Origin: Paraglaciecola polaris LMG 21857
Lineage (GTDB): Bacteria > Pseudomonadota > Gammaproteobacteria > Enterobacterales > Alteromonadaceae
Length of the DNA stretch: 64,000 nucleotides
Assembly (NCBI RefSeq): GCF_000315055.1
Contig: NZ_BAER01000127.1
Location: 124,001-188,000 of the forward strand
Reading direction: 5' to 3'
Shown here: positions 1-64,000 of the stretch, piece after piece
Layout: every line of letters begins with the position of its first letter
Position numbering within the stretch: position 1 is the stretch's first letter
Notes under the pieces: model-generated
What the model saw: the letters and a program-made list of their open reading frames with translations, nothing else
Databases searched by the model: none
Told to the model about the DNA's origin: nothing
Made by a program: the position numbers and the translations under genes

Positions 1-2792
1 CCAAAGTCTGTTGAGCGGTACGCTTCACGCCATGTGTAACGCATACGAGCTGAAACACCATACTTTTCGTAGTAAAGCGTAAAGTTATAAGCATTTTCAG
101 ATAGGTCAAGTAAGCCTTGTACAGCGGTTACGTTTATATCATCAACCCCCGTAGACAGTGCAAATACTGTGTTTGCACGACTCGTTGCGCCATTAACCGC
201 TTCGCCACCCGAGAACTCTTGAATGGTATAGTTAGCAATAATACCGAAACCAGATGCCCAGCCTAAATCATCTTCAAAGCTCGCTAAGTCATATTGAAGG
301 GCAAATTCAATCCCTTTCTGAGTGGTTTCCCCTGAATCATTGATTTGCGTAGTGGTCGGTACACAAACACCAACGCCTACTTCAGGACCAAATACGTTTA
401 CATCCGCGATAGGGTTGAAAATACCGCCGCCTTCACACGGGTCGGTTATATCACGATAGCCAGTGACTGAATCTTCAAACGGGTTCGATTGTTGTTGTAC
501 GAACAGGTCAGTACGTTTTTTATGGAAAAAACCAACACTAAGTACGCTTGCTTCAGAAAAATACCACTCAGCTGATAAATCGAATGAGGTTACTTCTTCA
601 GGCTGTAAACCAGGGTTACCGATTGATACTGCCGGGTTAGGGCTAGTAGAAAAGGTAACAGAAGTAGACAGCTCATTAAAATCAGGACGACGAATGTCTT
701 TACCCCAACCCGCGCGCACAACAACATCATCGTGCACATCAGCGACTAAGTTAATTCGAGGTAATACAAAGTTATAATCGCCCTTTGTTGTGACTTGTGA
801 CACTAATTGATTTCCATCACCATCTTCAGTAATTGAGTTACCGGTTGATGTTACGTCAGTTTGAAGGTAACGAAGACCGAAGTTACCGCGAAACATACCA
901 TGCTCAAAATTAGCTTGTGCATATAAAGCGTGGGTTTTTTCTTCGATATCAAAGAAACCAGCCGAACTTGATGTAGGAGCATCAATTGAAACTGAGCCAC
1001 CGTGCTGATCAATTGCATTTTGCAAAATAGCTAATGCACCATCTGGGTCAGAGGCAACGCGTTCTGCATCAAGAACTAAGAAGTCACGCACATACAACTC
1101 TCTACCATCGGCATCGTTAAAGTTGTCAGGGCCGGCAACAAGAAGCTCAGAGAAAAGATCGCCTGAGGGGCTATCAGCGATATCTCGCAAACCCACGTTT
1201 GAGCTAATTTCATCGAGCAGACTAGTTACTTTGCTGTAACGATAACCCACATCGACTGAGGTGATTATGCTATCTATATAGTAAGTAAAATCCGTACGGA
1301 AAGCATCTTCGCCATTTTCAGACTTATTTCGACCGATATTAACATCACGTAATACAACGTTAGCAGGGTCAAGTAGTTGCTCTGCAGTGGGCGCTGTCGC
1401 ATCACCTGTTGGAATACCAAAGGCTAATGCACCGCCAGTGAGGTCATATATGAAAGGCGTTCCATTCTCATTTGAATCATAAAGCTCAACCCAATCAGGA
1501 TTATCCGCATTGGCTGCATTTAATTCAGCATTTGCTAATAAGGTCGCTGAATCAAGAGGCGAATTAGGGTTGATAAAGTTAAGTGTAGTGTTAAAGCTTG
1601 GGGTGGTAGTATCAGAACTCGATGATGCTAGTTCTACACTGAATTTAAGATTTTCACCTGTCCATTCACCGCCTAATCTGTATATTTCGCTTTTGGTAAT
1701 ACGAGAGTTGGTATCACCTGAAAAGCGTAAGTTACCATCTGATCCGTCAGCGTCAAGTGGAATAACACCCTGCGTTGCCGCTTGTATACTGCCTAGATTC
1801 ACGCCATCTAAAGACCCGAAGTTAACGGTTTCAAAACCAGTTGGAGCGGCGAAGTCTTTAAGGCCGCTGATACCCGATGCTTGAATTCTTGAGCTTTCTT
1901 GTCTGCGCTCTTGGTCGTTAATCACAACGTCAAAGAAAAACTTGGTATTGTCATTGGGGGCGAATTCTAACGTACCGGCAAAGTTTTTGGTTTCGTATTC
2001 ATAGTTATCGTAATCTTGAACGAAGAATTGAATAGGTAAATAATCGAATGATTGAGCGCTAGCAACACCGCTAGCAGAGGCTACTGAGTTATCACGGTCA
2101 GTTCGAGGACGAAATGCAGTTACATCTTGCTCAGAATAGCTGGCACTAAATACAGCACCAAACCTACCTGCGTCTAATTCCCAGTTGTCACCAAAGGTGC
2201 CTGATAATCTTGGGGTAAATGTGCTATCAGTTGAAAGGCTACTATTCTCACCTTGTACTCTTATTGAAGCCAACGTTTCGTCTAGTTGAAGCGGGCGGAT
2301 AGTTCTTAAATTTACAGTACCACCTACAGAGCCTTCAATGGTTTTCGCTGAAGGTGCTTTGGTGACTTCAACGGCAGAGATAATGGCTGCTGAGACATCT
2401 TCAAAATTAATCCCGCTTCGACCTGAACCCGAGCCCACAGTAGACACGCCATTGATTTCGGTGCGGTTCGCGTTTGTACCACGGATTTGAACACCGGTAC
2501 CTACACCTGCTGTTCTGGTAATTTGAACGCCAGTTACGTTCTCAAGCACCTCAGCCAGGTTTTGATCAGGCAGCTTACCAATATCTTCTGACTGAATGAC
2601 CTCAACCAGATTATTAGCTGAGCGTTTTTCCGCTAATGCATTGGTAAGAGAGCTTCGTATACCAGATACAGATATAACTTCAACATCTTGATCTGCTTCC
2701 GGTTGATTTTCTTGAGCAAGAACCGAGGAAGCGAAATTCAGCGAAGTAGCTGATAGTACCGCTAAGGTTATTCTAGATAGTTTGTGCGCCAT
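1..2792 (-). CDS. TonB-dependent receptor, partial (C-terminus outside window)
   Basis: Outer-membrane active transporter of the large TonB-dependent receptor type common in polysaccharide loci. The frame is open from the ATG at 2790-2792 to the window edge, about 930 codons. The N-terminus has a signal peptide ending near ASSVLAQE. A plug domain follows with IGKLPDQNLAEVLENVTGV, then IRGTNANRTEING and GGTVNLRTIRPL, and a long beta-barrel. The last visible residues (RYTWREAYRSTDF) are typical of late barrel strands, so only the final strands are missing. The gene diverges from the uxuB/uxuA-type genes, which suggests an oligo-uronate ligand. Substrate is inferred from context only. Confidence 0.93.
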   Translation of the reverse strand, partial: MAHKLSRITLAVLSATSLNFASSVLAQENQPEADQDVEVISVSGIRSSLTNALAEKRSANNLVEVIQSEDIGKLPDQNLAEVLENVTGVQITRTAGVGTGVQIRGTNANRTEINGVSTVGSGSGRSGINFEDVSAAIISAVEVTKAPSAKTIEGSVGGTVNLRTIRPLQLDETLASIRVQGENSSLSTDSTFTPRLSGTFGDNWELDAGRFGAVFSASYSEQDVTAFRPRTDRDNSVASASGVASAQSFDYLPIQFFVQDYDNYEYETKNFAGTLEFAPNDNTKFFFDVVINDQERRQESSRIQASGISGLKDFAAPTGFETVNFGSLDGVNLGSIQAATQGVIPLDADGSDGNLRFSGDTNSRITKSEIYRLGGEWTGENLKFSVELASSSSDTTTPSFNTTLNFINPNSPLDSATLLANAELNAANADNPDWVELYDSNENGTPFIYDLTGGALAFGIPTGDATAPTAEQLLDPANVVLRDVNIGRNKSENGEDAFRTDFTYYIDSIITSVDVGYRYSKVTSLLDEISSNVGLRDIADSPSGDLFSELLVAGPDNFNDADGRELYVRDFLVLDAERVASDPDGALAILQNAIDQHGGSVSIDAPTSSSAGFFDIEEKTHALYAQANFEHGMFRGNFGLRYLQTDVTSTGNSITEDGDGNQLVSQVTTKGDYNFVLPRINLVADVHDDVVVRAGWGKDIRRPDFNELSTSVTFSTSPNPAVSIGNPGLQPEEVTSFDLSAEWYFSEASVLSVGFFHKKRTDLFVQQQSNPFEDSVTGYRDITDPCEGGGIFNPIADVNVFGPEVGVGVCVPTTTQINDSGETTQKGIEFALQYDLASFEDDLGWASGFGIIANYTIQEFSGGEAVNGATSRANTVFALSTGVDDINVTAVQGLLDLSENAYNFTLYYEKYGVSARMRYTWREAYRSTDF

Positions 2793-3299
2793 TTTGTGTC
2801 TCCGTGGGCAGCGTTTAAAGGGACTAAATAAAACCCCCTCACACCACTTCGTTAATTTTTAGTTTTTGCACCTTGCAACATCAAGATTACATAAGGCCTG
2901 CAAAACGCTAACAAGGTTGTTACAAAAATATTCCAAAAATACAAATTGGTCAACCTTTGCGTCATTATAAATAAGTTGTTTAATGTTATTTTGGTTATAC
3001 CACTTACCTGTCGTAAAGTTACCAAAACGATTTATATGATTTTTTATTGTTATTTATCAACAGTTTGATGTTGGTTGCTTTGCATTGTTAAAGGTGAAGA
3101 GAGCTAAGTTTTAGTCAATATAAGATGATTTATTTTTTACTCATATTTGTTAGGCTGGACATCAATACAGAAATGGTCATAATGATTTCGTTAACAATTG
3201 AGCGGATGATGAAACTTATTGGTAATAGGGGTGCTGGCTCAAAGTGAGCCTCAACAGATACCATTAAGGCTAACTGCTTAGGCATAAAAGTGGAACCTA
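2793..3299. promoter_or_regulatory. Divergent promoter region between TonB receptor and uxuB
   Basis: This 507-base AT-rich stretch holds no convincing gene. It must carry the promoters of the receptor (leftward) and the uronate genes (rightward). A GntR-type palindrome lies at 2992-3002, and a weaker related sequence with TTGGTCAACC lies at 2945-2954. Confidence 0.6.
2992..3002. promoter_or_regulatory. Candidate GntR-family operator TGGT-TAT-ACCA
   Basis: The 11 bases form a perfect inverted repeat, TGGT-N3-ACCA, the arrangement used by FadR-subfamily GntR repressors. The same arms recur upstream of the other alginate-locus receptor (19688-19702), which suggests one regulator controls both. 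No GntR gene is present in the window. Confidence 0.45.
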
Positions 3300-4757
3300 A
3301 TGAAAATAGAACAACTGAATACCGCCTCTCTACGCAAACTAAAACCAGTCATTGATAAGCCTAAATATGCGTTAACCTCTGTTTCTTGCGGTGTTGTCCA
3401 TTTTGGTACCGGCAATTTTCATCGCGCCCATCAAGCTGTGTATTGCGATACGTTACTGAATAAAGGCGAGACAAATTGGGGGATCACAGGTATCTCTTTG
3501 CGCTCGCCAGTCATGCGTGACAATCTCGCGCCGCAAAATTACTTATATACGTTGGCAATACTCGGTGAAACCACGAGCTACCGTGTTATTGGCGCTATTC
3601 AGAACCTGTTGGTTGGCCCCGAAGATCCTCAATCTGTTATCGATGTCGTGGCCCATGGGGGAACTCAGTTGGTCACGACGACGATAACCGAGAAGGGTTA
3701 TTACTTAACTAGTGGTGGGATTGATCGAGCGCATCCAGACATGTTGGGGGATCTTGCGTCAATTAGCGTGCCTAAAACGATTTATGGTTATCTTGCTGCG
3801 GCACTGATTAAACGTAGTGATAATCAAGGCGACCCACTGACTATTCTGTGCTGCGACAACATGCACGGCGGCGGTGAGCATTTACAGCAAGGCGTGCAGA
3901 TGCTATTGGAGCGTCATAGTCCAGATACGCTAAGGTGGGTTGAAAAGAACGTGGCTTTTAGCTCTTCTATGGTAGATAGAGTGACACCTGCGACCGACCA
4001 ATACCTAAAAGATCAAGTGGCTGCTCAGCTTGGTGTATACGACGCAGCGCCTGTTGCAGCAGAGCCATTTACGCAGTGGATAATTGAAGACCGGTTTGCT
4101 GGAATTCGCCCTCCCTTTGAGCAAGCTGGGGCGCTCTTTGTCAACGATATTGCACCGTTCGAGCGAATTAAACTGCGCTTCCTAAATGCCGGACATTCCA
4201 TACTGGCTGCGCTAGGTTATCTGGCTGGGGATCAGTTTATTCATGAAGCATTGCAACGGCCATGTCTTGCCCAATTTGCGGAACAGGCACTCAAACTCAA
4301 CGTGATGCCGGTCACCCCCGTTCCTGAGGGGATCAGTAGCGAAGCCTATATCAATCAGGTACTCCAGCGCTTTAAAAATGGCAACTTACCTTATGGCGTA
4401 TTACAGGTCGGCACAGATAGTTCGCAGAAAATTCAGCAACGCATACTGCCAACTATTGATGATGGGCTTAGCCATGGCGGGGATACATCCTATCTGGCTT
4501 TTGCACTTGGGGCTTGGGTCTGTTTCATACGTAAAGCGTTACAGAATGATGATCTCAATGACCCCTTGGCTGATGAATTCTCTCACTGTATATCAGCAAA
4601 CAAGGGGGGGAGTGTAGCGGCATTTCTGACGTTGGCAGGCGCAAACAAGTTTCATTTTTTCAAGGATGTTCCTTTTATGGCCGCAGTGCAGATATATCAC
4701 AGCAACATTAGTGAAATGGGCGTAGAGCAAGCAATAGATACTTTTTTTAATCCTTAA
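3300..4757 (+). CDS. uxuB: Fructuronate reductase / polyol dehydrogenase (UxuB family)
   Basis: A 485-residue member of the long-chain mannitol dehydrogenase family; the expected reaction is NAD-dependent interconversion of D-fructuronate and D-mannonate. The Rossmann motif is GTGNFHRAH at residues 36-44. The catalytic Lys-Asn-His signature is KLRFLNAGH at 291-299 (Lys291, Asn296, His299). Length matches family members of about 485-490 residues. It starts 15 bases upstream of the mannonate dehydratase gene, and the pair converts fructuronate through mannonate to 2-keto-3-deoxygluconate. Family members also act on mannitol, altronate or arabinitol; the uxuA neighbour supports mannonate here. 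Confidence 0.88.
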   Translation: MKIEQLNTASLRKLKPVIDKPKYALTSVSCGVVHFGTGNFHRAHQAVYCDTLLNKGETNWGITGISLRSPVMRDNLAPQNYLYTLAILGETTSYRVIGAIQNLLVGPEDPQSVIDVVAHGGTQLVTTTITEKGYYLTSGGIDRAHPDMLGDLASISVPKTIYGYLAAALIKRSDNQGDPLTILCCDNMHGGGEHLQQGVQMLLERHSPDTLRWVEKNVAFSSSMVDRVTPATDQYLKDQVAAQLGVYDAAPVAAEPFTQWIIEDRFAGIRPPFEQAGALFVNDIAPFERIKLRFLNAGHSILAALGYLAGDQFIHEALQRPCLAQFAEQALKLNVMPVTPVPEGISSEAYINQVLQRFKNGNLPYGVLQVGTDSSQKIQQRILPTIDDGLSHGGDTSYLAFALGAWVCFIRKALQNDDLNDPLADEFSHCISANKGGSVAAFLTLAGANKFHFFKDVPFMAAVQIYHSNISEMGVEQAIDTFFNP

Positions 4758-4772
4758 AATAGAGAAACGATT

Positions 4773-5972
4773 ATGCGCGAATCTTGGAGATGGTTTGGAC
4801 CAAACGATCCTGTAACCATAGATGAAATACGACAAACAGGTGCCACTGATGTAGTCAGCGCGCTACATTCGATACCGACTGGTGAAATCTGGACACAGCA
4901 GGCAATACGTCAACACCAGTTGTTGATAGAAGAATGTGAGCCTGGTCTTGCGCCCCTGACGTGGAGCGTTGTAGAAAGTATTCCCGTGCATGAAGACATT
5001 AAACTTGCGCGCCCTGGCCATGAAAAATATGTCGAAAACTGGATTGTGTCGATGGAAAATTTGGCCCAGTGTGGCATAAAAACTATCTGCTACAATTTTA
5101 TGCCTGTCATCGATTGGACTCGCACCGATCTTAACTTCAAGCTGCCCAGTGGCGCCTATGCACTGCGTTTTGACCAGAAAAAATTTGCCGCTTTTGATCT
5201 CTTCATTCTTAAGCGCGAGCATGCGGAAGTCGAGTATAGCGCTGGGGAAATCGCCCAAGCGAAACTCGTTTTTGAGGCCATGTCGGAGGCTGAGCGTACA
5301 GTACTGACCAATAACATTATTGCTGGGCTGCCGGGTAAAATGACCGACAGCTACGGTCTGGACGATTTCCGCAGCATGTTAGCGAATTATAAGGATATGA
5401 ACAGTGATGCCTTGCGTCAAAATCTGTTTGCGTTCTTATCAAAAGTGCTGCCGCGAGCGGAAGCCATGGATGTCAAACTGGCCATTCATCCTGACGATCC
5501 ACCTCGGGATATGTTGGGTCTGCCACGGATCATCTGTACTGCTGATGATCTGAATACCTTGTTTCAAGCTCTGCCGAGTCCATCAAACGGGATCACCTTG
5601 TGTGTTGGAACCTATAGCAGTCGCCCAGACAACGACTTACCTGCCATGGCAAAGCAGTTCGGACCGCGTATTCATTTTTCACATCTTCGCGGCGTGAGCA
5701 GAGATCCCGATGAACAGCGCTCTTTTATAGAAGCCAGCCACCTTGATAGTGATATCGATATGGTTCAGGTGATAAAAGAATTATTGAACGAAGAATCAAG
5801 ACGTACAGAAAAAGAAGCCGAGGGACAAAAAATCTTTATTCGTCCGGACCACGGGCATCAAATGATGGGCGATATCGGTAAAAGTGTTAACCCTGGCTAC
5901 TCGGGTATCGGGCGAATGAAAGGCCTGGCTGAAGTGCGTGGTGTCATTCGTGCATTGTCCGCTCAAAAATAG
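4773..5972 (+). CDS. uxuA: Mannonate dehydratase
   Basis: A 399-residue protein (the E. coli enzyme is about 394) that dehydrates D-mannonate to 2-keto-3-deoxy-D-gluconate in the cytoplasm. The N-terminus WRWFGPNDPV is diagnostic of UxuA. Further family blocks are CYNFMPVIDWTRTDL near residues 109-123, HPDDPPRDMLGLPRI near 239, GTYSSRPDND near 287, and RPDHGHQMMGDIG near 357; these carry the metal-binding His, Cys and Asp residues. It is translated right after the fructuronate reductase and probably shares its transcript. Its product is also the compound expected from alginate monomer reduction, so the two branches meet at KDG. Confidence 0.95.
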   Translation: MRESWRWFGPNDPVTIDEIRQTGATDVVSALHSIPTGEIWTQQAIRQHQLLIEECEPGLAPLTWSVVESIPVHEDIKLARPGHEKYVENWIVSMENLAQCGIKTICYNFMPVIDWTRTDLNFKLPSGAYALRFDQKKFAAFDLFILKREHAEVEYSAGEIAQAKLVFEAMSEAERTVLTNNIIAGLPGKMTDSYGLDDFRSMLANYKDMNSDALRQNLFAFLSKVLPRAEAMDVKLAIHPDDPPRDMLGLPRIICTADDLNTLFQALPSPSNGITLCVGTYSSRPDNDLPAMAKQFGPRIHFSHLRGVSRDPDEQRSFIEASHLDSDIDMVQVIKELLNEESRRTEKEAEGQKIFIRPDHGHQMMGDIGKSVNPGYSGIGRMKGLAEVRGVIRALSAQK

Positions 5973-5985
5973 TGGCGTCATCTCT

Positions 5986-6025
5986 TAGCGGGTACATGTA
6001 CTACGTGCCCGCGGGTCTGAGGAAT
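5986..6025. other. Hairpin downstream of uxuA
   Basis: The sequence GCGGGTAC ... GTGCCCGC (about 5997-6021) can form an eight-pair stem including one G-T pair. It lacks a T-run, so it is more likely an mRNA-stabilising or attenuating hairpin between uxuA and the transporter than a strong terminator. Confidence 0.3.
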
Positions 6026-6089
6026 GAAGCCCTTCTAACAAAATGTCATTCTTCACTTTCTGTTAATTTCACATGCGGTACTCACTAAA

Positions 6090-7331
6090 ATGATAAATAT
6101 AAAAACGCTTATAAAGTCACTGCTGCCGGGAATATTTTTATTCGGGTTTAATGTAGGTACCGGTAGCGTGACCGCCATGGCAAAAGCGGGTGCGGACTAT
6201 GGTATGTCTTTGCTTTGGACCATTTTCATCTCCTGTGCCATCACCTATTTTTTGATCCACCTTTTTGGCAAGTTCACCTTGGTGACGGGTTTGACTGCAT
6301 TGCAATCCTTTAAACGGCATATCCACCCGGCAGTGAGCATACTTTTTATCATAGCCTTGACTGCGCAAATATGTGGAAGTGTTATCGGCGTGATGGGGAT
6401 TTTGGCAGACATCTGTTACGAATGGTCGCAAAACTTTATTGACGGAGGAATATCGCCGCTGTATTTCGCCATGTTTTTTATCACCTTTGTGTACGTTATT
6501 TTTCTGATTGGTAAGACTGACGTGTTTGAGAAAGTTTTGGCTGTTTTAGTTGCGGTTATGGCTATCTGTTTTTTAATTAATTTCTTTATTCTGATGCCGC
6601 CGGCTACAGAAATTTTAAAAGGTATGATCCCCAAAATACCTGAAGCCAGTGCAGATAAAAACGCCTTTCTGGTGATAGCGTCTATGGTGGGGACTTCGGT
6701 TTTTTCTGGGTTGTTCATACTCAGGACCATACTGGTTAAAGAAGCCGGTTGGACCATGGCCGACTTGAAAACCCAAAACAGAGATGCACTCTTTTCAGCA
6801 TTTCTCATGTTTATTATGAGCACTTCGATAATGGCTGCCGCAGCAGGCTCTTTGTATGCTCAAGGGATAACATTAGTCAATGTGACGCAAATGATTTATC
6901 TATTGGAACCCTTAGCTGGCGCCGCGGCCGTGACTATCTTCACCATCGGCTTAATAGCTGCTGGAGTGTCGTCGCAGTTCCCTAATGTCGCACTACTCCC
7001 TTGGTTGTTAGATGACTTTCATGAGCGCAAGACTAACCTCAAGCGAACGAGCTATCGAATTATTGCTCTGGTCATATCGCTATTAGGCTTAATCGTGCCA
7101 ATTTTTAACGCTAAACCTATCGCTGTCATGGTGGGCTCTCAAGCGTTTGGTGCGTTAGTACTGCCTGCAACGGTTGCTTGTATTGCCTATATCGGCAATA
7201 AAAGTGGCTTAATGGGTGAGCATAAATTCTCAACCACAACCAACGTTATATTATCGATGATTTTTGTCTTTGCATTGTTTATGAGCTACATGAGCTACGC
7301 AGGTATTCTCTCTACGCTTCAGGCTTTGTGA
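6090..7331 (+). CDS. Nramp-fold transporter lacking metal-binding motifs
   Basis: A 413-residue inner-membrane protein with about 11 hydrophobic segments, recognisable as Nramp/SLC11 family from its layout. In true Nramp carriers helix 1 has DPGN and helix 6 has MPHN/MPHV, which bind the divalent metal. Here the helix 1 position reads GTGS (residues 23-26) within VGTGSVTAM, and helix 6 reads VGTSVFSGLF (about 200-209), so Asp, Asn, Met and His are all missing. It sits between mannonate dehydratase and a sugar isomerase-like gene. It shares GTGSVTAM with the paralogue at 10275-11513. Inference: proton- or sodium-coupled uptake of a uronate or related acid rather than a metal. Confidence 0.8.
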   Translation: MINIKTLIKSLLPGIFLFGFNVGTGSVTAMAKAGADYGMSLLWTIFISCAITYFLIHLFGKFTLVTGLTALQSFKRHIHPAVSILFIIALTAQICGSVIGVMGILADICYEWSQNFIDGGISPLYFAMFFITFVYVIFLIGKTDVFEKVLAVLVAVMAICFLINFFILMPPATEILKGMIPKIPEASADKNAFLVIASMVGTSVFSGLFILRTILVKEAGWTMADLKTQNRDALFSAFLMFIMSTSIMAAAAGSLYAQGITLVNVTQMIYLLEPLAGAAAVTIFTIGLIAAGVSSQFPNVALLPWLLDDFHERKTNLKRTSYRIIALVISLLGLIVPIFNAKPIAVMVGSQAFGALVLPATVACIAYIGNKSGLMGEHKFSTTTNVILSMIFVFALFMSYMSYAGILSTLQAL

Positions 7332-7469
7332 GCGGGTAGCCGCGGGTGTGCTGGTTTATGCGCGGACTCCCGCTCGCAGCAAGGTGCTATATATGCTTAG
7401 TCAGTATTTTAGTCTCATTGGCTGATGGTTTAACAGAACATCGCCGCTAGCAGTAATGGAAATAAAACT

Positions 7470-8546
7470 ATGAATCAAATTATTAAGTTCGGCGCTAATC
7501 GTGTTTGGCGAACCTATCAAGGTGGCAAGTTGCTCGATACGATTGAAGGCAAAGACAGTCCACAAGATTCAAGCCTCCCAGAAGATTGGATTGGCTCTAC
7601 CGTTGAAGCGCGTAATGTGGGTCGCGAGCATGTGTCGGAGGGATTAGCCATGGTAACGGACGATGAAGGGCAATCCATTCCCTTTCGTGATTTATTGCAC
7701 AAGGATCCGCAGTATTTTTTAGGCAGTATCGGTGACACCAAACGTTCTATGGACGACATTCCATTGGTCAAATATTTGGATAGTTCCACCCGTTTACATT
7801 TTCAAGCTCATCCTACCCGGGCTTTTGCCCAAGAGCGACTTGGCTTACCTAGGGGCAAGACCGAAGCCTACGTTATCCTAGAAACCCGTGATGATGTGAG
7901 TGACCCATACATATACGCAGGCTTTCAACGTCCGCCTAGTCGCGAACAGCTAAAAGAGTGGATTGAAAAGCAAGACATCAAATCAATCGAAAGTTGTTTC
8001 GATCGCATTCCAGTAAAAACAGGCGATGTGTTTCTCATTCCTGGGGGGCGCCCTCACGCGCTAGGTGAGGGCATACTGATGTTGGAGATTATGGAACCTT
8101 CGGACCTGGCCGTCAGATTCGAATTTGAGCGTTGTGGGTACGTTATTCCTGAGCAAGCTAGGTTCATGGGGCGGGGAATTGAAACGGCTTTAGACGTATT
8201 TGACTTTAGCCCTATTGTGCCAGAAAAAGTCGATGCTGAGTTTCGTTGTCAGCCCACAGTGCTTAACAGCGATGAGCAAGGCAACACATTAGAGGAGCTG
8301 GTAGGTGCGAAAAATACCTCCTGTTTTACCATCAGGCGTGCGACGGTTAATGGCGTGTTTGAGCGAAATGAAGAGGCTTTCTTCTATGGCGTAGTAACTC
8401 ACGGTTCGGGCACGCTGCGCATTGGTGATGAAGTAACTGAGCTTAAGCAGTGGGAGCGTTTTTTCTGCCCAGCGGGGGTGACAGAATTTGCATATGAATC
8501 AGCGTCTGGTATGTCTATTTTAGAATGTTACCCGGGTCATACCTAG
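7470..8546 (+). CDS. Type I phosphomannose isomerase-like protein (cupin)
   Basis: A 358-residue member of the zinc-dependent mannose-6-phosphate isomerase family. The metal ligands can be matched: Gln112 and His114 in FQAHP, Glu132 in GKTEAY, and His196 in GGRPHALGEG. The first motif reads FQAHPTR instead of the usual QVHPDD. It starts 138 bases after the transporter and ends at a shared terminator. Known members interconvert mannose-6-P and fructose-6-P. In this uronate cluster an aldose-ketose isomerase acting on mannuronate to give fructuronate would fit the next enzyme, UxuB; that is inference. A housekeeping phosphomannose isomerase role remains possible. Confidence 0.75.
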   Translation: MNQIIKFGANRVWRTYQGGKLLDTIEGKDSPQDSSLPEDWIGSTVEARNVGREHVSEGLAMVTDDEGQSIPFRDLLHKDPQYFLGSIGDTKRSMDDIPLVKYLDSSTRLHFQAHPTRAFAQERLGLPRGKTEAYVILETRDDVSDPYIYAGFQRPPSREQLKEWIEKQDIKSIESCFDRIPVKTGDVFLIPGGRPHALGEGILMLEIMEPSDLAVRFEFERCGYVIPEQARFMGRGIETALDVFDFSPIVPEKVDAEFRCQPTVLNSDEQGNTLEELVGAKNTSCFTIRRATVNGVFERNEEAFFYGVVTHGSGTLRIGDEVTELKQWERFFCPAGVTEFAYESASGMSILECYPGHT

Positions 8547-8573
8547 TTCACCCATTCATTTTTACTGTGTGAT

Positions 8574-8618
8574 AAAGCCATTAAATAGCAGTATTATATT
8601 ACTACTTAATGGCTTTTT
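8574..8618. terminator. Bidirectional rho-independent terminator
   Basis: AAAGCCATTAA ... TTAATGGCTTTTT forms a long stem with A-rich and T-rich flanks. It lies between two convergent genes, so it can stop transcription from both sides. Confidence 0.85.
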
Positions 8619-8628
8619 GTTCGTTGAG

Positions 8629-9729
8629 TTATTTTTGCGGTGCGATAGCGGGCCCTGTCACTAAACGTGAAAAGGTCACTTGCGCATAGTCGCCATTTTT
8701 CTTGTCTGTTTCCCAATCGCCAGTGCCTAAACAGGCTGGATACCACATACCCGGATCGTCTTTGATACTGCATTGATCATAAGCGCCCGCTTTAAAGAAG
8801 TTAGCATCACCGCTATAACCGCTTGGGTGATCAAGCTTATCAACTTGGCCATTTGCATCGACGTTATTAGCTAAATTGATAGCAAAATGCTTAGTACCGT
8901 GACGAGGACTAGTAAAGGTTAAATACATGATATTATGGTATACGTTCACTTCGTAACTAAAGCTTTCATCAAGAGCAATGCCTTGTTCAGCAGGGTCTGT
9001 TGCCTCATCCCATGGCGTTCCCCAAACCGAGTAACTAATGTCTTGCCTGTCTGGGTTTTCTTTGGCGAGATTGCGCTCATAGTTCCAAAAAACTGAACCG
9101 TACTTATGCTCCGGCCATTTTTTATAGTAAATTTTTAACGGTTCATTGCCATAACCATAGCCTTCACCTTCAGCGACGATTTTTTTGTCTTTAGTGGCAT
9201 GAATTTGTCCAACCACCACTGAAAAAGCCGGCGGCTTGTTTGGGTATTTAGCACGTTTGGCAACATGATTCACTGCAAGGGTTGCTTGTAAGTTGCCACC
9301 TATCTGGCCGTATTGCTGGGCACGTTTGTTGTTTTGCAACGCGAAGTTATCGGCAAAGCGGTCCTTCTTGGCGTCCATGTCAGCAACCACTTGGTGCAGT
9401 TCGCTGCGTGTATTCGATGAGTTAGGCGTCGTGAACGCTTTATTCGGCGTGGCGAACACCATATTACCTTGGTCATTTAGATAAAAATAATCAGGGTGCT
9501 GAAACGTTTGTATTTTCTTGGTACTGATGCCATCAACCTTACCATCATTATTGTTATCGGTTGGTATGGTTATCTTCCAGTGGGTTAAATCGAATTTATC
9601 CGCTGGCACTAACGCCGTTTTGTCGTTTTCGTTGCTAGTAGAGTTACAACCAGCAAGCGCTAAGATACTTATGGCCATTGCGGTGAATGATTTAGCGCCT
9701 GGGGGGAACGTTAATTTTGTTATCTTCAT
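8629..9729 (-). CDS. PL7 alginate lyase, lipoprotein
   Basis: A 366-residue endolytic-type alginate lyase of polysaccharide lyase family 7. It starts at the ATG at 9727-9729, which has GGAG about 9 bases upstream; a longer reading would run into gntK. The N-terminus is a lipoprotein signal (LALAGC, Cys28). PL7 catalytic blocks are RSEL at 108-111, QIH at 175-177 and FFKAGAY at about 311-317. The QIH form is reported to go with guluronate-containing substrates. RSEL is followed by His where Arg is usual. It is the last gene of the minus-strand series, 43 bases after gntK, and is a paralogue of the lyase at 15409-16497. Confidence 0.93.
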   Translation of the reverse strand: MKITKLTFPPGAKSFTAMAISILALAGCNSTSNENDKTALVPADKFDLTHWKITIPTDNNNDGKVDGISTKKIQTFQHPDYFYLNDQGNMVFATPNKAFTTPNSSNTRSELHQVVADMDAKKDRFADNFALQNNKRAQQYGQIGGNLQATLAVNHVAKRAKYPNKPPAFSVVVGQIHATKDKKIVAEGEGYGYGNEPLKIYYKKWPEHKYGSVFWNYERNLAKENPDRQDISYSVWGTPWDEATDPAEQGIALDESFSYEVNVYHNIMYLTFTSPRHGTKHFAINLANNVDANGQVDKLDHPSGYSGDANFFKAGAYDQCSIKDDPGMWYPACLGTGDWETDKKNGDYAQVTFSRLVTGPAIAPQK

Positions 9730-9772
9730 AATTGATACTCCGTCATTTTTCGATGTAGCCCTATTAAAGGAC

Positions 9773-10261
9773 TCAAAAAGTGTGTAAGCGCGCCACGATT
9801 GATTGCACAATATCTTCTGGTGGCGGCTGTATATCCACCACAACAGCATCATTAGGTAGTTCTAATGTACTGAGTTGCGAGTCCAATAATCGGGGCTCGA
9901 AAAAGTGCCCTTTACGTGCGCCTAAACGCTCAGTCAGCAAGGCTTTTGAGCCATGCAGGATAATCCACTCAATATTGCTTGTGCATTTTGAGGCTAGGGT
10001 GTCACGGTATGCCGCTTTTAAAGCAGAGCAGGCAAGTACCGCGCCTCCTTCGTTTTCCCATGAGGCTAATTTATCTGATAGAGTCTCGAGCCAAGGCTGA
10101 CGATCCTCATCATTTAGCGGCGTGCCATTTTGCATTTTTTGCACATTAGACTGGGGATGAAAATCATCTGCGTCATAAAAAGGCAGGCTTAGCTTTTCAG
10201 CTAACATATTGCCTATGGTTGATTTCCCCGTTCCTGATACTCCACATACAATCAGAATCAT
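9773..10261 (-). CDS. gntK: Gluconokinase (GntK family)
   Basis: A 162-residue P-loop kinase phosphorylating gluconate to 6-phosphogluconate with ATP. The Walker A is GVSGTGKST at residues 7-15, followed by the family block YDADDFHP, then NGTPLNDEDRQPWL; length is normal for bacterial GntK (about 160-175). The gene starts 13 bases after the Nramp-fold transporter stop, so the two are surely co-transcribed. KDG kinases are usually PfkB-type, and none is in the window; a gluconokinase in an alginate operon may act on gluconate or a related aldonate. The exact substrate is not settled by sequence. Confidence 0.88.
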   Translation of the reverse strand: MILIVCGVSGTGKSTIGNMLAEKLSLPFYDADDFHPQSNVQKMQNGTPLNDEDRQPWLETLSDKLASWENEGGAVLACSALKAAYRDTLASKCTSNIEWIILHGSKALLTERLGARKGHFFEPRLLDSQLSTLELPNDAVVVDIQPPPEDIVQSIVARLHTF

Positions 10262-10274
10262 TTTCTATCCTTTA

Positions 10275-11513
10275 TTATTCTATAAGCCCAAGAATACCGT
10301 TAAACGAAATCAAAATAGAAAACATAAACGCTAAGCCTAATACGATATTGAGCAAGTAGCCCGCAGCATGTTCCCCCATCATTTTTTTCTTATTGATCAT
10401 TAAAATGATCCCCAAGATAACCAATGGCAAAACAAATACGTTAAAGACCTGGGTTAATAACTGTCCTTTAACGGGGTTGAAACCAAATACCGGAATAGTG
10501 AGGGCAAATAACGCTGCTATACCCGTGATGATACGAAACTGGGTAGATTGGGTGTCCAATTTACCCGAGCGGTAATCTTCTATTAGCAGTGGGGCAATTA
10601 ACATACACGGGAACACCGAAGATAAACCAGCGGCAAGCGTACCGAAAAAGAAGACAGTCAGTGCACCTTTGCCGGCTATGGGTTCAAGGGCATTGACCAT
10701 ATCTAGTACGTCTGTAACTTGTTTTCCTTCATGAAACAAAGCGCCTGCGGCTACAGCCATAACTGAACCACTAATAACAAACACCAGTACAGCGGCAACA
10801 ATCGCATCTTTCTTTTGTTGCGCTCTGTCAGCAATGCCCCAGCCCTTGCCTTGAATAAACAAAGGTCTAGACAGAAAAGTGGCCGAGGCCATGGTTGTGC
10901 CAACAAAAGCCGCTACCATCATTTTACCACCCACTACATCGGGTATAACGGGTATCAGTCCGCGCATGACTTCAACGGGCATTGGGTGCACCACAAACAG
11001 TGACAATATGAAGGATAGCCCCATACAGGATACAAAGATCACCAGAATTTTTTCAAATAATGAGTACTTCCCGATTAGCAATATTGCATACATGATGCTT
11101 ATCACGAGCACGGCTATTGTCACTACCACAGCATATTTATGTGGGATCACCGCAGGGAAGTACATGGCGATCATTTCAAATAAAATATTGGAGGAAATCC
11201 CCAGTATGCCAGTCAGTGAATTCCATTGACCGAAGGACACACCTATGATGATAAGGATAGCAATCACCTTACCGAATTTAAGGTGTTTTTTAAAACTATA
11301 AAGGGCCGTTTCTCCCGTTACTAACGCAAAATTACCATAGGCGTAAATAAGGACCCCTGAAAACAAGCAGCTTAACAGCAAAACCCACAACAACTGCATG
11401 CCAAAGGTGCTACCTGCGACAATCATTGCCGTAACACTGCCAGTGCCTATGGTATAACCAATGGCTAAAAACGCTGGACCAAAACTCAGAATAGCTCTAA
11501 TGAATGCTGACAT
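10275..11513 (-). CDS. Nramp-fold transporter lacking metal-binding motifs (second copy)
   Basis: A 412-residue polytopic membrane protein of the Nramp/SLC11 superfamily. Its start (GPAFLAIGYTIGTGS) lines up with the GPAFIAAIGYIDPGN region of E. coli MntH, but DPGN is replaced by GTGS (residues 23-26). The helix 6 MPH motif is replaced by TMASAT (about 207-212). Every residue that contacts Mn in known structures is thus lost. The same GTGSVTAM segment occurs at the same position in the transporter at 6090-7331, so the two form a distinct subfamily. It is co-transcribed with gntK and follows the mutarotase-like gene. Inferred role is import of alginate-derived monomers or another sugar acid. 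Confidence 0.8.
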   Translation of the reverse strand: MSAFIRAILSFGPAFLAIGYTIGTGSVTAMIVAGSTFGMQLLWVLLLSCLFSGVLIYAYGNFALVTGETALYSFKKHLKFGKVIAILIIIGVSFGQWNSLTGILGISSNILFEMIAMYFPAVIPHKYAVVVTIAVLVISIMYAILLIGKYSLFEKILVIFVSCMGLSFILSLFVVHPMPVEVMRGLIPVIPDVVGGKMMVAAFVGTTMASATFLSRPLFIQGKGWGIADRAQQKKDAIVAAVLVFVISGSVMAVAAGALFHEGKQVTDVLDMVNALEPIAGKGALTVFFFGTLAAGLSSVFPCMLIAPLLIEDYRSGKLDTQSTQFRIITGIAALFALTIPVFGFNPVKGQLLTQVFNVFVLPLVILGIILMINKKKMMGEHAAGYLLNIVLGLAFMFSILISFNGILGLIE

Positions 11514-11549
11514 TATTATTCCCCAAAATGAACTGAAATATTATTAGTT

Positions 11550-11567
11550 GCAGGCTTTATAGCCTGC
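11550..11567. other. Intercistronic hairpin
   Basis: GCAGGCT-TTAT-AGCCTGC is a perfect seven-pair stem in the 98-base gap between the mutarotase-like gene and the transporter. No good T-run follows on the minus strand, so it may tune transcript levels within the operon rather than end it. Confidence 0.35.
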
Positions 11568-11611
11568 TATACGGGTTTCAATCGTGCTTGATAGTCATTT
11601 ATGCTTAACGC

Positions 11612-12046
11612 TTAAAAGCCACTTTCTTCTGCCATTTTTACCACCCCCACAGTGAGGATAATATTGGCAAAACGACGCTGTTCACCCGTTTGTATAATCA
11701 AAGTCGTAGCGGGCTCTCGGATTTTGTCGTAAAAAGCCCAGCGCTCCATCGCATCCCACGTTACATCCCCAAGTAAGGTTTTGTAGGCGTCGTGGATTTC
11801 CGCGTTCGCCTCAACGGGTTTCTCCATCACAATTGCGCCTTGAACCGGACAAACTTCAAGTATGCCTTCGAGCACGGTTAAGGCATCTAACAAACCTGGA
11901 CGAAAGTTAAGATGTACCGTCGTTGAGTTCGGTCCTGTCATAGCCCCTACCGGCAAGTTGCCGTCAGCAATGACAACTTGGGCAAAATGCCCAGAGCGAG
12001 CGAGAGCTTCCATAATGGTCGGGTGTATTACCGCTGTTTTAAGCAT
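11612..12046 (-). CDS. RbsD/FucU family mutarotase
   Basis: A 144-residue protein of the RbsD/FucU family, which speeds interconversion of sugar anomers. The start at 12044-12046 gives MLKTAVIHP, matching the MLKTISPLI start of E. coli FucU; a longer TTG-initiated reading is unlikely. Matching blocks are SGHFAQVVIADGNLP (FucU: MGHGDEIIFSDAHFP), ERWAFYDKI (FucU: NRFAFYERA) and GEQRRFANIIL near the C-terminus. It sits between the SDR reductase and the transporter in the alginate series. By context it could equilibrate a uronate or the ring forms of the alginate monomer; no fucose genes are nearby. Substrate is unproven. Confidence 0.82.
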   Translation of the reverse strand: MLKTAVIHPTIMEALARSGHFAQVVIADGNLPVGAMTGPNSTTVHLNFRPGLLDALTVLEGILEVCPVQGAIVMEKPVEANAEIHDAYKTLLGDVTWDAMERWAFYDKIREPATTLIIQTGEQRRFANIILTVGVVKMAEESGF

Positions 12047-12121
12047 CAAATTATCTTTTTTAAATGGCCGAATAGAAAGTAGCGCCAATGAGCGCAAGAT
12101 TGTTTATGCTTCAACAATCAA

Positions 12122-12883
12122 CTACATATTGTATACGCCGCCGTTGATATCGAGTGTGGCGCCTGTGATAAAACCGTCGTATTCAGATGCCAGATAAACC
12201 ACTGCTCGTGCTACATCATCTGCGTTGCCTGCGCGCGCAATAGGAATACCTGCAATCGTTTGCTCCGCTGAGGCTTTGGTTGTGTGAGTATTATGAAACG
12301 AGGTACCTAGAATAAGCCCAGGTGCGACAGCGTTGACTCGAGTACCTTGTGGTCCTAGTTCAGCAGATAGAGCGCGTGTTAGCGTGAGAATGGCGCCTTT
12401 GCTAGTGGAATAGACTAATGACCCTGGGTGCCCACCTTTACGGCCAGCCAGAGATGCCAGATTAACAATACTGCTGCTTTCATGTTTGCCTAGATAAGGT
12501 GCTGCGGCGCGTGTCACAAACATCGTAGAGGTAAGGTTAATGTCCATAACCTTGTGCCAGAACTCGGCATCCATTTCGTTTAGTAATCGCCTTGCGACAA
12601 GGGATCCTGCGTTGTTGATAAGTATGTGCAAACTTCCAAGCGCGTCTACGGTTTGTTCGACCATCGCATTCGCTTCAGTCTCGTTAGTTAAGTCAGCACT
12701 TATCGCCACCGCTTTTTGGCCTTTGCTGATTGCGTATTCGACCAATTGGTTCGCTGTGTCAGCACTAGAGAAGTAATGGATAGCAACGTTTGCGCCACTA
12801 TCAATTAAGTGTTTGCTGATGGCTTCGCCAATGCCTTGTGCACCTGCGGTAATAAGTACGTTTTTGCCAGTTAACTTTGTCAT
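12122..12883 (-). CDS. SDR oxidoreductase, probable DEH reductase
   Basis: A 253-residue short-chain dehydrogenase. The start at 12881-12883 follows GGAA and removes a poorly supported 12-residue extension. The cofactor motif is TAGAQGIG at residues 12-19, with Ala where the first Gly normally stands. NNAG is at 90-93; the catalytic set is Ser144, Tyr158 and Lys162 (YSTSK). In alginate degraders an SDR reduces 4-deoxy-L-erythro-5-hexoseulose uronate (DEH) to KDG. Its place directly after the PL6 and PL7 lyase genes supports that role. Other SDR substrates, such as fucose or 3-oxoacyl compounds, cannot be excluded from sequence alone. Confidence 0.8.
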   Translation of the reverse strand: MTKLTGKNVLITAGAQGIGEAISKHLIDSGANVAIHYFSSADTANQLVEYAISKGQKAVAISADLTNETEANAMVEQTVDALGSLHILINNAGSLVARRLLNEMDAEFWHKVMDINLTSTMFVTRAAAPYLGKHESSSIVNLASLAGRKGGHPGSLVYSTSKGAILTLTRALSAELGPQGTRVNAVAPGLILGTSFHNTHTTKASAEQTIAGIPIARAGNADDVARAVVYLASEYDGFITGATLDINGGVYNM

Positions 12884-12932
12884 TGCTGCGTTTCCTAATT
12901 CGATAAAGTCGTTGATCATGTTGGGGCGGTTA

Positions 12933-13024
12933 ATCGCGATAACGTCGCGATGCCCTGTTGTTTGAAAATGCGCCTATGGCGCCTTGAATCTTTTGCTTTG
13001 GGCGATTCATCAGCATGAATCGCC
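12933..13024. other. Cluster of three hairpins between PL6 lyase and SDR genes
   Basis: Three perfect inverted repeats sit in a 163-base gap: ATCGCGA/TCGCGAT (12933-12951), GCGCC/GGCGC (12970-12982) and GGCGATTCAT/ATGAATCGCC (13001-13024). The last is a strong ten-pair stem just past the PL6 lyase stop and probably ends or trims that transcript. Confidence 0.5.
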
Positions 13025-13046
13025 GGTACGCATGGCACACGGTAAA

Positions 13047-15287
13047 CTAATCGTACGTCACATTTTTGGCTTCAAATTCAGTATTGTTTGCGCGGATTTT
13101 GCCAGTGTCTTTCATCTCAACATCTTCGATAACCGTAATAGGCTCTCCGTTGGTTAAGAACAGCTCCAACGGCGCACTCTTATCCCAAGTGGTATGTGAA
13201 ATGTTGAGCTTTTGCACCCCATGAAAATACATTGACGCGCCTGATCTATGGGTCGATCCTTTACCGACATTACTTAGGGTGTTGTTGGTTACCGTGACCA
13301 TAGGACCAAAGGTACTTTCATCAGTACCGCCTCGATAAACCGTAGCCACCTCTTCTTTAATATCGGTGAAGGTGTTACCCGAAATGACAAGGTTTTCAAC
13401 GCTGTACACACCTAAATCGTCGACTTCACGATTTAATTGCAAAATGGCACCGGTAATATTGCTAAATTCTGAGTTAAGAATTTCAATGGAATCAGCGAAC
13501 GTGCCCGCGTTGGCCTTGAAGAAGTAAAAGTAACCATTCACATCAAGGTCGGTTACTTTCACGTTGCGTACCGACAAGTTGTAGTTAATATTCATCGAAT
13601 AACCACTGGTACTGATGATCGTATTGCCTTTGTAATCAGGGGATTCAGCTCCATCAAACCATAGGTTCTCAACTTCTAGGCCACCGCCATTTTCAATGTT
13701 GATAAAGTTCGGTTTTTGCGAACGAATAATAGGCTTTTTACCTTCTTGCGCCATGATGGTGATGGGGTGGTGCACCTCAGCGAATTTGGTCAGCAGGTAC
13801 TCGCCGCCATTTTCAAGCATTAAAACATCACCGGGCTGGCTAGCCGCTAGAGCATTAATGAGCGTATCGGTTCCTGCTTTTACCTTAGTGTGTTTACCAC
13901 TTTGAAATGCCACCTTGCCTTCATCTTTGACGTAAAAGTCAGCACCGACTTCTTTTTTGGTCACTGGCAGTTTTACTTCGCCAAAGCCAATTTGATCTAG
14001 CAGGGCTTTATCGGGAGACTGCAAGCCATATTGATTGGTTGTAACGGAGTAAGGCGTGCTGGCAAAACCAGACGTAATCGGTGTACTGGCTTCTTCGTTT
14101 AGGTAGTTACCTGTAAAGTTGATGCCAGACATATCGTCATACAAAGTAAATGGTTCGAGGTTGGACTTACCTAGAATGATGTTTCCGCTGAATTCTGACG
14201 TCGTAGGGGGAGCAGAGCGTTCTTCGTCTGCACCAGCACCAAGTTCAATGTGATCGCTGTCGATAACGATGTTGTTGTTCATGGCTGAGTCGATAACAGG
14301 GTCGTAGCGATTAGGCGGTGAGTTGGGCACGCCGTTCATAATGACTAATGCGCCGCGCAAACGCTGACCAGTTAGCCCGTACATATAGTTATTACTGACT
14401 GATTGGCTTTCGTTAATGATACGAATACCGCCGGTATTAGGCTTGCGATTACCTAGGAAATAGTTACCTTCCACTTTGGTGAAATGACCATGACGCATAG
14501 TGAGTGTACCTTGAGTTTCAAAAAAGACATTTTTGAGCAAGGAGTTACCGCTGGATTTATTAGAAATGATTTCATGCTCACCATTCGTGCGGTCAAAATA
14601 ATTGTATTGTGCTGTGGTATTTGAATACTCACGGGAAAAATGACTAGTGCCTATACGTAATGTCTCGCCGCCATTGGCACCGAGTATTTGTCTTGGGCCA
14701 AAGTAGTTGTACTCAATCACATGATGATTTTTGCGACTCGCTTCGGTATTCATTCTAACCGCTAACGTCACACCGCGATTACGTTTATTGACCAAAGAGT
14801 TGTGGTCAAAGCGGTTGTTCTTGCCGTACATAGCCACCCATAGATCAGACATTTGACGCAAGTCAGTACTAAAGTTATCGATCACCGTATTGGTTACTCG
14901 AGAGTGATTTGCTACGTCTTCGTTGGATGTTCTGAATGAAATGACTTCGCCCGTTGGCGTAGCGCCATCTTTAAAAACTAAGCCTGATACAACAATGTAC
15001 TCACCAGAAAATGCGAGGTTAGATTTGCCCGTAATGATCACTTTACCTGGAGTTTGAGCCTTTAATTCGATGGGGTTATCGGCAAGCCCTTTCGCTTTTA
15101 AAATCAGTTCCACATCTTTCCACGTCCCGTTTGCCAGAACAATCTTTTCTCCTGGTTTGACGGATGCTGCGGCTTTATTAAATTGCTCAATATTTTTAAC
15201 TAGAGCAGCGTGACTCACGTGTGATAAAGAAACTAACGTGAGTAATAATATAAAAGGAAAAAAAGGTACTTTAGCAACCTTCGCCAT
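13047..15287 (-). CDS. PL6 alginate lyase, two-domain (AlyGC-like)
   Basis: A 746-residue secreted lyase of the chondroitinase-B/PL6 type. A signal peptide ends near SHVSHA (residue 27), and GGAG lies about 9 bases before the ATG. The first parallel beta-helix carries the catalytic pair Lys244 (ISNKSSGN) and Arg265 (TLTMRHGHF). Their 21-residue spacing equals the Lys-Arg spacing reported for AlyGC of Glaciecola. A second beta-helix follows from about residue 460 (KAGTDTLINAL onward). Two-domain PL6 enzymes of this kind are exolytic and release monomers, preferring guluronate blocks. It lies between PL7 and SDR genes, linking depolymerisation to monomer reduction. Confidence 0.93.
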   Translation of the reverse strand: MAKVAKVPFFPFILLLTLVSLSHVSHAALVKNIEQFNKAAASVKPGEKIVLANGTWKDVELILKAKGLADNPIELKAQTPGKVIITGKSNLAFSGEYIVVSGLVFKDGATPTGEVISFRTSNEDVANHSRVTNTVIDNFSTDLRQMSDLWVAMYGKNNRFDHNSLVNKRNRGVTLAVRMNTEASRKNHHVIEYNYFGPRQILGANGGETLRIGTSHFSREYSNTTAQYNYFDRTNGEHEIISNKSSGNSLLKNVFFETQGTLTMRHGHFTKVEGNYFLGNRKPNTGGIRIINESQSVSNNYMYGLTGQRLRGALVIMNGVPNSPPNRYDPVIDSAMNNNIVIDSDHIELGAGADEERSAPPTTSEFSGNIILGKSNLEPFTLYDDMSGINFTGNYLNEEASTPITSGFASTPYSVTTNQYGLQSPDKALLDQIGFGEVKLPVTKKEVGADFYVKDEGKVAFQSGKHTKVKAGTDTLINALAASQPGDVLMLENGGEYLLTKFAEVHHPITIMAQEGKKPIIRSQKPNFINIENGGGLEVENLWFDGAESPDYKGNTIISTSGYSMNINYNLSVRNVKVTDLDVNGYFYFFKANAGTFADSIEILNSEFSNITGAILQLNREVDDLGVYSVENLVISGNTFTDIKEEVATVYRGGTDESTFGPMVTVTNNTLSNVGKGSTHRSGASMYFHGVQKLNISHTTWDKSAPLELFLTNGEPITVIEDVEMKDTGKIRANNTEFEAKNVTYD

Positions 15288-15408
15288 GTTTTTATGCTCC
15301 TGATGGTAAATGGTACGTTCTTATTCAAGATTAATCTGCTGGCAACACTGCCTTTCTTCGCCGGGGTGTCCACGGTGTCACTGGGCAATGTTGTCGTTTA
15401 TAACTTGT

Positions 15409-16497
15409 CTACATAGGTGATGCTGGGCCAACCACTAACGATGAAAAGGTTACTTTTGTATAGTCTCCATTGGCTACATCTGTTGCCCAATCGCCGGTTC
15501 CGGGGCAAGCCGGATAACGAAAGCTAGGAGCATTCAACTTGGTGCTGCATTGGTTATACGCTCCTGCTTTGAAATACAGGGTTTCATCCTTGTATGCGAA
15601 GGGATAATCCGCTTTGTCTATTTCACCATTGGCATCCGTATTGTCAGCCAAATTTATTTGTTGATGGACAGTGCCATGCTTGGCACTGGTAAAAACAAGA
15701 TGCATGACGTTGTTATATATATTGATCGTATAGCTAAACTCTTCACCCAGTGCGATACCGTCGTCACCGGGATCAGTTGCATCATCCCAATTGCTGCCCC
15801 AAACAGGGTACGCAATGTCAATTCTGTCTGGGTCGTCCTTGGCAAGGTTTCGTTCATAGGTCCAAAAAACCGAGCCTTTTTCATGATTTGGCCATTTTTT
15901 ATAAGAGATTTTTAACGGCTCGTTACCCCAGCCAAGTCCGGGAACTTGCATAGCATCATCAAGTTGGAATGAATGTACTTGGCCCACCACCACTGAGTAA
16001 GCAGGGGGCTTGTGGGGATATCCTGCATTTTGAGCCACGTGGTCAACGTGTAAGGTGGCAGTTAGTTTTCCGCCCACGGAAGCATATTGCTCAGCTGATT
16101 TATTCGCTGCTAGCGCAAAATTATTACTTGGCGCACCTTCGGGAATCGATACGTTATTGCCACGGATCATATAACGTAGTTCACTTCGGGTATTAGTCGA
16201 CGTTCGCTCTGTTGCTGCACGGTTAGGCGTAGCAAAAACCAAATGGTTATTTTCATCTAGATAGAAAAAGTCAGAATGGGAAAAGTGCTTTATAGCTGGC
16301 ACATCATATATGTCAGAGACTTGGTCATTGTCTTCATCTAGGGGAACGGTGAGATACCAATGACTTAGATCAAACTTACTTGCAGGTAGTTGTTTTACGG
16401 TACTTAACGGTTTTTGAGGGGCTTCTGTTGAGGTTGTGGTGTTGCCACAGCCAGCGAGCAGAACGCAAGCAAGTGAAACTGAAAATTTAGTGTGCAT
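15409..16497 (-). CDS. PL7 alginate lyase, lipoprotein (QVH type)
   Basis: A 362-residue family 7 polysaccharide lyase with a lipoprotein signal (CVLLAGC, Cys17), so probably anchored in the outer membrane. Catalytic blocks are RSELR at 104-108, QVH at 173-175 and YFKAGAYNQC near the C-terminus. The QVH variant is reported to go with mannuronate-rich substrate, whereas the paralogue at 8629-9729 has QIH. The two proteins align along their whole length (for example FDLSHWYLTVP against FDLTHWKITIP), so they come from a duplication that has diverged in specificity. It lies downstream of the TonB receptor and upstream of the PL6 lyase on the same strand. Confidence 0.93.
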   Translation of the reverse strand: MHTKFSVSLACVLLAGCGNTTTSTEAPQKPLSTVKQLPASKFDLSHWYLTVPLDEDNDQVSDIYDVPAIKHFSHSDFFYLDENNHLVFATPNRAATERTSTNTRSELRYMIRGNNVSIPEGAPSNNFALAANKSAEQYASVGGKLTATLHVDHVAQNAGYPHKPPAYSVVVGQVHSFQLDDAMQVPGLGWGNEPLKISYKKWPNHEKGSVFWTYERNLAKDDPDRIDIAYPVWGSNWDDATDPGDDGIALGEEFSYTINIYNNVMHLVFTSAKHGTVHQQINLADNTDANGEIDKADYPFAYKDETLYFKAGAYNQCSTKLNAPSFRYPACPGTGDWATDVANGDYTKVTFSSLVVGPASPM

Positions 16498-16531
16498 ATT
16501 GGTTATATTCCATCCCGTATTGTTTTGTCTG

Positions 16532-16543
16532 TTACCGTGGTAA
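16532..16543. promoter_or_regulatory. Inverted repeat upstream of PL7 lyase
   Basis: TTACC-GT-GGTAA is an inverted repeat about 35 bases before the lyase start. Its arms are the inside-out form of the TGGT/ACCA operator arms, so it is only a weak regulatory candidate. Confidence 0.25.
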
Positions 16544-16622
16544 TTTATCCAACGTTATTCAGGTATTTAGTTGCTTAATAACGGTTGGCAATTTGCTAAT
16601 TGAACACGCGTTTAGTAAAAGG

Positions 16623-16680
16623 AAGAGCCTATTAGATCAATAGGCTCTTGATAGAAGGCTTGATACTCAATATCAAGCCT
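16623..16680 (-). terminator. Tandem terminator hairpins after TonB receptor
   Basis: Two perfect stem-loops stand side by side: AAGAGCCTATT/AATAGGCTCTT (16623-16649) and AGGCTTGATA/TATCAAGCCT (16656-16680). They lie just past the receptor stop, with CCTTTT following the second on the minus strand. They would reduce read-through into the lyase genes. Confidence 0.75.
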
Positions 16681-16693
16681 AGGCGCTCAAAGA

Positions 16694-19669
16694 TTAGAAC
16701 TTGGCTCTTACACCAACGGTCATGCGGCGATCCGCTTCGCTATATTGCCAAATACTGCCAAGCTCGGTGACTTGACGAATTGGCTCCCCCGTTAAGTTCA
16801 CGGCATTGGCAACCAATGTCAGGTTTTCGTTAACGTCGTAGCTGGCAGAGAAGTCAAATTGACCTCGCGCATCACGGTAGTTGTTACCTAAAGTCGGGTC
16901 ATAGAATTCGGCACTTGGGTCGGTACGGTTATAAATACCGGTTGCTAAAGCACCGACAGGACGGACACGTTTCTCATCTTGCGTATCAAGATACTTGTCA
17001 CGCCAGTTGTATGCTAAGCGCACCTGCCAACCTTCATATTCCCAGTAAACTTGCGCGTTGACTGTGTTGTTAGAGATATCCAAAAGCGGATTACCATCGG
17101 GTTGCTCACTGTCGGCATAGGTATAGTTTGTACTAACACCTAGGCCAGACCATGCACCGGGTAACGAGCTGAATTGTTGTTGGTAGGCTAATTCGATACC
17201 GACTATTTTACCGCTGCCGCCATTTATATCTGTGTTAATGACAATACCCGTTAGGCCTGCGTCTCTTTGTCCTTCAACGTAGGCAAGGTCTTGATCGCTT
17301 GTGGCGTAATTCACATTGGCTTGGTCCACACCGGCAGTATCGAGCAAACAAACGTTGACGTATTCCGTCACGTTTTGCCCTTCAACCGTATCGGGATTCG
17401 CTTGGCAAGAACTGCTACTGACGGTGAATGATTCAACGTCTTTGTAGAAAATAGCCGCGGACATCAAGCCGCCTTGACCAAAGTAATGCTCAGCTGACAA
17501 ATCGTATTGTGTTACACGATAGGGGTCTAACTGGTACGAGCCTTGTGAGCCTGTTACTAAGGAGTTATCAACGTTCAATGCTGGGCTTAGTTCACCGAAT
17601 TCTGCGCGGCGCATTACTTTAGCTGCGGCAAAACGTAAGATAGTTGAATCCGTCAGGTTGTACGTAGCATTAATGCTGGGTAAGAAGTCAGCGTAATCGT
17701 GCTTAGCTTCTTCATTAAATGTACTAGAGGTTAAATCTGTGGTCACATACCGTGCACCAACAATTGCCGTTAAGCGATCAAAGTCCAAATTAAACTGGGT
17801 ATATATGGCTTGGGTTTCTTCTTCGATTTTCGCGTAAGAACCCGTGTTGCGAGCCATATTTTCATCAAGGGTACCTGTTAGTTCCAGGTTACTACCGGCA
17901 AGCATTTGTTTTACTCGGTCGTAGGTTCCATTGATGTCATAAGCTAACGCCGCACCGTCATAAACGAAGTAGTTGGTTAACGCGTTATTGCCTGAAATAC
18001 CGCTTTGATCGAATGAGTTTGAATGGTTAACTTGCTTGAATCCACCAAAGGCATCATTGAAATCACCTATCCAAGTAGGGGTAACGACTCCATCATAAGA
18101 CACACTGGTTTGTAGGTTTTTAAGCTCATCCCCGTTGTTTCTAAGATCGAATCTGTCTAGCTCATATTCACTATCGGTCGTACGCACACCTGCTTTAATG
18201 GAGCGAAGAAATTCTAACCCAGCAAAAGGTTCAACATATTCCACATCAAAACGAATGGCGGTTTCTTCGTTATCCTCAGAGTATCTTTGGTGTGTAAACT
18301 GACGGATCGCCAAGTTATTTGGGTCAAGGAGGGCATCTTCATCAGAGAACGCAAGACCGGGTACTTTGTCACCATCTTGGGTCATAGTAATGGTGAATAA
18401 ATGCTCAGTAATAGTGCCGTCGGCATCGTATTGTTCACGAGAAATAGGGCGCAAATTAAATTCAGAGTTTCTGCGTTTAGCTTCGGACTTTGCATAGGAG
18501 ATTTCACCAGACACTTTCAATTGGTCTGTTAACTGAAACTCACCGCCCAATGCATTTGAGATCGATTCATTGGTTGTAAAATCAGACCATGTTTTAGGCT
18601 GTACAAAAACACTTCCTGAACCAAAATTATGCAGCTGGCCTTGACCATCGCCGTAAGCATTATCGAGCACTAAATCGCCGTAATCTTTACTGTCATTCAA
18701 TACAGAGTATGCTTCTTGGCCACCATCAAGTTCAGTGGTGTTAATATCCAAATAAATAAAGCCATCGCTGTCTTTAGGTGCCCACTGCAATGACAAACCT
18801 AATGCGGTACGCTCACGCTGTTCCGTTTTCTGTTCAACCGTGTTCTGACTTCTGACAAGGTAGTTGCCGCTCGCGGTGTTTGCTTGGTCGCTGGTACCGT
18901 CACCATCTAAGTCAAGTTCTGTGGGCGTAACAAGGTTAATGAATTCATCGCGACGTAACTCGCGATCCTGATAAGAGACCACCACAGAGGCGCCGAAGGT
19001 ACCAGCATCACCTAAGTCCCAGTTTGTGCCTGCTGCTGCATTGAACATAGGTGCCCAATTTTCAGTTTTGTCAGCATATTCCCCATCTAAGGTAACGGCG
19101 ATAAGTGGCTCTTCTAGCTCCAGTGGTCGAACTGTTGTCATGTTGATCGTGCCGCCTAATGCGCCTTCAATCATTTCAGGGGTAGGAGACTTAATGACTT
19201 CAACTGTTTTTAAGAAACTTGAAGGGAAGTCATCTAAGCTGATACCACCACGACCGCTGCCTGAAGTTGAGCGACCGTTTAATTCAACACGGTTTTGCGA
19301 AATACCACGAATGGTAACGGACTCACCTACACCAAAATCAGTACTAATAGACACGCCGGTAATACGTTGCAGGGCTTCGGCTATATTGTTATCAGGTAAT
19401 TTACCTATATCTTCGGCAACAATAGCGTCTACGATACGAGCATCGAAGCGTTTTTGACGCGCTGACTCCGCTAAACTACCCGCAATACCTTGAACTTGAA
19501 TGACTTCTACATCTTGAGTTTCCGAAGTGACATCCGATTGAGCTGACACAACAGGGGCAGCTAACATTGCTGTCAAAGCTGCGCCGAAAATAGCTAAGTT
19601 GTTAGCCTTAGTTCTCGTATTATTAAAAAGGGCACTTATTTTGTTCAGTTTCATTGGTGAGCCTTGCAT
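16694..19669 (-). CDS. TonB-dependent receptor of the alginate locus
   Basis: A 991-residue outer-membrane receptor. The ATG at 19667-19669 is preferred because GGAG lies about 9 bases upstream; the upstream GTG overlaps that ribosome site. A signal peptide ends near PVVSAQS. The plug domain has IGKLPDNNIAEALQRITGV, IRGISQNRVELNG and GGTINMTTVRPL; the barrel ends with aromatic-terminated VGVRAKF. The plug closely resembles that of the partial receptor at 1-2792, so the two belong to one family. It opens the minus-strand lyase series and most likely imports alginate oligosaccharides. A GntR-type operator lies directly before it. Confidence 0.95.
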   Translation of the reverse strand: MQGSPMKLNKISALFNNTRTKANNLAIFGAALTAMLAAPVVSAQSDVTSETQDVEVIQVQGIAGSLAESARQKRFDARIVDAIVAEDIGKLPDNNIAEALQRITGVSISTDFGVGESVTIRGISQNRVELNGRSTSGSGRGGISLDDFPSSFLKTVEVIKSPTPEMIEGALGGTINMTTVRPLELEEPLIAVTLDGEYADKTENWAPMFNAAAGTNWDLGDAGTFGASVVVSYQDRELRRDEFINLVTPTELDLDGDGTSDQANTASGNYLVRSQNTVEQKTEQRERTALGLSLQWAPKDSDGFIYLDINTTELDGGQEAYSVLNDSKDYGDLVLDNAYGDGQGQLHNFGSGSVFVQPKTWSDFTTNESISNALGGEFQLTDQLKVSGEISYAKSEAKRRNSEFNLRPISREQYDADGTITEHLFTITMTQDGDKVPGLAFSDEDALLDPNNLAIRQFTHQRYSEDNEETAIRFDVEYVEPFAGLEFLRSIKAGVRTTDSEYELDRFDLRNNGDELKNLQTSVSYDGVVTPTWIGDFNDAFGGFKQVNHSNSFDQSGISGNNALTNYFVYDGAALAYDINGTYDRVKQMLAGSNLELTGTLDENMARNTGSYAKIEEETQAIYTQFNLDFDRLTAIVGARYVTTDLTSSTFNEEAKHDYADFLPSINATYNLTDSTILRFAAAKVMRRAEFGELSPALNVDNSLVTGSQGSYQLDPYRVTQYDLSAEHYFGQGGLMSAAIFYKDVESFTVSSSSCQANPDTVEGQNVTEYVNVCLLDTAGVDQANVNYATSDQDLAYVEGQRDAGLTGIVINTDINGGSGKIVGIELAYQQQFSSLPGAWSGLGVSTNYTYADSEQPDGNPLLDISNNTVNAQVYWEYEGWQVRLAYNWRDKYLDTQDEKRVRPVGALATGIYNRTDPSAEFYDPTLGNNYRDARGQFDFSASYDVNENLTLVANAVNLTGEPIRQVTELGSIWQYSEADRRMTVGVRAKF

Positions 19670-19687
19670 ATTGTATGTCTCCACTAA

Positions 19688-19702
19688 ATTGGTATGACCA
19701 AT
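19688..19702. promoter_or_regulatory. Candidate GntR-family operator ATTGGT-N3-ACCAAT
   Basis: Fifteen bases form a perfect palindrome with a three-base centre, 19 bases before the receptor start codon. TGGT-N3-ACCA is the core pattern of FadR-subfamily GntR operators. The position near the start would suit a repressor. It matches the site at 2992-3002 upstream of the other receptor. Confidence 0.6.
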
Positions 19703-20307
19703 ATTGTTGCAGTGTTGTAAGGTAATGAGTTGTTCGGTGCTAAATTTTGCGAGTGCATTTATATCTCATTTACTTTTGGTTTACAAATTCATATTACCAA
19801 TTAGTTTATATTTTGTTGATTTTGTAGCTAAGTTGTTGCGTATATTGATGATTTTGTTTTTATTAAAGTAATTCATTGATTTTTAGCTATAATATTTTTA
19901 TTGCCTGATAGTCGATTTAGTATGTCGGGATTATGCATTTTTCTAATTAACTGTTTGTATTTATTGTGTTTTTATTTTTATTTGCGCTTGATGTATTGAC
20001 TGTTTAAGGATAGCGAGTAATGCGCTCTCAATTTAAAATATAAATGTGTAGTCTTTTGCTGAAGCAGAATAAAAGCCCAAATACCCGTTCTAATAAAAAC
20101 ATATTGGTAATAGAAATAAATAACATTGGTCCGGCATATTGTTTTTGAAAAAGGTATTTTGTTAATGGCTAACATGCTGTAAATATAATCATCTATCGCT
20201 AAATGAATGTCTTTGTAGGCAGTGAGAGCGAGATGTACGTGGGAAGGATTGAAATGAGCAGTATGTTGATGGTTTGAGGTATTGATACGTTTTGCCGGGA
20301 GGGAGAA
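19703..20307. other. AT-rich non-coding region
   Basis: About 600 very AT-rich bases. They contain the upstream part of the receptor promoter, including half-sites TTTTGGTTTAC (about 19774) and TTACCAATT (19794). I see no convincing gene; small frames here lack codon or protein character. Confidence 0.5.
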
Positions 20308-20342
20308 AGAGAGGCTTGACGATCTGCTCGACAAGCCTCTCT
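20308..20342 (-). terminator. Terminator after outer-membrane protein remnant
   Basis: AGAGAGGCTTG and CAAGCCTCTCT form a perfect eleven-pair stem with a 13-base loop, followed by a pyrimidine-rich run on the minus strand. It sits just past the stop of the remnant at 20373, and is probably the original terminator of that gene. Confidence 0.65.
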
Positions 20343-20372
20343 TGGAGATAATGTGTGTTGTGTGTACGGAGC

Positions 20373-20609
20373 TTAAAATGCCAATTGATAGCCAAGGGTT
20401 AACATGTTGTCCATGTCCATTTGTATCCCGTTGGCATGGTAATTTAACGGCACTTGATATTCTAAGCCCACCCTGTGTTTGTTCATTATCACAGTATTAA
20501 TACCCACAGCCGCTTGTAAATTGTGTCCGCCGTAATGACTTGGGCTAGCTGTGGTCACCGGAGCGATTATTTCGCTGTCTTGGTCTTTTTTGATATTGAC
20601 TATATTCAT
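20373..20609 (-). pseudogene. C-terminal remnant of a metal-locus outer-membrane protein
   Basis: A 78-codon frame ending in YGGHNLQAAVGIN, HRVGLEYQVPL and a final MDNMLTLGYQLAF. These match the C-terminal strands of the transporter-like outer-membrane beta-barrel proteins often found beside copper and other metal resistance genes, including the terminal aromatic residue. Such proteins are usually several hundred residues, so the N-terminal majority is missing and only the tail and its terminator remain. The first ten or so codons are probably not original. It marks the left side of the metal island and was probably truncated by the event that reshaped 20.6-21.1 kb. Confidence 0.6.
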
Positions 20610-21087
20610 GGTGATTGATCACCAAACTAAAATAGTCCCTAACGACACCATTGAAAAGTCTACTAAATGATTATCCACAAGCTGAGAAAATTAGCGCTGG
20701 GACTTTTATGGATCTAAACGTCTATCGGCTTTCCGTGGCAAGAAAAAATTGCTGATTGATGCTACAAGTGGATGTCTACTATCACCACTCAATAAACAAG
20801 CTCAAAAGCTGCTGCAAGGCATTGCTATAAAGGAGATGGCTAGGTTAGCGAGACTGAACTATCGATTGACAATCCACCTTTTGGGTTAAATTCCAGAGCA
20901 CTGTCCGCATGGCGGGTAAATTTGACGATTTCGGCTCACCGTCGATTTATGTCTCGCTCAAAGTGGTAACTGGTAGAGAAGCTGCATGAATTTTGGTGTT
21001 TAATTGATTGGGAAAAACGTAAATTCCACATAAGCCTACGAGCAAAACAGTCAATTACGTCCTTTCGAGATCTAAATAACTGTTTAC

Positions 21088-21103
21088 ATTACAAAAATGT
21101 AAT
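21088..21103. promoter_or_regulatory. Inverted repeat ATTACA-AAAA-TGTAAT (possible CopR/CusR-type box)
   Basis: A perfect six-base inverted repeat with a four-base spacer. Copper-responsive two-component regulators (CusR/CopR) bind similar repeats. It is about 100 bases before the first gene of the metal operon. Confidence 0.4.
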
Positions 21104-21131
21104 CAACCTGTAATCTAATTACCGTGAAATC

Positions 21132-21145
21132 TTGATCTAGGTCAA
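21132..21145. promoter_or_regulatory. FNR/ANR-like box TTGATCTAGGTCAA
   Basis: TTGAT-CTAG-GTCAA differs from the consensus FNR palindrome TTGAT-N4-ATCAA at one base. It is about 60 bases before the first gene, a position suited to activation. It suggests that oxygen supply also controls the island. Confidence 0.45.
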
Positions 21146-21205
21146 TTACTTTTTTTGTGTAAAAGCTAATATGTCATTACACAAAACGAAGAGGGTTAGT
21201 TTCAA

Positions 21206-21562
21206 GTGGGAAAGTTATTTGTCGCACTACTTTGCATGATTGCTTTGCTGGTCAATTCAGTGAAGGCAGATGAACATGCAATAAAATATAGTTTTCAAGA
21301 AGACTATGCGACATCATCCTCTGTTATCACTCCCTTCTTTGAGGATTCGGAAGAGCCGGTGATCACTCATTCGGAACATGAGCAAACAACAGTATGTAGT
21401 TGCGGTGATTGTTGTTACGCCGATCTAGTCCCAAGTCACTTGTTCATTGGATTATCTAACTTAATTCAATTTCCAATTGAGCAAAGAAAAGGATTTGAAA
21501 ACTCTTTTTTAGTCTTTAGCGTCAAAAAGTATATTTCCTCATCATTATTCCACCCTCCTTAG
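21206..21562 (+). CDS. Small secreted Cys-rich protein of metal operon
   Basis: A 118-residue protein of unknown family. It starts with GTG, with GAGG about 11 bases upstream. Residues 1-21 form a signal peptide (LFVALLCMIALLVNSVKA), so it is probably periplasmic. Its middle holds an acidic stretch (EDSEEPVITHSEHE) and the cluster CSCGDCC at about residues 69-75, which could bind a soft metal. The tail SSLFHPP resembles small proteins seen ahead of metal efflux genes. Position as first gene of the copper island and the Cys cluster suggest a metal-sensing or chaperone role; this is inference. Confidence 0.55.
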   Translation: MGKLFVALLCMIALLVNSVKADEHAIKYSFQEDYATSSSVITPFFEDSEEPVITHSEHEQTTVCSCGDCCYADLVPSHLFIGLSNLIQFPIEQRKGFENSFLVFSVKKYISSSLFHPP

Positions 21563-21681
21563 CTGCAATTTTAGTAAATAAAAGGCACCTACCTGTGTCC
21601 TACTCATATGTTTGCGCTGGTCCAATACGAAGTATTTAATTGTAGGATTTGTGCAGCTACATGATCAATGAGGACCCGTTA

Positions 21682-21984
21682 ATGCACGTCAGACAATTAG
21701 CAAAACGATCTGCGTTTTATATTGAGCGCACGGGATTTAGGTTTTTCAGTAGATGTATTAAACAGATTTTTCAAAAAGCGGACGAAGGGGAGTCTCCTTG
21801 CCCAACGGTTAGGCGATTGATAGACAACCGCTTACATGAAACTGAACAACGTTTTCAAGACACATTAAGACTCAGAGCAAGAATGCACGCCGTAGCCGAA
21901 AATTGGGGTGATAAACCAGATAAAAAACCAAGTGGAAATGTTATTTGCCACTTGATAGATGAATTCACCAAGACGCCAGAGTGA
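21682..21984 (+). pseudogene. Decayed MerR-family (CueR-like) metal regulator
   Basis: Begins MHVRQLAKRS, the first helix of a MerR-family DNA-binding domain, and ends with the family's effector part (GESPCPTVRRLIDNRL ... NVICHLIDEF). Between them most of the winged-helix domain, about 45 residues, is gone. From 21713 the true protein, RFILSARDLGFSVD, reads in a different frame. A one-base loss near 21755 then restores the frame, giving KQIFQKADEGE. The open frame is therefore a patchwork containing a nonsense middle (FYIERTGFRFFSRC). The remnant cannot bind DNA in the usual way. It stands 22 bases before copA, where an intact regulator would control the copper genes. Confidence 0.75.
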
Positions 21985-22006
21985 ATGTTTTTAAATATGA
22001 GGATTT

Positions 22007-24367
22007 ATGAATACTGATAGCCAAAGAAAAGGTGCGGGCAACCCCCATAAGTGTTGCCAAACTCAATCAGAACCGCCCAACGTTAAAACGGCAAGTCGCT
22101 CTGAGACCGTGGAAGCAACTTCGACAGGTAACAAAATGATCGAACATGAGTTAATAATTGACGGTGCTAGTTGTGCTAGTTGTGTGAGTAAAATTGAAAA
22201 AGCATTGCTGTCAGTGTCTGGTGTTCATTCAGCACAGATGAACTTTGCCCAGCGAACTGTGCAAGTCAAAACGAATGTGGATGTAACTAAATTAATTCAA
22301 GCGGTAGAAAAGGCTGGCTATAACGCCAAGGTATCAACTAGCGAGTCCGAAGAGGAAGCGTTAGATGAAAAAGAGCAAGCCGATTGGCAGTATTATAAAA
22401 AGCTAATGCGAGATATGACCCTTGCTTTGGTGCTTGGTGTGCCTTTAATGATTTACAGTTTGCTTGTTGGTGAAATGACCGTGAATACTGACACAGAAAG
22501 GTTAGTCTGGCTGATAGTTGGCTTGCTTACACTAGGTGTGATGGTGTTTGCGGGTAAGCATTTCTACATCGGAGCTTGGAATTCATTTAAAAATCATTCC
22601 GCTAATATGGACACTCTGATTGCATTAGGCACCGGTACTGCATGGTTATATTCCATGGTGGTGGTGTTTGCTCCAGAAATTGTTCCTTTAATGGCTCGGC
22701 ATGTCTACTTTGAAGCCACTGCCATGATTATTGGTTTGATTAATTTAGGTTTGGCGCTTGAAGTAAAAGCACGAGGAAAAACCTCAGAGGCTATCAAACG
22801 CTTGATTGGTCTTCAGGCAAAAACGGCCAGAGTTATCAGGGATGATAAGGACATCGATATTCCTATTGAAGACGTACTTTTGAACGACTTAATTCGAGTT
22901 CGTCCCGGTGAAAGAATATCTGTTGATGGCGATGTGGTTGAAGGGCATACCTCAATCGACGAATCTATGCTTACCGGTGAACCTATGCCTGTGGAAAAAT
23001 CAGAGGGTGGGCAGGTGGTCGCAGGCACTATCAACAAATCAGGTTCGATAGTTTTTAAGGCCACCAGAGTAGGCAAAGACACTGCACTGGCGCAGATCAT
23101 CAATATGGTGAAGCGTGCGCAAAATTCAAAACCCCCAATAGGGCGGCTGGCCGACGTTATATCTGCATACTTTGTACCTGTTGTAATGATTATCGCGGTG
23201 TTGAGTGCACTGGTGTGGTTGAATTTTGGTCCTTCACCCGCCATCGCTTATGCCATGGTATCCGCGACGACTGTGTTAATTATTGCTTGCCCATGCGCAT
23301 TAGGACTGGCTACGCCGATGTCGGTGATGGTCGGAGTTGGTAAAGCAGCCGAGGCGGGCGTTCTAATCCGCAACGGTGAGGCATTACAGACAGCATCTAA
23401 GATCACTACCATGGTACTCGACAAGACAGGCACGATTACACAGGGGGCACCTAAGGTCACAGATATTATCGTTGCCGGTTCGCAAACTGAAGATGAAATT
23501 TTACAATTAGTCGCCAGTCTGGAGGCAGGATCGGAACATCCTCTGGCCATGGCAATTGTTGAATCAGCGGCAGATAAGGGTATTTCCCCTAAAAAAGTCA
23601 CTGACTTTGCCTCACTCTCAGGCATGGGTGTACAAGCAAAGTTGCAGAACAAAAGACTGTTGTTTGGTAATGAAAAACTTATGAAGGAGCAGGGCATTGC
23701 TATAGACAAGTTCTTAGACAAAGCCCAACAACTCGCAGCAGAGGCTAAAACGCCTATGTATTTTGCCGTTGATGCAGGGTTAGCGGCTGTCATTGCCGTG
23801 GCAGACCCGATTAAATCAGACTCGATTGAAGCCATTAAACGCCTTCAGAATAATGGGATCCGTGTTGTTATGTTAACTGGTGACAATCGCATGACCGCCA
23901 AAGCGGTGGCTAACATGGTGGGGATCACCGACTTTGTGGCGGAAGTGATGCCTGAAGATAAAGCCAAAAAAGTCGCTGAATACCAAGCCAATGGCGAAAT
24001 AGTTGGCATGACCGGCGACGGCATAAATGATGCCCCCGCACTGGCTCATGCCAATGTAGGCTTTGCCATTGGAACCGGCACCGATGTGGCCATTGAGAGT
24101 GCAGATATCACGCTTATGCGCGGCTCTTTGCATGGTTTAGCCGATGCAATCGCAGTCAGTAAAGCCACCCTTACCAATATAAAGCAAAACCTATTTGGCG
24201 CGTTTATTTACAACATTGCAGGCGTTCCTTTTGCAGCAGGCGTTCTATATCCCTTTTTTGGTCTGTTACTGAGTCCAGTTATTGCAGGTGCCGCAATGGC
24301 GTTTTCTTCGCTTACTGTGGTAACCAATGCCAATCGGTTGCGTTTTTTTAAAGCCAAAGAACATTAG
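22007..24367 (+). CDS. copA: Cu(I)-translocating P-type ATPase
   Basis: A 786-residue P1B-type ATPase that exports Cu(I) from the cytoplasm. One N-terminal HMA domain carries CASC at 56-59, and HKCC at 14-17 may add a metal site. Transmembrane CPC lies near residue 428 (IIACPCALG), the phosphorylation motif DKTGT near 471, and the SEHPLA and [10 protein letters not shown] blocks follow. The late helices hold YN (FIYNIAG) and MxxSS ([10 protein letters not shown]), which define the Cu(I) class. It starts after GAGGA and is followed 12 bases later by the cupredoxin gene, forming the core of the metal operon. Confidence 0.97.
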
Positions 24368-24379
24368 GAGTTTGAAATT

Positions 24380-24733
24380 ATGATGTGGATTAACCTAGCA
24401 GGATTAGGATTGATACTGCTTATTGTTTGGTGGTTTTGGATGTATAAATCACCCAATGTGGCGATGCAAGATGGTGTGATAGAAATCGTCATTAAAGATG
24501 GAGTATATCAACCGTCAACGATCAAAATAGCGGCTAATAAAGACACTGCGATTACCTTTACAAGAGTAGATGCGTCATCTTGTTCTGAGACATTACTCAT
24601 CCCTGATTTGGATATTAATGCCACCTTACCGTTAAACAAAAAAGTGAGTGTCAGCATACCCGCTTCATTACCTGGACGTTATGCATTTCACTGCCAAATG
24701 AAAATGTACCTAGGTGAGTTAATCGTCGAATAA
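24380..24733 (+). CDS. Membrane-anchored cupredoxin-like protein
   Basis: A 117-residue protein with one N-terminal transmembrane anchor (residues 3-21) and a periplasmic cupredoxin-like domain. Candidate copper ligands are Cys in SSCSETL and the C-terminal cluster AFHCQMKMY, where His, Cys and Met fall as in type 1 or CopC-like copper sites. It lies 12 bases downstream of copA and is clearly co-transcribed. It may receive copper from the ATPase in the periplasm or buffer it. Small cupredoxin proteins of this size next to CopA are common, but the specific function is not established. Confidence 0.82.
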   Translation: MMWINLAGLGLILLIVWWFWMYKSPNVAMQDGVIEIVIKDGVYQPSTIKIAANKDTAITFTRVDASSCSETLLIPDLDINATLPLNKKVSVSIPASLPGRYAFHCQMKMYLGELIVE

Positions 24734-24800
24734 TGCAGGCTTAAAGTCTACTCAACTGGCGATGTTAAGCCTGATGCAAAGATAAAATAGGAGAAAAAAC

Positions 24801-25184
24801 ATGAGTGATTTAGATCACAGGGTAGGGGTAACCGAGGCGAATTTGGTACTTCGTCATCTAAAACTTAGCAACACCGATGAAGCAAAGGTTAGCGCCATTA
24901 TTAGTGATATTGACGCGACCTTTGGTGTTGATGCCGTGTCATTTGAACAAGCCAAAAAAATATTGCACATAGGTTATGACGCCACGCATTGTGAGCTGGA
25001 CGGCATAGAAAACATAATAAAAATAAATGGTGCTGATATTTCACACGATTGGTGGACAAACTTCAAAGAAGGTTATTACCAGTTTGTTGATGAGAACATC
25101 AGAGATAACGCTAAACATAAGCCTTGGAGCTGTCATGCCAGCCCTCAAGTGAATCACTCGAAGCACAAAAAAACGAGGATATGA
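24801..25184 (+). CDS. HMA-like cation-binding protein of copper operon
   Basis: A 127-residue cytoplasmic protein starting ATG after TAGGAG. The pattern (VTEANLVLRHLKL ... VDAVSFEQAKKILHIGYDATHCELDGIENIIK) looks like a heavy-metal-associated ferredoxin fold that has lost the CxxC motif. A C-terminal tail follows with aromatic DWWTNFKEGYYQFVDEN and a final WSCH. Proteins of this type sit in copA operons of many gammaproteobacteria and are usually labelled cation transporter, although no membrane segment is present. It likely binds or hands on a metal; His67, Cys68 and the WSCH tail are candidate ligands. Confidence 0.6.
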   Translation: MSDLDHRVGVTEANLVLRHLKLSNTDEAKVSAIISDIDATFGVDAVSFEQAKKILHIGYDATHCELDGIENIIKINGADISHDWWTNFKEGYYQFVDENIRDNAKHKPWSCHASPQVNHSKHKKTRI

Positions 25185-25254
25185 AATTAGGGGCAGTCAG
25201 ATCCAATTGAAATATACACTAAATTCACAGCGCTATTAATTAAAGGAAAAACTC

Positions 25255-25563
25255 ATGGGCGGATTATTGACGCTATTGCTTTATGCAGGACTATTTTACC
25301 TTTTTATGCGCTTTGGTTGTGGCGCACATCTAACCCATGGCCATCATCACGGCCATGAAAAACCTAAAGATAAAGAAATTTTTATTGATCCGGTTTGCTC
25401 AAAACAAGTCGCGGATGACGAGGGGTATGGAGAGTTAGTTGACAAAAAATTGTTTCGTTTTTGCTCTAAAACGTGTTTAGAAGAGTTTGATGAAAATAAA
25501 GCTCAATTGAGTAAAAAACCAAACACATTATTGGTAAAAGAGGGACAACAGCATGAAGCATAA
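25255..25563 (+). CDS. Membrane-anchored YHS-domain protein
   Basis: A 102-residue protein with an N-terminal transmembrane helix (LLTLLLYAGLFYLFMRFG), a His-rich linker (HLTHGHHHGH), then a YHS domain. The domain shows DPVCSKQV, RFCSKTCLEEF and a C-terminal lysine-rich tail. YHS domains occur in metal-handling proteins and are thought to bind copper or mercury through their cysteines. The ribosome site is AAGGA. Its last 11 bases overlap the next gene, so translation is probably coupled. Confidence 0.8.
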   Translation: MGGLLTLLLYAGLFYLFMRFGCGAHLTHGHHHGHEKPKDKEIFIDPVCSKQVADDEGYGELVDKKLFRFCSKTCLEEFDENKAQLSKKPNTLLVKEGQQHEA

Positions 25564-25813
25564 AATATCACTTTTCGCCTTTGGGCATGCAACGAGCTTA
25601 TTTTTACTCATGAGCTTCAGTGTCTGTGTAGGCTTTGGCCTGCTGTTTCCTCAACAAGCTATGTATGAAGTCTGGTTAAAACTACTACCTGGATTTGAAT
25701 GGATAAGCTGGAAAAGTTTTTTCTTGGGCGCATTAGAAAGTTACGCATACGGCTGGTTTATCGCACTGATTTGGGTGCCTCTCTATAACGTCTTTGGAAG
25801 CAAGGCAAAATAA
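25553..25813 (+). CDS. Two-helix membrane protein (DUF5676-like)
   Basis: An 86-residue protein with two transmembrane segments (about 10-30 and 55-80) joined by a loop with FEWISWKSFFLGALESYAYGW. This is the pattern of the DUF5676 family found beside YHS and CopA genes. The start codon lies inside the end of the YHS gene in another frame, showing translational coupling. It ends one base before the methyltransferase gene. Function is unknown; the constant neighbourhood suggests a structural role in a metal-handling membrane complex. Confidence 0.7.
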   Translation: MKHKISLFAFGHATSLFLLMSFSVCVGFGLLFPQQAMYEVWLKLLPGFEWISWKSFFLGALESYAYGWFIALIWVPLYNVFGSKAK

Positions 25814-25814
25814 T

Positions 25815-26459
25815 ATGAACGAACCAATAGCACATTCAGGGGTATGGGTACTAGCGCTGATGATGATCGTGCTTGTCTCATGGTATATGTATAAATATTT
25901 GGCCCCTTCGTCTTGGCATGAATGGGCAGGGGCTGGGGTGGTACAAGCTTTTATTATTGCGCTATATGCAGAAATGTATGGATTTCCATTAACGATTTAC
26001 TTACTTGCACGTTTTGGTGGTCTCGACCGAACCGGACTCAATGCCAACCTGTGGTCTTCTTTGATGGAGATGGGCGAAACAGGGATGATGATCTCAATGA
26101 TTTTGGGCTACATTTTGCTTTTCATTGGTATCGGTATCTTTTTTCAAGGCTGGCGTCAGGTACACAGAGCCAGACACGAAAATAAATTGGTGACTGATGG
26201 ACTTTATGCCTTGGCACGGCATCCACAATACACGGGGTTATTTATTGCGTTGTTTGGTGAAGGCGTGGTGCATTGGCCAACACTTTTCTCTGTCGGATTA
26301 CTACCGGTTATCATCTTTATCTATTACCGACTGTCCAAACGCGAGGAATTAGCGGTAATAAAAGAATTTGGTGAGGAATATATCGAATATCAAAAACGAG
26401 TACCAATGTTTATCCCTCGCGTATCGCAATGGAAGTCTTTTATCGCTCAATCAAAATAA
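25815..26459 (+). CDS. ICMT/PEMT-like membrane methyltransferase
   Basis: A 214-residue integral membrane protein. The ATG at 25815 follows AAGG, and the preceding gene stops at 25813. It has about five hydrophobic segments. The C-terminal catalytic block is that of isoprenylcysteine carboxyl methyltransferase and phospholipid N-methyltransferase proteins: GLYALARHPQYTGL near residues 131-144, and KREELAVIKEFGEEYIEYQKRVP. It would use S-adenosylmethionine at the membrane surface. Members of this group are frequent in bacterial metal-resistance operons with no known substrate. Last gene of the tight copA cluster. Confidence 0.8.
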   Translation: MNEPIAHSGVWVLALMMIVLVSWYMYKYLAPSSWHEWAGAGVVQAFIIALYAEMYGFPLTIYLLARFGGLDRTGLNANLWSSLMEMGETGMMISMILGYILLFIGIGIFFQGWRQVHRARHENKLVTDGLYALARHPQYTGLFIALFGEGVVHWPTLFSVGLLPVIIFIYYRLSKREELAVIKEFGEEYIEYQKRVPMFIPRVSQWKSFIAQSK

Positions 26460-26732
26460 ATACCAAAGTGGAGGTTGAAGCGCCATTTTACCAGCATTAG
26501 TCACTATTGGTGGACACATTTTATAGAGGGGTACTTCTGCTTCTTTGTAAGCTAAATATTCAACCTATCTAAAGTCGTTGTTGGTTTTACGCTGACAATG
26601 GCTGCAAATTTGATTTGACGGGCGTGTCCTTGCAGGCAACTAACGCACATCAATTTAGTTGTGCCAGCGCATCGACATAGTAATGGCAATGTCGCTGAAA
26701 TTGGCACCGAAACAATTTATTAGGAAATTTCC

Positions 26733-27707
26733 ATGGCACAAGAACTACAAAAATTACCGGATATAAAAGTTTCACCTAAAACTATCACTTTGGGCGTTAT
26801 CACCGCGATCCTACTTTATATTGGATTCAGCAGTTACTACACAGTGTCTGCCGAATCAGTTGGCGTGTTGCAGCGCTTTGGTCACTATCATCGGATAGTT
26901 GAGCCGGGACTTCATTGGAAAATTCCGTTTGGTGTCGACACATTAATACAAGTGCCGATCAAGCGTCAGTTGAAAGAAGAATTTGGTTTTGGAACACCGG
27001 GAGCTACCTTTGAGAATCAAGTGGCATCCAAGCAGCAATGGAATTTAGAAACTACCATTGTCACAGGCGATTTGAATACTGCGCAAGTGGAGTGGGTGAT
27101 TCAGTTTCGAATTGAGAACGCCTTCGACTTTTTGTTTAAAGTGCGGGATCCAGGTGAAGCACTACGGGATATTTCGGAGTCGGTAATGCGTGAAGTTGTC
27201 GGGGATCGCACAGTGGACGAAGTACTGACCGTTGGACGCCAAGAAATAGAAACGAATGCGCAAATTCAAATGCAGGAGGTCGTTAATTTATATGAAATGG
27301 GATTACGCATTGACCAAGTTCAACTTAAAAATGTTAATCCACCCGACCCGGTTCAATCATCTTTCGATGAAGTGAATGAGGCTCAACAAGAACGAGAAAG
27401 AATGATTAACGTTGCCCATGGGGAGTACAACAAAGCCGTGCCACGGGCAAGAGGTAAAGCGGATCAAAATATCCAAGCCGCACAAGGTTATGCCATTCAA
27501 AGAGTGAATCAAGCACAAGGTGATGCTTCCAAATTTAATGCTTTGCTTACCGAATATGTCAAGGCCCCCGAAGTTACTGAACGTCGCTTGTACCTAGAAA
27601 CGATGGCGGAAGTGCTGCCAGAGGTTGAACAAAAAATCGTTCTGGATGTGAAAGCTGGGAACGTACTGCCATTGCTAAACCTAAATCGTCAACAAGGAAA
27701 CCAATAA
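26733..27707 (+). CDS. hflK: HflK-like SPFH/band 7 membrane protein (accessory copy)
   Basis: A 324-residue SPFH-domain protein with one N-terminal membrane segment (TLGVITAILLYIGF). The band 7 domain reads SAESVGVLQRFGHYHRIVEPGLHWKIPFGVD, followed by a coiled-coil rich in Ala, Gln and Glu (about 220-280). E. coli HflK is about 419 residues; this one lacks its Gly-rich N-terminal region. Canonical HflK and HflC form a cage around the FtsH protease. The next gene, hflC, overlaps by one base. The housekeeping copy normally sits with hfq and hflX, which are absent, so this is an island-borne paralogue, perhaps protecting membrane proteins during metal stress. Confidence 0.85.
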   Translation: MAQELQKLPDIKVSPKTITLGVITAILLYIGFSSYYTVSAESVGVLQRFGHYHRIVEPGLHWKIPFGVDTLIQVPIKRQLKEEFGFGTPGATFENQVASKQQWNLETTIVTGDLNTAQVEWVIQFRIENAFDFLFKVRDPGEALRDISESVMREVVGDRTVDEVLTVGRQEIETNAQIQMQEVVNLYEMGLRIDQVQLKNVNPPDPVQSSFDEVNEAQQERERMINVAHGEYNKAVPRARGKADQNIQAAQGYAIQRVNQAQGDASKFNALLTEYVKAPEVTERRLYLETMAEVLPEVEQKIVLDVKAGNVLPLLNLNRQQGNQ

Positions 27708-28666
27708 TGAAAAAGCTACTGATCACTTTAGGCGTGTCAATACTTCTAGGGATCATTGTATTGGTGCAATCCCTCTATAGGATCGATGAAACAGAACAAG
27801 TCATCATCACACAGTTTGGTAAGCCTATTGGCGAAGTCATTTCAGATTCAGGGTTAAAGCTAAAAGTGCCGTTTATTCAAACCGTCAATCGAATTGAAAA
27901 ACGTATCTTACTTTGGGATGGAGCGGCCAACGATATGCCGACTAAAGATAAACTCTATATTACTGTCGATACATTCGGGCGATGGAGAATAAAAGATCCG
28001 TTACAATATTTTTTACGACTTCGAGATGAACGCAGCGCACTTTCTAGGTTGGAAGACATTCTTGGCAGTGAGACACGCAACGCCGTTGCCAAACACGAAC
28101 TCATTGAAATCATCCGCACTACAAAGGATCGAAAACCAGCGGTAGATCCTTTATTAGAAAATGCAAACATCAGCACGCTTCTTCCGATTACCCGTGGCCG
28201 TCGTCAAGTCGAACAGGATATTTATGCTGCAGCATCTAATAAACTCTTGGAATTTGGCATTGAGCTTTTGGATATTCGATTTAAACGGATCAATTATAAC
28301 GAAAGTGTTCGCCAGAAAATCTATCAACGCATGATCAGTGAGCGACAACAAATTGCTGAACGTTTTCGTTCTGAGGGGGCGGGTGAAGCCAATAAAATAA
28401 TTGGTAATATGGAGAAAGATCTTCGCGAAATAGAGTCGGTGGCATATAAAACTATACAAACAATTCAAGGTAATGCAGACGCTAAGGCAACTGAAATTTA
28501 TGCTAATTCATATAACAAGTCCAAAGAATCACGATCACTTTACAACTTCGTAAAAACCCTACAAACTTACCAAACTATTATTGATAAAAATACCACCCTT
28601 GTGCTGACGACCGACAGCGCGCTATACAAACTCCTAAGTGATGGAAAAACAGTTGTCGAAAAATGA
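27707..28666 (+). CDS. hflC: HflC-like SPFH/band 7 membrane protein (accessory copy)
   Basis: A 319-residue partner of the preceding HflK-like protein, starting at TAATG, which overlaps the hflK stop by one base. An N-terminal membrane segment (LITLGVSILLGIIVLVQSLY) is followed by RIDETEQVIITQFGKPIGEV, the classical HflC start of the SPFH domain, and a C-terminal helical region (AERFRSEGAGEANKI). Length is close to E. coli HflC (334). The pair should form a membrane ring of alternating subunits that regulates FtsH-type proteolysis. No ftsH gene is nearby. Confidence 0.88.
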   Translation: MKKLLITLGVSILLGIIVLVQSLYRIDETEQVIITQFGKPIGEVISDSGLKLKVPFIQTVNRIEKRILLWDGAANDMPTKDKLYITVDTFGRWRIKDPLQYFLRLRDERSALSRLEDILGSETRNAVAKHELIEIIRTTKDRKPAVDPLLENANISTLLPITRGRRQVEQDIYAAASNKLLEFGIELLDIRFKRINYNESVRQKIYQRMISERQQIAERFRSEGAGEANKIIGNMEKDLREIESVAYKTIQTIQGNADAKATEIYANSYNKSKESRSLYNFVKTLQTYQTIIDKNTTLVLTTDSALYKLLSDGKTVVEK

Positions 28667-28767
28667 ATCTCTACCTCATTATATTTTGTGAACCTTTGTT
28701 AGAGAAAGTGAAGTGGATAAAACAGAAGCATTTTAATGGATCATTATATGAATGAGGGGAATTTTTT

Positions 28768-30510
28768 ATGACGGATAAAATACCAGGTCTTTCTATTGCG
28801 GCTACCATATCCTCTGGACCTGATTCGATTGAGATACTCAACAGTGAATGTTTTTGCATTAGCCTTGATACCAAAGCGCTAAAACAAGCGTTGGAGTCTG
28901 AAATTGGTCAACCTGGCCTATTTGATTTAATTCAGCAGCGTTGCCCTTATTTGTTCGCTACACGCCCAGTATTTGTCTCTCAGGCCAACATAGCACGTAT
29001 GGAGCAAGTAGTTCATGCCATAGAGTCAGTTGTGGCATTGCCGGCCTATCGGGAAGAAATCTTAGGGGATTCTGCGCACATTGCGAGCCATAATCCAGGT
29101 GGTGCTAAGGGCGTATTTTTCGGTTACGACTTTCATGTCACTGAAGGCGGCTTTGGGCTGATCGAAATCAACACCAATGCGGGGGGAGCCATGCTTAATG
29201 CAGTATTGGCAAGGGCACACAGGGCATGCTGTCCGGCAATAGATGAAATGGTGACGGCGCAAAATAAGACTCGCGCCCTTGAAGACGATATTGTAGCGAT
29301 GTTCCACCAAGAATGGTCTCTTTCAGGTCATAAACGAGCGTTACGTAGCATAGCAATCGTGGATGAGAACCCCACACAACAATATCTCTATCCTGAGTTT
29401 TTGCTCTTTCAGCAACTGTTCCAACGACACGGATTAGAGGTCGTGATTGCAGACCCGAGTGAGTTCACCTTGCATGAAGGTGTACTTAAACACGGCAAGA
29501 TGAATATCGACTTGGTATACAACCGACTGACAGATTTTTCCCTTAGTGAGCCTGCCAGCGCTACATTGCGAGAGGCTTATCTGCAAAACGCTATAGTGCT
29601 CACACCCAATCCGCAGGCACATGCTCTATTTGCGGACAAACGTAACCTTGTGTTGCTTAGTGATCCAACGCGGCTACAGGTATTGGGGGTGCCAAAGGCC
29701 ACACAAGATATTTTGCTTGCTTCGATCCCCCGCACTGAGGTTGTGCTACCCGAGAACGCGGAGCGTCTTTGGCAAACGCGCCGAGGACTTTTTTTCAAGC
29801 CTTTCGCTGGATTTGGCGGTCGAGCTGCCTACCGTGGCGACAAGTTAACTAAGCGTGTCTGGAAGGAAATCCTCGCAGGCGGTTATATCGCACAAGCTTT
29901 GGTGATACCCGGTAGTCGGGTTATTTCGGATCACGAACGGGCACAAGTTCTCAAATTCGATTTGCGCAACTACACCTATGACGACAAAGTACAATGGGTC
30001 GCTGCACGCTTGTATCAGGGCCAGACTACAAATTTCCGTACCCTCGATGGCGGTTTTGCACCTGTCTACGAAGGGCCAGTTGACCCTAGTGAAATAACTT
30101 GCTCAACCATACCTGAATCGGACAATGAATCCTCCCATATTGGTGGCCACCACAACACCGGTTGCCTCGAATCGGTTGTGCAACATGAAACCCGATTATT
30201 TTTGATTGAAGAAGACACAGTAAAGCCACTTGAACATGAACATTACCTTGCGCTCGTTCGCGGCAAGTCCACTGCGCAAGAGTATGCCGGTCGTCGTTTC
30301 ACGTTAGTCGACTGGTATGTACGACTTGTACGTGGCCAACCGGAAGCCGTTGTTAATGAAACCTATAGTTGGTTGGTATTCGATGCACAAGGAAGGTTGG
30401 ACTTTAACGCAGCTCATGAAATTGATGCTGAAACAGCACCAACAGAAGCGCATTGGGCGCAATTAAAGGAATTGGTATTCGGTGCAGTAGCGGTAAGTAA
30501 CACCAAATAA
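28768..30510 (+). CDS. Circularly permuted ATP-grasp-like protein, function unknown
   Basis: A 580-residue cytoplasmic protein with AGGGGA before its ATG. It shows blocks typical of ATP-grasp ligases in unusual order: an early LIEINTNAGGAMLN (about residues 132-145), where an acidic-Asn pair would bind Mg-ATP; later FFKPFAGFGGRAAYRG (about 346-361), an ATP-contact loop; and VQWVAARLYQGQTTNFR. This order suggests a circular permutation as in glutathionylspermidine synthetase-like proteins. A 90-residue C-terminal part (RRFTLVDWYVRLVRG) is unassigned. It stands between HflC and an amino-acid permease. Likely forms an amide bond or phosphorylates a small molecule; substrate unknown. Confidence 0.55.
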   Translation: MTDKIPGLSIAATISSGPDSIEILNSECFCISLDTKALKQALESEIGQPGLFDLIQQRCPYLFATRPVFVSQANIARMEQVVHAIESVVALPAYREEILGDSAHIASHNPGGAKGVFFGYDFHVTEGGFGLIEINTNAGGAMLNAVLARAHRACCPAIDEMVTAQNKTRALEDDIVAMFHQEWSLSGHKRALRSIAIVDENPTQQYLYPEFLLFQQLFQRHGLEVVIADPSEFTLHEGVLKHGKMNIDLVYNRLTDFSLSEPASATLREAYLQNAIVLTPNPQAHALFADKRNLVLLSDPTRLQVLGVPKATQDILLASIPRTEVVLPENAERLWQTRRGLFFKPFAGFGGRAAYRGDKLTKRVWKEILAGGYIAQALVIPGSRVISDHERAQVLKFDLRNYTYDDKVQWVAARLYQGQTTNFRTLDGGFAPVYEGPVDPSEITCSTIPESDNESSHIGGHHNTGCLESVVQHETRLFLIEEDTVKPLEHEHYLALVRGKSTAQEYAGRRFTLVDWYVRLVRGQPEAVVNETYSWLVFDAQGRLDFNAAHEIDAETAPTEAHWAQLKELVFGAVAVSNTK

Positions 30511-30636
30511 ATTAGCAACAGGAAGCTCATTATGCTCATTCAGGGGTTTACCTTAATTAAATAATTTGAGCCGATAGCGTTTGTAAAACTAATTTAGTAA
30601 ACATTTTCATTCATTTACCAATGGGGTATCCGACAA

Positions 30637-31965
30637 ATGGATCACAATCATAAACACAACGAAAAGAACAAAGAGTCAATCTCTCTTACTAGTGCAGTTG
30701 CAATGGGAACTGGCGTTATGATTGGTGCTGGTATTTTTGCGCTAACAGGTCAAGTAGCCGAATTAGCCGGACCTTTCTTTCCATTTGCTTTTATTGTCGG
30801 CGCTATTATTGCCGGATTCAGTGCTTACAGTTATATAAAAATGTCTAATGCATGGCCATCATCGGGTGGCGTTGCGATGATTTTGCAAAAGTCGTATGGC
30901 ACTGGCGCGATTGCCGCTGGAGCGGCTTTATTGATGGCACTATCCATGGTCATTGCGGAAAGCCTTGTTGCTAGAACCTTTGCTTCTTACGTTTTGCGAC
31001 CTTTCGATATCACTGGTGGTCTATTGGTGCCCATCATATCTGTTGGCGTCATACTTTTTGCATTTGCCGTCAATATGGCTGGAAATCGTTCGGTTGGCTT
31101 TCTGTCATCAATTATGGCGGTCATTAAAATTGGTGGTATTTCCCTGTTTGCCATAGCCGCATTGTGGTCGAGTGGATTTCAATTTTCTGCCAACGTTGAT
31201 TCGACATCTACCTTTAGTTTAACGGGATTTATAGCTTCAGTGGCACTCACTATTTTAGCCTTTAAAGGTTTTACGACCATCACTAATAGCGGGTCGGAAA
31301 TCACTAACCCGCATCGAAATATCGGTTTGGCTATCATGATTTCTATTGCATTGTGTGCTGTCGTTTATGTGCTTGTCACATTTGCTGTTGGCTCTAGTCT
31401 TTCCATTGATGAAATCATCTCAGCAAAAGATTACTCGTTGGCAGAAGCGGCAGAGCCAGCTCTTGGTCGCACTGGATTCTATTTAACCATCGTTCTTGCT
31501 GCTGTGGCGACATTGTCTGGCGTATTAGCAAGTGTTTTTGCGGTATCGCGGATGTTGGCTATGATGACTGATATGAAAATGATCCCCCACAGTCATTTTG
31601 GGATGTCGGGCTCTATTCGTAAACACACACTTGTATATGCTGTCGTGATTGCGTCGCTACTGGCCGTATTCTTTGATATCGGAAGGATTGCTTCACTTGG
31701 CGCTTTTTTATACATAGTAATGGACATGATTATTCAATGGGGTGTTTATCGCTATATGCGAAAGGAAATAAGTGCTTCGTCACCGATAATATTGATAGCG
31801 TTGACTTTCGATGCGATCGTTCTTACGGCTCTCACAATATACAAAATAAACACAGATCCGCTCATCGTTGTTTATTCAGCGGTTGCTATTGTTAGCATAT
31901 TTTCATACGAACGATTTTACTTGTCTAAGTGGTACGGTAAAGACGCAACTGAAACATCTGAGTAG
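30637..31965 (+). CDS. APC-family amino-acid/polyamine permease
   Basis: A 442-residue transporter with about 12 membrane segments. The N-terminus is His-rich (MDHNHKHNEKN). It is followed by the APC signature VAMGTGVMIGAGIFALTGQVAELAGP, in which the GxGIF-type motif forms the substrate site of LeuT-fold carriers. Later KGFTTITNSGSEITNPHRNIG matches the helix 6 region of YhdG/cationic amino-acid-type permeases. It lies 126 bases after the ATP-grasp-like gene. It may import the amino acid or amine used by that enzyme. The His-rich tail could respond to metal. Substrate cannot be read from sequence. Confidence 0.85.
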   Translation: MDHNHKHNEKNKESISLTSAVAMGTGVMIGAGIFALTGQVAELAGPFFPFAFIVGAIIAGFSAYSYIKMSNAWPSSGGVAMILQKSYGTGAIAAGAALLMALSMVIAESLVARTFASYVLRPFDITGGLLVPIISVGVILFAFAVNMAGNRSVGFLSSIMAVIKIGGISLFAIAALWSSGFQFSANVDSTSTFSLTGFIASVALTILAFKGFTTITNSGSEITNPHRNIGLAIMISIALCAVVYVLVTFAVGSSLSIDEIISAKDYSLAEAAEPALGRTGFYLTIVLAAVATLSGVLASVFAVSRMLAMMTDMKMIPHSHFGMSGSIRKHTLVYAVVIASLLAVFFDIGRIASLGAFLYIVMDMIIQWGVYRYMRKEISASSPIILIALTFDAIVLTALTIYKINTDPLIVVYSAVAIVSIFSYERFYLSKWYGKDATETSE

Positions 31966-32430
31966 TCAGAGCCGTAATCAAGCAAATAGCGAAGATAAAT
32001 ATTGTAGGTTCAAGTTATCACGGCAACACTTTTTTCAATCATGTGTGATGGTGTTTTAACTTTTTGCGCTGGTCTTTTGCCAAGGCTTACTCGTCACCTT
32101 CTGGAGCTCTTTCTAGCGGTACAGCATATTGGTGACTATTCCCAATGATTTAACGTCATCTGACACCAAATAACCCTGTTCTAAAATAATGCTACAGCTT
32201 CGTCTTTGAATTCTTTTGGTATTGTTTATGGCGAGCTTTTTGTGACATTTCCACACCTTAATATTTGACGAATTATTGTCTCTTATTAAAGTGTCCGGTT
32301 TCATTTAACCATAACAATGCCACTGGCTGATATTGAATTTGAACCTTGTACCATGTCAGACATATTCATGCGCATGAATCGATATGAAAACATAAACTCG
32401 CTTACTCGGTGCATGTACAGCAATAGGCGC
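31966..32430. other. Island right edge, no intact gene
   Basis: About 465 bases between the permease and the next minus-strand gene. The main content is the decayed IS3-family orfA described separately. The remainder (31966-32084 and 32305-32430) shows nothing recognisable. Confidence 0.5.
32085..32304 (-). mobile_element. IS3-family transposase orfA remnant
   Basis: On the minus strand from the ATG at 32246-32248, three reading frames in succession give MSQKARHKQY, then KEFKDEAVAL, then ILEQGYLVSDDVKSLGIVTNMLYR. Together these are the helix-turn-helix OrfA of an IS3-family element. The Trp expected after LYR is a TAG stop, and KELQKVTSK continues in frame past it. Two frameshifts and one nonsense change make it dead. 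TGAAACCGGACACTTTAAT (32285-32303) could be the outer end of the element. No orfB follows. It marks the right border of the metal island. Confidence 0.78.
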
Positions 32431-32790
32431 TTATGCCTTGGCCGTCAATAGCGAGAAGGGACTTGAGCTGGTTATGACTCTGTCATTACCGCTATCGGTT
32501 AAGTACCCAAACACACATTTTATGCCGTGAGGGGTAGCGGGGGCGCCTTCGGGGGATTCGATAAACTCAAGGCTACCGTCATGATTAAATGCTTTGAGTG
32601 AAATCCACTTGTATGCATGACCGGTACAGATAAGCACCGCATCGTCACTGGCGAATGCTTGTGCTCGATTTACCGCACTGTTGGCGACAAACACAGCAAA
32701 GGTGGCGTTGAACAATAAGGCAAATAACAGCAGCATAAGCATGGGCTGCTTAGACTTATTTCGGCAATTGCTTTCCTTGTAAATACACAT
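32431..32790 (-). CDS. Hypothetical membrane-anchored or secreted protein
   Basis: A 119-residue protein without a clear family. A hydrophobic segment (MLMLLLFALLFNATFAVFVA, residues 17-36) forms a signal or anchor, followed by a small domain with two cysteines (LICTGHAYKW and IKCVFGYLTD). Its size and layout recall DUF2946-type proteins linked to copper, but the match is loose. The true start may be Met17, since no good ribosome site precedes Met1. It lies on the same strand as the TonB receptor but beyond that gene's terminator, between the receptor and the IS remnant. Confidence 0.5.
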   Translation of the reverse strand: MCIYKESNCRNKSKQPMLMLLLFALLFNATFAVFVANSAVNRAQAFASDDAVLICTGHAYKWISLKAFNHDGSLEFIESPEGAPATPHGIKCVFGYLTDSGNDRVITSSSPFSLLTAKA

Positions 32791-32877
32791 CCAATTGTCG
32801 TTGTTTATTTTACTAACATATTGTTAGTCTACGGTTTTTTATGGGTTATCTCTAGCTATCGTGAACTTTTCAAGGTG

Positions 32878-32900
32878 TAAAAAAGGGGCCGAATGGCCCC
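32878..32900 (-). terminator. Rho-independent terminator of TonB receptor
   Basis: GGGGCC-GAAT-GGCCCC (32885-32900) forms a compact stem. On the minus strand it is followed by a T-run (A-run at 32879-32884). Confidence 0.9.
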
Positions 32901-32933
32901 TGCTTGTTACTTAATCACCAAAGGTGCAAGTCG

Positions 32934-35186
32934 TTATATTTCAAACTCTTTCTTGAAACGTAGACCAAATTCGCGTCTGTCGTTACTGCGCACAATTCCC
33001 ACAAAGCCATTTTGTTGTAAGCGGCCTTGGTCATAGACTTCATCGGTCACGTTTTCGCCGTAAAGGCTTAATGACCAATCGCCATTCACCGAGGTGTAGT
33101 TCACATCGAAGCCAAGGATGCTGCGTGAATCTATGGTTTCATTTGGATTGAATACAGACTGCCCCTGCATTTCATCTCGGAATGAATAATCTGCTTTAAA
33201 GGCTAGCGTGGCACCACTGTCCAAATCGACATAATACGACGGGGCAAACATTAAGGTCCATTTAGGGGTCAATGCTGGTGAGTCACCTACACCAACGCCG
33301 TTGACGTTTTCGTCGACTTGGGTAATTTCAGAGTCTAGGTAACCGACCGCAGCGCGCAACGAGAAGTTGTCACTTACGTCTACGGTTGCTTCAAGCTCAA
33401 CACCTCTGGCTTCCGATGAACCGGCGTTTTCCGTAATGGTGACAAAGCCGCCACCTGCAGTAGGATCAGAAAATGGCAGAGCCAAATCATCATATTCAGT
33501 GAAGAACACCGCGGCTAACAAAGAAACGTTTTCAGCAATTTTACCTTTCAGACCCGTTTCGTAGTTGATAGACGTGGTTTCATCAAACTGCACAAATTGA
33601 TCCGCTCCACCAAATGGGCGAGGTGGAAACCCGCCTGTTTGGTAACCTTTTTGTACTTGAGCATATACGTTTAAACCGTTATCTAGTTGATAAGCCGCGT
33701 TCACATCCCAGGTGACTTCGCTGAATTCTGCACTTCTAAAGGCACGTTCAGCAAACGAGGGGAATAAGGCGTCCGCGTCTTTTTTATCTTTTGAGTAACG
33801 CAAACCACCGCCGACGGTTAACTTTTCAGAAATATCATAGGAGGCATTGGCGTAAATTGCGAAGGCGTCGGTTTCTTGATGTAAATCAAAAAAGCCATAA
33901 CCGCCGAATGATGCAGAGCCATCAGTATTGAGGCTATCAGGAGTATTAAAAGGGGTAAATACATAAGGACCAGACTCAGTTGAGCCTTCCTCATTAAAGA
34001 AGTAAATACCTGACACAAAATCGTAATTATCGAAGGTACCGTTAACTTGCAACTCAACTGAGTATTGGTCAGCTTCACCTGTTTCAGGGAATTCGGACAA
34101 GTTCAATGGTGATGCGTCGTCGTCTAAGCCGCCTTCGTAGTCAGAACCGCGGAAGCTAGTGATCAATTTTGTTGAATAATTCTGGTTAATATCCCAATTC
34201 GCAGTAACTGATGCGCCCCAGCCAGAAACGGCGGTGGATTCAAGGCCTGCTACTGTGGTGCCAAGATCGTCAGGATTAGATGGCAACAAATCCGGCGTTA
34301 ATAATGGGAAGTCCCCATTAAAAACATCAGTCGGATCTGGACTTGGGTCGGTAAATTCAACTGTATAAGGCGATTGTCCGCCTTCGTTGTCGTAACCATC
34401 TACGGCAAACAACAGGGAAAAGTTATTCGTGACTTTCCAATTGGCGGCTAAACGCCCACTGAATTCTTGTTCTTCACCAATTTCTTTTTCTGGGTTAACT
34501 AGGTTAACCGCTTTACCTACACCGTCGCGTTTTTTAAACGAGCCGCTCGCCGCGATGCTCACGTCATCGTTAATGTCACCATTAAGGTATAAGTCTGTGG
34601 CCACTCGGCCTAGTGTACCAACCTTAACAGCCACACTGGCGACTGATTCATCACCAGGTTTTTTGGTGATAATGTTTACCGCGCCGCCTAACGTGTTACG
34701 GCCATATAAGGTACCTTGTGGTCCGCGTAACACTTCTACACTGGCAATGTTAGGTAAGCTCAAATTTGAGCCCATTTGACGGCCCAAATAAACGCCATCT
34801 ACATATACGCCAACCCCAGGGTCGGTAGTAATAATATGGTCTTGCAAGCCAATGCCGCGGATGAAAATAGAGGCATGCGCTGAGTTACCGGCACCATAAC
34901 GGCTGATGTTTAAATTAGGGACATATTTGCCAACATCGTCTAGGTTGCTGATATTGGCATCTTCCATAAAACTGGCGCTTAAAGACGTGATGGCGGTGGG
35001 TGATTCAAATAAGCTTTCGGTACGTTTTCGTGCAGTAACCGTGATGTTTTCAAAGTCATCGCTATTGGCTTGTTTTTTTTCTGTGCTTTGTGCGTGCAAA
35101 TTACCCGATAAGGCAATAGATATAGCAGCGCCAAGTAAGGTTAATTTATTCAGCGTATAAGTGTGTGTATTCGATGTAGGGCCCAA
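32934..35186 (-). CDS. TonB-dependent receptor, substrate unknown
   Basis: A 750-residue outer-membrane receptor. It begins with TTG at 35184-35186; no ATG is close, and GGAG lies seven bases upstream, so the rare start is supported. A signal peptide ends near GNLHAQS. The TonB box region ENITVTARKR is followed by a plug with VPNLNISRYG, GVGVYVDGVYLGR and VEVLRGPQGTLYGRNTLGGAVNIITK. The barrel ends in FGLRFKKEFEI. The YVDGVYLGR type is common in marine and sphingomonad receptors for non-haem iron, sterol or sugar ligands. No neighbouring gene fixes the ligand. Confidence 0.95.
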   Translation of the reverse strand: MGPTSNTHTYTLNKLTLLGAAISIALSGNLHAQSTEKKQANSDDFENITVTARKRTESLFESPTAITSLSASFMEDANISNLDDVGKYVPNLNISRYGAGNSAHASIFIRGIGLQDHIITTDPGVGVYVDGVYLGRQMGSNLSLPNIASVEVLRGPQGTLYGRNTLGGAVNIITKKPGDESVASVAVKVGTLGRVATDLYLNGDINDDVSIAASGSFKKRDGVGKAVNLVNPEKEIGEEQEFSGRLAANWKVTNNFSLLFAVDGYDNEGGQSPYTVEFTDPSPDPTDVFNGDFPLLTPDLLPSNPDDLGTTVAGLESTAVSGWGASVTANWDINQNYSTKLITSFRGSDYEGGLDDDASPLNLSEFPETGEADQYSVELQVNGTFDNYDFVSGIYFFNEEGSTESGPYVFTPFNTPDSLNTDGSASFGGYGFFDLHQETDAFAIYANASYDISEKLTVGGGLRYSKDKKDADALFPSFAERAFRSAEFSEVTWDVNAAYQLDNGLNVYAQVQKGYQTGGFPPRPFGGADQFVQFDETTSINYETGLKGKIAENVSLLAAVFFTEYDDLALPFSDPTAGGGFVTITENAGSSEARGVELEATVDVSDNFSLRAAVGYLDSEITQVDENVNGVGVGDSPALTPKWTLMFAPSYYVDLDSGATLAFKADYSFRDEMQGQSVFNPNETIDSRSILGFDVNYTSVNGDWSLSLYGENVTDEVYDQGRLQQNGFVGIVRSNDRREFGLRFKKEFEI

Positions 35187-35561
35187 GTGTGCTCTCCAAG
35201 TCGTTTGACGCGCAGCATTATTAGAAGCTAATTTTATTAGCCTGCATGGATAGCTACGTCATTATAATTATAGGTCTTTGTTAACCCCGTTTTGTGTCTA
35301 TATACGACAAAAAAACGCAGATAAAAAGATTGTCGAGAAGGGTCTCTTAGGCGGGCATTATAGACTAAATTAAGCTGGACACTTACGATTTATTACATTT
35401 TTTATCGTAAAAAGAGTGCGCATTTATTTTGTTGTGCTGGGCTAATTAAGTCTGGGTAGAGGCACCATTTAGCGTAGGGAGATAACCCAGCAGTTTGTAT
35501 TACCCTTGCACGCGTGGGTAACGTACAATAGCGGCATTTGAAAAAGTCAGAGCAGGATTTT
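35187..35561. promoter_or_regulatory. Divergent intergenic region
   Basis: This 375-base spacer separates the minus-strand receptor from the plus-strand GTPase gene and must hold both promoters. I see no clear operator, repeat or small gene in it. Confidence 0.4.
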
Positions 35562-36566
35562 ATGTCGATTCATTGGTATCCAGGGCACATGCACAAGGCC
35601 CAGAAAGAAATTAGAGAGCTATTGCCACAAGTAGACTTGTTGATAGAAGTGCTTGATGCGCGCATCCCCTATTCCAGTGAAAATCCGGCGATAGCGGCTA
35701 TTCGTGGTGAAAAGCCGTGTATTAAGGTATTGAGTAAATCCGATTTGGCTGACCCAGAGGTTACCGCGATTTGGCAGGCACATCTTGAACAAGAGCGGGG
35801 GGTTAAAACGTTCACCACCACCACAGAACAGCCACAGAAGATGAAGCAAATCATTGATCTGTGCCGCAAAATGTTGCCAGAAAAAGAGGCCAGCATTAAA
35901 ACCATCAACACTATGATATGCGGGATCCCAAACGTAGGTAAGTCGACCCTGATAAATATTTTAGCGGAACGAATTGTTGCAAAAACGGGTAACGAACCTG
36001 CCGTGACCAAAGCCCAACAACGGATAAATTTAGGCAGTGGGATCATACTGTTTGATACCCCAGGGATCCTGTGGCCAAAAGTAGAAAATCCACAAAGTAG
36101 TTATCGCCTAGCCACTACGGGCGCGATAAAAGATACTGCTATGGAATATGATGATGTGGGCTTTTTTGCTGCTGATTATCTGATCAAAGCCTATCCTGAG
36201 CTGCTCAAAGAACGTTTTAAGCTTGAGTATATTCCTGATACGGAAATTGAATTTTTAGAAATGGCTGCCGCCCAACGCGGTGCTTTGCGGGCTGGCGGAC
36301 GAGTCAATTTACATAAGATTTGCGAAGTGCTAGTGAATGAATTTCGTTCCGGTAAATTGGGACGCATCAGCCTTGAAACACCAGAGATGGTATTAAAAGA
36401 AGAAGCTGAAATGGCCGCGGCGGAGCTTAAAAAAGCTGAAGAAAAAGCCCAACGTAAAGAGCGTTTTAAAACAGGCTCATTGACTCGGGACAAAAAAGCT
36501 CAAAAAGAGCATCGAATTGAGCGTGTACAACGTCGTAGTAAAGAAAAACAAGCCAGCAAAAAATAG
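35562..36566 (+). CDS. ylqF: Ribosome biogenesis GTPase YlqF/RbgA
   Basis: A 334-residue circularly permuted GTPase. The ATG at 35562 follows AGGA; an upstream TTG would add eight residues without support. The G motifs appear in permuted order: G4 as SKSDL, then G1 as GIPNVGKST, then DTPGILWP (G3). The N-terminus HWYPGHMHKAQKEI is the family signature. A basic, Lys/Glu-rich helical tail (from about residue 280) fits RNA binding. In Bacillus RbgA helps assemble the 50S subunit. It stands alone with its own promoter. Confidence 0.93.
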   Translation: MSIHWYPGHMHKAQKEIRELLPQVDLLIEVLDARIPYSSENPAIAAIRGEKPCIKVLSKSDLADPEVTAIWQAHLEQERGVKTFTTTTEQPQKMKQIIDLCRKMLPEKEASIKTINTMICGIPNVGKSTLINILAERIVAKTGNEPAVTKAQQRINLGSGIILFDTPGILWPKVENPQSSYRLATTGAIKDTAMEYDDVGFFAADYLIKAYPELLKERFKLEYIPDTEIEFLEMAAAQRGALRAGGRVNLHKICEVLVNEFRSGKLGRISLETPEMVLKEEAEMAAAELKKAEEKAQRKERFKTGSLTRDKKAQKEHRIERVQRRSKEKQASKK

Positions 36567-36603
36567 TCTTAACAAAGGGAAGAGTCTGTTTGACCCAAGA
36601 ATT

Positions 36604-36756
36604 ATGAATAAACTACTGATTATAATCATGCTGTTTACTGGTACCGGCTGCGGTTCGCTGACGGTACAGAAGGGCCGAGCTAAAGCCACGGTAGAAAAGC
36701 CCGCCACGAAACCTTGTGGGATTGAAAACATCGACAAATGCAATGGCACCAGTTAA
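36604..36756 (+). CDS. Small lipoprotein, hypothetical
   Basis: A 50-residue frame starting MNKLLIIIMLFTGTGCGSL, a short signal peptide with a lipobox-like TGTGC. The mature part is about 35 residues, basic, with two further cysteines (KPCGIENIDKC). It follows the GTPase gene by 38 bases on the same strand. Ribosome site is weak (AAGA). Small lipoproteins of this kind are common and seldom characterised. Confidence 0.5.
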   Translation: MNKLLIIIMLFTGTGCGSLTVQKGRAKATVEKPATKPCGIENIDKCNGTS

Positions 36757-36767
36757 ATGCCTGCTGG

Positions 36768-37748
36768 TTATTTATCTGCTTGAGCAATAGCAGCCAATAT
36801 GTCTTGCATTTGTTGTTGCAATATTAAGCTGGTGGATAAAGGCATCAATTTCGTTTCAAGCTCTCCTGCAAGAATACTTTGACTGGCGGCTTCGATTTGA
36901 AACTCAAACCCAGAGCCTTTTCGTTGTTCTCTGAACTGCTCGATTTTACGGTCTGCTTGATATAACGCACAGCTGTCTGCTCGCCAAAAGTTTGCGATAT
37001 CGATGTACCCTTTTTCTCCGATTATATATGCAGAGTTCTGCATTTTAGCTCTGAATGAGCAGGCTAATGTGGCGGTGGCGTGTGGATATTGGGCTAAAAT
37101 AGTGAGGTCGTCTTCCACTCCCGTTTTTGCCCTTTGGTGACAGGTTTGGCTATGTATCGGTTGCTGACCAATAAAATGCTGAGCAATCGCTAAGGTATAA
37201 ATCCCCATATCGAGTAAACACCCGCCAGCAAGCTGTGGATTGTACATGCGATCGCCTTCGATGTATGTTACAGGGTGGCCAAAATCTGCTTTAACATGGA
37301 CTATTTCGCCGATTCTGCCGCTATCTAACCATTTTTTTGCTTGAATGATAGTGGGTAAAAAGTATGTCCACATGCCCTCCATTAAAAAACATCCGGTTTG
37401 GGCCGAAATATTCATCAACTGCTGGCACTGCTCGGGAGTGACCGTGATTGGCTTTTCACACAATACATGTTTACCGGCACAAAGCGCCGCTTTAGCCTGC
37501 TCGAAATGAAACGTGTGTGGCGTGGCAATGTATATTGCATCCACCTCAGAGTGTGCATAAAGAGCTTGATAGCCTTCAATCACATGAGCAAGATTGTAAC
37601 TGCTCGCAAATGCCCTTGCTGAATGGATACTTCGTGCTGCTACCGCTTTAAGCTCAGCATGTTTGCTGTGGATAATATCTTGGCAAAATGTATGGGCGAT
37701 ACGACCTGCGCCCAGTACTCCCCAGCGGATTTTTTCTTGAGCGCTCAT
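36768..37748 (-). CDS. Gfo/Idh/MocA family oxidoreductase
   Basis: A 326-residue NAD(P)-dependent dehydrogenase. The Rossmann motif is WGVLGAGRIAH at residues 9-19. The EKPI motif, which carries the conserved Lys that contacts substrate and cofactor, is in HVLCEKPIT near residue 98. GGCLLDMGIY near residue 176 holds the catalytic region. Length fits dihydrodiol dehydrogenase- or glucose-fructose oxidoreductase-like members. It is monocistronic and faces the small lipoprotein gene. Members oxidise or reduce varied sugars and diols; the substrate here is unknown. Confidence 0.85.
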   Translation of the reverse strand: MSAQEKIRWGVLGAGRIAHTFCQDIIHSKHAELKAVAARSIHSARAFASSYNLAHVIEGYQALYAHSEVDAIYIATPHTFHFEQAKAALCAGKHVLCEKPITVTPEQCQQLMNISAQTGCFLMEGMWTYFLPTIIQAKKWLDSGRIGEIVHVKADFGHPVTYIEGDRMYNPQLAGGCLLDMGIYTLAIAQHFIGQQPIHSQTCHQRAKTGVEDDLTILAQYPHATATLACSFRAKMQNSAYIIGEKGYIDIANFWRADSCALYQADRKIEQFREQRKGSGFEFQIEAASQSILAGELETKLMPLSTSLILQQQMQDILAAIAQADK

Positions 37749-37989
37749 TGTAACGTCCTAATGTGTTCATTGGTTGCTGTTCAAGGCTAACCTGTGACGC
37801 ATTGTTATGCATTTACGTTTATCTGAAATGAACCCACTGATTTGAGTAAAAAGTGATATTTGGTAAGGGGCGTTTGGTATGTTATGGGATACCTTAGTAT
37901 CGCCTTATAGATTTTTCTCTCTCAGAGAATGGGGTTTAATTGCTCCAACGAAACGAGATAATCACTTATTAAGAACCGAGGAATTGACC

Positions 37990-38385
37990 ATGTTGAAAAT
38001 AGTTAAAACTTCTATCGCTATCGCCGCCACTTCATTAATGATGTCAGGTGTTGCCCAAGCAGACGTAGCAGAAGCATTGCAAAATATTTGCACCATAGTA
38101 AAAGCGGATGACAAAGGCGAACTACGTAAAAAGATGAAGCGAGTTCAATCCGACTACCGTTTGAAGTTACAAGATTATTACGCAGGAATTTCTTGCGGCG
38201 GTAACAGCTTAATTCGTACCGCTATGCTTAACGACGCGGTTGAAGCCGGTACATTATTGGTTAAGAAAATGCCAAAAAGTGATTTGTCCACACCTGAGCA
38301 AGACGGTAAAACGGTTATCGCTTGGGCATCGGAAAACGGTTTAAATGCGTCACCTATCATGAGTGTACTTAACGACCGTATCTAA
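37990..38385 (+). CDS. DUF3718 family secreted protein
   Basis: A 131-residue protein whose ATG at 37990 has GAGGAA seven bases before it. A clear signal peptide ends at VAQADVAEAL. The mature part contains two cysteines (NICTIV and GISCGGNSLI) and the helical DUF3718 pattern (LRKKMKRVQSDYRLKLQDYYAGISC). DUF3718 proteins are small periplasmic proteins of Alteromonadales and Vibrio with no known function. It is followed by a terminator and is probably a single-gene unit. Confidence 0.8.
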   Translation: MLKIVKTSIAIAATSLMMSGVAQADVAEALQNICTIVKADDKGELRKKMKRVQSDYRLKLQDYYAGISCGGNSLIRTAMLNDAVEAGTLLVKKMPKSDLSTPEQDGKTVIAWASENGLNASPIMSVLNDRI

Positions 38386-38770
38386 ATGATTCATTCGTCA
38401 ATCACCTTTACTTGGTAACGACGAAAAACAGTTTCAACATGGTAAGCAGGTAGCGCTACTTGCTCCTTAAGAAATAGCCCCATATGGGGCTATTTTTTTA
38501 TCTGTAAAACAAAGCTTTTTATTTTGACGTCACATTATTCATTGGCATGCTGAGTACGAACAAAACGTGCAGCAGTAGTTGGTCATGGCTTTTCCAATGC
38601 CGGTCTATTACGGTAAATCACAAACGCCTATCGATTTAAATTAACCGGCATGTTCACTATTTAAACGCCGTGCAGGATAAAGTAATGTGTTGGGTGCATG
38701 ATCAGTATTGAGCATAAATCGCGTGCTCAAATGGACATCAACCCTTTCTAGAACGGATAAGATAAAAGCT
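38386..38770. other. Intergenic region with terminator, otherwise empty
   Basis: 385 bases. A strong terminator lies at 38472-38499; the rest holds the presumed promoter of the cupin gene and no other recognisable element. Confidence 0.4.
38472..38499 (+). terminator. Rho-independent terminator
   Basis: AAATAGCCCC-ATAT-GGGGCTATTT forms a perfect ten-pair stem running into seven T residues. It ends the DUF3718 gene transcript. Confidence 0.9.
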
Positions 38771-39220
38771 ATGAAAACAAAAACACTCTCAATATTACTC
38801 GCAATGGGCTCTGGGCTCAGTGGAATGTCCTACAACGCTCAGGCACAAGTTGAAGAAAAGGGTCTTATACAAACTCAGGTTGTCACTCGTCAGCAAGCGG
38901 ATGTGAGCCATTACGATGGTGCCGTTTTTTATAGTTATTTTATCGGCGACACTGTGGGTAGCACAGGTGCCATAGCTGGTATGGCCGTGATAGAACCCGG
39001 CTTTGAGATCCATCCGCCCCATGAACATATAGATGAAGAGTATTTAACCGTGGTTTCAGGTCAGGGTGAATGGAGCGTTAACGGTAAAACGTTTCCGGCA
39101 AATACCGGGGATATGATTTACGTTGCGCCCAATGACTCTCACGGTATCTTTAATACAGGAGAGGTCCCGTTAGTTTTTGTGGTTAGTCGCTGGAAGAGCC
39201 AGCAACCGAGCGCCAATTAA
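38771..39220 (+). CDS. Secreted cupin-domain protein
   Basis: A 149-residue protein. The ATG at 38771 gives a clean signal peptide (LSILLAMGSGLSGMSYNAQA); the longer reading would bury it. The cupin fold is shown by the first motif, HPPHEHIDEEYLTVVSGQGEW, with His-His-Glu metal ligands, and the second, GDMIYVAPNDSHGIFNTG, with a late His. Cupins of this size bind a metal and may act as isomerases, oxygenases or sugar binders. Export to the periplasm is unusual for enzymatic cupins. No operon partner points to a substrate. Confidence 0.78.
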   Translation: MKTKTLSILLAMGSGLSGMSYNAQAQVEEKGLIQTQVVTRQQADVSHYDGAVFYSYFIGDTVGSTGAIAGMAVIEPGFEIHPPHEHIDEEYLTVVSGQGEWSVNGKTFPANTGDMIYVAPNDSHGIFNTGEVPLVFVVSRWKSQQPSAN

Positions 39221-39387
39221 CGAACCTTGAGCATACCTTGCAAAAAATACCGAATATTTGCTTTTAAGCGGCAAATATTCTGGTTTGTTCAAACCATGCA
39301 GCCATTTATTGCACGCTAGTCAACATGGTTATAGGTATGTTATTTTGAGCTATTCAATGTTAAATATCAGGTAGTAAGGGACAACTA

Positions 39388-41274
39388 TTGGTCAAGATCA
39401 TATGGTTTTGCATTTCGTTGATTATTGGCACCATTCCTTGTGTAATTGCTGCGCAAGCTGTTGTTTCTGGCTTTTCTGAGCAATATCAAACCCTCACTTC
39501 GACCCTCACTTCTCAGCCCCAACAAGTATTATCAGAGTTACTCAGTAAACCGCCGTCAGTCAATACGAGCGATCCAAGCAAAGCTGAGTATTACGCGATA
39601 TTAAGCGATACCTATTACGCGTTGACTTATCCACAAAAAGCCATCGACAGTGCCAGAAAAGGTTTGTCGTTTATCACTCAACAAAACGAGCCTTGGTTAT
39701 ATCAAAATATTAAATTGATAGAAGCCACGGCCCTTGAGATGGCGGGTAAATCTATTGAGGCATTACAAGCAGTCAATGATGCGATTGTATGGGCACAAGA
39801 TAATGAAGATGAAGACACCTTTTTACTGGGTCTATATGTGCGTGGCTCGTTGTTTATTTCATTAAGTGAATACAGCGCTGCAGCGGAGAGCTTTCTTGAA
39901 GCGTATGACCGGACTACTCACAATACGGGTAAGATTTCTAAAGCCAATATTGCTGGCATGTTAGGAGTCATGTACGAAAAACGTGGGGATTATGAGTTAG
40001 CCATTCCTTATTACGCCGAAGCAGTTGCCCACGCCAGAAAGCACAACGAACCGCTGAACCTAAGCATCGTTTTATTTGGTTTAGGCTCTGCTAATTTTTA
40101 TGCTGGCAATGTAGTGGTAGGCGAAGCGCAAATTAGTGAGTCCGCGGATATTGCCCGTGCACTAGGTGACGAGCAAGGAGTGGGATACGCACTCAAGCAA
40201 TTGGCACAGATCAGTATCGAGCAACAGGATTATGCACTTGCTGAGCAGCGTTTGCGCGCTGCCGCTGACATATTCGCCCGTTCTGAAAATATTTCAATGG
40301 ACTTTCAAGTATCCAGAAGCTTATTTATTGTGGCGCTAGCTACAGGTGATTACCAAAAAGCGCAAAAATATCGCGATAGCGCAATCTCATTTCTGATGCC
40401 GGAAACTATGCCCGCTGATGCCATACAATTGGCCATATTAGAGGGGCGATTGGCTGCCGCGCAAGGTGATTTTTCCGCTGCTTACGGACTCGCGACTCGC
40501 GCCCTTAAGTTGAGTGAATCCTATAATGAGAGTCGAAGTTCAGAGCAAATACATAGAGTCAGGGCGATTTATAAGGTGCGTGCGTCAGAGCAAGCTAATC
40601 GGTTACTTGAACACCAAAACCGGTTACAGCGTTTCGCCCTTGAAGCGCAGGAGCAGCGTAATCTATATTTGTGGTCGTTCAGTGGTATCACTGTCTTGGT
40701 GTGTTGCTTGTTAGGGGGGATGGTGTATAGAGTTAAGGCACAAAGCCGCGCATTATCAACGCTTGCCATCACAGATAGTCTGACCGGCCTGTTTAATCGA
40801 AGACATATTATTGAACAGCTCGAACGACAAGTGAATGCAGCCCAGCGCTACAAATACGACTTGTGTGTGGCGATTATCGATCTCGATTTTTTTAAAAAAA
40901 TTAATGACAGTTACGGCCATGGAGTGGGTGATCGTGTGTTGGTCGAGTTTAGTCGGATCTGCAGTGACAATTTGCGTAAATCTGACTTACTCGGGCGCAT
41001 CGGTGGAGAAGAGTTCTTGGTGTTATTACCCCACACCACGTTACAAGATGGGTATAATACCCTTGATGGCTTGCGTCGAAAATTGGCAAAAGTCAGTGAC
41101 GTGCTGGGTATTACAGAGTTATCAATTAGTGTCTCAATCGGCTTAACCAGTTATGGGCAAGGCATTGACGGCATGCAACTCATGGCGAATGCTGATACCG
41201 CACTGTATCAGGCAAAAACACAAGGTCGTGATCAAGTCGTCGTACACTCAACGAGCACGTCCACAAATTCTTAA
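39388..41274 (+). CDS. TPR-GGDEF diguanylate cyclase
   Basis: A 628-residue sensor starting with TTG, supported by AAGGG eight bases upstream and the signal peptide that follows. About 400 residues of periplasmic TPR repeats come next, for example YAILSDTYYALTYPQKAIDSARKGL. One membrane segment follows (LYLWSFSGITVLVCCLLGGMVY, about 430), then a GGDEF domain with DSLTGLFNRR and the active site GGEEF near residue 538. The inhibitory site RKSD stands five residues before GGEEF, so the enzyme should make c-di-GMP under product inhibition. The TPR part probably senses a periplasmic protein or peptide. Confidence 0.92.
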   Translation: MVKIIWFCISLIIGTIPCVIAAQAVVSGFSEQYQTLTSTLTSQPQQVLSELLSKPPSVNTSDPSKAEYYAILSDTYYALTYPQKAIDSARKGLSFITQQNEPWLYQNIKLIEATALEMAGKSIEALQAVNDAIVWAQDNEDEDTFLLGLYVRGSLFISLSEYSAAAESFLEAYDRTTHNTGKISKANIAGMLGVMYEKRGDYELAIPYYAEAVAHARKHNEPLNLSIVLFGLGSANFYAGNVVVGEAQISESADIARALGDEQGVGYALKQLAQISIEQQDYALAEQRLRAAADIFARSENISMDFQVSRSLFIVALATGDYQKAQKYRDSAISFLMPETMPADAIQLAILEGRLAAAQGDFSAAYGLATRALKLSESYNESRSSEQIHRVRAIYKVRASEQANRLLEHQNRLQRFALEAQEQRNLYLWSFSGITVLVCCLLGGMVYRVKAQSRALSTLAITDSLTGLFNRRHIIEQLERQVNAAQRYKYDLCVAIIDLDFFKKINDSYGHGVGDRVLVEFSRICSDNLRKSDLLGRIGGEEFLVLLPHTTLQDGYNTLDGLRRKLAKVSDVLGITELSISVSIGLTSYGQGIDGMQLMANADTALYQAKTQGRDQVVVHSTSTSTNS

Positions 41275-41293
41275 TTAGGTTTACCAGCATATT

Positions 41294-43651
41294 ATGGGAA
41301 ATACACAGCGAGGGTTTATTCTTACCTCGGATCAGCGTGATATCGCGGGTAAAAGTTGTTTAGAGTTTTGGTTATCTAGCGCCGATGGCCCGATTAAAGT
41401 CACTACCACTGCTCAGCAACCGTTATTTTTTGTCAGTCAACAAGATGCCGATCAGGTGCAAAATATTCTAAGGCAAAGCCAAATACCCTGCACCTTAAAA
41501 AATTTGCCGTTAAAGCGCTTCGACCAACAAGCCGTGTGCGCAGTATATTTCCCACGTACTCATCAAGCCTATGCTGCCAAGGAGCGCTTGAGAGTGCAGG
41601 GGATAACGTGTTACGAAGCTGACATTCGGCTGGCCGATCGTTATCTTATGGAGCGCTTTATTTGCGCCAGCGCTGATATCATAGGTACACCACAGCAAGG
41701 TGTTAACTACCCTAGTTACGCTCAATGCCTGCTTAAACCCGCCCAGTACACCCCGCATTTTTCAGTGTTATCGATTGATATTGAATGCAGTGAACACGGC
41801 GAGCTATATTCCATAGGTTTAGCTGGGCCTGATTATCAAAAAGTTTTAATGATAGGCGATGCACAAGATGGCCCTGATTGGATCCAGTGGGTCAGTAATG
41901 AGCAAGCGTTGCTGCAATGCTTTATCGCTGAGGTGAAGCAAACCGATCCGGATATATTGATTGGCTGGAATGTGGTCAATTTTGATTTTCGTCTGCTGAT
42001 TGAGCGAGCCCAGCGTTACAACTTGAAGCTCACATTAGGACGTGGCGGTGAGGCGGTTTACTGGCGAGACGCGCCAAATGAAGTGAATCAAGGTTATATC
42101 AGCATGCCTGGCCGAGTCGTGATAGACGGGATAGATGCGCTTAAAACAGCGACTTACCAGTTCAGTAGTTTTAGCTTGGAATTTGTCGCTCAAGCCTTGC
42201 TGGGCAAAGGTAAATTAAGCGAGGACGTAAACGACCGCTTAGCGCAAATTAAGCATGATTTCTTACATGCCAAAGTCAAGCTTGCCGAATATAACCTGCA
42301 AGATTGTCAGTTAGTTTTAGATATTTTCGACAAAACGAAAGTCTTGGACTTTCTCACCTTGCGCAGTCAGTTAACGGGATTAGAGCTTAACAGGGTAGGG
42401 GGTTCAGTTGCCGCATTCGTTAACCTCTATTTACCTAAATTACATCGGGCAGGTTATATTTCGCCGAATCGACCCATAGATGGCGGACTGGCCAGCCCAG
42501 GTGGTTATGTGATGACCTCTGCACCCGGCTTGTATCGCAATGTATTAGTACTGGACTTTAAGAGTTTGTACCCGTCGATTATCCGCACGTTTAAAATAGA
42601 TCCCCTGGGGTTAGTAGAAGGTTTGTTGCAACCAGAAAAAGGCATACAAGGCTTTAAAAGTGCGATTTTCAGCCGGGATAAGCATTTTTTGCCAGACATC
42701 ATTACGTCTTTGTGGCAACAGCGGGATACCGCGAAACGGAATAACGACAGTGCGCGTTCCCAGGCCATCAAAATACTAATGAATTCATTTTATGGGGTGC
42801 TGGGCTCGGGTGGTTGCCCTTTTTATGATACTCGCCTTGCTAGCTCAATCACGTTGCGTGGGCATGAAATTATGCAAACCACTGCCCGTTGGGTAGAAGA
42901 GATGGGATACGAAGTGATCTACGGCGATACGGATTCGATTTTTGTGTGGTTAGGTGACAATATGCCAGCAGAGCAAGGGCACAAAGTGGGAGTAGAATTG
43001 CAGCACGCTATCAATCAACGCTGGACGCACAATATCACTGAGCAACATCAACTAGACAATTACCTTGAAATTGAATTTGAAACCCAATTCAATCGTTTTC
43101 TAATGCCGACTATTCGGGGCTCAGAACTGGGCAGTAAAAAACGTTATGCTGGGCTAAAACGCATACCGGGTAGTGAAGATGAACTTGTTTTTAAAGGGTT
43201 AGAGTCGGTGCGCTCGGATTGGACTCCCATGGCAAAAAAATTTCAATTGACGCTTTATCAACGAGTATTTGCAGATAAAGATGTAAAAGCATACATTCGA
43301 CAGGTGGTGGCGCAAACGCGTAACGGCGAGCTTGACGGGCAATTGGTTTATCGTAAACGCATCAGGCGACCTTTGGTGCAATACGTAAAAAATATACCCC
43401 CTCATGTGAAGGCTGCACGGTTAGCGGATGAGCGAAATACACAACTCAATAAGCCGCTTCGTTATCAACATAAAGGGCAAATAGCATATGTTATTACCCT
43501 AAATGGCGCACAGCCTATTGAATATCAAAGCAGCGCGTTAGATTATGAGCACTATATTGATAAGCAAATAAAGCCCATTGCTGAAAGTATTTTGCCTTTT
43601 ATCGGGTTGTCTTTTATTGACATAACCAGTGCTCAGCTCGGTTTATTTTAG
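41294..43651 (+). CDS. polB: DNA polymerase II (family B)
   Basis: A 785-residue B-family polymerase (E. coli Pol II is 783), used in lesion bypass and replication restart. The 3'-5' exonuclease shows LSIDIECSEHGELYSIGL, GWNVVNFDFRLL and YNLQDCQLVLDI. The polymerase motifs are DFKSLYPSII (motif A), KILMNSFYGVLGS (motif B) and YGDTDSIFVW (motif C), all with catalytic Asp residues. It starts 19 bases after the GGDEF gene. In E. coli it is LexA-controlled; I see no clear LexA box here. Confidence 0.96.
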   Translation: MGNTQRGFILTSDQRDIAGKSCLEFWLSSADGPIKVTTTAQQPLFFVSQQDADQVQNILRQSQIPCTLKNLPLKRFDQQAVCAVYFPRTHQAYAAKERLRVQGITCYEADIRLADRYLMERFICASADIIGTPQQGVNYPSYAQCLLKPAQYTPHFSVLSIDIECSEHGELYSIGLAGPDYQKVLMIGDAQDGPDWIQWVSNEQALLQCFIAEVKQTDPDILIGWNVVNFDFRLLIERAQRYNLKLTLGRGGEAVYWRDAPNEVNQGYISMPGRVVIDGIDALKTATYQFSSFSLEFVAQALLGKGKLSEDVNDRLAQIKHDFLHAKVKLAEYNLQDCQLVLDIFDKTKVLDFLTLRSQLTGLELNRVGGSVAAFVNLYLPKLHRAGYISPNRPIDGGLASPGGYVMTSAPGLYRNVLVLDFKSLYPSIIRTFKIDPLGLVEGLLQPEKGIQGFKSAIFSRDKHFLPDIITSLWQQRDTAKRNNDSARSQAIKILMNSFYGVLGSGGCPFYDTRLASSITLRGHEIMQTTARWVEEMGYEVIYGDTDSIFVWLGDNMPAEQGHKVGVELQHAINQRWTHNITEQHQLDNYLEIEFETQFNRFLMPTIRGSELGSKKRYAGLKRIPGSEDELVFKGLESVRSDWTPMAKKFQLTLYQRVFADKDVKAYIRQVVAQTRNGELDGQLVYRKRIRRPLVQYVKNIPPHVKAARLADERNTQLNKPLRYQHKGQIAYVITLNGAQPIEYQSSALDYEHYIDKQIKPIAESILPFIGLSFIDITSAQLGLF

Positions 43652-43703
43652 TAAGCTAACCCGCAGTTTATTGGTCAACCGTGTTGATTTCTAAGGAGAA
43701 GAT

Positions 43704-44093
43704 ATGCACGCCGTAAATGTAATGATCGTAGATGATGATGATATTACGCTAACATTGCTTGAGCATATTGTTGATGAGCTGGTTACTGGTGAAATCTTGG
43801 TTTTTTCCAGCAGTATAAAAGCCAATGCCTTCTTGTTAAGTGAAGACGCGCAGCGAATCGGCCTAGTTATTTGTGATTGGCAAATGCCGAGTGTCAGCGG
43901 GATTAAAATTTTGGAGACCTTGCGCACTAAGTCCAAAAATTGTCCCTTCTTAATGATTACGGCCAATCCGACCAAGGACTTGGTGATCAGTGCAAAGCGC
44001 TTAGGCGTGACAGATTTTATTGCTAAGCCTTTTAGTTCAGATGACCTTACTCAGAAGTTGTCTGTCCTACTAGAGAAAATTAGCCCAACGTAA
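43704..44093 (+). CDS. Stand-alone response regulator receiver protein
   Basis: A 129-residue CheY-like protein with no output domain. The acidic pocket VDDDD is at residues 9-13, the phosphorylation site is Asp58 in VICDWQMP, and the conserved Lys is in FIAKPFS near 108. AAGGAG precedes the ATG. It lies between polB and an aminotransferase gene, with no kinase near. It may relay phosphate within a phosphorelay or act on motility or c-di-GMP proteins. Confidence 0.88.
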   Translation: MHAVNVMIVDDDDITLTLLEHIVDELVTGEILVFSSSIKANAFLLSEDAQRIGLVICDWQMPSVSGIKILETLRTKSKNCPFLMITANPTKDLVISAKRLGVTDFIAKPFSSDDLTQKLSVLLEKISPT

Positions 44094-44113
44094 ATAAAGA
44101 GATTTTTCTAATT

Positions 44114-45241
44114 ATGCAGTTTGACAAAATTATTGATAGAACCCCCTCCCATGCCTATAAATGGGAACGTTACAAAGGCCGAGATATTCTGCCTATGTGG
44201 ATTGCCGATACCGAGTTTCGCTGTGCTGAGCCGATCATCGACGCCCTCAAATCCCGTGCAGAACATGGTTTACTTGGTTATACACTGCCTACCCATGCTG
44301 AAGGTGCTAATCAAGCTGTGATTCAATGGTTAGACAAGCAGTATGGCTGGAAAATTGAGCCACAATGGATAGTGTGGACACCGGGCGTGGTACCAGCGTT
44401 TAATGTTGCGTGCAAAGCATATTGTCAGCCAGGTGACAAAGTGATTGTGCAAACCCCTAATTATCCCCCAATGCTTGCGGCACCTAAACTGAATGGCTTA
44501 CAGCGTGCTGATGTCCCTACCGTTGAAGTCGATGGGCGCTGGATGCTTGATTTTGACGTGCTTGAAGGTCACGCCAAAGATCCAAAATGTAGCTTATTTA
44601 TTCTGTGTAACCCTATGAATCCGGTAGGTAGCATGTTGGACGAAGCACAATTGACTCGTGTGGCAGAGATATGTGCGAACAATAACGTCATGTTGTGCTC
44701 AGACGAGATCCATTGTGATTTAATTTTAGACACCCAAGCCAAACATATCCCTGCGGGTAAACTAGCTGCAGGCAAAGACAATTCAGTGACCTTAATGGCA
44801 GCCAGTAAAACGTTCAATGTTGCGGGTCTAGGCACATCATTTGCGATTATTCCCGATGCCAAAGTACGTCAACGGTTTAACCAGGCAGCACAAGGGTTAG
44901 TGCCCTGGGCGAATGTGATGGGTTTGGTGGCAACACAGGCGGCATTTACCCAATGCGACGATTGGTTAACTGCGCAGTTAGATTACTTGCGTGGTAATCG
45001 CGATTATCTTGTAGAGCAAATCAATCAAATCGAGGGATTACGCGTTATTGCGCCCCAGGCGACTTTTTTAGCCTGGATAGATGCCAGCGGTTTAGGTGTG
45101 GATAATCCACAAGCTTATTTTGAAGAAAAAGGCATCGGCCCTTCGCCAGGAATTGATTTTGGCGATAAACAATTTGTACGCATTAATTTCGGTTGTCCCC
45201 GTGCGCAGTTAGAGCAGGCTATTGCCTGTCTTAAAAGCTAA
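44114..45241 (+). CDS. MalY/PatB-type cystathionine beta-lyase
   Basis: A 375-residue fold-type I PLP enzyme of the MalY/PatB group, which cleaves C-S bonds in cystathionine and cysteine conjugates. Typical blocks are LPMWIADTEFRCAEPI, HGLLGYTLP, WTPGVVPAFN, LCNPMNPVG, SDEIHCDLIL and the PLP-lysine motif ASKTFNVAGLG near residue 235. Length is close to E. coli MalY (390). The gene follows the response regulator by 20 bases and ends at a strong terminator. It may supply homocysteine or degrade sulfur amino acids. Confidence 0.9.
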   Translation: MQFDKIIDRTPSHAYKWERYKGRDILPMWIADTEFRCAEPIIDALKSRAEHGLLGYTLPTHAEGANQAVIQWLDKQYGWKIEPQWIVWTPGVVPAFNVACKAYCQPGDKVIVQTPNYPPMLAAPKLNGLQRADVPTVEVDGRWMLDFDVLEGHAKDPKCSLFILCNPMNPVGSMLDEAQLTRVAEICANNNVMLCSDEIHCDLILDTQAKHIPAGKLAAGKDNSVTLMAASKTFNVAGLGTSFAIIPDAKVRQRFNQAAQGLVPWANVMGLVATQAAFTQCDDWLTAQLDYLRGNRDYLVEQINQIEGLRVIAPQATFLAWIDASGLGVDNPQAYFEEKGIGPSPGIDFGDKQFVRINFGCPRAQLEQAIACLKS

Positions 45242-45279
45242 CAACAGATAGCCCGTCTTAATAAACTAAATATATGCAG

Positions 45280-45320
45280 GCGCTAACCCCTCGTTTAAAC
45301 AACAGGGGTTAGCGCTTTTT
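45280..45320. terminator. Rho-independent terminator
   Basis: GCGCTAACCCC and GGGGTTAGCGC (45280-45315) form an eleven-pair stem followed by a T-run. It stands between the convergent MalY-like and zinc-type receptor genes. Confidence 0.9.
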
Positions 45321-45349
45321 TATTACACATCATGCTATCGGTTCATTAA

Positions 45350-47530
45350 TTAGAAGTTGACTCTCGCACCCAGCACAATAGAACGTCCAGGCAGCGGGGC
45401 AACATCTTTTAAGAATGAAGAATGCACTCGAGCCACTCGGTCGGTCAGGTTATTGCCTTTGATAAACAAAGTAACATCCGAATCAGCCACTGTGGTGTAG
45501 TAGTTCATCGCAGCCGAGACTAAAGTGTAGCCATCTGTTTGCGTCTCATAAGCGGCAAATTTATCTTGTTTTGCATAGTGGGTAGCGCCTAATTCAGCGT
45601 GCCAATCATCCGTCTCCCAATGTAACTGCATACCCAGTCGCATGGCTGGAATACGCGGCGCGTTGCGATTGCCTTCTTCGCTCGCGGGCTCATCAAATAA
45701 CGCTCGGGTGTAGTCGGTAAAACTTTCAATACGTAGATTATCATTTAGGTGCCAATCTAACTGAGCTTCAAAACCATATAACACGGCATCCTGTTGGCGA
45801 AAGATAAACACGGGGGATGACTCATCATGGGCGTGTTCAGCATCGAGTGCATCCCCATCCCCATCCCCATCCCCATCACTGTGCACGTGTAATTGCTCAC
45901 TATTAAGGCCGCTATCTTGTTCGTACAAATAGTTGTTTATATCATTATAAAATAAGCTGATATTGGCACTGACTGCATCACCTTGGTAGTGATAGGTAAG
46001 GTCAACATTGTTGGAGACTTCGTTTTCTACCGTTTTTGATGATTGCACCAATTCATAGCCATCTTCGTCCAACTGAATATCAAACCCGGCGCCGACTTCA
46101 AAGGTGCTGGTACTGATATGTAATCCGTTAGAGAAAATTTCGGCGGCGGAAGGCGCACGCTCGGAGCGAGCATAATTGAAAGCAAGTGAGTTTTTATCAT
46201 CTAAGGTATAAACCACGCCGGCCGAAACGCTATTTGCATTATAAGATTCATTGGCAAAGAGAATGTCACTTTGTGTATCTGCGTCGTCTGTGGCAAAGAA
46301 ACTATTATCCGGTTGATGTTTTATGTGTTCAAGACGCGCGCCGAGTTGCCACAGCAATGGACCCACTTTTTTTTCTTCTAAAATGAAAACTGCTGATGAG
46401 GTACTTTTGGTGCTCGGTGTGAACGCCTCTTCTCCCAAGGCCGAGAAGTCAGTCGCACTATAGTGCACCCCTACCACGCCTTCCCAACCGTTTAGCGCTC
46501 GATGTTTTGCCCATAAACGGGACTCTTTAGCTTCATTACTGAAGGTTGTGCCGACGGCACCATCTTCTATTTCGCTATGTTCGTAGTCTGTGTAAGCACT
46601 AAGCCAATGTACTTGGGTAAATAGGCCGTCTATGTTTTGCCAATCGACCCGAGACTGGTAACGATTTTGCTTTAGACGCGCAAAGACACTTTCTTCTTCG
46701 TGGTCTTGCTCGCTGATTTCGTCTTCTTCATGCTCATGTCCCGGGATCCCGTATTCGCTATCTAGCCGCGCATAAGAAAAAGCCACATTTACGTCATCGC
46801 CTATCCAACCTAATCCGACTGTACCGCCGCTGGCATCAATGGCTGAGTTTTCCAATGTGCCTACACTATCGGAACCTGGCTCACTCGCTTCATCAGGGAT
46901 CTCGTAATCATCACTTTTACGGGTGAATCCATCGGCGTGCCAAGCAAAGTTGCCTACGCCACCATTGATATCCCCTGAAACGGTTTTTTCGTTAGAAACA
47001 CTATCATGGGAAGCGGCGACTTCACCGGTTATCTCATCTTGACGTTCACGGGGTAAACGGTTATCGACCACGTTAACCACCCCGCCAATTGCGCCGCTGC
47101 CGTATAATAACGTGGCAGGCCCACGCATCACTTCTATTTGCGTTGCCGTCGAGGCCTCTACTGTGGTGACGTGATCAGGGCCAACACGCGATGCATCTGA
47201 CGTATCCAAGCCATTTTGCAACACTTTAACCCGAGGGCCGTCTAACCCACGGATGATAGGGCTGCTGGCAACGGGACCAAAGTAAGTACTGTTGACGCCG
47301 GGCACACCTTTAAGGGTTTCACCGAGTGTTGCTGCTTGTGAGTTATCTAATGCTTCACCACCCAAGATGGTAACTGGCGTGGCGGATTCAAGCACTGAAC
47401 GACCAATAGGATTGGCGGTGATAATTAAGGTCTCAATACTCTGTTCATCTTTTTGAATTGGTTTGTCTGCGGCATACACACCCGCACTGAGAAGTGCGCT
47501 GCAAAGCGCTGATAATTTTAACACTGCCAT
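45350..47530 (-). CDS. Zinc-type TonB-dependent receptor (ZnuD-like)
   Basis: A 726-residue outer-membrane receptor with a signal peptide ending AGVYAADKP. The plug has TLGETLKGVPGVNSTYFGPVA, SPIIRGLDGPRVKVLQNG and GPATLLYGSGAIGGVVNVVDNR, as in ZnuD of Neisseria. Two predicted surface loops are rich in His and acidic residues: GIPGHEHEEDEISEQDHEEE, and LHVHSDGDGDGDGD followed by AEHAHDE. These fit zinc capture. The promoter has a good Zur box 35 bases before the start, so expression should rise when zinc is scarce. A hexanucleotide repeat encodes the GD tract. Confidence 0.93.
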   Translation of the reverse strand: MAVLKLSALCSALLSAGVYAADKPIQKDEQSIETLIITANPIGRSVLESATPVTILGGEALDNSQAATLGETLKGVPGVNSTYFGPVASSPIIRGLDGPRVKVLQNGLDTSDASRVGPDHVTTVEASTATQIEVMRGPATLLYGSGAIGGVVNVVDNRLPRERQDEITGEVAASHDSVSNEKTVSGDINGGVGNFAWHADGFTRKSDDYEIPDEASEPGSDSVGTLENSAIDASGGTVGLGWIGDDVNVAFSYARLDSEYGIPGHEHEEDEISEQDHEEESVFARLKQNRYQSRVDWQNIDGLFTQVHWLSAYTDYEHSEIEDGAVGTTFSNEAKESRLWAKHRALNGWEGVVGVHYSATDFSALGEEAFTPSTKSTSSAVFILEEKKVGPLLWQLGARLEHIKHQPDNSFFATDDADTQSDILFANESYNANSVSAGVVYTLDDKNSLAFNYARSERAPSAAEIFSNGLHISTSTFEVGAGFDIQLDEDGYELVQSSKTVENEVSNNVDLTYHYQGDAVSANISLFYNDINNYLYEQDSGLNSEQLHVHSDGDGDGDGDALDAEHAHDESSPVFIFRQQDAVLYGFEAQLDWHLNDNLRIESFTDYTRALFDEPASEEGNRNAPRIPAMRLGMQLHWETDDWHAELGATHYAKQDKFAAYETQTDGYTLVSAAMNYYTTVADSDVTLFIKGNNLTDRVARVHSSFLKDVAPLPGRSIVLGARVNF
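45850..45879. repeat. Hexanucleotide repeat in receptor loop
   Basis: Four tandem CCCCAT units (plus-strand reading) encode alternating Asp and Gly in a surface loop of the zinc-type receptor. The unit is six bases, so gain or loss keeps the frame and would only change loop length. Confidence 0.85.
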
Positions 47531-47904
47531 GTTGGGACCTTACTGCATTCTTTGGTTGTTGGTGATGTTATAATATAACATTGATTGGATGTACTGAGTC
47601 AACGCTTAATTTAAATTTTTTGCAGGAATGGGTTTGACCTAGGTATTTCGCGGTTGGAATAGCATTGCTGCCTAAGGCAATAACATCAGCGAACGAATGT
47701 TCATTCAAAGGGGAATTTCGGTTCTTCAAATCCGCTGTGCTTTTTCACGAGCAATGTCTACGGTCTGTGCAGTTGTTGACCAAAGAATCACCTGGGGCTT
47801 AAGTGTGCAAAACACCTAAGTTAGCCAAGCTTACGTTTTGCTGCATTGCACGCACCCTGTATATTACGGATAATGCGCACAAACCTAAAACTGAAAATAT
47901 CTGC
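47531..47904. promoter_or_regulatory. Divergent intergenic region with Zur box
   Basis: 374 bases between the zinc receptor and the UPF0149 gene. The left end has the Zur site. A palindrome GAATG-TT-CATTC at 47695-47706 may be a second regulator site for the rightward gene. No gene is apparent. Confidence 0.5.
47565..47581. promoter_or_regulatory. Zur box ATGTTATA-A-TATAACAT
   Basis: A perfect 17-base palindrome that fits the gammaproteobacterial Zur operator (GTTATANNATAAC-type core). It lies 35 bases upstream of the zinc-type receptor start. Zur with bound zinc would block transcription. Confidence 0.85.
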
Positions 47905-48585
47905 ATGACGACAAATGAATTTTCGCGAGAGCAAGAACTTAACGCACTTTGCCAAAGTGATGAACTCAGCCGTGTGCTGTTCAGTGTGGATTATTTAAAA
48001 GGGCTGGTCTTTGCGGTTGCCTCCTCTCCAGAAATCCCTATGCCTGAAGTATGGCTACCATGGATTTTTCGCCAACATGGGCAAATACCTGATACGGATA
48101 CCGCCGACAAACTAACGGATTTGTTAATGGCAATGTTGCAACATCAATTACGCTTGATGCGTGACAATCTGGTGACGCTAGATAAAACCTATGTGGTACC
48201 GCAACAAGCACACACATTAGCCAGTAATACGTTACCTTTATCTCAGTGGTGCAGTGGTGTGTTAGCAGGTCATAGTGAGCTTGAAAGTGTGTGGAATAAT
48301 GCTTGGTTTAAAATGCAAAAACAGCATCCGCAAAATATGGACCTAGCGCGCAAAAATTTGAGTCATTGCCTGACTATGTTAAGTACTTTTGCAGATCTGC
48401 CATTGGCGTATGAGCAAGCGATAGAGCGTCAAAATGCACAACAATTTGTGGCGTTGCTGCCCACAGTCTTTTTATCATTAGAGCAAGCCCTGAAAACCTA
48501 TGTAGGATTATCAGGGCAATTAGTTGAGTATTTACCCAATCAATTTGAAACCTTTAGTCAGCCCGCCGGTAGCTCTAAGCTTTGA
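47905..48585 (+). CDS. UPF0149/YecA-like protein
   Basis: A 226-residue protein. The ATG at 47905 is preferred over a GTG 34 codons upstream because the extension has no family character. Residues 25-50 (YLKGLVFAVASSPEIPMPEVWLPWIF) match the N-terminal helical domain of UPF0149 (YgfB/YecA) proteins. There is no C-terminal SEC-C zinc motif. A largely helical rest follows with CSGVLAGHSEL, another typical block. The molecular function is unknown; YgfB of Pseudomonas modulates gene expression. Confidence 0.75.
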   Translation: MTTNEFSREQELNALCQSDELSRVLFSVDYLKGLVFAVASSPEIPMPEVWLPWIFRQHGQIPDTDTADKLTDLLMAMLQHQLRLMRDNLVTLDKTYVVPQQAHTLASNTLPLSQWCSGVLAGHSELESVWNNAWFKMQKQHPQNMDLARKNLSHCLTMLSTFADLPLAYEQAIERQNAQQFVALLPTVFLSLEQALKTYVGLSGQLVEYLPNQFETFSQPAGSSKL

Positions 48586-48605
48586 GTGCTACACAAAGCG
48601 AATAC

Positions 48606-49004
48606 TCACTGTTGAATGGTTTTTTTCGCTTTCTGTTTCAATTCATAATCAAGCTCTTGGGGAGAAATGATTAACCCCTCTTCGTTTTGATTAGGGAACA
48701 CAGCAATAAATACATCGTCTTCTTCTAAGCCTGATGTCCAACTAGCGTGCCACTTATCTAAACTGATCGCTTTTGCTTCACAGTCTTGCCATTCACCTGT
48801 TGCCCATGATTGAGCAAATTCTTGGTTAGGCCAAACAGGGGCGCAGTCTTCGTCTTCAGTATTGAGCATCACGCAGCCATCCTGATCAGTGAGGATCCAA
48901 ATTTGTTGCTGGGCAACGACTTCATTTACTAAATAACGCAGTCGCTCTTCCGGTGTATAACGCTCAATTTTGTCGATGCTTTCTTGGTCTAGCGCATGAT
49001 TCAT
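48606..49004 (-). CDS. DUF2750 family protein
   Basis: A 132-residue acidic cytoplasmic protein. RYLVNEVVAQQQIWILTDQDGCVML near the start and the WPNQEFAQSWATGEW block match DUF2750. It has no signal or membrane segment. The gene is monocistronic and converges on the UPF0149 gene. Function is unknown. Confidence 0.8.
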   Translation of the reverse strand: MNHALDQESIDKIERYTPEERLRYLVNEVVAQQQIWILTDQDGCVMLNTEDEDCAPVWPNQEFAQSWATGEWQDCEAKAISLDKWHASWTSGLEEDDVFIAVFPNQNEEGLIISPQELDYELKQKAKKTIQQ

Positions 49005-49113
49005 AGGGTTTACCTTTAATGTAGTTATTAACTGATCTTAACCGATGGGCGAGCCTATACCAATGGCTTTCGGTTTTGCATGGGCTAAACAAAGCGCAAA
49101 TCTTAGGGGCGAC

Positions 49114-50091
49114 TTATGAGGCCGCTAAACAGCACAGATCTCGGCCCGCTGATTTAGCCTGATACATAGCAGTATCGGCTCGACCTAACCACTCGAACCC
49201 CGTTTCATCGGACTGATATTCAGCTAAGCCTATGGACACTGTGATGCGTATACCTTGCTCAAAAGGAAAATCGTTGACTGTCTGACGAATATTTTCGGCC
49301 AAGGCGATGGTTTGTTCCAAAGTATTGCTGGCCAGCACCACGAATTCTTCGCCACCAAAACGGAAAAGATGCTGATTTGGGTTCAGAATATGTTCGATTA
49401 AGGCCGCAGTTTGGGCCAAAACGTCATCGCCACAAGCATGTCCTTGTCGATCGTTTATTTTTTTAAATTCGTCTAAATCAATCAACAGCAAACAGGCAGA
49501 ATTGTCAGCGGGTTGTTGGCGTTGTTGCGCCACAAATTCAATCAGCTTCTCTTCCATCGCTCGGCGATTACCTGCCCCGGTAAGGGGATCTTTATAAGAC
49601 AAAATGAGTAGCTGGGCTTGTTGATAAAGCATGCGATCTGAAAAGGCGTAGCTAAAAATAAAGGTAATAAGGGTGGAAAAATAAAAACGTACGTTATCTA
49701 GCATGCTCATGTCCGATGAGAGTAAACAACCAATTACGGCAACCGTTATCACGCACAGCAAAGCCGCTAAATTAGGGGGGATAATAAAAAACAAACATAT
49801 GATTGCAGGATAAACCCAGACAATCTGTTCTGGCCCTTTAAGCCAGATTGTACCAGTGGCAATACCGATACAGATAATCGAAAGTACCCAACGGGCCAGT
49901 AACGTACGCTTGGTAAAGTAGACATAAGCAAGCAAACTGGTGGTGGTGGCAACAGCGACAAAATCCAATAATGCGATGTGCCAATCTTGATTATAAATAC
50001 GAATAATTAAGAAGGGCAAAATGCACAGTGCCGCTGCTGCACTAATTGACATGACAATTTGCTCTTCTGAGGAACGTTTTTGGTATTTCAT
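49114..50091 (-). CDS. Membrane GGDEF diguanylate cyclase
   Basis: A 325-residue protein with five or six membrane segments in residues 14-150 and a cytoplasmic GGDEF domain. The domain shows DPLTGAGNRRAMEE, LIDLDEFKKINDRQGH and the active-site GGEEF. Unlike the cyclase at 39388, the position of the inhibitory RxxD motif reads NPNQ, so c-di-GMP feedback is probably absent. It ends RADTAMYQAKSAGRD, the usual GGDEF close. The membrane part has no named sensor fold. It stands alone on the minus strand. Confidence 0.92.
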   Translation of the reverse strand: MKYQKRSSEEQIVMSISAAAALCILPFLIIRIYNQDWHIALLDFVAVATTTSLLAYVYFTKRTLLARWVLSIICIGIATGTIWLKGPEQIVWVYPAIICLFFIIPPNLAALLCVITVAVIGCLLSSDMSMLDNVRFYFSTLITFIFSYAFSDRMLYQQAQLLILSYKDPLTGAGNRRAMEEKLIEFVAQQRQQPADNSACLLLIDLDEFKKINDRQGHACGDDVLAQTAALIEHILNPNQHLFRFGGEEFVVLASNTLEQTIALAENIRQTVNDFPFEQGIRITVSIGLAEYQSDETGFEWLGRADTAMYQAKSAGRDLCCLAAS

Positions 50092-50364
50092 AGTGCCCTA
50101 AACTTCCTTTTAATACGTATTAGTGGCTTATAGCCATAAACCTATATTAATGGGCTTCCCCTTTATTGCCAATATTACTGCTGATAGATCCGACTAATTT
50201 CAAGTGTTAGACCGTTGCGCCGATTTTTACGCTTAACATATTAGTAACGTTTTAATTCCAATATCACCTGTAAATTAAAATAATATTTGCCTATATTGCT
50301 TTGTTGTCGATTTTAATTTGGATTATTTTTGTTTTAAGTAATTATAAAAGGATGGCACTCACTC

Positions 50365-52152
50365 ATGCACGATGACAATCACCTGCTCCACGCTAAACTT
50401 CTTTCACCTAAACGCAATACCACCCAGGCTGCCAGCATTGACGAACTGACACAGGAACAGCTGCAGCATTTTGGTATCGACGTGAACAGTGATTATGGCC
50501 AGGCTTTATATCAAGCCGCTAGCCACTTGTATCATGCTCAAGCGGATGTGAATCAATTATGGAAGGTCACTAATGAGACGTTGGGGCAGTTGGCCCAACA
50601 AGATAAAGTGGCGTACTTTAACGCTAAAAAATTCTTATCATTTCAGATCGCTAAGGTACTCGATACCTTGCAAAATCCTTTCAGAGCCACGTACCAAAGC
50701 ATGACCAATCAAGGGGGAGCAGGCTTATCAAAACATCATTATCCCTTGTTCGATAATGTCACCGCTTTGTTTTCTGCCACACCTGTGGTGGTGCGCACCG
50801 CCACCTATGTTTATGCCTGTACCGAATGGGTTGATGATGCATTTCAGGGCAAAGAGTCCACGCATCAGATTTACTCGCGTTTGTTAAACCCCACTAACAT
50901 ATCGTTGGCCAATGCTATTGTAGATTTGGAAGCGGGTCCCTATGCAGCAGATTATCTCGCGTGGAATTTCAACTCAGGAATGGCCGCCATCGATGCCTTA
51001 TTGTGCAATGTGTTGAGCCACGGAGATGTGCTGATTGTCTCGCGCAATGTTTACGGTGGTGTGTACCAGCTACTACATGACTTTTTCGCCAGAGAAAATC
51101 GTTTGAACATTCAATTGGAGTGGTTTGATGGTTATACCGCCCTAGCCTTTGATGAATTTTTAGTTAAGAGCAAAGCCAAACACGCCAAACGTCTGGAAAA
51201 TAACGCGCTGCATGTATATCTCGAATCCCCCTGTAATCCCCATGGTTATGTACTTGATATTGCCGGTATCAGTAAAATAAGCCACAGTGCTGGTCATTTA
51301 GTCATGCTTGACTCCACGTTAGCCACGCCCGTTTTACACCAACCTCTGCAACGCGATGATGAGCAAGAGCGTCCAGATTATGTGGTGCACAGCTACACCA
51401 AAGACATTTGCGGTAGCGGGGCAACGACAGCAGGGGTGGTGATAGGACAGGGGTACCGCATGTTTCAGGCAAAAGGGGATTGTGCAAACGGCTATGATTG
51501 GTCAAAAACCATGTTCTGGGATGTGTACTACATTAAAGGTGCATTTCTCGACTCTGAAAAAGCCTTTGACGTACTCAATGGTATGAAAACGTTAGAAATG
51601 CGTATGCTACAAAAAGTGATTAACACCTCTGTGTTCAGCCAATTTATGGCGTCGCATCCCGATATCAATGTAAATTGCCATGCCATAGAGGGCCACCCCA
51701 ACAGCAAGTTGCGCGCCAGCCAAATGCGCAACGGTTGGTCTTGCCCACTGTTTACCATGGATATGCAAGGCGGTGATATTGATCGTGACACATTCGTGCG
51801 CTTTTTTGACGGGCTTGAGCCTGCGTTCAGCCACCAGGTCAGCATTGGCCAAAGTAATACCATCATTCTATGTCCTGCCTTGACATCACATTCTGAACTA
51901 GATGCAGAAACCCAACAAAAAGGGGGTATTTACTTGACCACCATGCGTGTGGCAATGGGAACTGATAATGTAAAAGCGTTAATTGGGCATTTAATTAACA
52001 GCGCACGATTACATATTGACCCGCTTTATGCCGGTTTTAGTCAGGGTTTTATGTCTGCTGAGCAGATTGATAGCTTGTATCGCGACGTGGCCACCCAAGT
52101 GATGCAGCAACAGCAAGCATCATTAGGCAAGATGCAGGAATGGATTGATTAA
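50365..52152 (+). CDS. Long Cys/Met-metabolism PLP enzyme, specificity unknown
   Basis: A 595-residue fold-type I PLP enzyme. Residues from about 150 carry the Cys/Met metabolism pattern: THQIYSRLLNPTNISLANAI, NFNSGMAAIDALL, YLESPCNPHGYVLDI and the PLP-lysine block VVHSYTKDICGSGATTAGV (Lys near 348). Ordinary gamma-synthases and lyases of this family are about 400 residues; this one has a 140-residue N-terminal helical extension and a longer C-terminus. It likely acts on sulfur amino acids, but the extra regions make the exact reaction uncertain. The gene stands alone between a GGDEF gene and recQ. Confidence 0.78.
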   Translation: MHDDNHLLHAKLLSPKRNTTQAASIDELTQEQLQHFGIDVNSDYGQALYQAASHLYHAQADVNQLWKVTNETLGQLAQQDKVAYFNAKKFLSFQIAKVLDTLQNPFRATYQSMTNQGGAGLSKHHYPLFDNVTALFSATPVVVRTATYVYACTEWVDDAFQGKESTHQIYSRLLNPTNISLANAIVDLEAGPYAADYLAWNFNSGMAAIDALLCNVLSHGDVLIVSRNVYGGVYQLLHDFFARENRLNIQLEWFDGYTALAFDEFLVKSKAKHAKRLENNALHVYLESPCNPHGYVLDIAGISKISHSAGHLVMLDSTLATPVLHQPLQRDDEQERPDYVVHSYTKDICGSGATTAGVVIGQGYRMFQAKGDCANGYDWSKTMFWDVYYIKGAFLDSEKAFDVLNGMKTLEMRMLQKVINTSVFSQFMASHPDINVNCHAIEGHPNSKLRASQMRNGWSCPLFTMDMQGGDIDRDTFVRFFDGLEPAFSHQVSIGQSNTIILCPALTSHSELDAETQQKGGIYLTTMRVAMGTDNVKALIGHLINSARLHIDPLYAGFSQGFMSAEQIDSLYRDVATQVMQQQQASLGKMQEWID

Positions 52153-52379
52153 GATATGGATAACCCCAGTCCTAAGTACTTGCCAGTTGCATAATTAGGG
52201 CTGAAATTCCTTGCTGCTTTACCTATACTGAGCGATTCATACTATTACCCATAGTCGCTCGTTTTCTTTGCTTGGTTTTGTCGACGAAACTCTTACTCAG
52301 TTTAGCGCTGCACTTTCGTTAACTGTCGAGTTTGCAATGTCCCATGGTTGGAAGTTTTCGAAGGCCAAAGGAACACGCC

Positions 52380-54389
52380 ATGTCACTGCCACCTTCCACT
52401 TTTGCCACTGATTTACCTGCTCAACATGCCAGTCTTGCTAGCCTTTTTGGTTTTACGCAGTTTCGCGGCGGGCAGCAACAAGCGGTGACTCAATTACTAA
52501 GTGGGCATTCTTCTTTAGCTATTTTTCCTACTGGCTCTGGTAAATCTTTATGTTACCAGTTCTGCGCGGTCCATCTGCCCCACCTCACGTTACTCGTCTC
52601 GCCGTTACTGGCTTTGATGAAAGATCAATTGGCTTTTTTACAAGGCAAGGGGATAGCCGCTGGAAGTATCGATTCGACGCTTAGCGCAGACGAGCAGCGC
52701 ACAACCATGGAAAGAGTACGCAGTGGTGAAATTAAAATACTTATGGTGTCGGTGGAGCGCTTTAAGAATGAACGGTTTAGGCAGTTCATTGAAAGTGTTG
52801 ATGTGTCTATGTTGGTGATTGATGAAGCACACTGTATTTCTGAATGGGGGCATAACTTTCGCCCAGATTACCTGAAGTTGCCAGATTACCGGGCCCAATT
52901 GAACATCCCTTTGGTATTGCTGCTAACCGCCACGGCGACCAAAAAGGTCAAACTCGACATGGCTAAACGTTTTGCCATTTTACCTGAACATATAGTGCAA
53001 ACGGGCTTTTATCGACAGAATCTGGATCTACAGATATTGGCCGTACCTGAGCAACAAAAAGCGCACACACTTTTGCAACTGGTTCAGCGTCAGCAAGGCT
53101 GCGGTATTGTGTACGTGACCCTTCAGCACACTGCCGAACAGGTGGCCCAACAATTAGCCGCAAATGGCGTCGTCGCTAAGGCCTATCATGCTGGGTTAGC
53201 TGATGAAATACGTCAGGGAGTTCAGCAAGACTTCATGGACGGTCATACCCAAGTGGTGGTGGCGACTATCGCCTTTGGTATGGGGATCGATAAATCGGAC
53301 ATTCGCTTTGTTGTGCATTACGACTTACCTAAATCTATCGAAAATTATAGCCAAGAGATAGGCCGGGCGGGGCGTGACGGGCAAATGTCTTACTGTACGA
53401 CTCTAGGGAATTTGGACGGTCTGCATACAGTGGAAAACTTTGTCTATGGAGATACACCTGAATTACGGGGCATCGAGCATGTGTTGAATGATATTCGCCA
53501 GGGTACGCAAGTTGCTGGCGATGCCCAGTTAACTGAACACCAGCGCGGTCACCAATGGGAAGTGCAAATTCATGCCTTATCAAGCCTGAGTAATATTCGC
53601 CAGTTGCCACTTAAAACCTTATTAGTACAGCTAGAATTACTGGGCGTAGTGCGCCCGCAATATGCTTATTTTGCTGATGTGCGCTACAAGTTTTTGCATG
53701 ATAAAGCTGAAGTATTAGGACGCTTTGATGCGCAGCGGCAAGCATTTTTAAATCTTATTTTTCAGCATACTGATTTTAAGAAAGTCTGGGGCAGTCTGAA
53801 TTTTGATAGCTTGTTTGCACAAACGGGCAGTGAGCGCTCACGGGTTGTGGCCGCCTTGGAGTATTTACAACAACATCAATTAATAGAATTGCAAACGAAG
53901 CAAATGACCGAGGTGTTTCAGGTCGATGTTGAAAAACTCAATCAAGGTCAAATGGCTGAAAAACTGTACGCATACTTCATGGATAAAGAACAAAAAGAGT
54001 TAAAACGCATTGCTATGTTAGTGCGTTTTTTTGGGCTGGATAAATGCCTGAGTCATAATTTGTCCCGTTATTTTGATGATCAACAAGCGCCTGAAAAATG
54101 TGGGCATTGCAGTGTGTGTAAAGGGCAGGTGGCGTATTTAGACGTTACCAACGAGGTCCCTGCCATTGATTCACATGCAGTGGCTGAGGCGATGCAAGTG
54201 TTAGCAAAACACATTCAGCAAAAACAAGAGCACCCGCCTAGCGCCGACACCTACTGCCGTTTTCTAACGGGCATGAGTACGCCTTTGTTTACCCGCTTAA
54301 AAGTCCGTCAGGTTTCTGGTTACGCACTGTGCGCCCAAGTAAGGTATGGCGCAGTAAAAGAGGTGGTCAGTCAGATATTAGCGCAATGA
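52380..54389 (+). CDS. RecQ-family ATP-dependent DNA helicase
   Basis: A 669-residue helicase. The ATG at 52380 has AAGGAA eight bases upstream. Helicase motifs are FPTGSGKSLCYQ (Walker A), IDEAHCISEWGHNF (motif II, DEAH) and QEIGRAGRDGQ (motif VI). A zinc-binding cluster CGHCSVC lies near residue 580. The C-terminus has a short helix region (YCRFLTGMSTPLFTRLKVR) instead of a typical HRDC domain. It differs from E. coli RecQ (609 residues, with HRDC), so it may be the second RecQ-like type found in marine gammaproteobacteria. Role: unwinding of recombination and replication intermediates. Confidence 0.9.
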   Translation: MSLPPSTFATDLPAQHASLASLFGFTQFRGGQQQAVTQLLSGHSSLAIFPTGSGKSLCYQFCAVHLPHLTLLVSPLLALMKDQLAFLQGKGIAAGSIDSTLSADEQRTTMERVRSGEIKILMVSVERFKNERFRQFIESVDVSMLVIDEAHCISEWGHNFRPDYLKLPDYRAQLNIPLVLLLTATATKKVKLDMAKRFAILPEHIVQTGFYRQNLDLQILAVPEQQKAHTLLQLVQRQQGCGIVYVTLQHTAEQVAQQLAANGVVAKAYHAGLADEIRQGVQQDFMDGHTQVVVATIAFGMGIDKSDIRFVVHYDLPKSIENYSQEIGRAGRDGQMSYCTTLGNLDGLHTVENFVYGDTPELRGIEHVLNDIRQGTQVAGDAQLTEHQRGHQWEVQIHALSSLSNIRQLPLKTLLVQLELLGVVRPQYAYFADVRYKFLHDKAEVLGRFDAQRQAFLNLIFQHTDFKKVWGSLNFDSLFAQTGSERSRVVAALEYLQQHQLIELQTKQMTEVFQVDVEKLNQGQMAEKLYAYFMDKEQKELKRIAMLVRFFGLDKCLSHNLSRYFDDQQAPEKCGHCSVCKGQVAYLDVTNEVPAIDSHAVAEAMQVLAKHIQQKQEHPPSADTYCRFLTGMSTPLFTRLKVRQVSGYALCAQVRYGAVKEVVSQILAQ

Positions 54390-54617
54390 GTTAATGGGAC
54401 TTACGTTCATTTTGCCAGACCTAATGATGTAAGCGATGATTGCAGCAAAGCGGCAAATGCGCATAAAATCACAAAAAATACATAACTTGTTACTGAAATT
54501 GGATTAAAAGGTATCAATTTACATCTTAGTAACATTTAATCTACTTTCTTAATGCTCCCTTAGCAGTATGCTTTTAGTGAAACATCCAACATAAGCGCTC
54601 GTCGTATAGGAAACCCC

Positions 54618-55766
54618 ATGTCAAAGTTGATGCACACCCTTCGCCTGCAACCTTATTGGATAGCGTTGGTTATTTTAATAGTCCTGTCGCTGTGGGTAGC
54701 CTCAGGCATGTTATTTGCCGAAGCGGACAACAACGCCCAAGCGCGTAAAGAAGCGAAACACCGAGATGCTGGGCTAGTGAGCGTCAGAGTTGAAAGGGTC
54801 AATGCCCAAGCGATTACTCGGGAAATCAACTTGTATGGACGAACCGAGCCGAATCGTGCGGTGACTTTGCGCAGTGAAGTCAGTGGTTTGGTGGAAAAGA
54901 TATACGTTGAAGAAGGGCAAAGCGTTAAGCAAGGCGAGCCATTAATTGATATTGAAACCAGTGATTTACGCAATCGTTTGACATCGGCCCAGTCAACCTT
55001 AATTCAGCGTCAGATCGAACTCGAAGGGGCAAAATCTCTTGGTCAGCAAGGCTACCAGTCGAAGGCGACCTTAGCCCAGGCTCAAGCGAATCTTGAAACC
55101 GCAGTATCTCAGGTCAGCACGTTGCAGTTGGCCGTGGAAAAATCAACTTTGCGCGCACCATTCGATAGTATTGTGAACGAACGGCATGTGGAGCTTGGTG
55201 ATCTACTAAAAGACGGTGACAAGGTGGCGATGCTGGTGGACCTTGATCCGCTGATTATCCGAGCGGACGTCACCGAGAGCGATGTACAAGCACTGACGTT
55301 AGGTCAGCCGGCCTCAGGAAGAATGATTTCCGGCAACACCTTACAGGGCAAAATTCGTTATGTGTCTAGCGTGTCAGACATGGGCACCAATACCTTTAAA
55401 GTTGAAGTGGCTATCGATAACCCAGGTAACGGTTATTTGGCAGGCATGAGTACCGAGTTATCTGTGCCACTAAAAACCACTATGGCAGTGCGTATCACGC
55501 CTTCGGTAATGGCACTGGATGAAGACGGAAATCTGGGGGTAAAAACCGTTGTAAACGAGCATGTAAAATTTATCCCCATTGATATAGTGAAAAGTGATAG
55601 TCAGGGGGTATGGCTTGGAGGCATGGGAGATATTACTGACGTGATCACCCTAGGGCATGGCTTCGTACGTGACGGAGATAAGGTGAATGCAATATACAAT
55701 GACAGCGAAATGAGCCAGCAAGCAAAAATTAAGGCTTCTGGCAGTGCTATTGAGCAGGCCCAGTAA
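54618..55766 (+). CDS. RND efflux membrane fusion protein
   Basis: A 382-residue periplasmic adaptor (HlyD family) with one N-terminal membrane anchor (YWIALVILIVLSLWVASGM). The barrel-sandwich motifs are EVSGLVEKIYVEEGQSVKQGEPLIDIE and STLRAPFDSIVNERHVELGDLL, with a helical hairpin between them (about 115-165) and a beta-barrel domain after. It links the inner-membrane pump encoded next (one-base overlap, TAATG) to an outer-membrane channel such as TolC. No channel gene is present, so a shared TolC is likely. Confidence 0.92.
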   Translation: MSKLMHTLRLQPYWIALVILIVLSLWVASGMLFAEADNNAQARKEAKHRDAGLVSVRVERVNAQAITREINLYGRTEPNRAVTLRSEVSGLVEKIYVEEGQSVKQGEPLIDIETSDLRNRLTSAQSTLIQRQIELEGAKSLGQQGYQSKATLAQAQANLETAVSQVSTLQLAVEKSTLRAPFDSIVNERHVELGDLLKDGDKVAMLVDLDPLIIRADVTESDVQALTLGQPASGRMISGNTLQGKIRYVSSVSDMGTNTFKVEVAIDNPGNGYLAGMSTELSVPLKTTMAVRITPSVMALDEDGNLGVKTVVNEHVKFIPIDIVKSDSQGVWLGGMGDITDVITLGHGFVRDGDKVNAIYNDSEMSQQAKIKASGSAIEQAQ

Positions 55767-58700
55767 TGAATAATTTAATTGCTGCGGCGCTTACCCATAG
55801 CCGTACTGTATTGATGATGTTTGTGCTACTCATAGTGGCAGGGGCAGTGACTTACGTCACCATACCCAAAGAAGCGAACCCAGACGTTCCCATTCCGTTT
55901 ATTTATGTGTCGATTGTACACGATGGTATTTCGCCTGAAGATGCAGAGCGTATGCTAGTCAAACCCATGGAGCGAGAGTTACGCTCCATTGATGGGGTCA
56001 AAGAGATGAAAGCTACTGCCGGTGAAGGCTTTGCCAACATCACGCTAGAGTTTATCGCAGGTTTAGACTCAAAAGATGCCCTAGCGGATGTGCGTGACAA
56101 AGTGACAGTAGCACGGGCTAAATTGCCTTCTGAGACTGAAGAGCCAACGATCCATGAAGTGACGATGGCCGGTCAACAGGCCGCGATAACCGTTGTTTTG
56201 TCTGGTCCTGTGGCGGAACGCGCGCTGGTCACAGTAGCGAGAGAACTGCAAAACCGCTTGGAAAGCCTCAGTGAAGTGCTGGAAGTGGACATAGGTGGAG
56301 ATCGGGAAGATATAGTTGAAATCGTCGTTGATCCCTTGTTGATGGAATCTTACGGATTGGATCAAAATGATATCTTCAATTTGCTCTCTCGTAACAACCG
56401 TTTGGTGCCTGCGGGTACCATGGATAATGGCAAAGGAAGCTTTGCAGTCAAGGTTCCGTCGGTTTTTGAATCCGTTAAAGATGTCATGGAGCAGCCGGTT
56501 AAAGTAGTGGGCGAACGGGTTATCACCTTCCAAGACGTGGCTCAAGTCCGGCGTTCCTATAAAGATCCCACGAGTTTCGCTCGCCTAAACGGGGATAACT
56601 CAGTTTCCCTAGAGGTGAAAAAACGCCCGGGTGAGAACCTGTTAGAAACGGTTGCCAATGTGAAAGGGCTTATTGAAGGTGCCCAGCAAACGGCTATTTG
56701 GCCAAGCAGTGTATATGTGAGTTACACGGGAGACCAAAGTGTCGATGTGAATATGATGCTTGGCGATCTGCAAAATAACGTCTCTAGTGCGGTGATCTTA
56801 GTGGCGGTCGTGATCGTCGCCATATTGGGCTTACGTACGGCTATTTTGGTTGGTGTATCGATTCCCGGCTCATTTTTAACCGGTATTTTGATTATCGCTA
56901 TGTTTGGCTACACCTTAAATACTGTGGTGCTGTTCTCGTTGATCATGGCGGTAGGTATGCTGGTGGACGGGGCAATTGTCGTCACCGAGTACGCCGATAG
57001 GTGCATGGGTGAGGGAGCCAATAAACAACAGGCGTACCTTAAAGCGGCCCAGCGTATGGCGTGGCCGATTATCGCCTCAACGGCGACGACACTGGCGGCC
57101 TTTGCTCCCCTGATGTTTTGGCCAGGCATGATGGGGGAGTTTATGAAGTATTTGCCGTTCACCCTGATTGCCGTGCTGTCTGCATCGTTAGTGATGGCAT
57201 TGGTGTTTGTGCCGACGTTGGGAGCCGTATTTGGTAAACCGCAAACCATCTCAGCCAAAGCCAAAGAGCAAATGTTGCTCGCAGAAAATGGTGATTTAAG
57301 CAAATTAACCGGCTTTACGGGACGTTACGTACGCCTGCTAGCCAAAGCAATTAGCCATCCGTGGAAAGTGCTCCTGATTGCCTTTGTGGTCGCTGGGTTA
57401 TCGTTTTTTGCGTATTTTGCATCAGGTCTGGGCTTGGAGTTTTTCCCTAAAGTCGACAGCAGTGGTATCAATGTTACCGTGCGCTCTTCCGGTGATATGT
57501 CCATTTACGAAAAAGACACCATAGTGCAAGAGGTGGAGCAAAAGCTGATTGATATGGATGCAATCGAAACCTTGTATGCCCGTACCGGTGGGCGAGACCA
57601 AATTGGGTATTTACGGCTAAATTTAGTGGATTGGCATTTACGTCCTCATTCTGACGAAGTACTCAAGGAAACGCAGCAGCGGCTATCAGCCATGGCGGGT
57701 TTGGATATTGAAATAACGCCGGATCAAAACGGCCCGCAATCAGGCAAAGATCTGCAAATTCAGTTGTCTTCTCGTTACCCAGAATTACTCAATACAGCGG
57801 CATTGAAGGTTCGGCATGCCTTAGATGAAAACGATAAGTTTACCTCCATCAGTGACACGGCATCCCAGCCGGGTATTGAATGGCAGCTAAAGGTTAACCG
57901 TGCAGATGCGGCGCGCTTTGGTGCCGATGCAACCTTAGTAGGTAGCACAGTACAATTTGTGACAAACGGTTTGAAAATAGGTGAGTACCGGCCAGATGAT
58001 GTGGATGACGAGCTTGATATTCGAGTTCGTTACCCGATTGATTCGCGTTTCATCGGTAAGTTAGATGAGCTGCGCATGAAAACGTCCACGGGCATGGTAC
58101 CTATTACTAATTTTGTGCAGCGAGAAGCGCAGCCTAAAACAGACCTTATTCGTCACGTGGATAGCCAACGTGTTATTACCGTTGAAGCCAACATGGCGCC
58201 AGGAGAGCTGCTCAGTATTGAGTTACCCAAGTTGCAAACACAATTGCCTGACTTAAACCTTGATCCTAGGGTGTCGTTAACGGTCAAGGGGCAAAATGAA
58301 GAGCAAGCTGAATCAGAAGGCTTTTTAGTGAATGCGTTTTTGGTCGCCTTATTTGTTATGGCGATTATTTTGGTCACGCAATTTAACAGTTTCTATCAGG
58401 CGTTTTTAATCCTAAGTGCGGTGCTTTTCTCCACCGTAGGGGTATTTTTAGGCTTGGCTATTTTCCAGAAACCCTTTGGCATAGTGATGTCGGGTATTGG
58501 CGTTATTGCATTAGCGGGCATAGTGGTGAACAACAACATTGTATTAATCGATACTTATAATATTTTGCGCAAAGAGGGTTATAGTGCCACTGATGCTATA
58601 TTGCGCACAGGGGCTCAGCGGTTGCGTCCGGTATTGATGACAACCGTGACCACCATACTGGGTTTGTTACCCATGGTGGCTGAAATCAATATTGATTTTA

Positions 58701-58909
58701 TTGGCCGCAATGTGGATGTCGGCGGACCGTCAACCCAGTGGTGGTCACAGTTGGCGACCGCCGTTGCTGGTGGTTTGGCGTTTGCGACTTTGTTAACGCT
58801 CGTGCTGACCCCGAGCTTACTGGCGTTAAAAGCGCGCCGTGAGCAGCGAAAAATCACCACTTTGCCTCTTACGTCGGCTCAAACGCTTACATCAGCAGAG
58901 CAACCCTAG
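55766..58909 (+). CDS. RND-family efflux pump
   Basis: A 1047-residue inner-membrane pump of the AcrB/MexB type. It has the N-terminal helix, two large periplasmic loops and two sets of membrane helices. Helix 4 shows VGMLVDGAIVVTEYADRC, which carries the proton-relay Asp residues in place of the AcrB DD pair; the second half has GVIALAGIVVNNNIVLIDTYN. Its start overlaps the adaptor gene stop. Such pumps export drugs, dyes or metabolites; no sequence feature settles which. Downstream a perfect hairpin (58928-58956) may end the transcript. Confidence 0.93.
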   Translation: MNNLIAAALTHSRTVLMMFVLLIVAGAVTYVTIPKEANPDVPIPFIYVSIVHDGISPEDAERMLVKPMERELRSIDGVKEMKATAGEGFANITLEFIAGLDSKDALADVRDKVTVARAKLPSETEEPTIHEVTMAGQQAAITVVLSGPVAERALVTVARELQNRLESLSEVLEVDIGGDREDIVEIVVDPLLMESYGLDQNDIFNLLSRNNRLVPAGTMDNGKGSFAVKVPSVFESVKDVMEQPVKVVGERVITFQDVAQVRRSYKDPTSFARLNGDNSVSLEVKKRPGENLLETVANVKGLIEGAQQTAIWPSSVYVSYTGDQSVDVNMMLGDLQNNVSSAVILVAVVIVAILGLRTAILVGVSIPGSFLTGILIIAMFGYTLNTVVLFSLIMAVGMLVDGAIVVTEYADRCMGEGANKQQAYLKAAQRMAWPIIASTATTLAAFAPLMFWPGMMGEFMKYLPFTLIAVLSASLVMALVFVPTLGAVFGKPQTISAKAKEQMLLAENGDLSKLTGFTGRYVRLLAKAISHPWKVLLIAFVVAGLSFFAYFASGLGLEFFPKVDSSGINVTVRSSGDMSIYEKDTIVQEVEQKLIDMDAIETLYARTGGRDQIGYLRLNLVDWHLRPHSDEVLKETQQRLSAMAGLDIEITPDQNGPQSGKDLQIQLSSRYPELLNTAALKVRHALDENDKFTSISDTASQPGIEWQLKVNRADAARFGADATLVGSTVQFVTNGLKIGEYRPDDVDDELDIRVRYPIDSRFIGKLDELRMKTSTGMVPITNFVQREAQPKTDLIRHVDSQRVITVEANMAPGELLSIELPKLQTQLPDLNLDPRVSLTVKGQNEEQAESEGFLVNAFLVALFVMAIILVTQFNSFYQAFLILSAVLFSTVGVFLGLAIFQKPFGIVMSGIGVIALAGIVVNNNIVLIDTYNILRKEGYSATDAILRTGAQRLRPVLMTTVTTILGLLPMVAEINIDFIGRNVDVGGPSTQWWSQLATAVAGGLAFATLLTLVLTPSLLALKARREQRKITTLPLTSAQTLTSAEQP

Positions 58910-58927
58910 GCGGGTTGGTTGCCACAG

Positions 58928-58956
58928 CATGAGCGCTGAGATCTTTAGCGCTCATG
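58928..58956. terminator. Hairpin after RND pump gene
   Basis: CATGAGCGCT and AGCGCTCATG form a perfect ten-pair stem around a nine-base loop. No T-run follows, so it is a possible but not strong terminator. Confidence 0.5.
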
Positions 58957-59080
58957 TCATACACTTGGAGGAACTTTACCACAAGTATTTAGACTAAATT
59001 TTGACGCGCGCCATCGGTCATTTTTTTCGCTATTATCGGTAGTGCAATTACGCTACTTTTCAGAAAGTAAGGATCTGCAT

Positions 59081-59668
59081 ATGTTTACACTGTATGGCTC
59101 TACGACTTCTCCCTATGTTCGACGACTACGTATCTGGTTAGCCAACACCCAACATGAATTTGTTAGTATGCAAATTTACCAACAGCAAGACCGGGCGCTA
59201 CTTATCGAGAAAAACCCAGCGTTAAAAGTCCCAGCGTTAGAACATGTTGTCGGTGAAAAACGTACCCTTATCTATGATTCACGGGTGATCTATCGTTACT
59301 TAAGTGAACAACTTAACTATCAGGCTCTGACTTGGCAGCAAGAAAATCAACTCACCTTAGTCGATGCGGTCAATGATAGCTTGGTGCAAATGTTCTTACT
59401 TTCTCAGTCTGATGTGGTGGCGGATACCGATAAGCTGTTTTTTAAACTGCAAAAAGAGCGGGTTAACAATGTATTGGCAGAACTGAATGAGCAGGTAGAA
59501 CAAGGGCTATTCGACCATTGGCATTATCCGGCCATATGCTTATTTAGTCTCGTGGATTGGATTGAATTTAGAAACTTGCATAACTTAAAAGGCTTGGCCG
59601 CCTTGCTGCATTTTCACCAGGAAAACGCCCAGCGCATTGAAGTTACCGCAACCGACCCCAGAATGTAG
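59081..59668 (+). CDS. Glutathione S-transferase-like protein
   Basis: A 195-residue protein. The ATG at 59081 has AAGGA eight bases upstream. The thioredoxin-like N-terminal domain begins TLYGSTTSPYVRRLRIWL, with Ser-Pro-Tyr at the usual thiol-binding position. KVPALEH with cis-Pro and the YDSRVIYRYL block follow. The helical C-terminal domain is normal in length. It probably binds glutathione; the substrate is not known. Confidence 0.82.
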   Translation: MFTLYGSTTSPYVRRLRIWLANTQHEFVSMQIYQQQDRALLIEKNPALKVPALEHVVGEKRTLIYDSRVIYRYLSEQLNYQALTWQQENQLTLVDAVNDSLVQMFLLSQSDVVADTDKLFFKLQKERVNNVLAELNEQVEQGLFDHWHYPAICLFSLVDWIEFRNLHNLKGLAALLHFHQENAQRIEVTATDPRM

Positions 59669-59704
59669 GTCTGACGTTAGTTTCCAATTGATAGGTTAAA
59701 TATT

Positions 59705-60004
59705 ATGACCCCAGCACAACAAACTGAAGCACAAGCTGCCGCATTTAGGCAATTGATTAAGCACTTAGATGAAAATAAAGAGGTTCAGAACATCGACCTG
59801 ATGATTTTGGCGGACTTCTGTCGTAATTGTTTATCGAAATGGTACATGGCTGCAGCAAAAGAGCAGGGCGCAGATATAGATTACGATCAGGCAAGGGAAG
59901 CCATTTACGGTATGCCATTCGCCGACTGGAAAGCCAAGTATCAAACTCCTGCTACTCCAGAACAACTTGCGGCATTTGAAAAACGTCAAAATCCCTGCGG
60001 CTAA
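59705..60004 (+). CDS. DUF1244 family protein
   Basis: A 99-residue cytoplasmic protein of the DUF1244 family, widespread in proteobacteria. The typical core is DLMILADFCRNCLSKWYMAAA, followed by DYDQAREAIYGMPFADWKAKYQ. Function is unknown. It lies 36 bases after the GST-like gene and may share its transcript. Confidence 0.88.
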   Translation: MTPAQQTEAQAAAFRQLIKHLDENKEVQNIDLMILADFCRNCLSKWYMAAAKEQGADIDYDQAREAIYGMPFADWKAKYQTPATPEQLAAFEKRQNPCG

Positions 60005-60154
60005 CCAGCCCCTAAATAGTCGCGTCAATCGTGTTGAGCGACTATTTACTTCCTTCTTTACGCCCGATGTGGCGATTAAATTGTGACGAATAGTTTGTAA
60101 CTTCTCTGGCTTATTGGCACACTGTTATCTGGTCTAACCAGATAAGGTGGCAAG

Positions 60155-60643
60155 ATGTCAGTTTCTAACCCATTGCGAAAATTTGTCGATAAAGTTAATC
60201 AATATCCAGCGTCTGTAAGTGCATTTTTAATGACCAAAGTGTTTCGCTTTAAAGTGAAGCTGGCGGGCACTACCAGTATTGAAGTTGTTTCTACTGATGG
60301 GCGCCGGGTTGAGTACCGATTAAAAAATCGCACCAAGGTGCAGAATCATATTGGTAGTGTACATGCTGCCGCGATGGCTTTACTGGCTGAGTCAGCGACA
60401 GGCTTTATTGTGGGGATTAATTTACCGGGTGACAAACTGCCATTGATTAAGTGTATGAACTTAAATTATGTGAAGCGGGCGACCGGGGACATGACCGCAG
60501 TAGCAACCTTAACTGATGCACAGATTGCGTTGCTTGCACAGCAAGAAAAAGGTGAAATTAACGTACAGGTTAAGGTAACGGATGAGACAGGAATACAACC
60601 TGTGGAGTGTGAAATGATTTGGGCGTGGGTGCCTAAACGCTGA
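60155..60643 (+). CDS. DUF4442 hotdog-fold thioesterase-like protein
   Basis: A 162-residue protein of the DUF4442 group, which has the hotdog fold of acyl-CoA thioesterases. The central block is VQNHIGSVHAAAMALLAESATGF, where the HxGxxHAAA segment lines the active site. KCMNLNYVKRATGDMTA follows. It probably hydrolyses or binds acyl thioesters. The gene stands alone on the plus strand. Confidence 0.82.
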   Translation: MSVSNPLRKFVDKVNQYPASVSAFLMTKVFRFKVKLAGTTSIEVVSTDGRRVEYRLKNRTKVQNHIGSVHAAAMALLAESATGFIVGINLPGDKLPLIKCMNLNYVKRATGDMTAVATLTDAQIALLAQQEKGEINVQVKVTDETGIQPVECEMIWAWVPKR

Positions 60644-60846
60644 CATATTTTGCCTGCTTACAATACTTAATGAGGTGTCATAAGAAACATATAGAAACAA
60701 TAGTGTTGTAATCGCTATTTAATGGTAAAAAATCGTATATAAAATCACACTAAAAATATTGACAGATTTTAGATTTAAATTATAAAGCAAGTTGGCAAAT
60801 GCCAAATTATGTTGTCTTTAAATTAATTTAAATCGGGGATGCCATC

Positions 60847-61215
60847 ATGGCAAAACTTTCAAGAGAATCATTGTTTCAACGTATTTTTAGTGATCCTAAA
60901 CACTATCCGTATGGTTTTGCGCGTTCAGGTGACTTTTCAATTTCAGAAAGTCGAGCGCTGAGTCAATACGGCTGCTTAATTACTGCCTTACTTGATGGTC
61001 AAATTGAAGCTGAATGTGATGAAGATAACGCATTGTTAGCCTCCGCTAAGGGTGAGAAAGAGCCGAGCACAGTTGCGGAAAAAGCCTGGTCAAAGTACGA
61101 CAAGCGCATACATCGGCCTAAGCTCGGTAATATTTATGGTAGTAGACCGTCAACACAGCGAGATGAAGAGGACATGTCTGAAGATACTGACCTCGAAATC
61201 GAGCTGGATGATTAA
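60847..61215 (+). CDS. maoP: MaoP (DUF413) macrodomain Ori protein
   Basis: A 122-residue homologue of E. coli MaoP/YifE (112 residues), which organises the Ori macrodomain. Conserved blocks are DPKHYPYGFARSGDFSISESRALSQYG, EKEPSTVAEKAWSKY and IHRPKLGNIYG (E. coli: DNKHYPRGFSRHGDF and RVWSKYMTRIKRPK). The C-terminus is acidic. In E. coli MaoP acts with a site called maoS; I did not identify that site here. Confidence 0.9.
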   Translation: MAKLSRESLFQRIFSDPKHYPYGFARSGDFSISESRALSQYGCLITALLDGQIEAECDEDNALLASAKGEKEPSTVAEKAWSKYDKRIHRPKLGNIYGSRPSTQRDEEDMSEDTDLEIELDD

Positions 61216-61436
61216 TCTTAAATCATCGCTATAATCATAAAATCATCCTACAAATGACAGTGTTTTAGCCTGTAATCGAAAGGTATATCCTAATATGTTG
61301 CTATATTGGGATATATATCTCACTTTTATGTAAATTCCTGTTTAATCTTCCTCTTCCCTCAAGTATAGTTTTCGTTCGTTTGGTGGCAATATTGTGCCGA
61401 AACCTTTTTTTTAACAACTTTTTAGGAGAGTAGCCG
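61216..61436 (+). promoter_or_regulatory. ilvIH leader with attenuator-like hairpins
   Basis: The leader has a long stem (61284-61315, 13 pairs around GTTGC). Inside it a small frame starts at 61295 and would encode MLLYWDIYLTFM, with three Leu and one Ile. A second hairpin (61378-61403) is followed by eight T residues just before the ilvI ribosome site. This layout recalls branched-chain attenuation. Confidence 0.4.
61378..61412 (+). terminator. Terminator-like hairpin in the ilvI leader
   Basis: GTTT ... GGC ... GCC ... AAAC forms an imperfect stem with an internal loop, directly followed by eight T residues (61405-61412). It lies 25 bases before the ilvI start, so it would act as an attenuator rather than end maoP. 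Confidence 0.5.
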
Positions 61437-63155
61437 ATGGAAATGATGTCAGGCGCCGCAATGGTTGTGCGAACCCTAAAAGATCTTGGGGTTAAGCACG
61501 TATTCGGGTACCCGGGTGGAGCCGTTTTAGATATTTATGATGCATTATATGCACAGGAAGATGTGGAGCACATTCTGGTGCGTCATGAGCAAGGTGCCGC
61601 GCACATGGCTGATGGTTATGCCCGTTCTACAGGTACTACAGGTACCGTGCTCGTCACGTCAGGTCCTGGTGCGACCAATACCCTAACCGGTATCGCCACT
61701 GCTTATATGGATTCTATCCCTATGGTCATCTTGTCTGGCCAAGTGCCGTCAATGCACATAGGTGAAGATGCCTTCCAGGAAACCGATATGGTCGGTTGTT
61801 CGCGCCCTGTGGTTAAACACAGCTTTCTCGTTAAGCGCGCCGTTGATATTCCTGAGGCGATTGCCAAAGCTTATTATATTGCTAACACTGGACGTCCTGG
61901 TCCTGTGGTAGTTGATTTACCAAAAGACATAGTCAATGTGCTTGAAGAGCATCCTTATCAGTTCCCTGAAGATGTGACTATGCGCTCATACAACCCGACG
62001 TTGAAGGGGCATCCTAAGCAAATTAAAAAAGCCGCTAAGGTCTTGCTTGACGCCAAACGTCCTATTTTATACGTAGGCGGCGGTGCGATCGCGGCTGAAG
62101 CGAGTGAACTGGTTACTGAAATTGCAGAAAAGTTACACCTTCCCGTTACCTCTACTTTGATGGGACTGGGTGCCTTTTCCGGTGTTCATGCTCAAAGTCT
62201 AGGCATGCTTGGCATGCACGGCACGCTTGAATCAAATAAAGCCATGCATAACGCAGATTGTATTTTAGCGTTAGGCGCACGTTTTGATGACCGGGTAACC
62301 AATAATGTTGAAAAGTTTTGTCCCCATGCGACCATTATCCATGTGGATATCGACCCTGCTTCTATTTCTAAGACCGTTGCCGTTCATATCCCAGTAGTGG
62401 GCAGTGTGGATCAAGTGGCTAAGCAGCTACTTGAGCAAATGGGTGACGTTGACAGTAACAAGCAAAAAGAAAAATTAGCTGATTGGTGGCAACAAATTGA
62501 ACAATGGCGTGGCCGTACTTGTTTAAACTATAAAAAAGACGACAAGCTGATTAAACCCCAGGAAGTAATTCAGTCAGTTTACAAACATACCAATGGCGAT
62601 GCTTATGTCAGCTCTGACGTAGGTCAGCATCAAATGTTTGCTGCTTTGTATTACCCGTTTGCTAAACCACGTCGCTGGATCAACTCCGGGGGCCTAGGCA
62701 CCATGGGCTTTGGATTACCGGCGGCTATGGGGGTTCAGATGGCTCACCGTGATGCGACGTCCGTAGTGATCACAGGTGATGGCAGTATTCAAATGAATAT
62801 CCAAGAGCTATCCACGTGTTTGCAATACAAGTTGCCGATCAAAATCATCTCTCTGAATAACCGCGCTTTAGGCATGGTACGTCAGTGGCAAGATATGAAT
62901 TATAAGAGCCGTTATTCCAGTTCTTATATGGATTCAATGCCTGATTTCGTTAAATTGGCAGAGGCTTATGGCCATATCGGTATTCGTGTTGATCATCCAG
63001 ATCAGTTAGATGCAGCCATGGAGCGCTGTTTTGCCGAGAAAGAACGTTTGGTATTCATGGATATCCAGATAGATCAGAATGAACATGTTTACCCCATGCA
63101 GATTAAATTCGGCGCGATGGACGATATGCGATTAAGTAAGACGGAGCGCACATAA
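61437..63155 (+). CDS. ilvI: Acetolactate synthase III large subunit
   Basis: A 572-residue thiamine-diphosphate enzyme (E. coli IlvI is 574) that condenses pyruvate with pyruvate or 2-oxobutyrate, the first step of valine, leucine and isoleucine synthesis. [11 protein letters not shown] and [15 protein letters not shown] start the protein, with the catalytic Glu in [16 protein letters not shown]. The ThDP-Mg motif is [12 protein letters not shown]. The C-terminus EHVYPMQIK ... LSKTERT matches IlvI closely. AGGAG precedes the ATG, and the stop overlaps the ilvH start. Confidence 0.97.
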
Positions 63156-63652
63156 TGAAACGTATTATTTCAGTTTTAATGGAAAACGCGCCCGGTGCTC
63201 TATCACGTATTGTTGGTGTATTTTCCCAACGGGGCTACAACGTTGATTCGTTGTGTGTGGCAGCGACAGACGATAAGAGCTTGTCGCGCTTGACCATCAC
63301 CACCCAAGCAGATGACAAAGTTATTGAGCAGATCACTAAGCAAGTAAACAAGCTTATTGATGTACTGAAAGTGACAGATCTGACTGACGGTAATCATGTT
63401 GAACGCGAGTTGATGTTGATTAAAGTTGCCACGCGCAGTGAATTGGTGCGTGCAGAAGTTAATCGCAACGTGGATATTTTTCGTGCGCAGATCATTGATG
63501 TCGACCTAAACAACTATACGATCCAGGTCACGGGTACGAGCGATAAGTTAGATGCATTTGCGAACGTATTAGCGCAAAGTACCGAGATTATCGAAGCGTC
63601 ACGTACTGGGGTATGTGGTTTGGCTCGCGGCGATAAAGCGCTGCGTCCTTAA
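63155..63652 (+). CDS. ilvH: Acetolactate synthase III regulatory subunit
   Basis: A 165-residue small subunit (E. coli IlvH is 163) with an N-terminal ACT domain that binds valine: RRIISVLMENAPGALSRIVGVFSQRGYNVDSL, reading KRIIS at the start here. A C-terminal domain activates the large subunit. Translation is coupled to ilvI through TAATG. A strong terminator follows. Confidence 0.97.
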   Translation: MKRIISVLMENAPGALSRIVGVFSQRGYNVDSLCVAATDDKSLSRLTITTQADDKVIEQITKQVNKLIDVLKVTDLTDGNHVERELMLIKVATRSELVRAEVNRNVDIFRAQIIDVDLNNYTIQVTGTSDKLDAFANVLAQSTEIIEASRTGVCGLARGDKALRP

Positions 63653-63683
63653 GCCAGTTCCTAGGCACTAATATTTGCAAAAT

Positions 63684-63707
63684 AGGCTCATTATGAGCCT
63701 TTTTTTA
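63684..63707 (+). terminator. Rho-independent terminator of ilvIH
   Basis: AGGCTCA-TTA-TGAGCCT (63684-63700) forms a seven-pair stem followed by seven T residues. Confidence 0.92.
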
Positions 63708-63739
63708 TGGGTACGCCCCATGCTGAAGAATATGGTTGT

Positions 63740-64000
63740 TTAAGGTTTATCCCACACGAGTTCTTTAAAGTGTTTACGGCACATTGACTCATATCTGTCA
63801 TTGCCGCCTACTTCAACTTGAGCACCTTCTCTGGCGGCGTTGCCTTGCTGATCAAGGCGCACCACAAAAGTCGCTTTTCTGCCGCAATGGCAGATAGTCT
63901 TTAATTCGATTAGCTTATCTGCCCAGGCCATCAAGTAGCGGCTGCCTTCAAAGGTTTCGCCAACAAAATCAGTACGCAGACCATAAGCTAAAACAGGAAT
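63740..64000 (-). CDS. tdk: Thymidine kinase, C-terminal part (gene continues beyond window)
   Basis: The minus-strand frame is open to the window edge and ends at the TAA at 63740-63742. The 86 visible codons read [19 protein letters not shown], then [29 protein letters not shown] and [17 protein letters not shown]. This is the C-terminal region of the small tetrameric thymidine kinase, including the zinc-binding cysteines (CHCGRKA and a later Cys). The N-terminal P-loop part lies to the right of the window. Role: salvage phosphorylation of thymidine. Confidence 0.93.

Follow-up and report, generated by a model that had tools for sequence, protein, structure and literature searches.

Nramp-related proteins that lack the metal-binding motifs are already known, and in the excerpted text of a preprint (PMC12873925) the groups they form, other than the NRMT-like group and G-motif 3, are called uncharacterized. 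Excerpts of two further papers concern single proteins: growth on 5-oxoproline depends on PxpT, assigned to the NRAMP family by its authors (PMC13274462), and YcsG of B. subtilis is reported to import Mn (PMC10448178). PxpT is thus a precedent for an organic-acid cargo in the Nramp family. In the excerpted open-licence PMC literature that was searched, with subscription papers outside its scope, no paper was found in which an Nramp homologue has a role with mannuronate or guluronate; the nearest entry is a supplementary-figure legend in which a "Nramp, metal-ion transporter" gene is listed for two alginolytic systems of Alteromonas sp. 76-1 (PMC6431674). Alginate lyases can release saturated mannuronate and guluronate, according to excerpts of PMC5809466.

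The window analyzed here is a stretch of 64,000 nucleotides from Paraglaciecola polaris LMG 21857, in which genes for two such proteins, N1 and N2, stand among sugar-acid and alginate lyase genes (Table 1). Here, one branch of these proteins is linked to sugar-acid genes. As a full reading, which we put forward tentatively, the branch marked by the motif GTGS would consist of Nramp-fold carriers of sugars and sugar acids, recognizable by an arginine in helix 6b and spread over several phyla, with two paralogues in alginate degraders that share out the saturated monomers, D-mannuronate (N1, with MPI-like protein, UxuB, and UxuA) and L-guluronate (N2, via 5-keto-D-gluconate, with gluconate then passing to 6-phosphogluconate).

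Table 1. Features at the N1/N2 locus (positions within the window)
Feature	Position	Strand	Evidence
uxuB-like oxidoreductase, mannitol dehydrogenase family; proposed D-fructuronate reductase	3300..4757	+	PF01232 and PF08125 over cut-off
uxuA, D-mannonate dehydratase	4773..5972	+	TIGR00695 496 bits (cut-off 199.55); PF03786
N1, Nramp-fold carrier, 413 aa, GTGS/VFSG, R212; proposed D-mannuronate importer	6090..7331	+	PF01566, tree, AF2, Foldseek
GTGS codons, residues 23-26 of N1, at the DPGN place of metal-transporting Nramps	6156..6167	+	sequence, phmmer alignment
MPI-like cupin protein; proposed D-mannuronate isomerase (to D-fructuronate)	7470..8546	+	TIGR00218 52 bits (below cut-off 116); Pfam cupin below cut-off
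PL7-type alginate lyase, probable lipoprotein	8629..9729	-	PF08787 184 bits
gluconokinase GntK	9773..10261	-	TIGR01313 161 bits (cut-off 113.75)
N2, Nramp-fold carrier, 412 aa, GTGS/MASA, R216; proposed L-guluronate importer	10275..11513	-	PF01566, tree, AF2, Foldseek
GTGS codons, residues 23-26 of N2	11436..11447	-	sequence, phmmer alignment
RbsD/FucU-like protein; possible guluronate mutarotase or isomerase	11612..12097	-	PF05025 108 bits; NCBIfam below cut-off
SDR oxidoreductase; proposed 5-keto-D-gluconate reductase	12122..12919	-	PF13561, SDR tree
PL6-type alginate lyase	13047..15287	-	PF14592 (Chondroitinase B) 356 bits
second PL7-type alginate lyase	15409..16497	-	read from sequence; relatives matched by blast
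TonB-dependent receptor	16694..19684	-	read from sequence; relatives matched by blast

Fold, motifs, and phylogeny of N1 and N2

Both proteins match the Pfam Nramp family PF01566 over nearly the whole of that model (181.3 bits for N1 and 197.0 for N2; cut-off 29.8) and are 36% identical to each other. Phmmer alignments to solved Nramps place the GTGS of each, at residues 23 to 26 within the common string GTGSVTAM, on the DPGN stretch, and FSG of N1 and ASA of N2 on the MPH columns of helix 6, a methionine of N2 sitting one residue ahead of the MPH column. At none of the four metal-motif positions does either protein carry Asp, Asn, Met, or His. An earlier note on this DNA, which had described two Nramp-like reading frames of 412 to 413 residues at 6090 to 11513 with a shared GTGSVTAM, GTGS in place of DPGN, and a replaced MPH, is thereby confirmed: N1 and N2 are full-length PF01566 proteins with GTGS for DPGN and without MPH. 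At the helix 3 positions of the proton-pathway acids Asp131 and Glu134 of DraNramp, N2 has Ser and Gly by phmmer, helix 3 being placed differently in the large MAFFT alignment. The AF2 model of N1, built from an alignment of 75 rows (N1 and N2 plus 73 of the 83 collected rows), reached a pLDDT of 87.1 and a pTM of 0.86, and that of N2 reached 88.5 and 0.87. Foldseek returned Nramps as top matches for N1, and EleNRMT and Nramps for N2.

GTGS is present in 115 of 157 collected Nramp-family rows from several phyla, not all of them independent, as some genomes occur twice (e.g., L060/L088, L062/L093, L063/L100, and L011/L159); it is therefore not a chance feature. At the column of N1 position 212 in helix 6b, which is also that of R216 in N2, Arg stands in 115/115 GTGS rows and His in 30/30 rows with GPGT. 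This arginine may help to bind the carboxylate of the cargo. In the tree, 44 GTGS rows form one group with support of 100/100, within which the N1 and N2 clades are supported at 100/99 and 100/100; MntH and the GPGT proteins, the latter a clade of their own, fall outside the group, with only two canonical rows and some long branches present. The separate branch that the earlier note had proposed is thus recovered.

Besides N1 and N2, a search of the P. polaris genome found one further Nramp-family protein, a GPGT protein encoded on contig C124; no protein of the DPGN/MPH type was thus among the three. The GPGT protein is 24 to 25% identical to N1 and N2 and adjoins a hydantoinase/oxoprolinase gene; NCBIfam and Pfam scans found no oxoprolinase genes among the scanned neighbors of N1 and N2.

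Sugar-acid genes beside N1 and N2

The uxuB-like and uxuA genes lie upstream of N1 and the MPI-like gene downstream, while N2 is flanked by the gluconokinase, RbsD/FucU-like, and SDR genes, with lyases and the TonB-type receptor beyond and gaps of 13 to 196 bp between neighboring genes at the locus. Candidates for all three D-mannuronate steps therefore adjoin N1: UxuA is assigned above its cut-off, and the UxuB-like and MPI-like proteins by family only, below NCBIfam cut-offs, the best NCBIfam models for the former being D-arabinitol 4-dehydrogenase (297 bits) and fructuronate reductase (283 bits). A domain search of the window's genome gave no match to the type I PMI catalytic domain, so that the MPI-like protein could be the mannose-6-phosphate isomerase of this genome, which weakens its assignment as mannuronate isomerase. 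Among the 25 NCBIfam matches listed for the SDR, none is above its own cut-off. The lyase matching PF14592 is one that we take to be PL6, and the reading frame of the first PL7-type lyase opens at 9852, with the ATG at 9729 the likelier start. The same region of the genome also encodes an SSF carrier and an alginate-type MFS carrier that shares 77% identity with the MFS carrier of a different alginate locus.

Neighborhoods in other genomes extend this picture. Among the best-scoring 80 of at least 562 confirmed N1 relatives, a sample that leans towards close kin of N1, UxuA or ManD occurs in 46 loci (in 24 as the only step), an MPI-like or AGE isomerase in 32 (MPI-like relatives in 29), a UxuB or SDR-type reductase in 19, all three steps together in 17, and an alginate lyase in 28. 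At least one mannuronate-route gene is found in 58 of these best 80, in 55 of the 58 no more than 300 bp from N1; all 43 Pseudomonadota loci of the set have one, but only 12 of its 28 Bacteroidota loci. Enzyme families swap while the pathway step is kept: the SDR of L120 passes the D-mannonate oxidoreductase cut-off and the enolase of L126 that of ManD, and the epimerase of L122 is nearest to D-mannose isomerase, below cut-off. Identity floors were 45% for the mannonate oxidoreductase SDR and 40% for the SDR of N2 loci; the labels PL6, PL17, KdgF, KdgK, GntR, TonB receptor, MFS, and aldolase were given by sight or by blast to our own references and were in part profile-scanned.

That both carriers flank sugar-acid genes, as the earlier note had stated, is borne out in the window, but its expectation that the GTGS branch always does so is not. 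No pathway gene was found in 22 of the best 80 of at least 562 N1 loci (16 of the 22 from Bacteroidota), and neither pathway gene nor lyase in 18, of which 4 hold less than 8 kb. Four N1 loci (L094, L116, L125, and L139) combine a GH38 or GH92 alpha-mannosidase with an MPI-like gene and have no UxuA, as does a fifth (L140) with GH38 by Pfam. Across the other GTGS loci (L191 to L203), the tested pathway or lyase genes were found in 0/13; proteins of this kind adjoin GH2, GH20, or glucosamine-isomerase-like genes and, in L198, UxaC.

For N2, the eight loci in the window's order contain the PL6 lyase in 8/8, the SDR in 8/8, and gluconokinase in 7/8, neighbors that fit L-guluronate via 5-keto-D-gluconate, its ketose isomer. 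None of the N2 neighbors could be identified as a guluronate isomerase, the RbsD/FucU-like gene being present in 4 of 15 N2 loci, and the route from 5-keto-D-gluconate through gluconate to 6-phosphogluconate was not found for guluronate in the papers searched. In Bacteroidota, gluconokinase occurs in 1 of 7 N2 loci and five are without a lyase match; one of the Bacteroidota loci (L187) has a gluconokinase/6-phosphogluconate dehydrogenase fusion between the N2 and lyase genes, and in L189 a DGOK gene adjoins N2. In the SDR tree, the group of the window's SDR also includes an SDR from the N1 locus L135, and it leaves out the SDR of L185, which was counted by identity. L-iduronate leads to the same ketose as L-guluronate and is chemically possible as the cargo of N2; beside alginate lyases it was regarded as less likely and set aside.

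Proposed cargo and alternative explanations

From genome context, it could be proposed that both carriers import saturated sugar acids, D-mannuronate for N1 and L-guluronate for N2, a joint assignment that we regard as evenly balanced. Taken singly, D-mannuronate is the probable cargo of N1, and L-guluronate a plausible one for N2 to which we give slightly less than an even chance in view of the counts for the Bacteroidota N2 loci. N1 and N2 would then be inner-membrane LeuT-fold secondary carriers, related to Nramps, that move sugar acids instead of metals. D-mannuronate would enter via N1, be converted to D-fructuronate by the MPI-like enzyme and to D-mannonate by UxuB, and be dehydrated to KDG by UxuA. 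L-guluronate would most likely enter via N2 and be turned into 5-keto-D-gluconate by some isomerase, perhaps with assistance from the RbsD/FucU-like protein, after which the SDR would yield D-gluconate and GntK 6-phosphogluconate. Alginate lyases can produce these two saturated uronates in addition to the unsaturated unit, for which there is a separate route. We infer the cargo, direction, and coupling ion, and likewise which reactions the MPI-like protein and the SDR catalyze.

It is conceivable, if on balance unlikely, that GTGS carriers move other organic cargo: D-mannose in the N1 type, or gluconate, glucuronate, or short oligo-uronates in either. The MPI-like isomerase adjoining N1 would suit mannose, which may be the cargo at the five mannosidase loci without UxuA, and the glycosidase, glucosamine-isomerase-like, and UxaC neighbors of other GTGS proteins point in the same direction. 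Gluconate would be a direct match for the gluconokinase gene next to N2, and the absence of gluconokinase from 6/7 Bacteroidota N2 loci sits poorly with the guluronate route; to our knowledge, gluconate is not among the products of alginate lyases, which counts against it as cargo. Against these alternatives, the frequencies of UxuA or ManD and of alginate lyases in the best 80 of at least 562 N1 loci point to an acid, and UxaC (glucuronate isomerase) is mostly absent from N1-bearing genomes. It occurs in 9/46 of them (8/45 without G883, in which UxuA was not seen) versus 60/65 UxuA-bearing genomes of the window's order without an N1-type match (Fisher 1.3e-15), this control being one order of mostly complete genomes, whereas 43 of the 46 come from various phyla, MAGs among them, and were selected for having uxuA beside N1. 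Within 11 named gammaproteobacterial N1 isolates, UxaC was found in 3 (p = 9e-6), and in the window's genome it was not found. D-glucuronate, which leads to the same ketose as D-mannuronate, was considered as the cargo of N1, but UxaC was not found in 37/46 N1-bearing genomes.

A restructured site could in principle leave N1 and N2 importers of divalent cations (Mn or Mg) that feed metal-dependent enzymes or are placed here since alginate binds such cations. We consider this improbable. The fold and family scores agree with it, as does the lack of a DPGN-type Nramp in this genome; NRMTs carry Mg and Mn despite a changed motif (excerpts of PMC8806188), and YcsG, grouped with Nramp-related proteins (PMC12873925), is the reported Mn importer mentioned above (PMC10448178). 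However, all four ligand positions have lost their residues in both proteins, including the helix 1 Asp kept even in NRMTs, the constant helix 6b Arg would be expected to disfavor a cation site, and metal supply hardly explains why the carrier genes go with particular sugar-acid steps for which the enzyme family varies. Lost ligands and pathway-gene linkage led us to drop metal import as first choice. NCBIfam Nramp_1 ("Nramp family divalent metal transporter"; cut-off 50) would nevertheless label both proteins so, at 64.2 bits for N1 and 66.3 for N2. The earlier note called such an annotation misleading; the label is doubtful because of the separate branch, the missing ligands, and the uronate-gene linkage.

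Least probable of all, and rejected as main cargo, are KDG and DEH, the unsaturated monomer of alginate. In their favor, one could cite the nearby alginate lyases, KDG as the UxuA product, and genes near N2 at L184 to L186 that match KdgK and MFS references. The DEH route, however (KdgF, DehR, KdgK, and Eda in excerpts of PMC13390454), needs no MPI-like, UxuB, UxuA, or GntK step, and other carriers, the MFS and SSF proteins, are encoded in the same region. Mannuronate is preferred for N1 because an aldose-ketose isomerase, a reductase, and mannonate dehydratase are needed for the saturated acid but not for DEH or KDG. Of the cargoes named in the earlier note, mannuronate fits the N1 neighbors and DEH and KDG do not; L-guluronate had not been considered there.

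Comparison with known systems

If uptake of saturated uronates by N1 and N2 is correct, bacteria of several phyla have turned a metal-import fold to the transport of sugar acids, and uptake and catabolic steps are supplied for the saturated mannuronate and guluronate left by alginate lyases. This would bear on the turnover of brown algae and on the engineering of alginate-fermenting strains, and how the Nramp substrate site evolved could be tested by exchanging GTGS and Arg with DPGN and MPH.

Like canonical SLC11/NRAMP transporters (MntH, DraNramp, and BfraNramp), which are among the best Foldseek matches, N1 and N2 have PF01566, the LeuT fold, and broken helices 1 and 6; unlike them, they lack DPGN and MPH, form a separate branch, and have sugar-acid neighbors. 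The missing helix 1 and helix 6 motifs are shared with the Nramp-related proteins, G-motif groups included, of PMC12873925 (excerpted text), compared with which the GTGS branch shows a link to defined sugar-acid routes. NRMT magnesium transporters resemble N1 and N2 in the Thr that opens the helix 6 motif, and EleNRMT is the best Foldseek match of N2; NRMTs have DxxG in helix 1 and TxxA/T in helix 6 (excerpts of PMC8806188), whereas both proteins here have GxxS in helix 1, with TxxF (N1) or TxxA (N2) in helix 6.

PxpT and YcsG are likewise Nramp-family proteins encoded with organic-acid catabolic genes (excerpts of PMC13274462 and PMC10448178). They probably belong to the GPGT type, from which N1 and N2 differ in having Arg for His and in falling into another clade, in a tree built without PxpT and YcsG themselves. 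Finally, alginate catabolism by the DEH route, as excerpted from PMC13390454, is encoded in the same kind of locus with lyases, and its intermediate KDG is where the N1 route would join it; that route handles unsaturated monomers, whereas the genes at the N1 and N2 loci fit saturated mannuronate and guluronate.

A GTGS branch within the Nramp family

N1 and N2, the two Nramp-fold proteins of the window, both match PF01566 and score above the NCBIfam Nramp_1 cut-off, and each has GTGS in place of the DPGN of helix 1, with FSG (N1) or ASA (N2) in place of the MPH of helix 6. The earlier description of them as Nramp-fold proteins that lack the metal motifs is thus borne out; in N2, a methionine lies one residue ahead of the MPH column. 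GTGS occurs in 115 of the 157 Nramp-family rows gathered. The column of Arg212 in N1, which in a phmmer alignment corresponds to the DraNramp histidine five residues past the MPH histidine, holds arginine in all 115 GTGS rows; the 30 GPGT rows and the single DPGN row all have histidine there. We infer that this arginine would bind a carboxylate.

The separate branch that had been suggested was recovered in a maximum-likelihood tree of 71 rows, in which the 44 GTGS rows form one well-supported group (100/100), apart from the GPGT group and from two DPGN proteins, one of them E. coli MntH. Support is likewise high for the N1 (100/99) and N2 (100/100) clades within the branch; the remaining GTGS rows (loci L191-L203) do not form a single clade, and deep relations are uncertain because of several long branches and midpoint rooting. 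AlphaFold2 models are confident (pLDDT 87.1 for N1 and 88.5 for N2), with BfraNramp and EleNRMT, respectively, as top structural matches.

The branch is scattered in occurrence. In the class sample, 3 of the 369 genomes, counting that of the window, have an N1-type protein with at least 60% identity; in the order sample of 394 genomes, N2-type proteins at 74% or more occur in 7 (including the window's own) and N1-type in 4. Within Bacteroidota, 20 of 296 genomes have a match at the level of the GTGS branch (E 1e-40 or better). The nearest named relatives among the matches listed are from Paraglaciecola sp. 20A4, whose N2 counterpart is 98% identical, and other Alteromonadales.

Genes of a proposed mannuronate pathway beside N1

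In the window, which covers positions 124001-188000 of its contig, the genome (5.24 Mb, 100% complete) carries two convergent gene groups, with gaps of 13-196 bp between neighbors.

Genes of the two convergent groups and adjoining features in the window
Feature	Position	Strand	Placement
uxuB-like		+	plus-strand group
uxuA	4773-5972	+	plus-strand group
N1 (413 aa)	6090-7331	+	plus-strand group
MPI-like	7470-8546	+	plus-strand group
SDR		-	minus-strand group
RbsD/FucU-like		-	minus-strand group
N2 (412 aa)	10275-11513	-	minus-strand group
Gluconokinase		-	minus-strand group
PL7-type lyase		-	minus-strand group
PL7 ORF/gluconokinase overlap	9773-9852		
Later ATG of PL7 ORF	9729		
PL6-type lyase		-	upstream of SDR-to-PL7 group
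Second PL7-type lyase		-	upstream of SDR-to-PL7 group
TonB-type receptor		-	upstream of SDR-to-PL7 group

Opened from its first ATG, the PL7 ORF overlaps the gluconokinase gene; the later ATG, with a lipoprotein-like signal, is the likelier start. The MPI-like protein scores under the NCBIfam MPI cut-off, and the window's genome gave no match to a type I PMI catalytic domain.

N1 loci were scanned with one genome per species, giving at least 595 pattern matches and at least 562 confirmed relatives, of which the best 80 were kept. These 80 include UxuA in 43, ManD in 6, an MPI-like protein in 29, an AGE-type isomerase in 3, UxuB in 14, and a mannonate-oxidoreductase-type SDR in 5, while 28 have an alginate lyase. 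One or more pathway genes accompany N1 in 58 loci, with one within 300 bp of it in 55 of the 58; all three steps occur in 17, the dehydratase alone in 24, and the isomerase alone in 12. Enzymes of different families substitute for one another: the SDR of L120 exceeds the D-mannonate oxidoreductase cut-off and the enolase of L126 that of ManD, and the epimerase of L122 is nearest to the D-mannose isomerase model, at a score far under its cut-off. This swapping and the pathway neighbors suggest that most of the 80 loci, though not every one, encode a route leading from a manno-configured acid to KDG.

The proposal that the branch carries an organic acid such as mannuronate is partly supported. 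A pathway gene accompanies N1 in 43/43 loci of Pseudomonadota, where the link to catabolism of manno-configured acids is strong, and in 12/28 of Bacteroidota and 3/9 of other phyla, where it is weaker. Nor does the GTGS branch always sit beside uronate genes, as had been considered: 22 of the 80 N1 loci have none of the dehydratase, isomerase, or reductase types tested, and the tested pathway and lyase genes are absent from all 13 of L191-L203 (4-20 kb) and from 9 GPGT loci (20 kb each).

The Bacteroidota GTGS genes of L191-L203 lie near genes of the GH2, GH20, GH88-like, glucosamine-isomerase-like, and AP_endonuc_2 types, each type represented by a single scanned example, with UxaC nearby in L198; the carriers of these loci may transport an amino sugar or a uronate. 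Five N1 loci (L094, L116, L125, L139, and L140, the first four being isomerase-only) combine a GH38 or GH92 alpha-mannosidase with an MPI-like gene without UxuA, and their N1-type proteins are possibly mannose carriers.

UxuB and UxuA are described as acting in glucuronate catabolism downstream of UxaC (PMC6353982). The window's genome gave no match to UxaC, which is present in 9 of 46 N1-bearing genomes (43 picked for uxuA beside N1, plus G000, G674, and G883) versus 60 of the 65 UxuA-bearing genomes of the order that have no N1-type match (Fisher p = 1.3e-15), a contrast that is strong but not clean, given that the genomes compared are not matched for taxonomy or completeness. The 66th UxuA-bearing genome, G656, has N1 and lacks UxaC. 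Among named gammaproteobacterial isolates alone, UxaC is found in 3/11 (p = 9e-6). UxuA of three N1-bearing genomes scores 392-396 bits against the UxuA model, most others of the order scoring 440-547, which hints at a distinct subgroup; G718, G707, and G586, without N1, are equally low (394-403 bits).

N2 loci and the proposed cargoes

Fifteen N2 loci were compared. The eight from the window's order have a PL6-type lyase and an SDR throughout, gluconokinase in seven, and an RbsD-like gene in four. Among the seven from Bacteroidota (L190 being a contig of 8.7 kb), a lyase match occurs in L187 and L188, gluconokinase in L187, and the SDR, by identity, in L185 and L187; N2 lies near matches to KdgK and MFS references in L184-L186 and adjoins DGOK in L189. 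The alginate-type locus L187 has, between N2 and lyase-type genes, a 629-aa gluconokinase-6-phosphogluconate dehydrogenase fusion (L187:9418-12607). In a FastTree phylogeny, the SDR of L187 and those from N2 loci of the window's order cluster away from the SDRs beside kdgK and the MFS carrier, except that the SDR of N1 locus L135 joins the N2 group and that of L185 falls outside.

Gluconate is not a known intermediate of the DEH route. 5-Keto-D-gluconate is the ketose isomer of L-guluronate, and an SDR could reduce it to gluconate. Besides the unsaturated unit, the products of alginate lyases can include saturated M and G (PMC5809466); a cytoplasmic route through KdgF, DehR, KdgK, and Eda is described for the unsaturated unit (PMC13390454). 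Roughly 5-26 kb upstream of uxuB, the window's genome encodes an MFS carrier sharing 77% identity with the one of locus L115, along with a sodium:solute symporter, lyases of the PL6 and PL17 types, a PfkB kinase, and more SDRs. With these carriers present, N1 and N2 would be additional ones with different enzymes attached. Mannuronate is the probable cargo of N1; guluronate for N2, the weaker half of the proposal, is conceivable at slightly less than even confidence, and that both routes operate as proposed is more doubtful still.

Relation to known Nramp relatives

Nramp-related proteins without metal and proton motifs are described as paraphyletic, and their groups as uncharacterized except for NRMT-like and G-motif 3 (Ray et al. 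2026, PMC12873925). A legend on the alginolytic systems of Alteromonas sp. 76-1 names Nramp as a metal-ion transporter (PMC6431674); an assignment of an Nramp homologue to mannuronate or guluronate was not found in searches of open-licence PMC papers. Growth on 5-oxoproline requires PxpT, taken as the likely importer with metals not ruled out (PMC13274462); YcsG has instead been reported as a Mn importer (Ogura et al. 2023, PMC10448178). Nramp relatives of a non-metal type are thus already known, as is one precedent for an organic-acid cargo. In the window's genome, a search for family members found no DPGN-type Nramp and, as third member, a GPGT protein. The gene of this third homologue is divergent to an adjoining hydantoinase/oxoprolinase gene of 1250 aa (L001 / L209:9005-14187), an arrangement that resembles the setting of PxpT.
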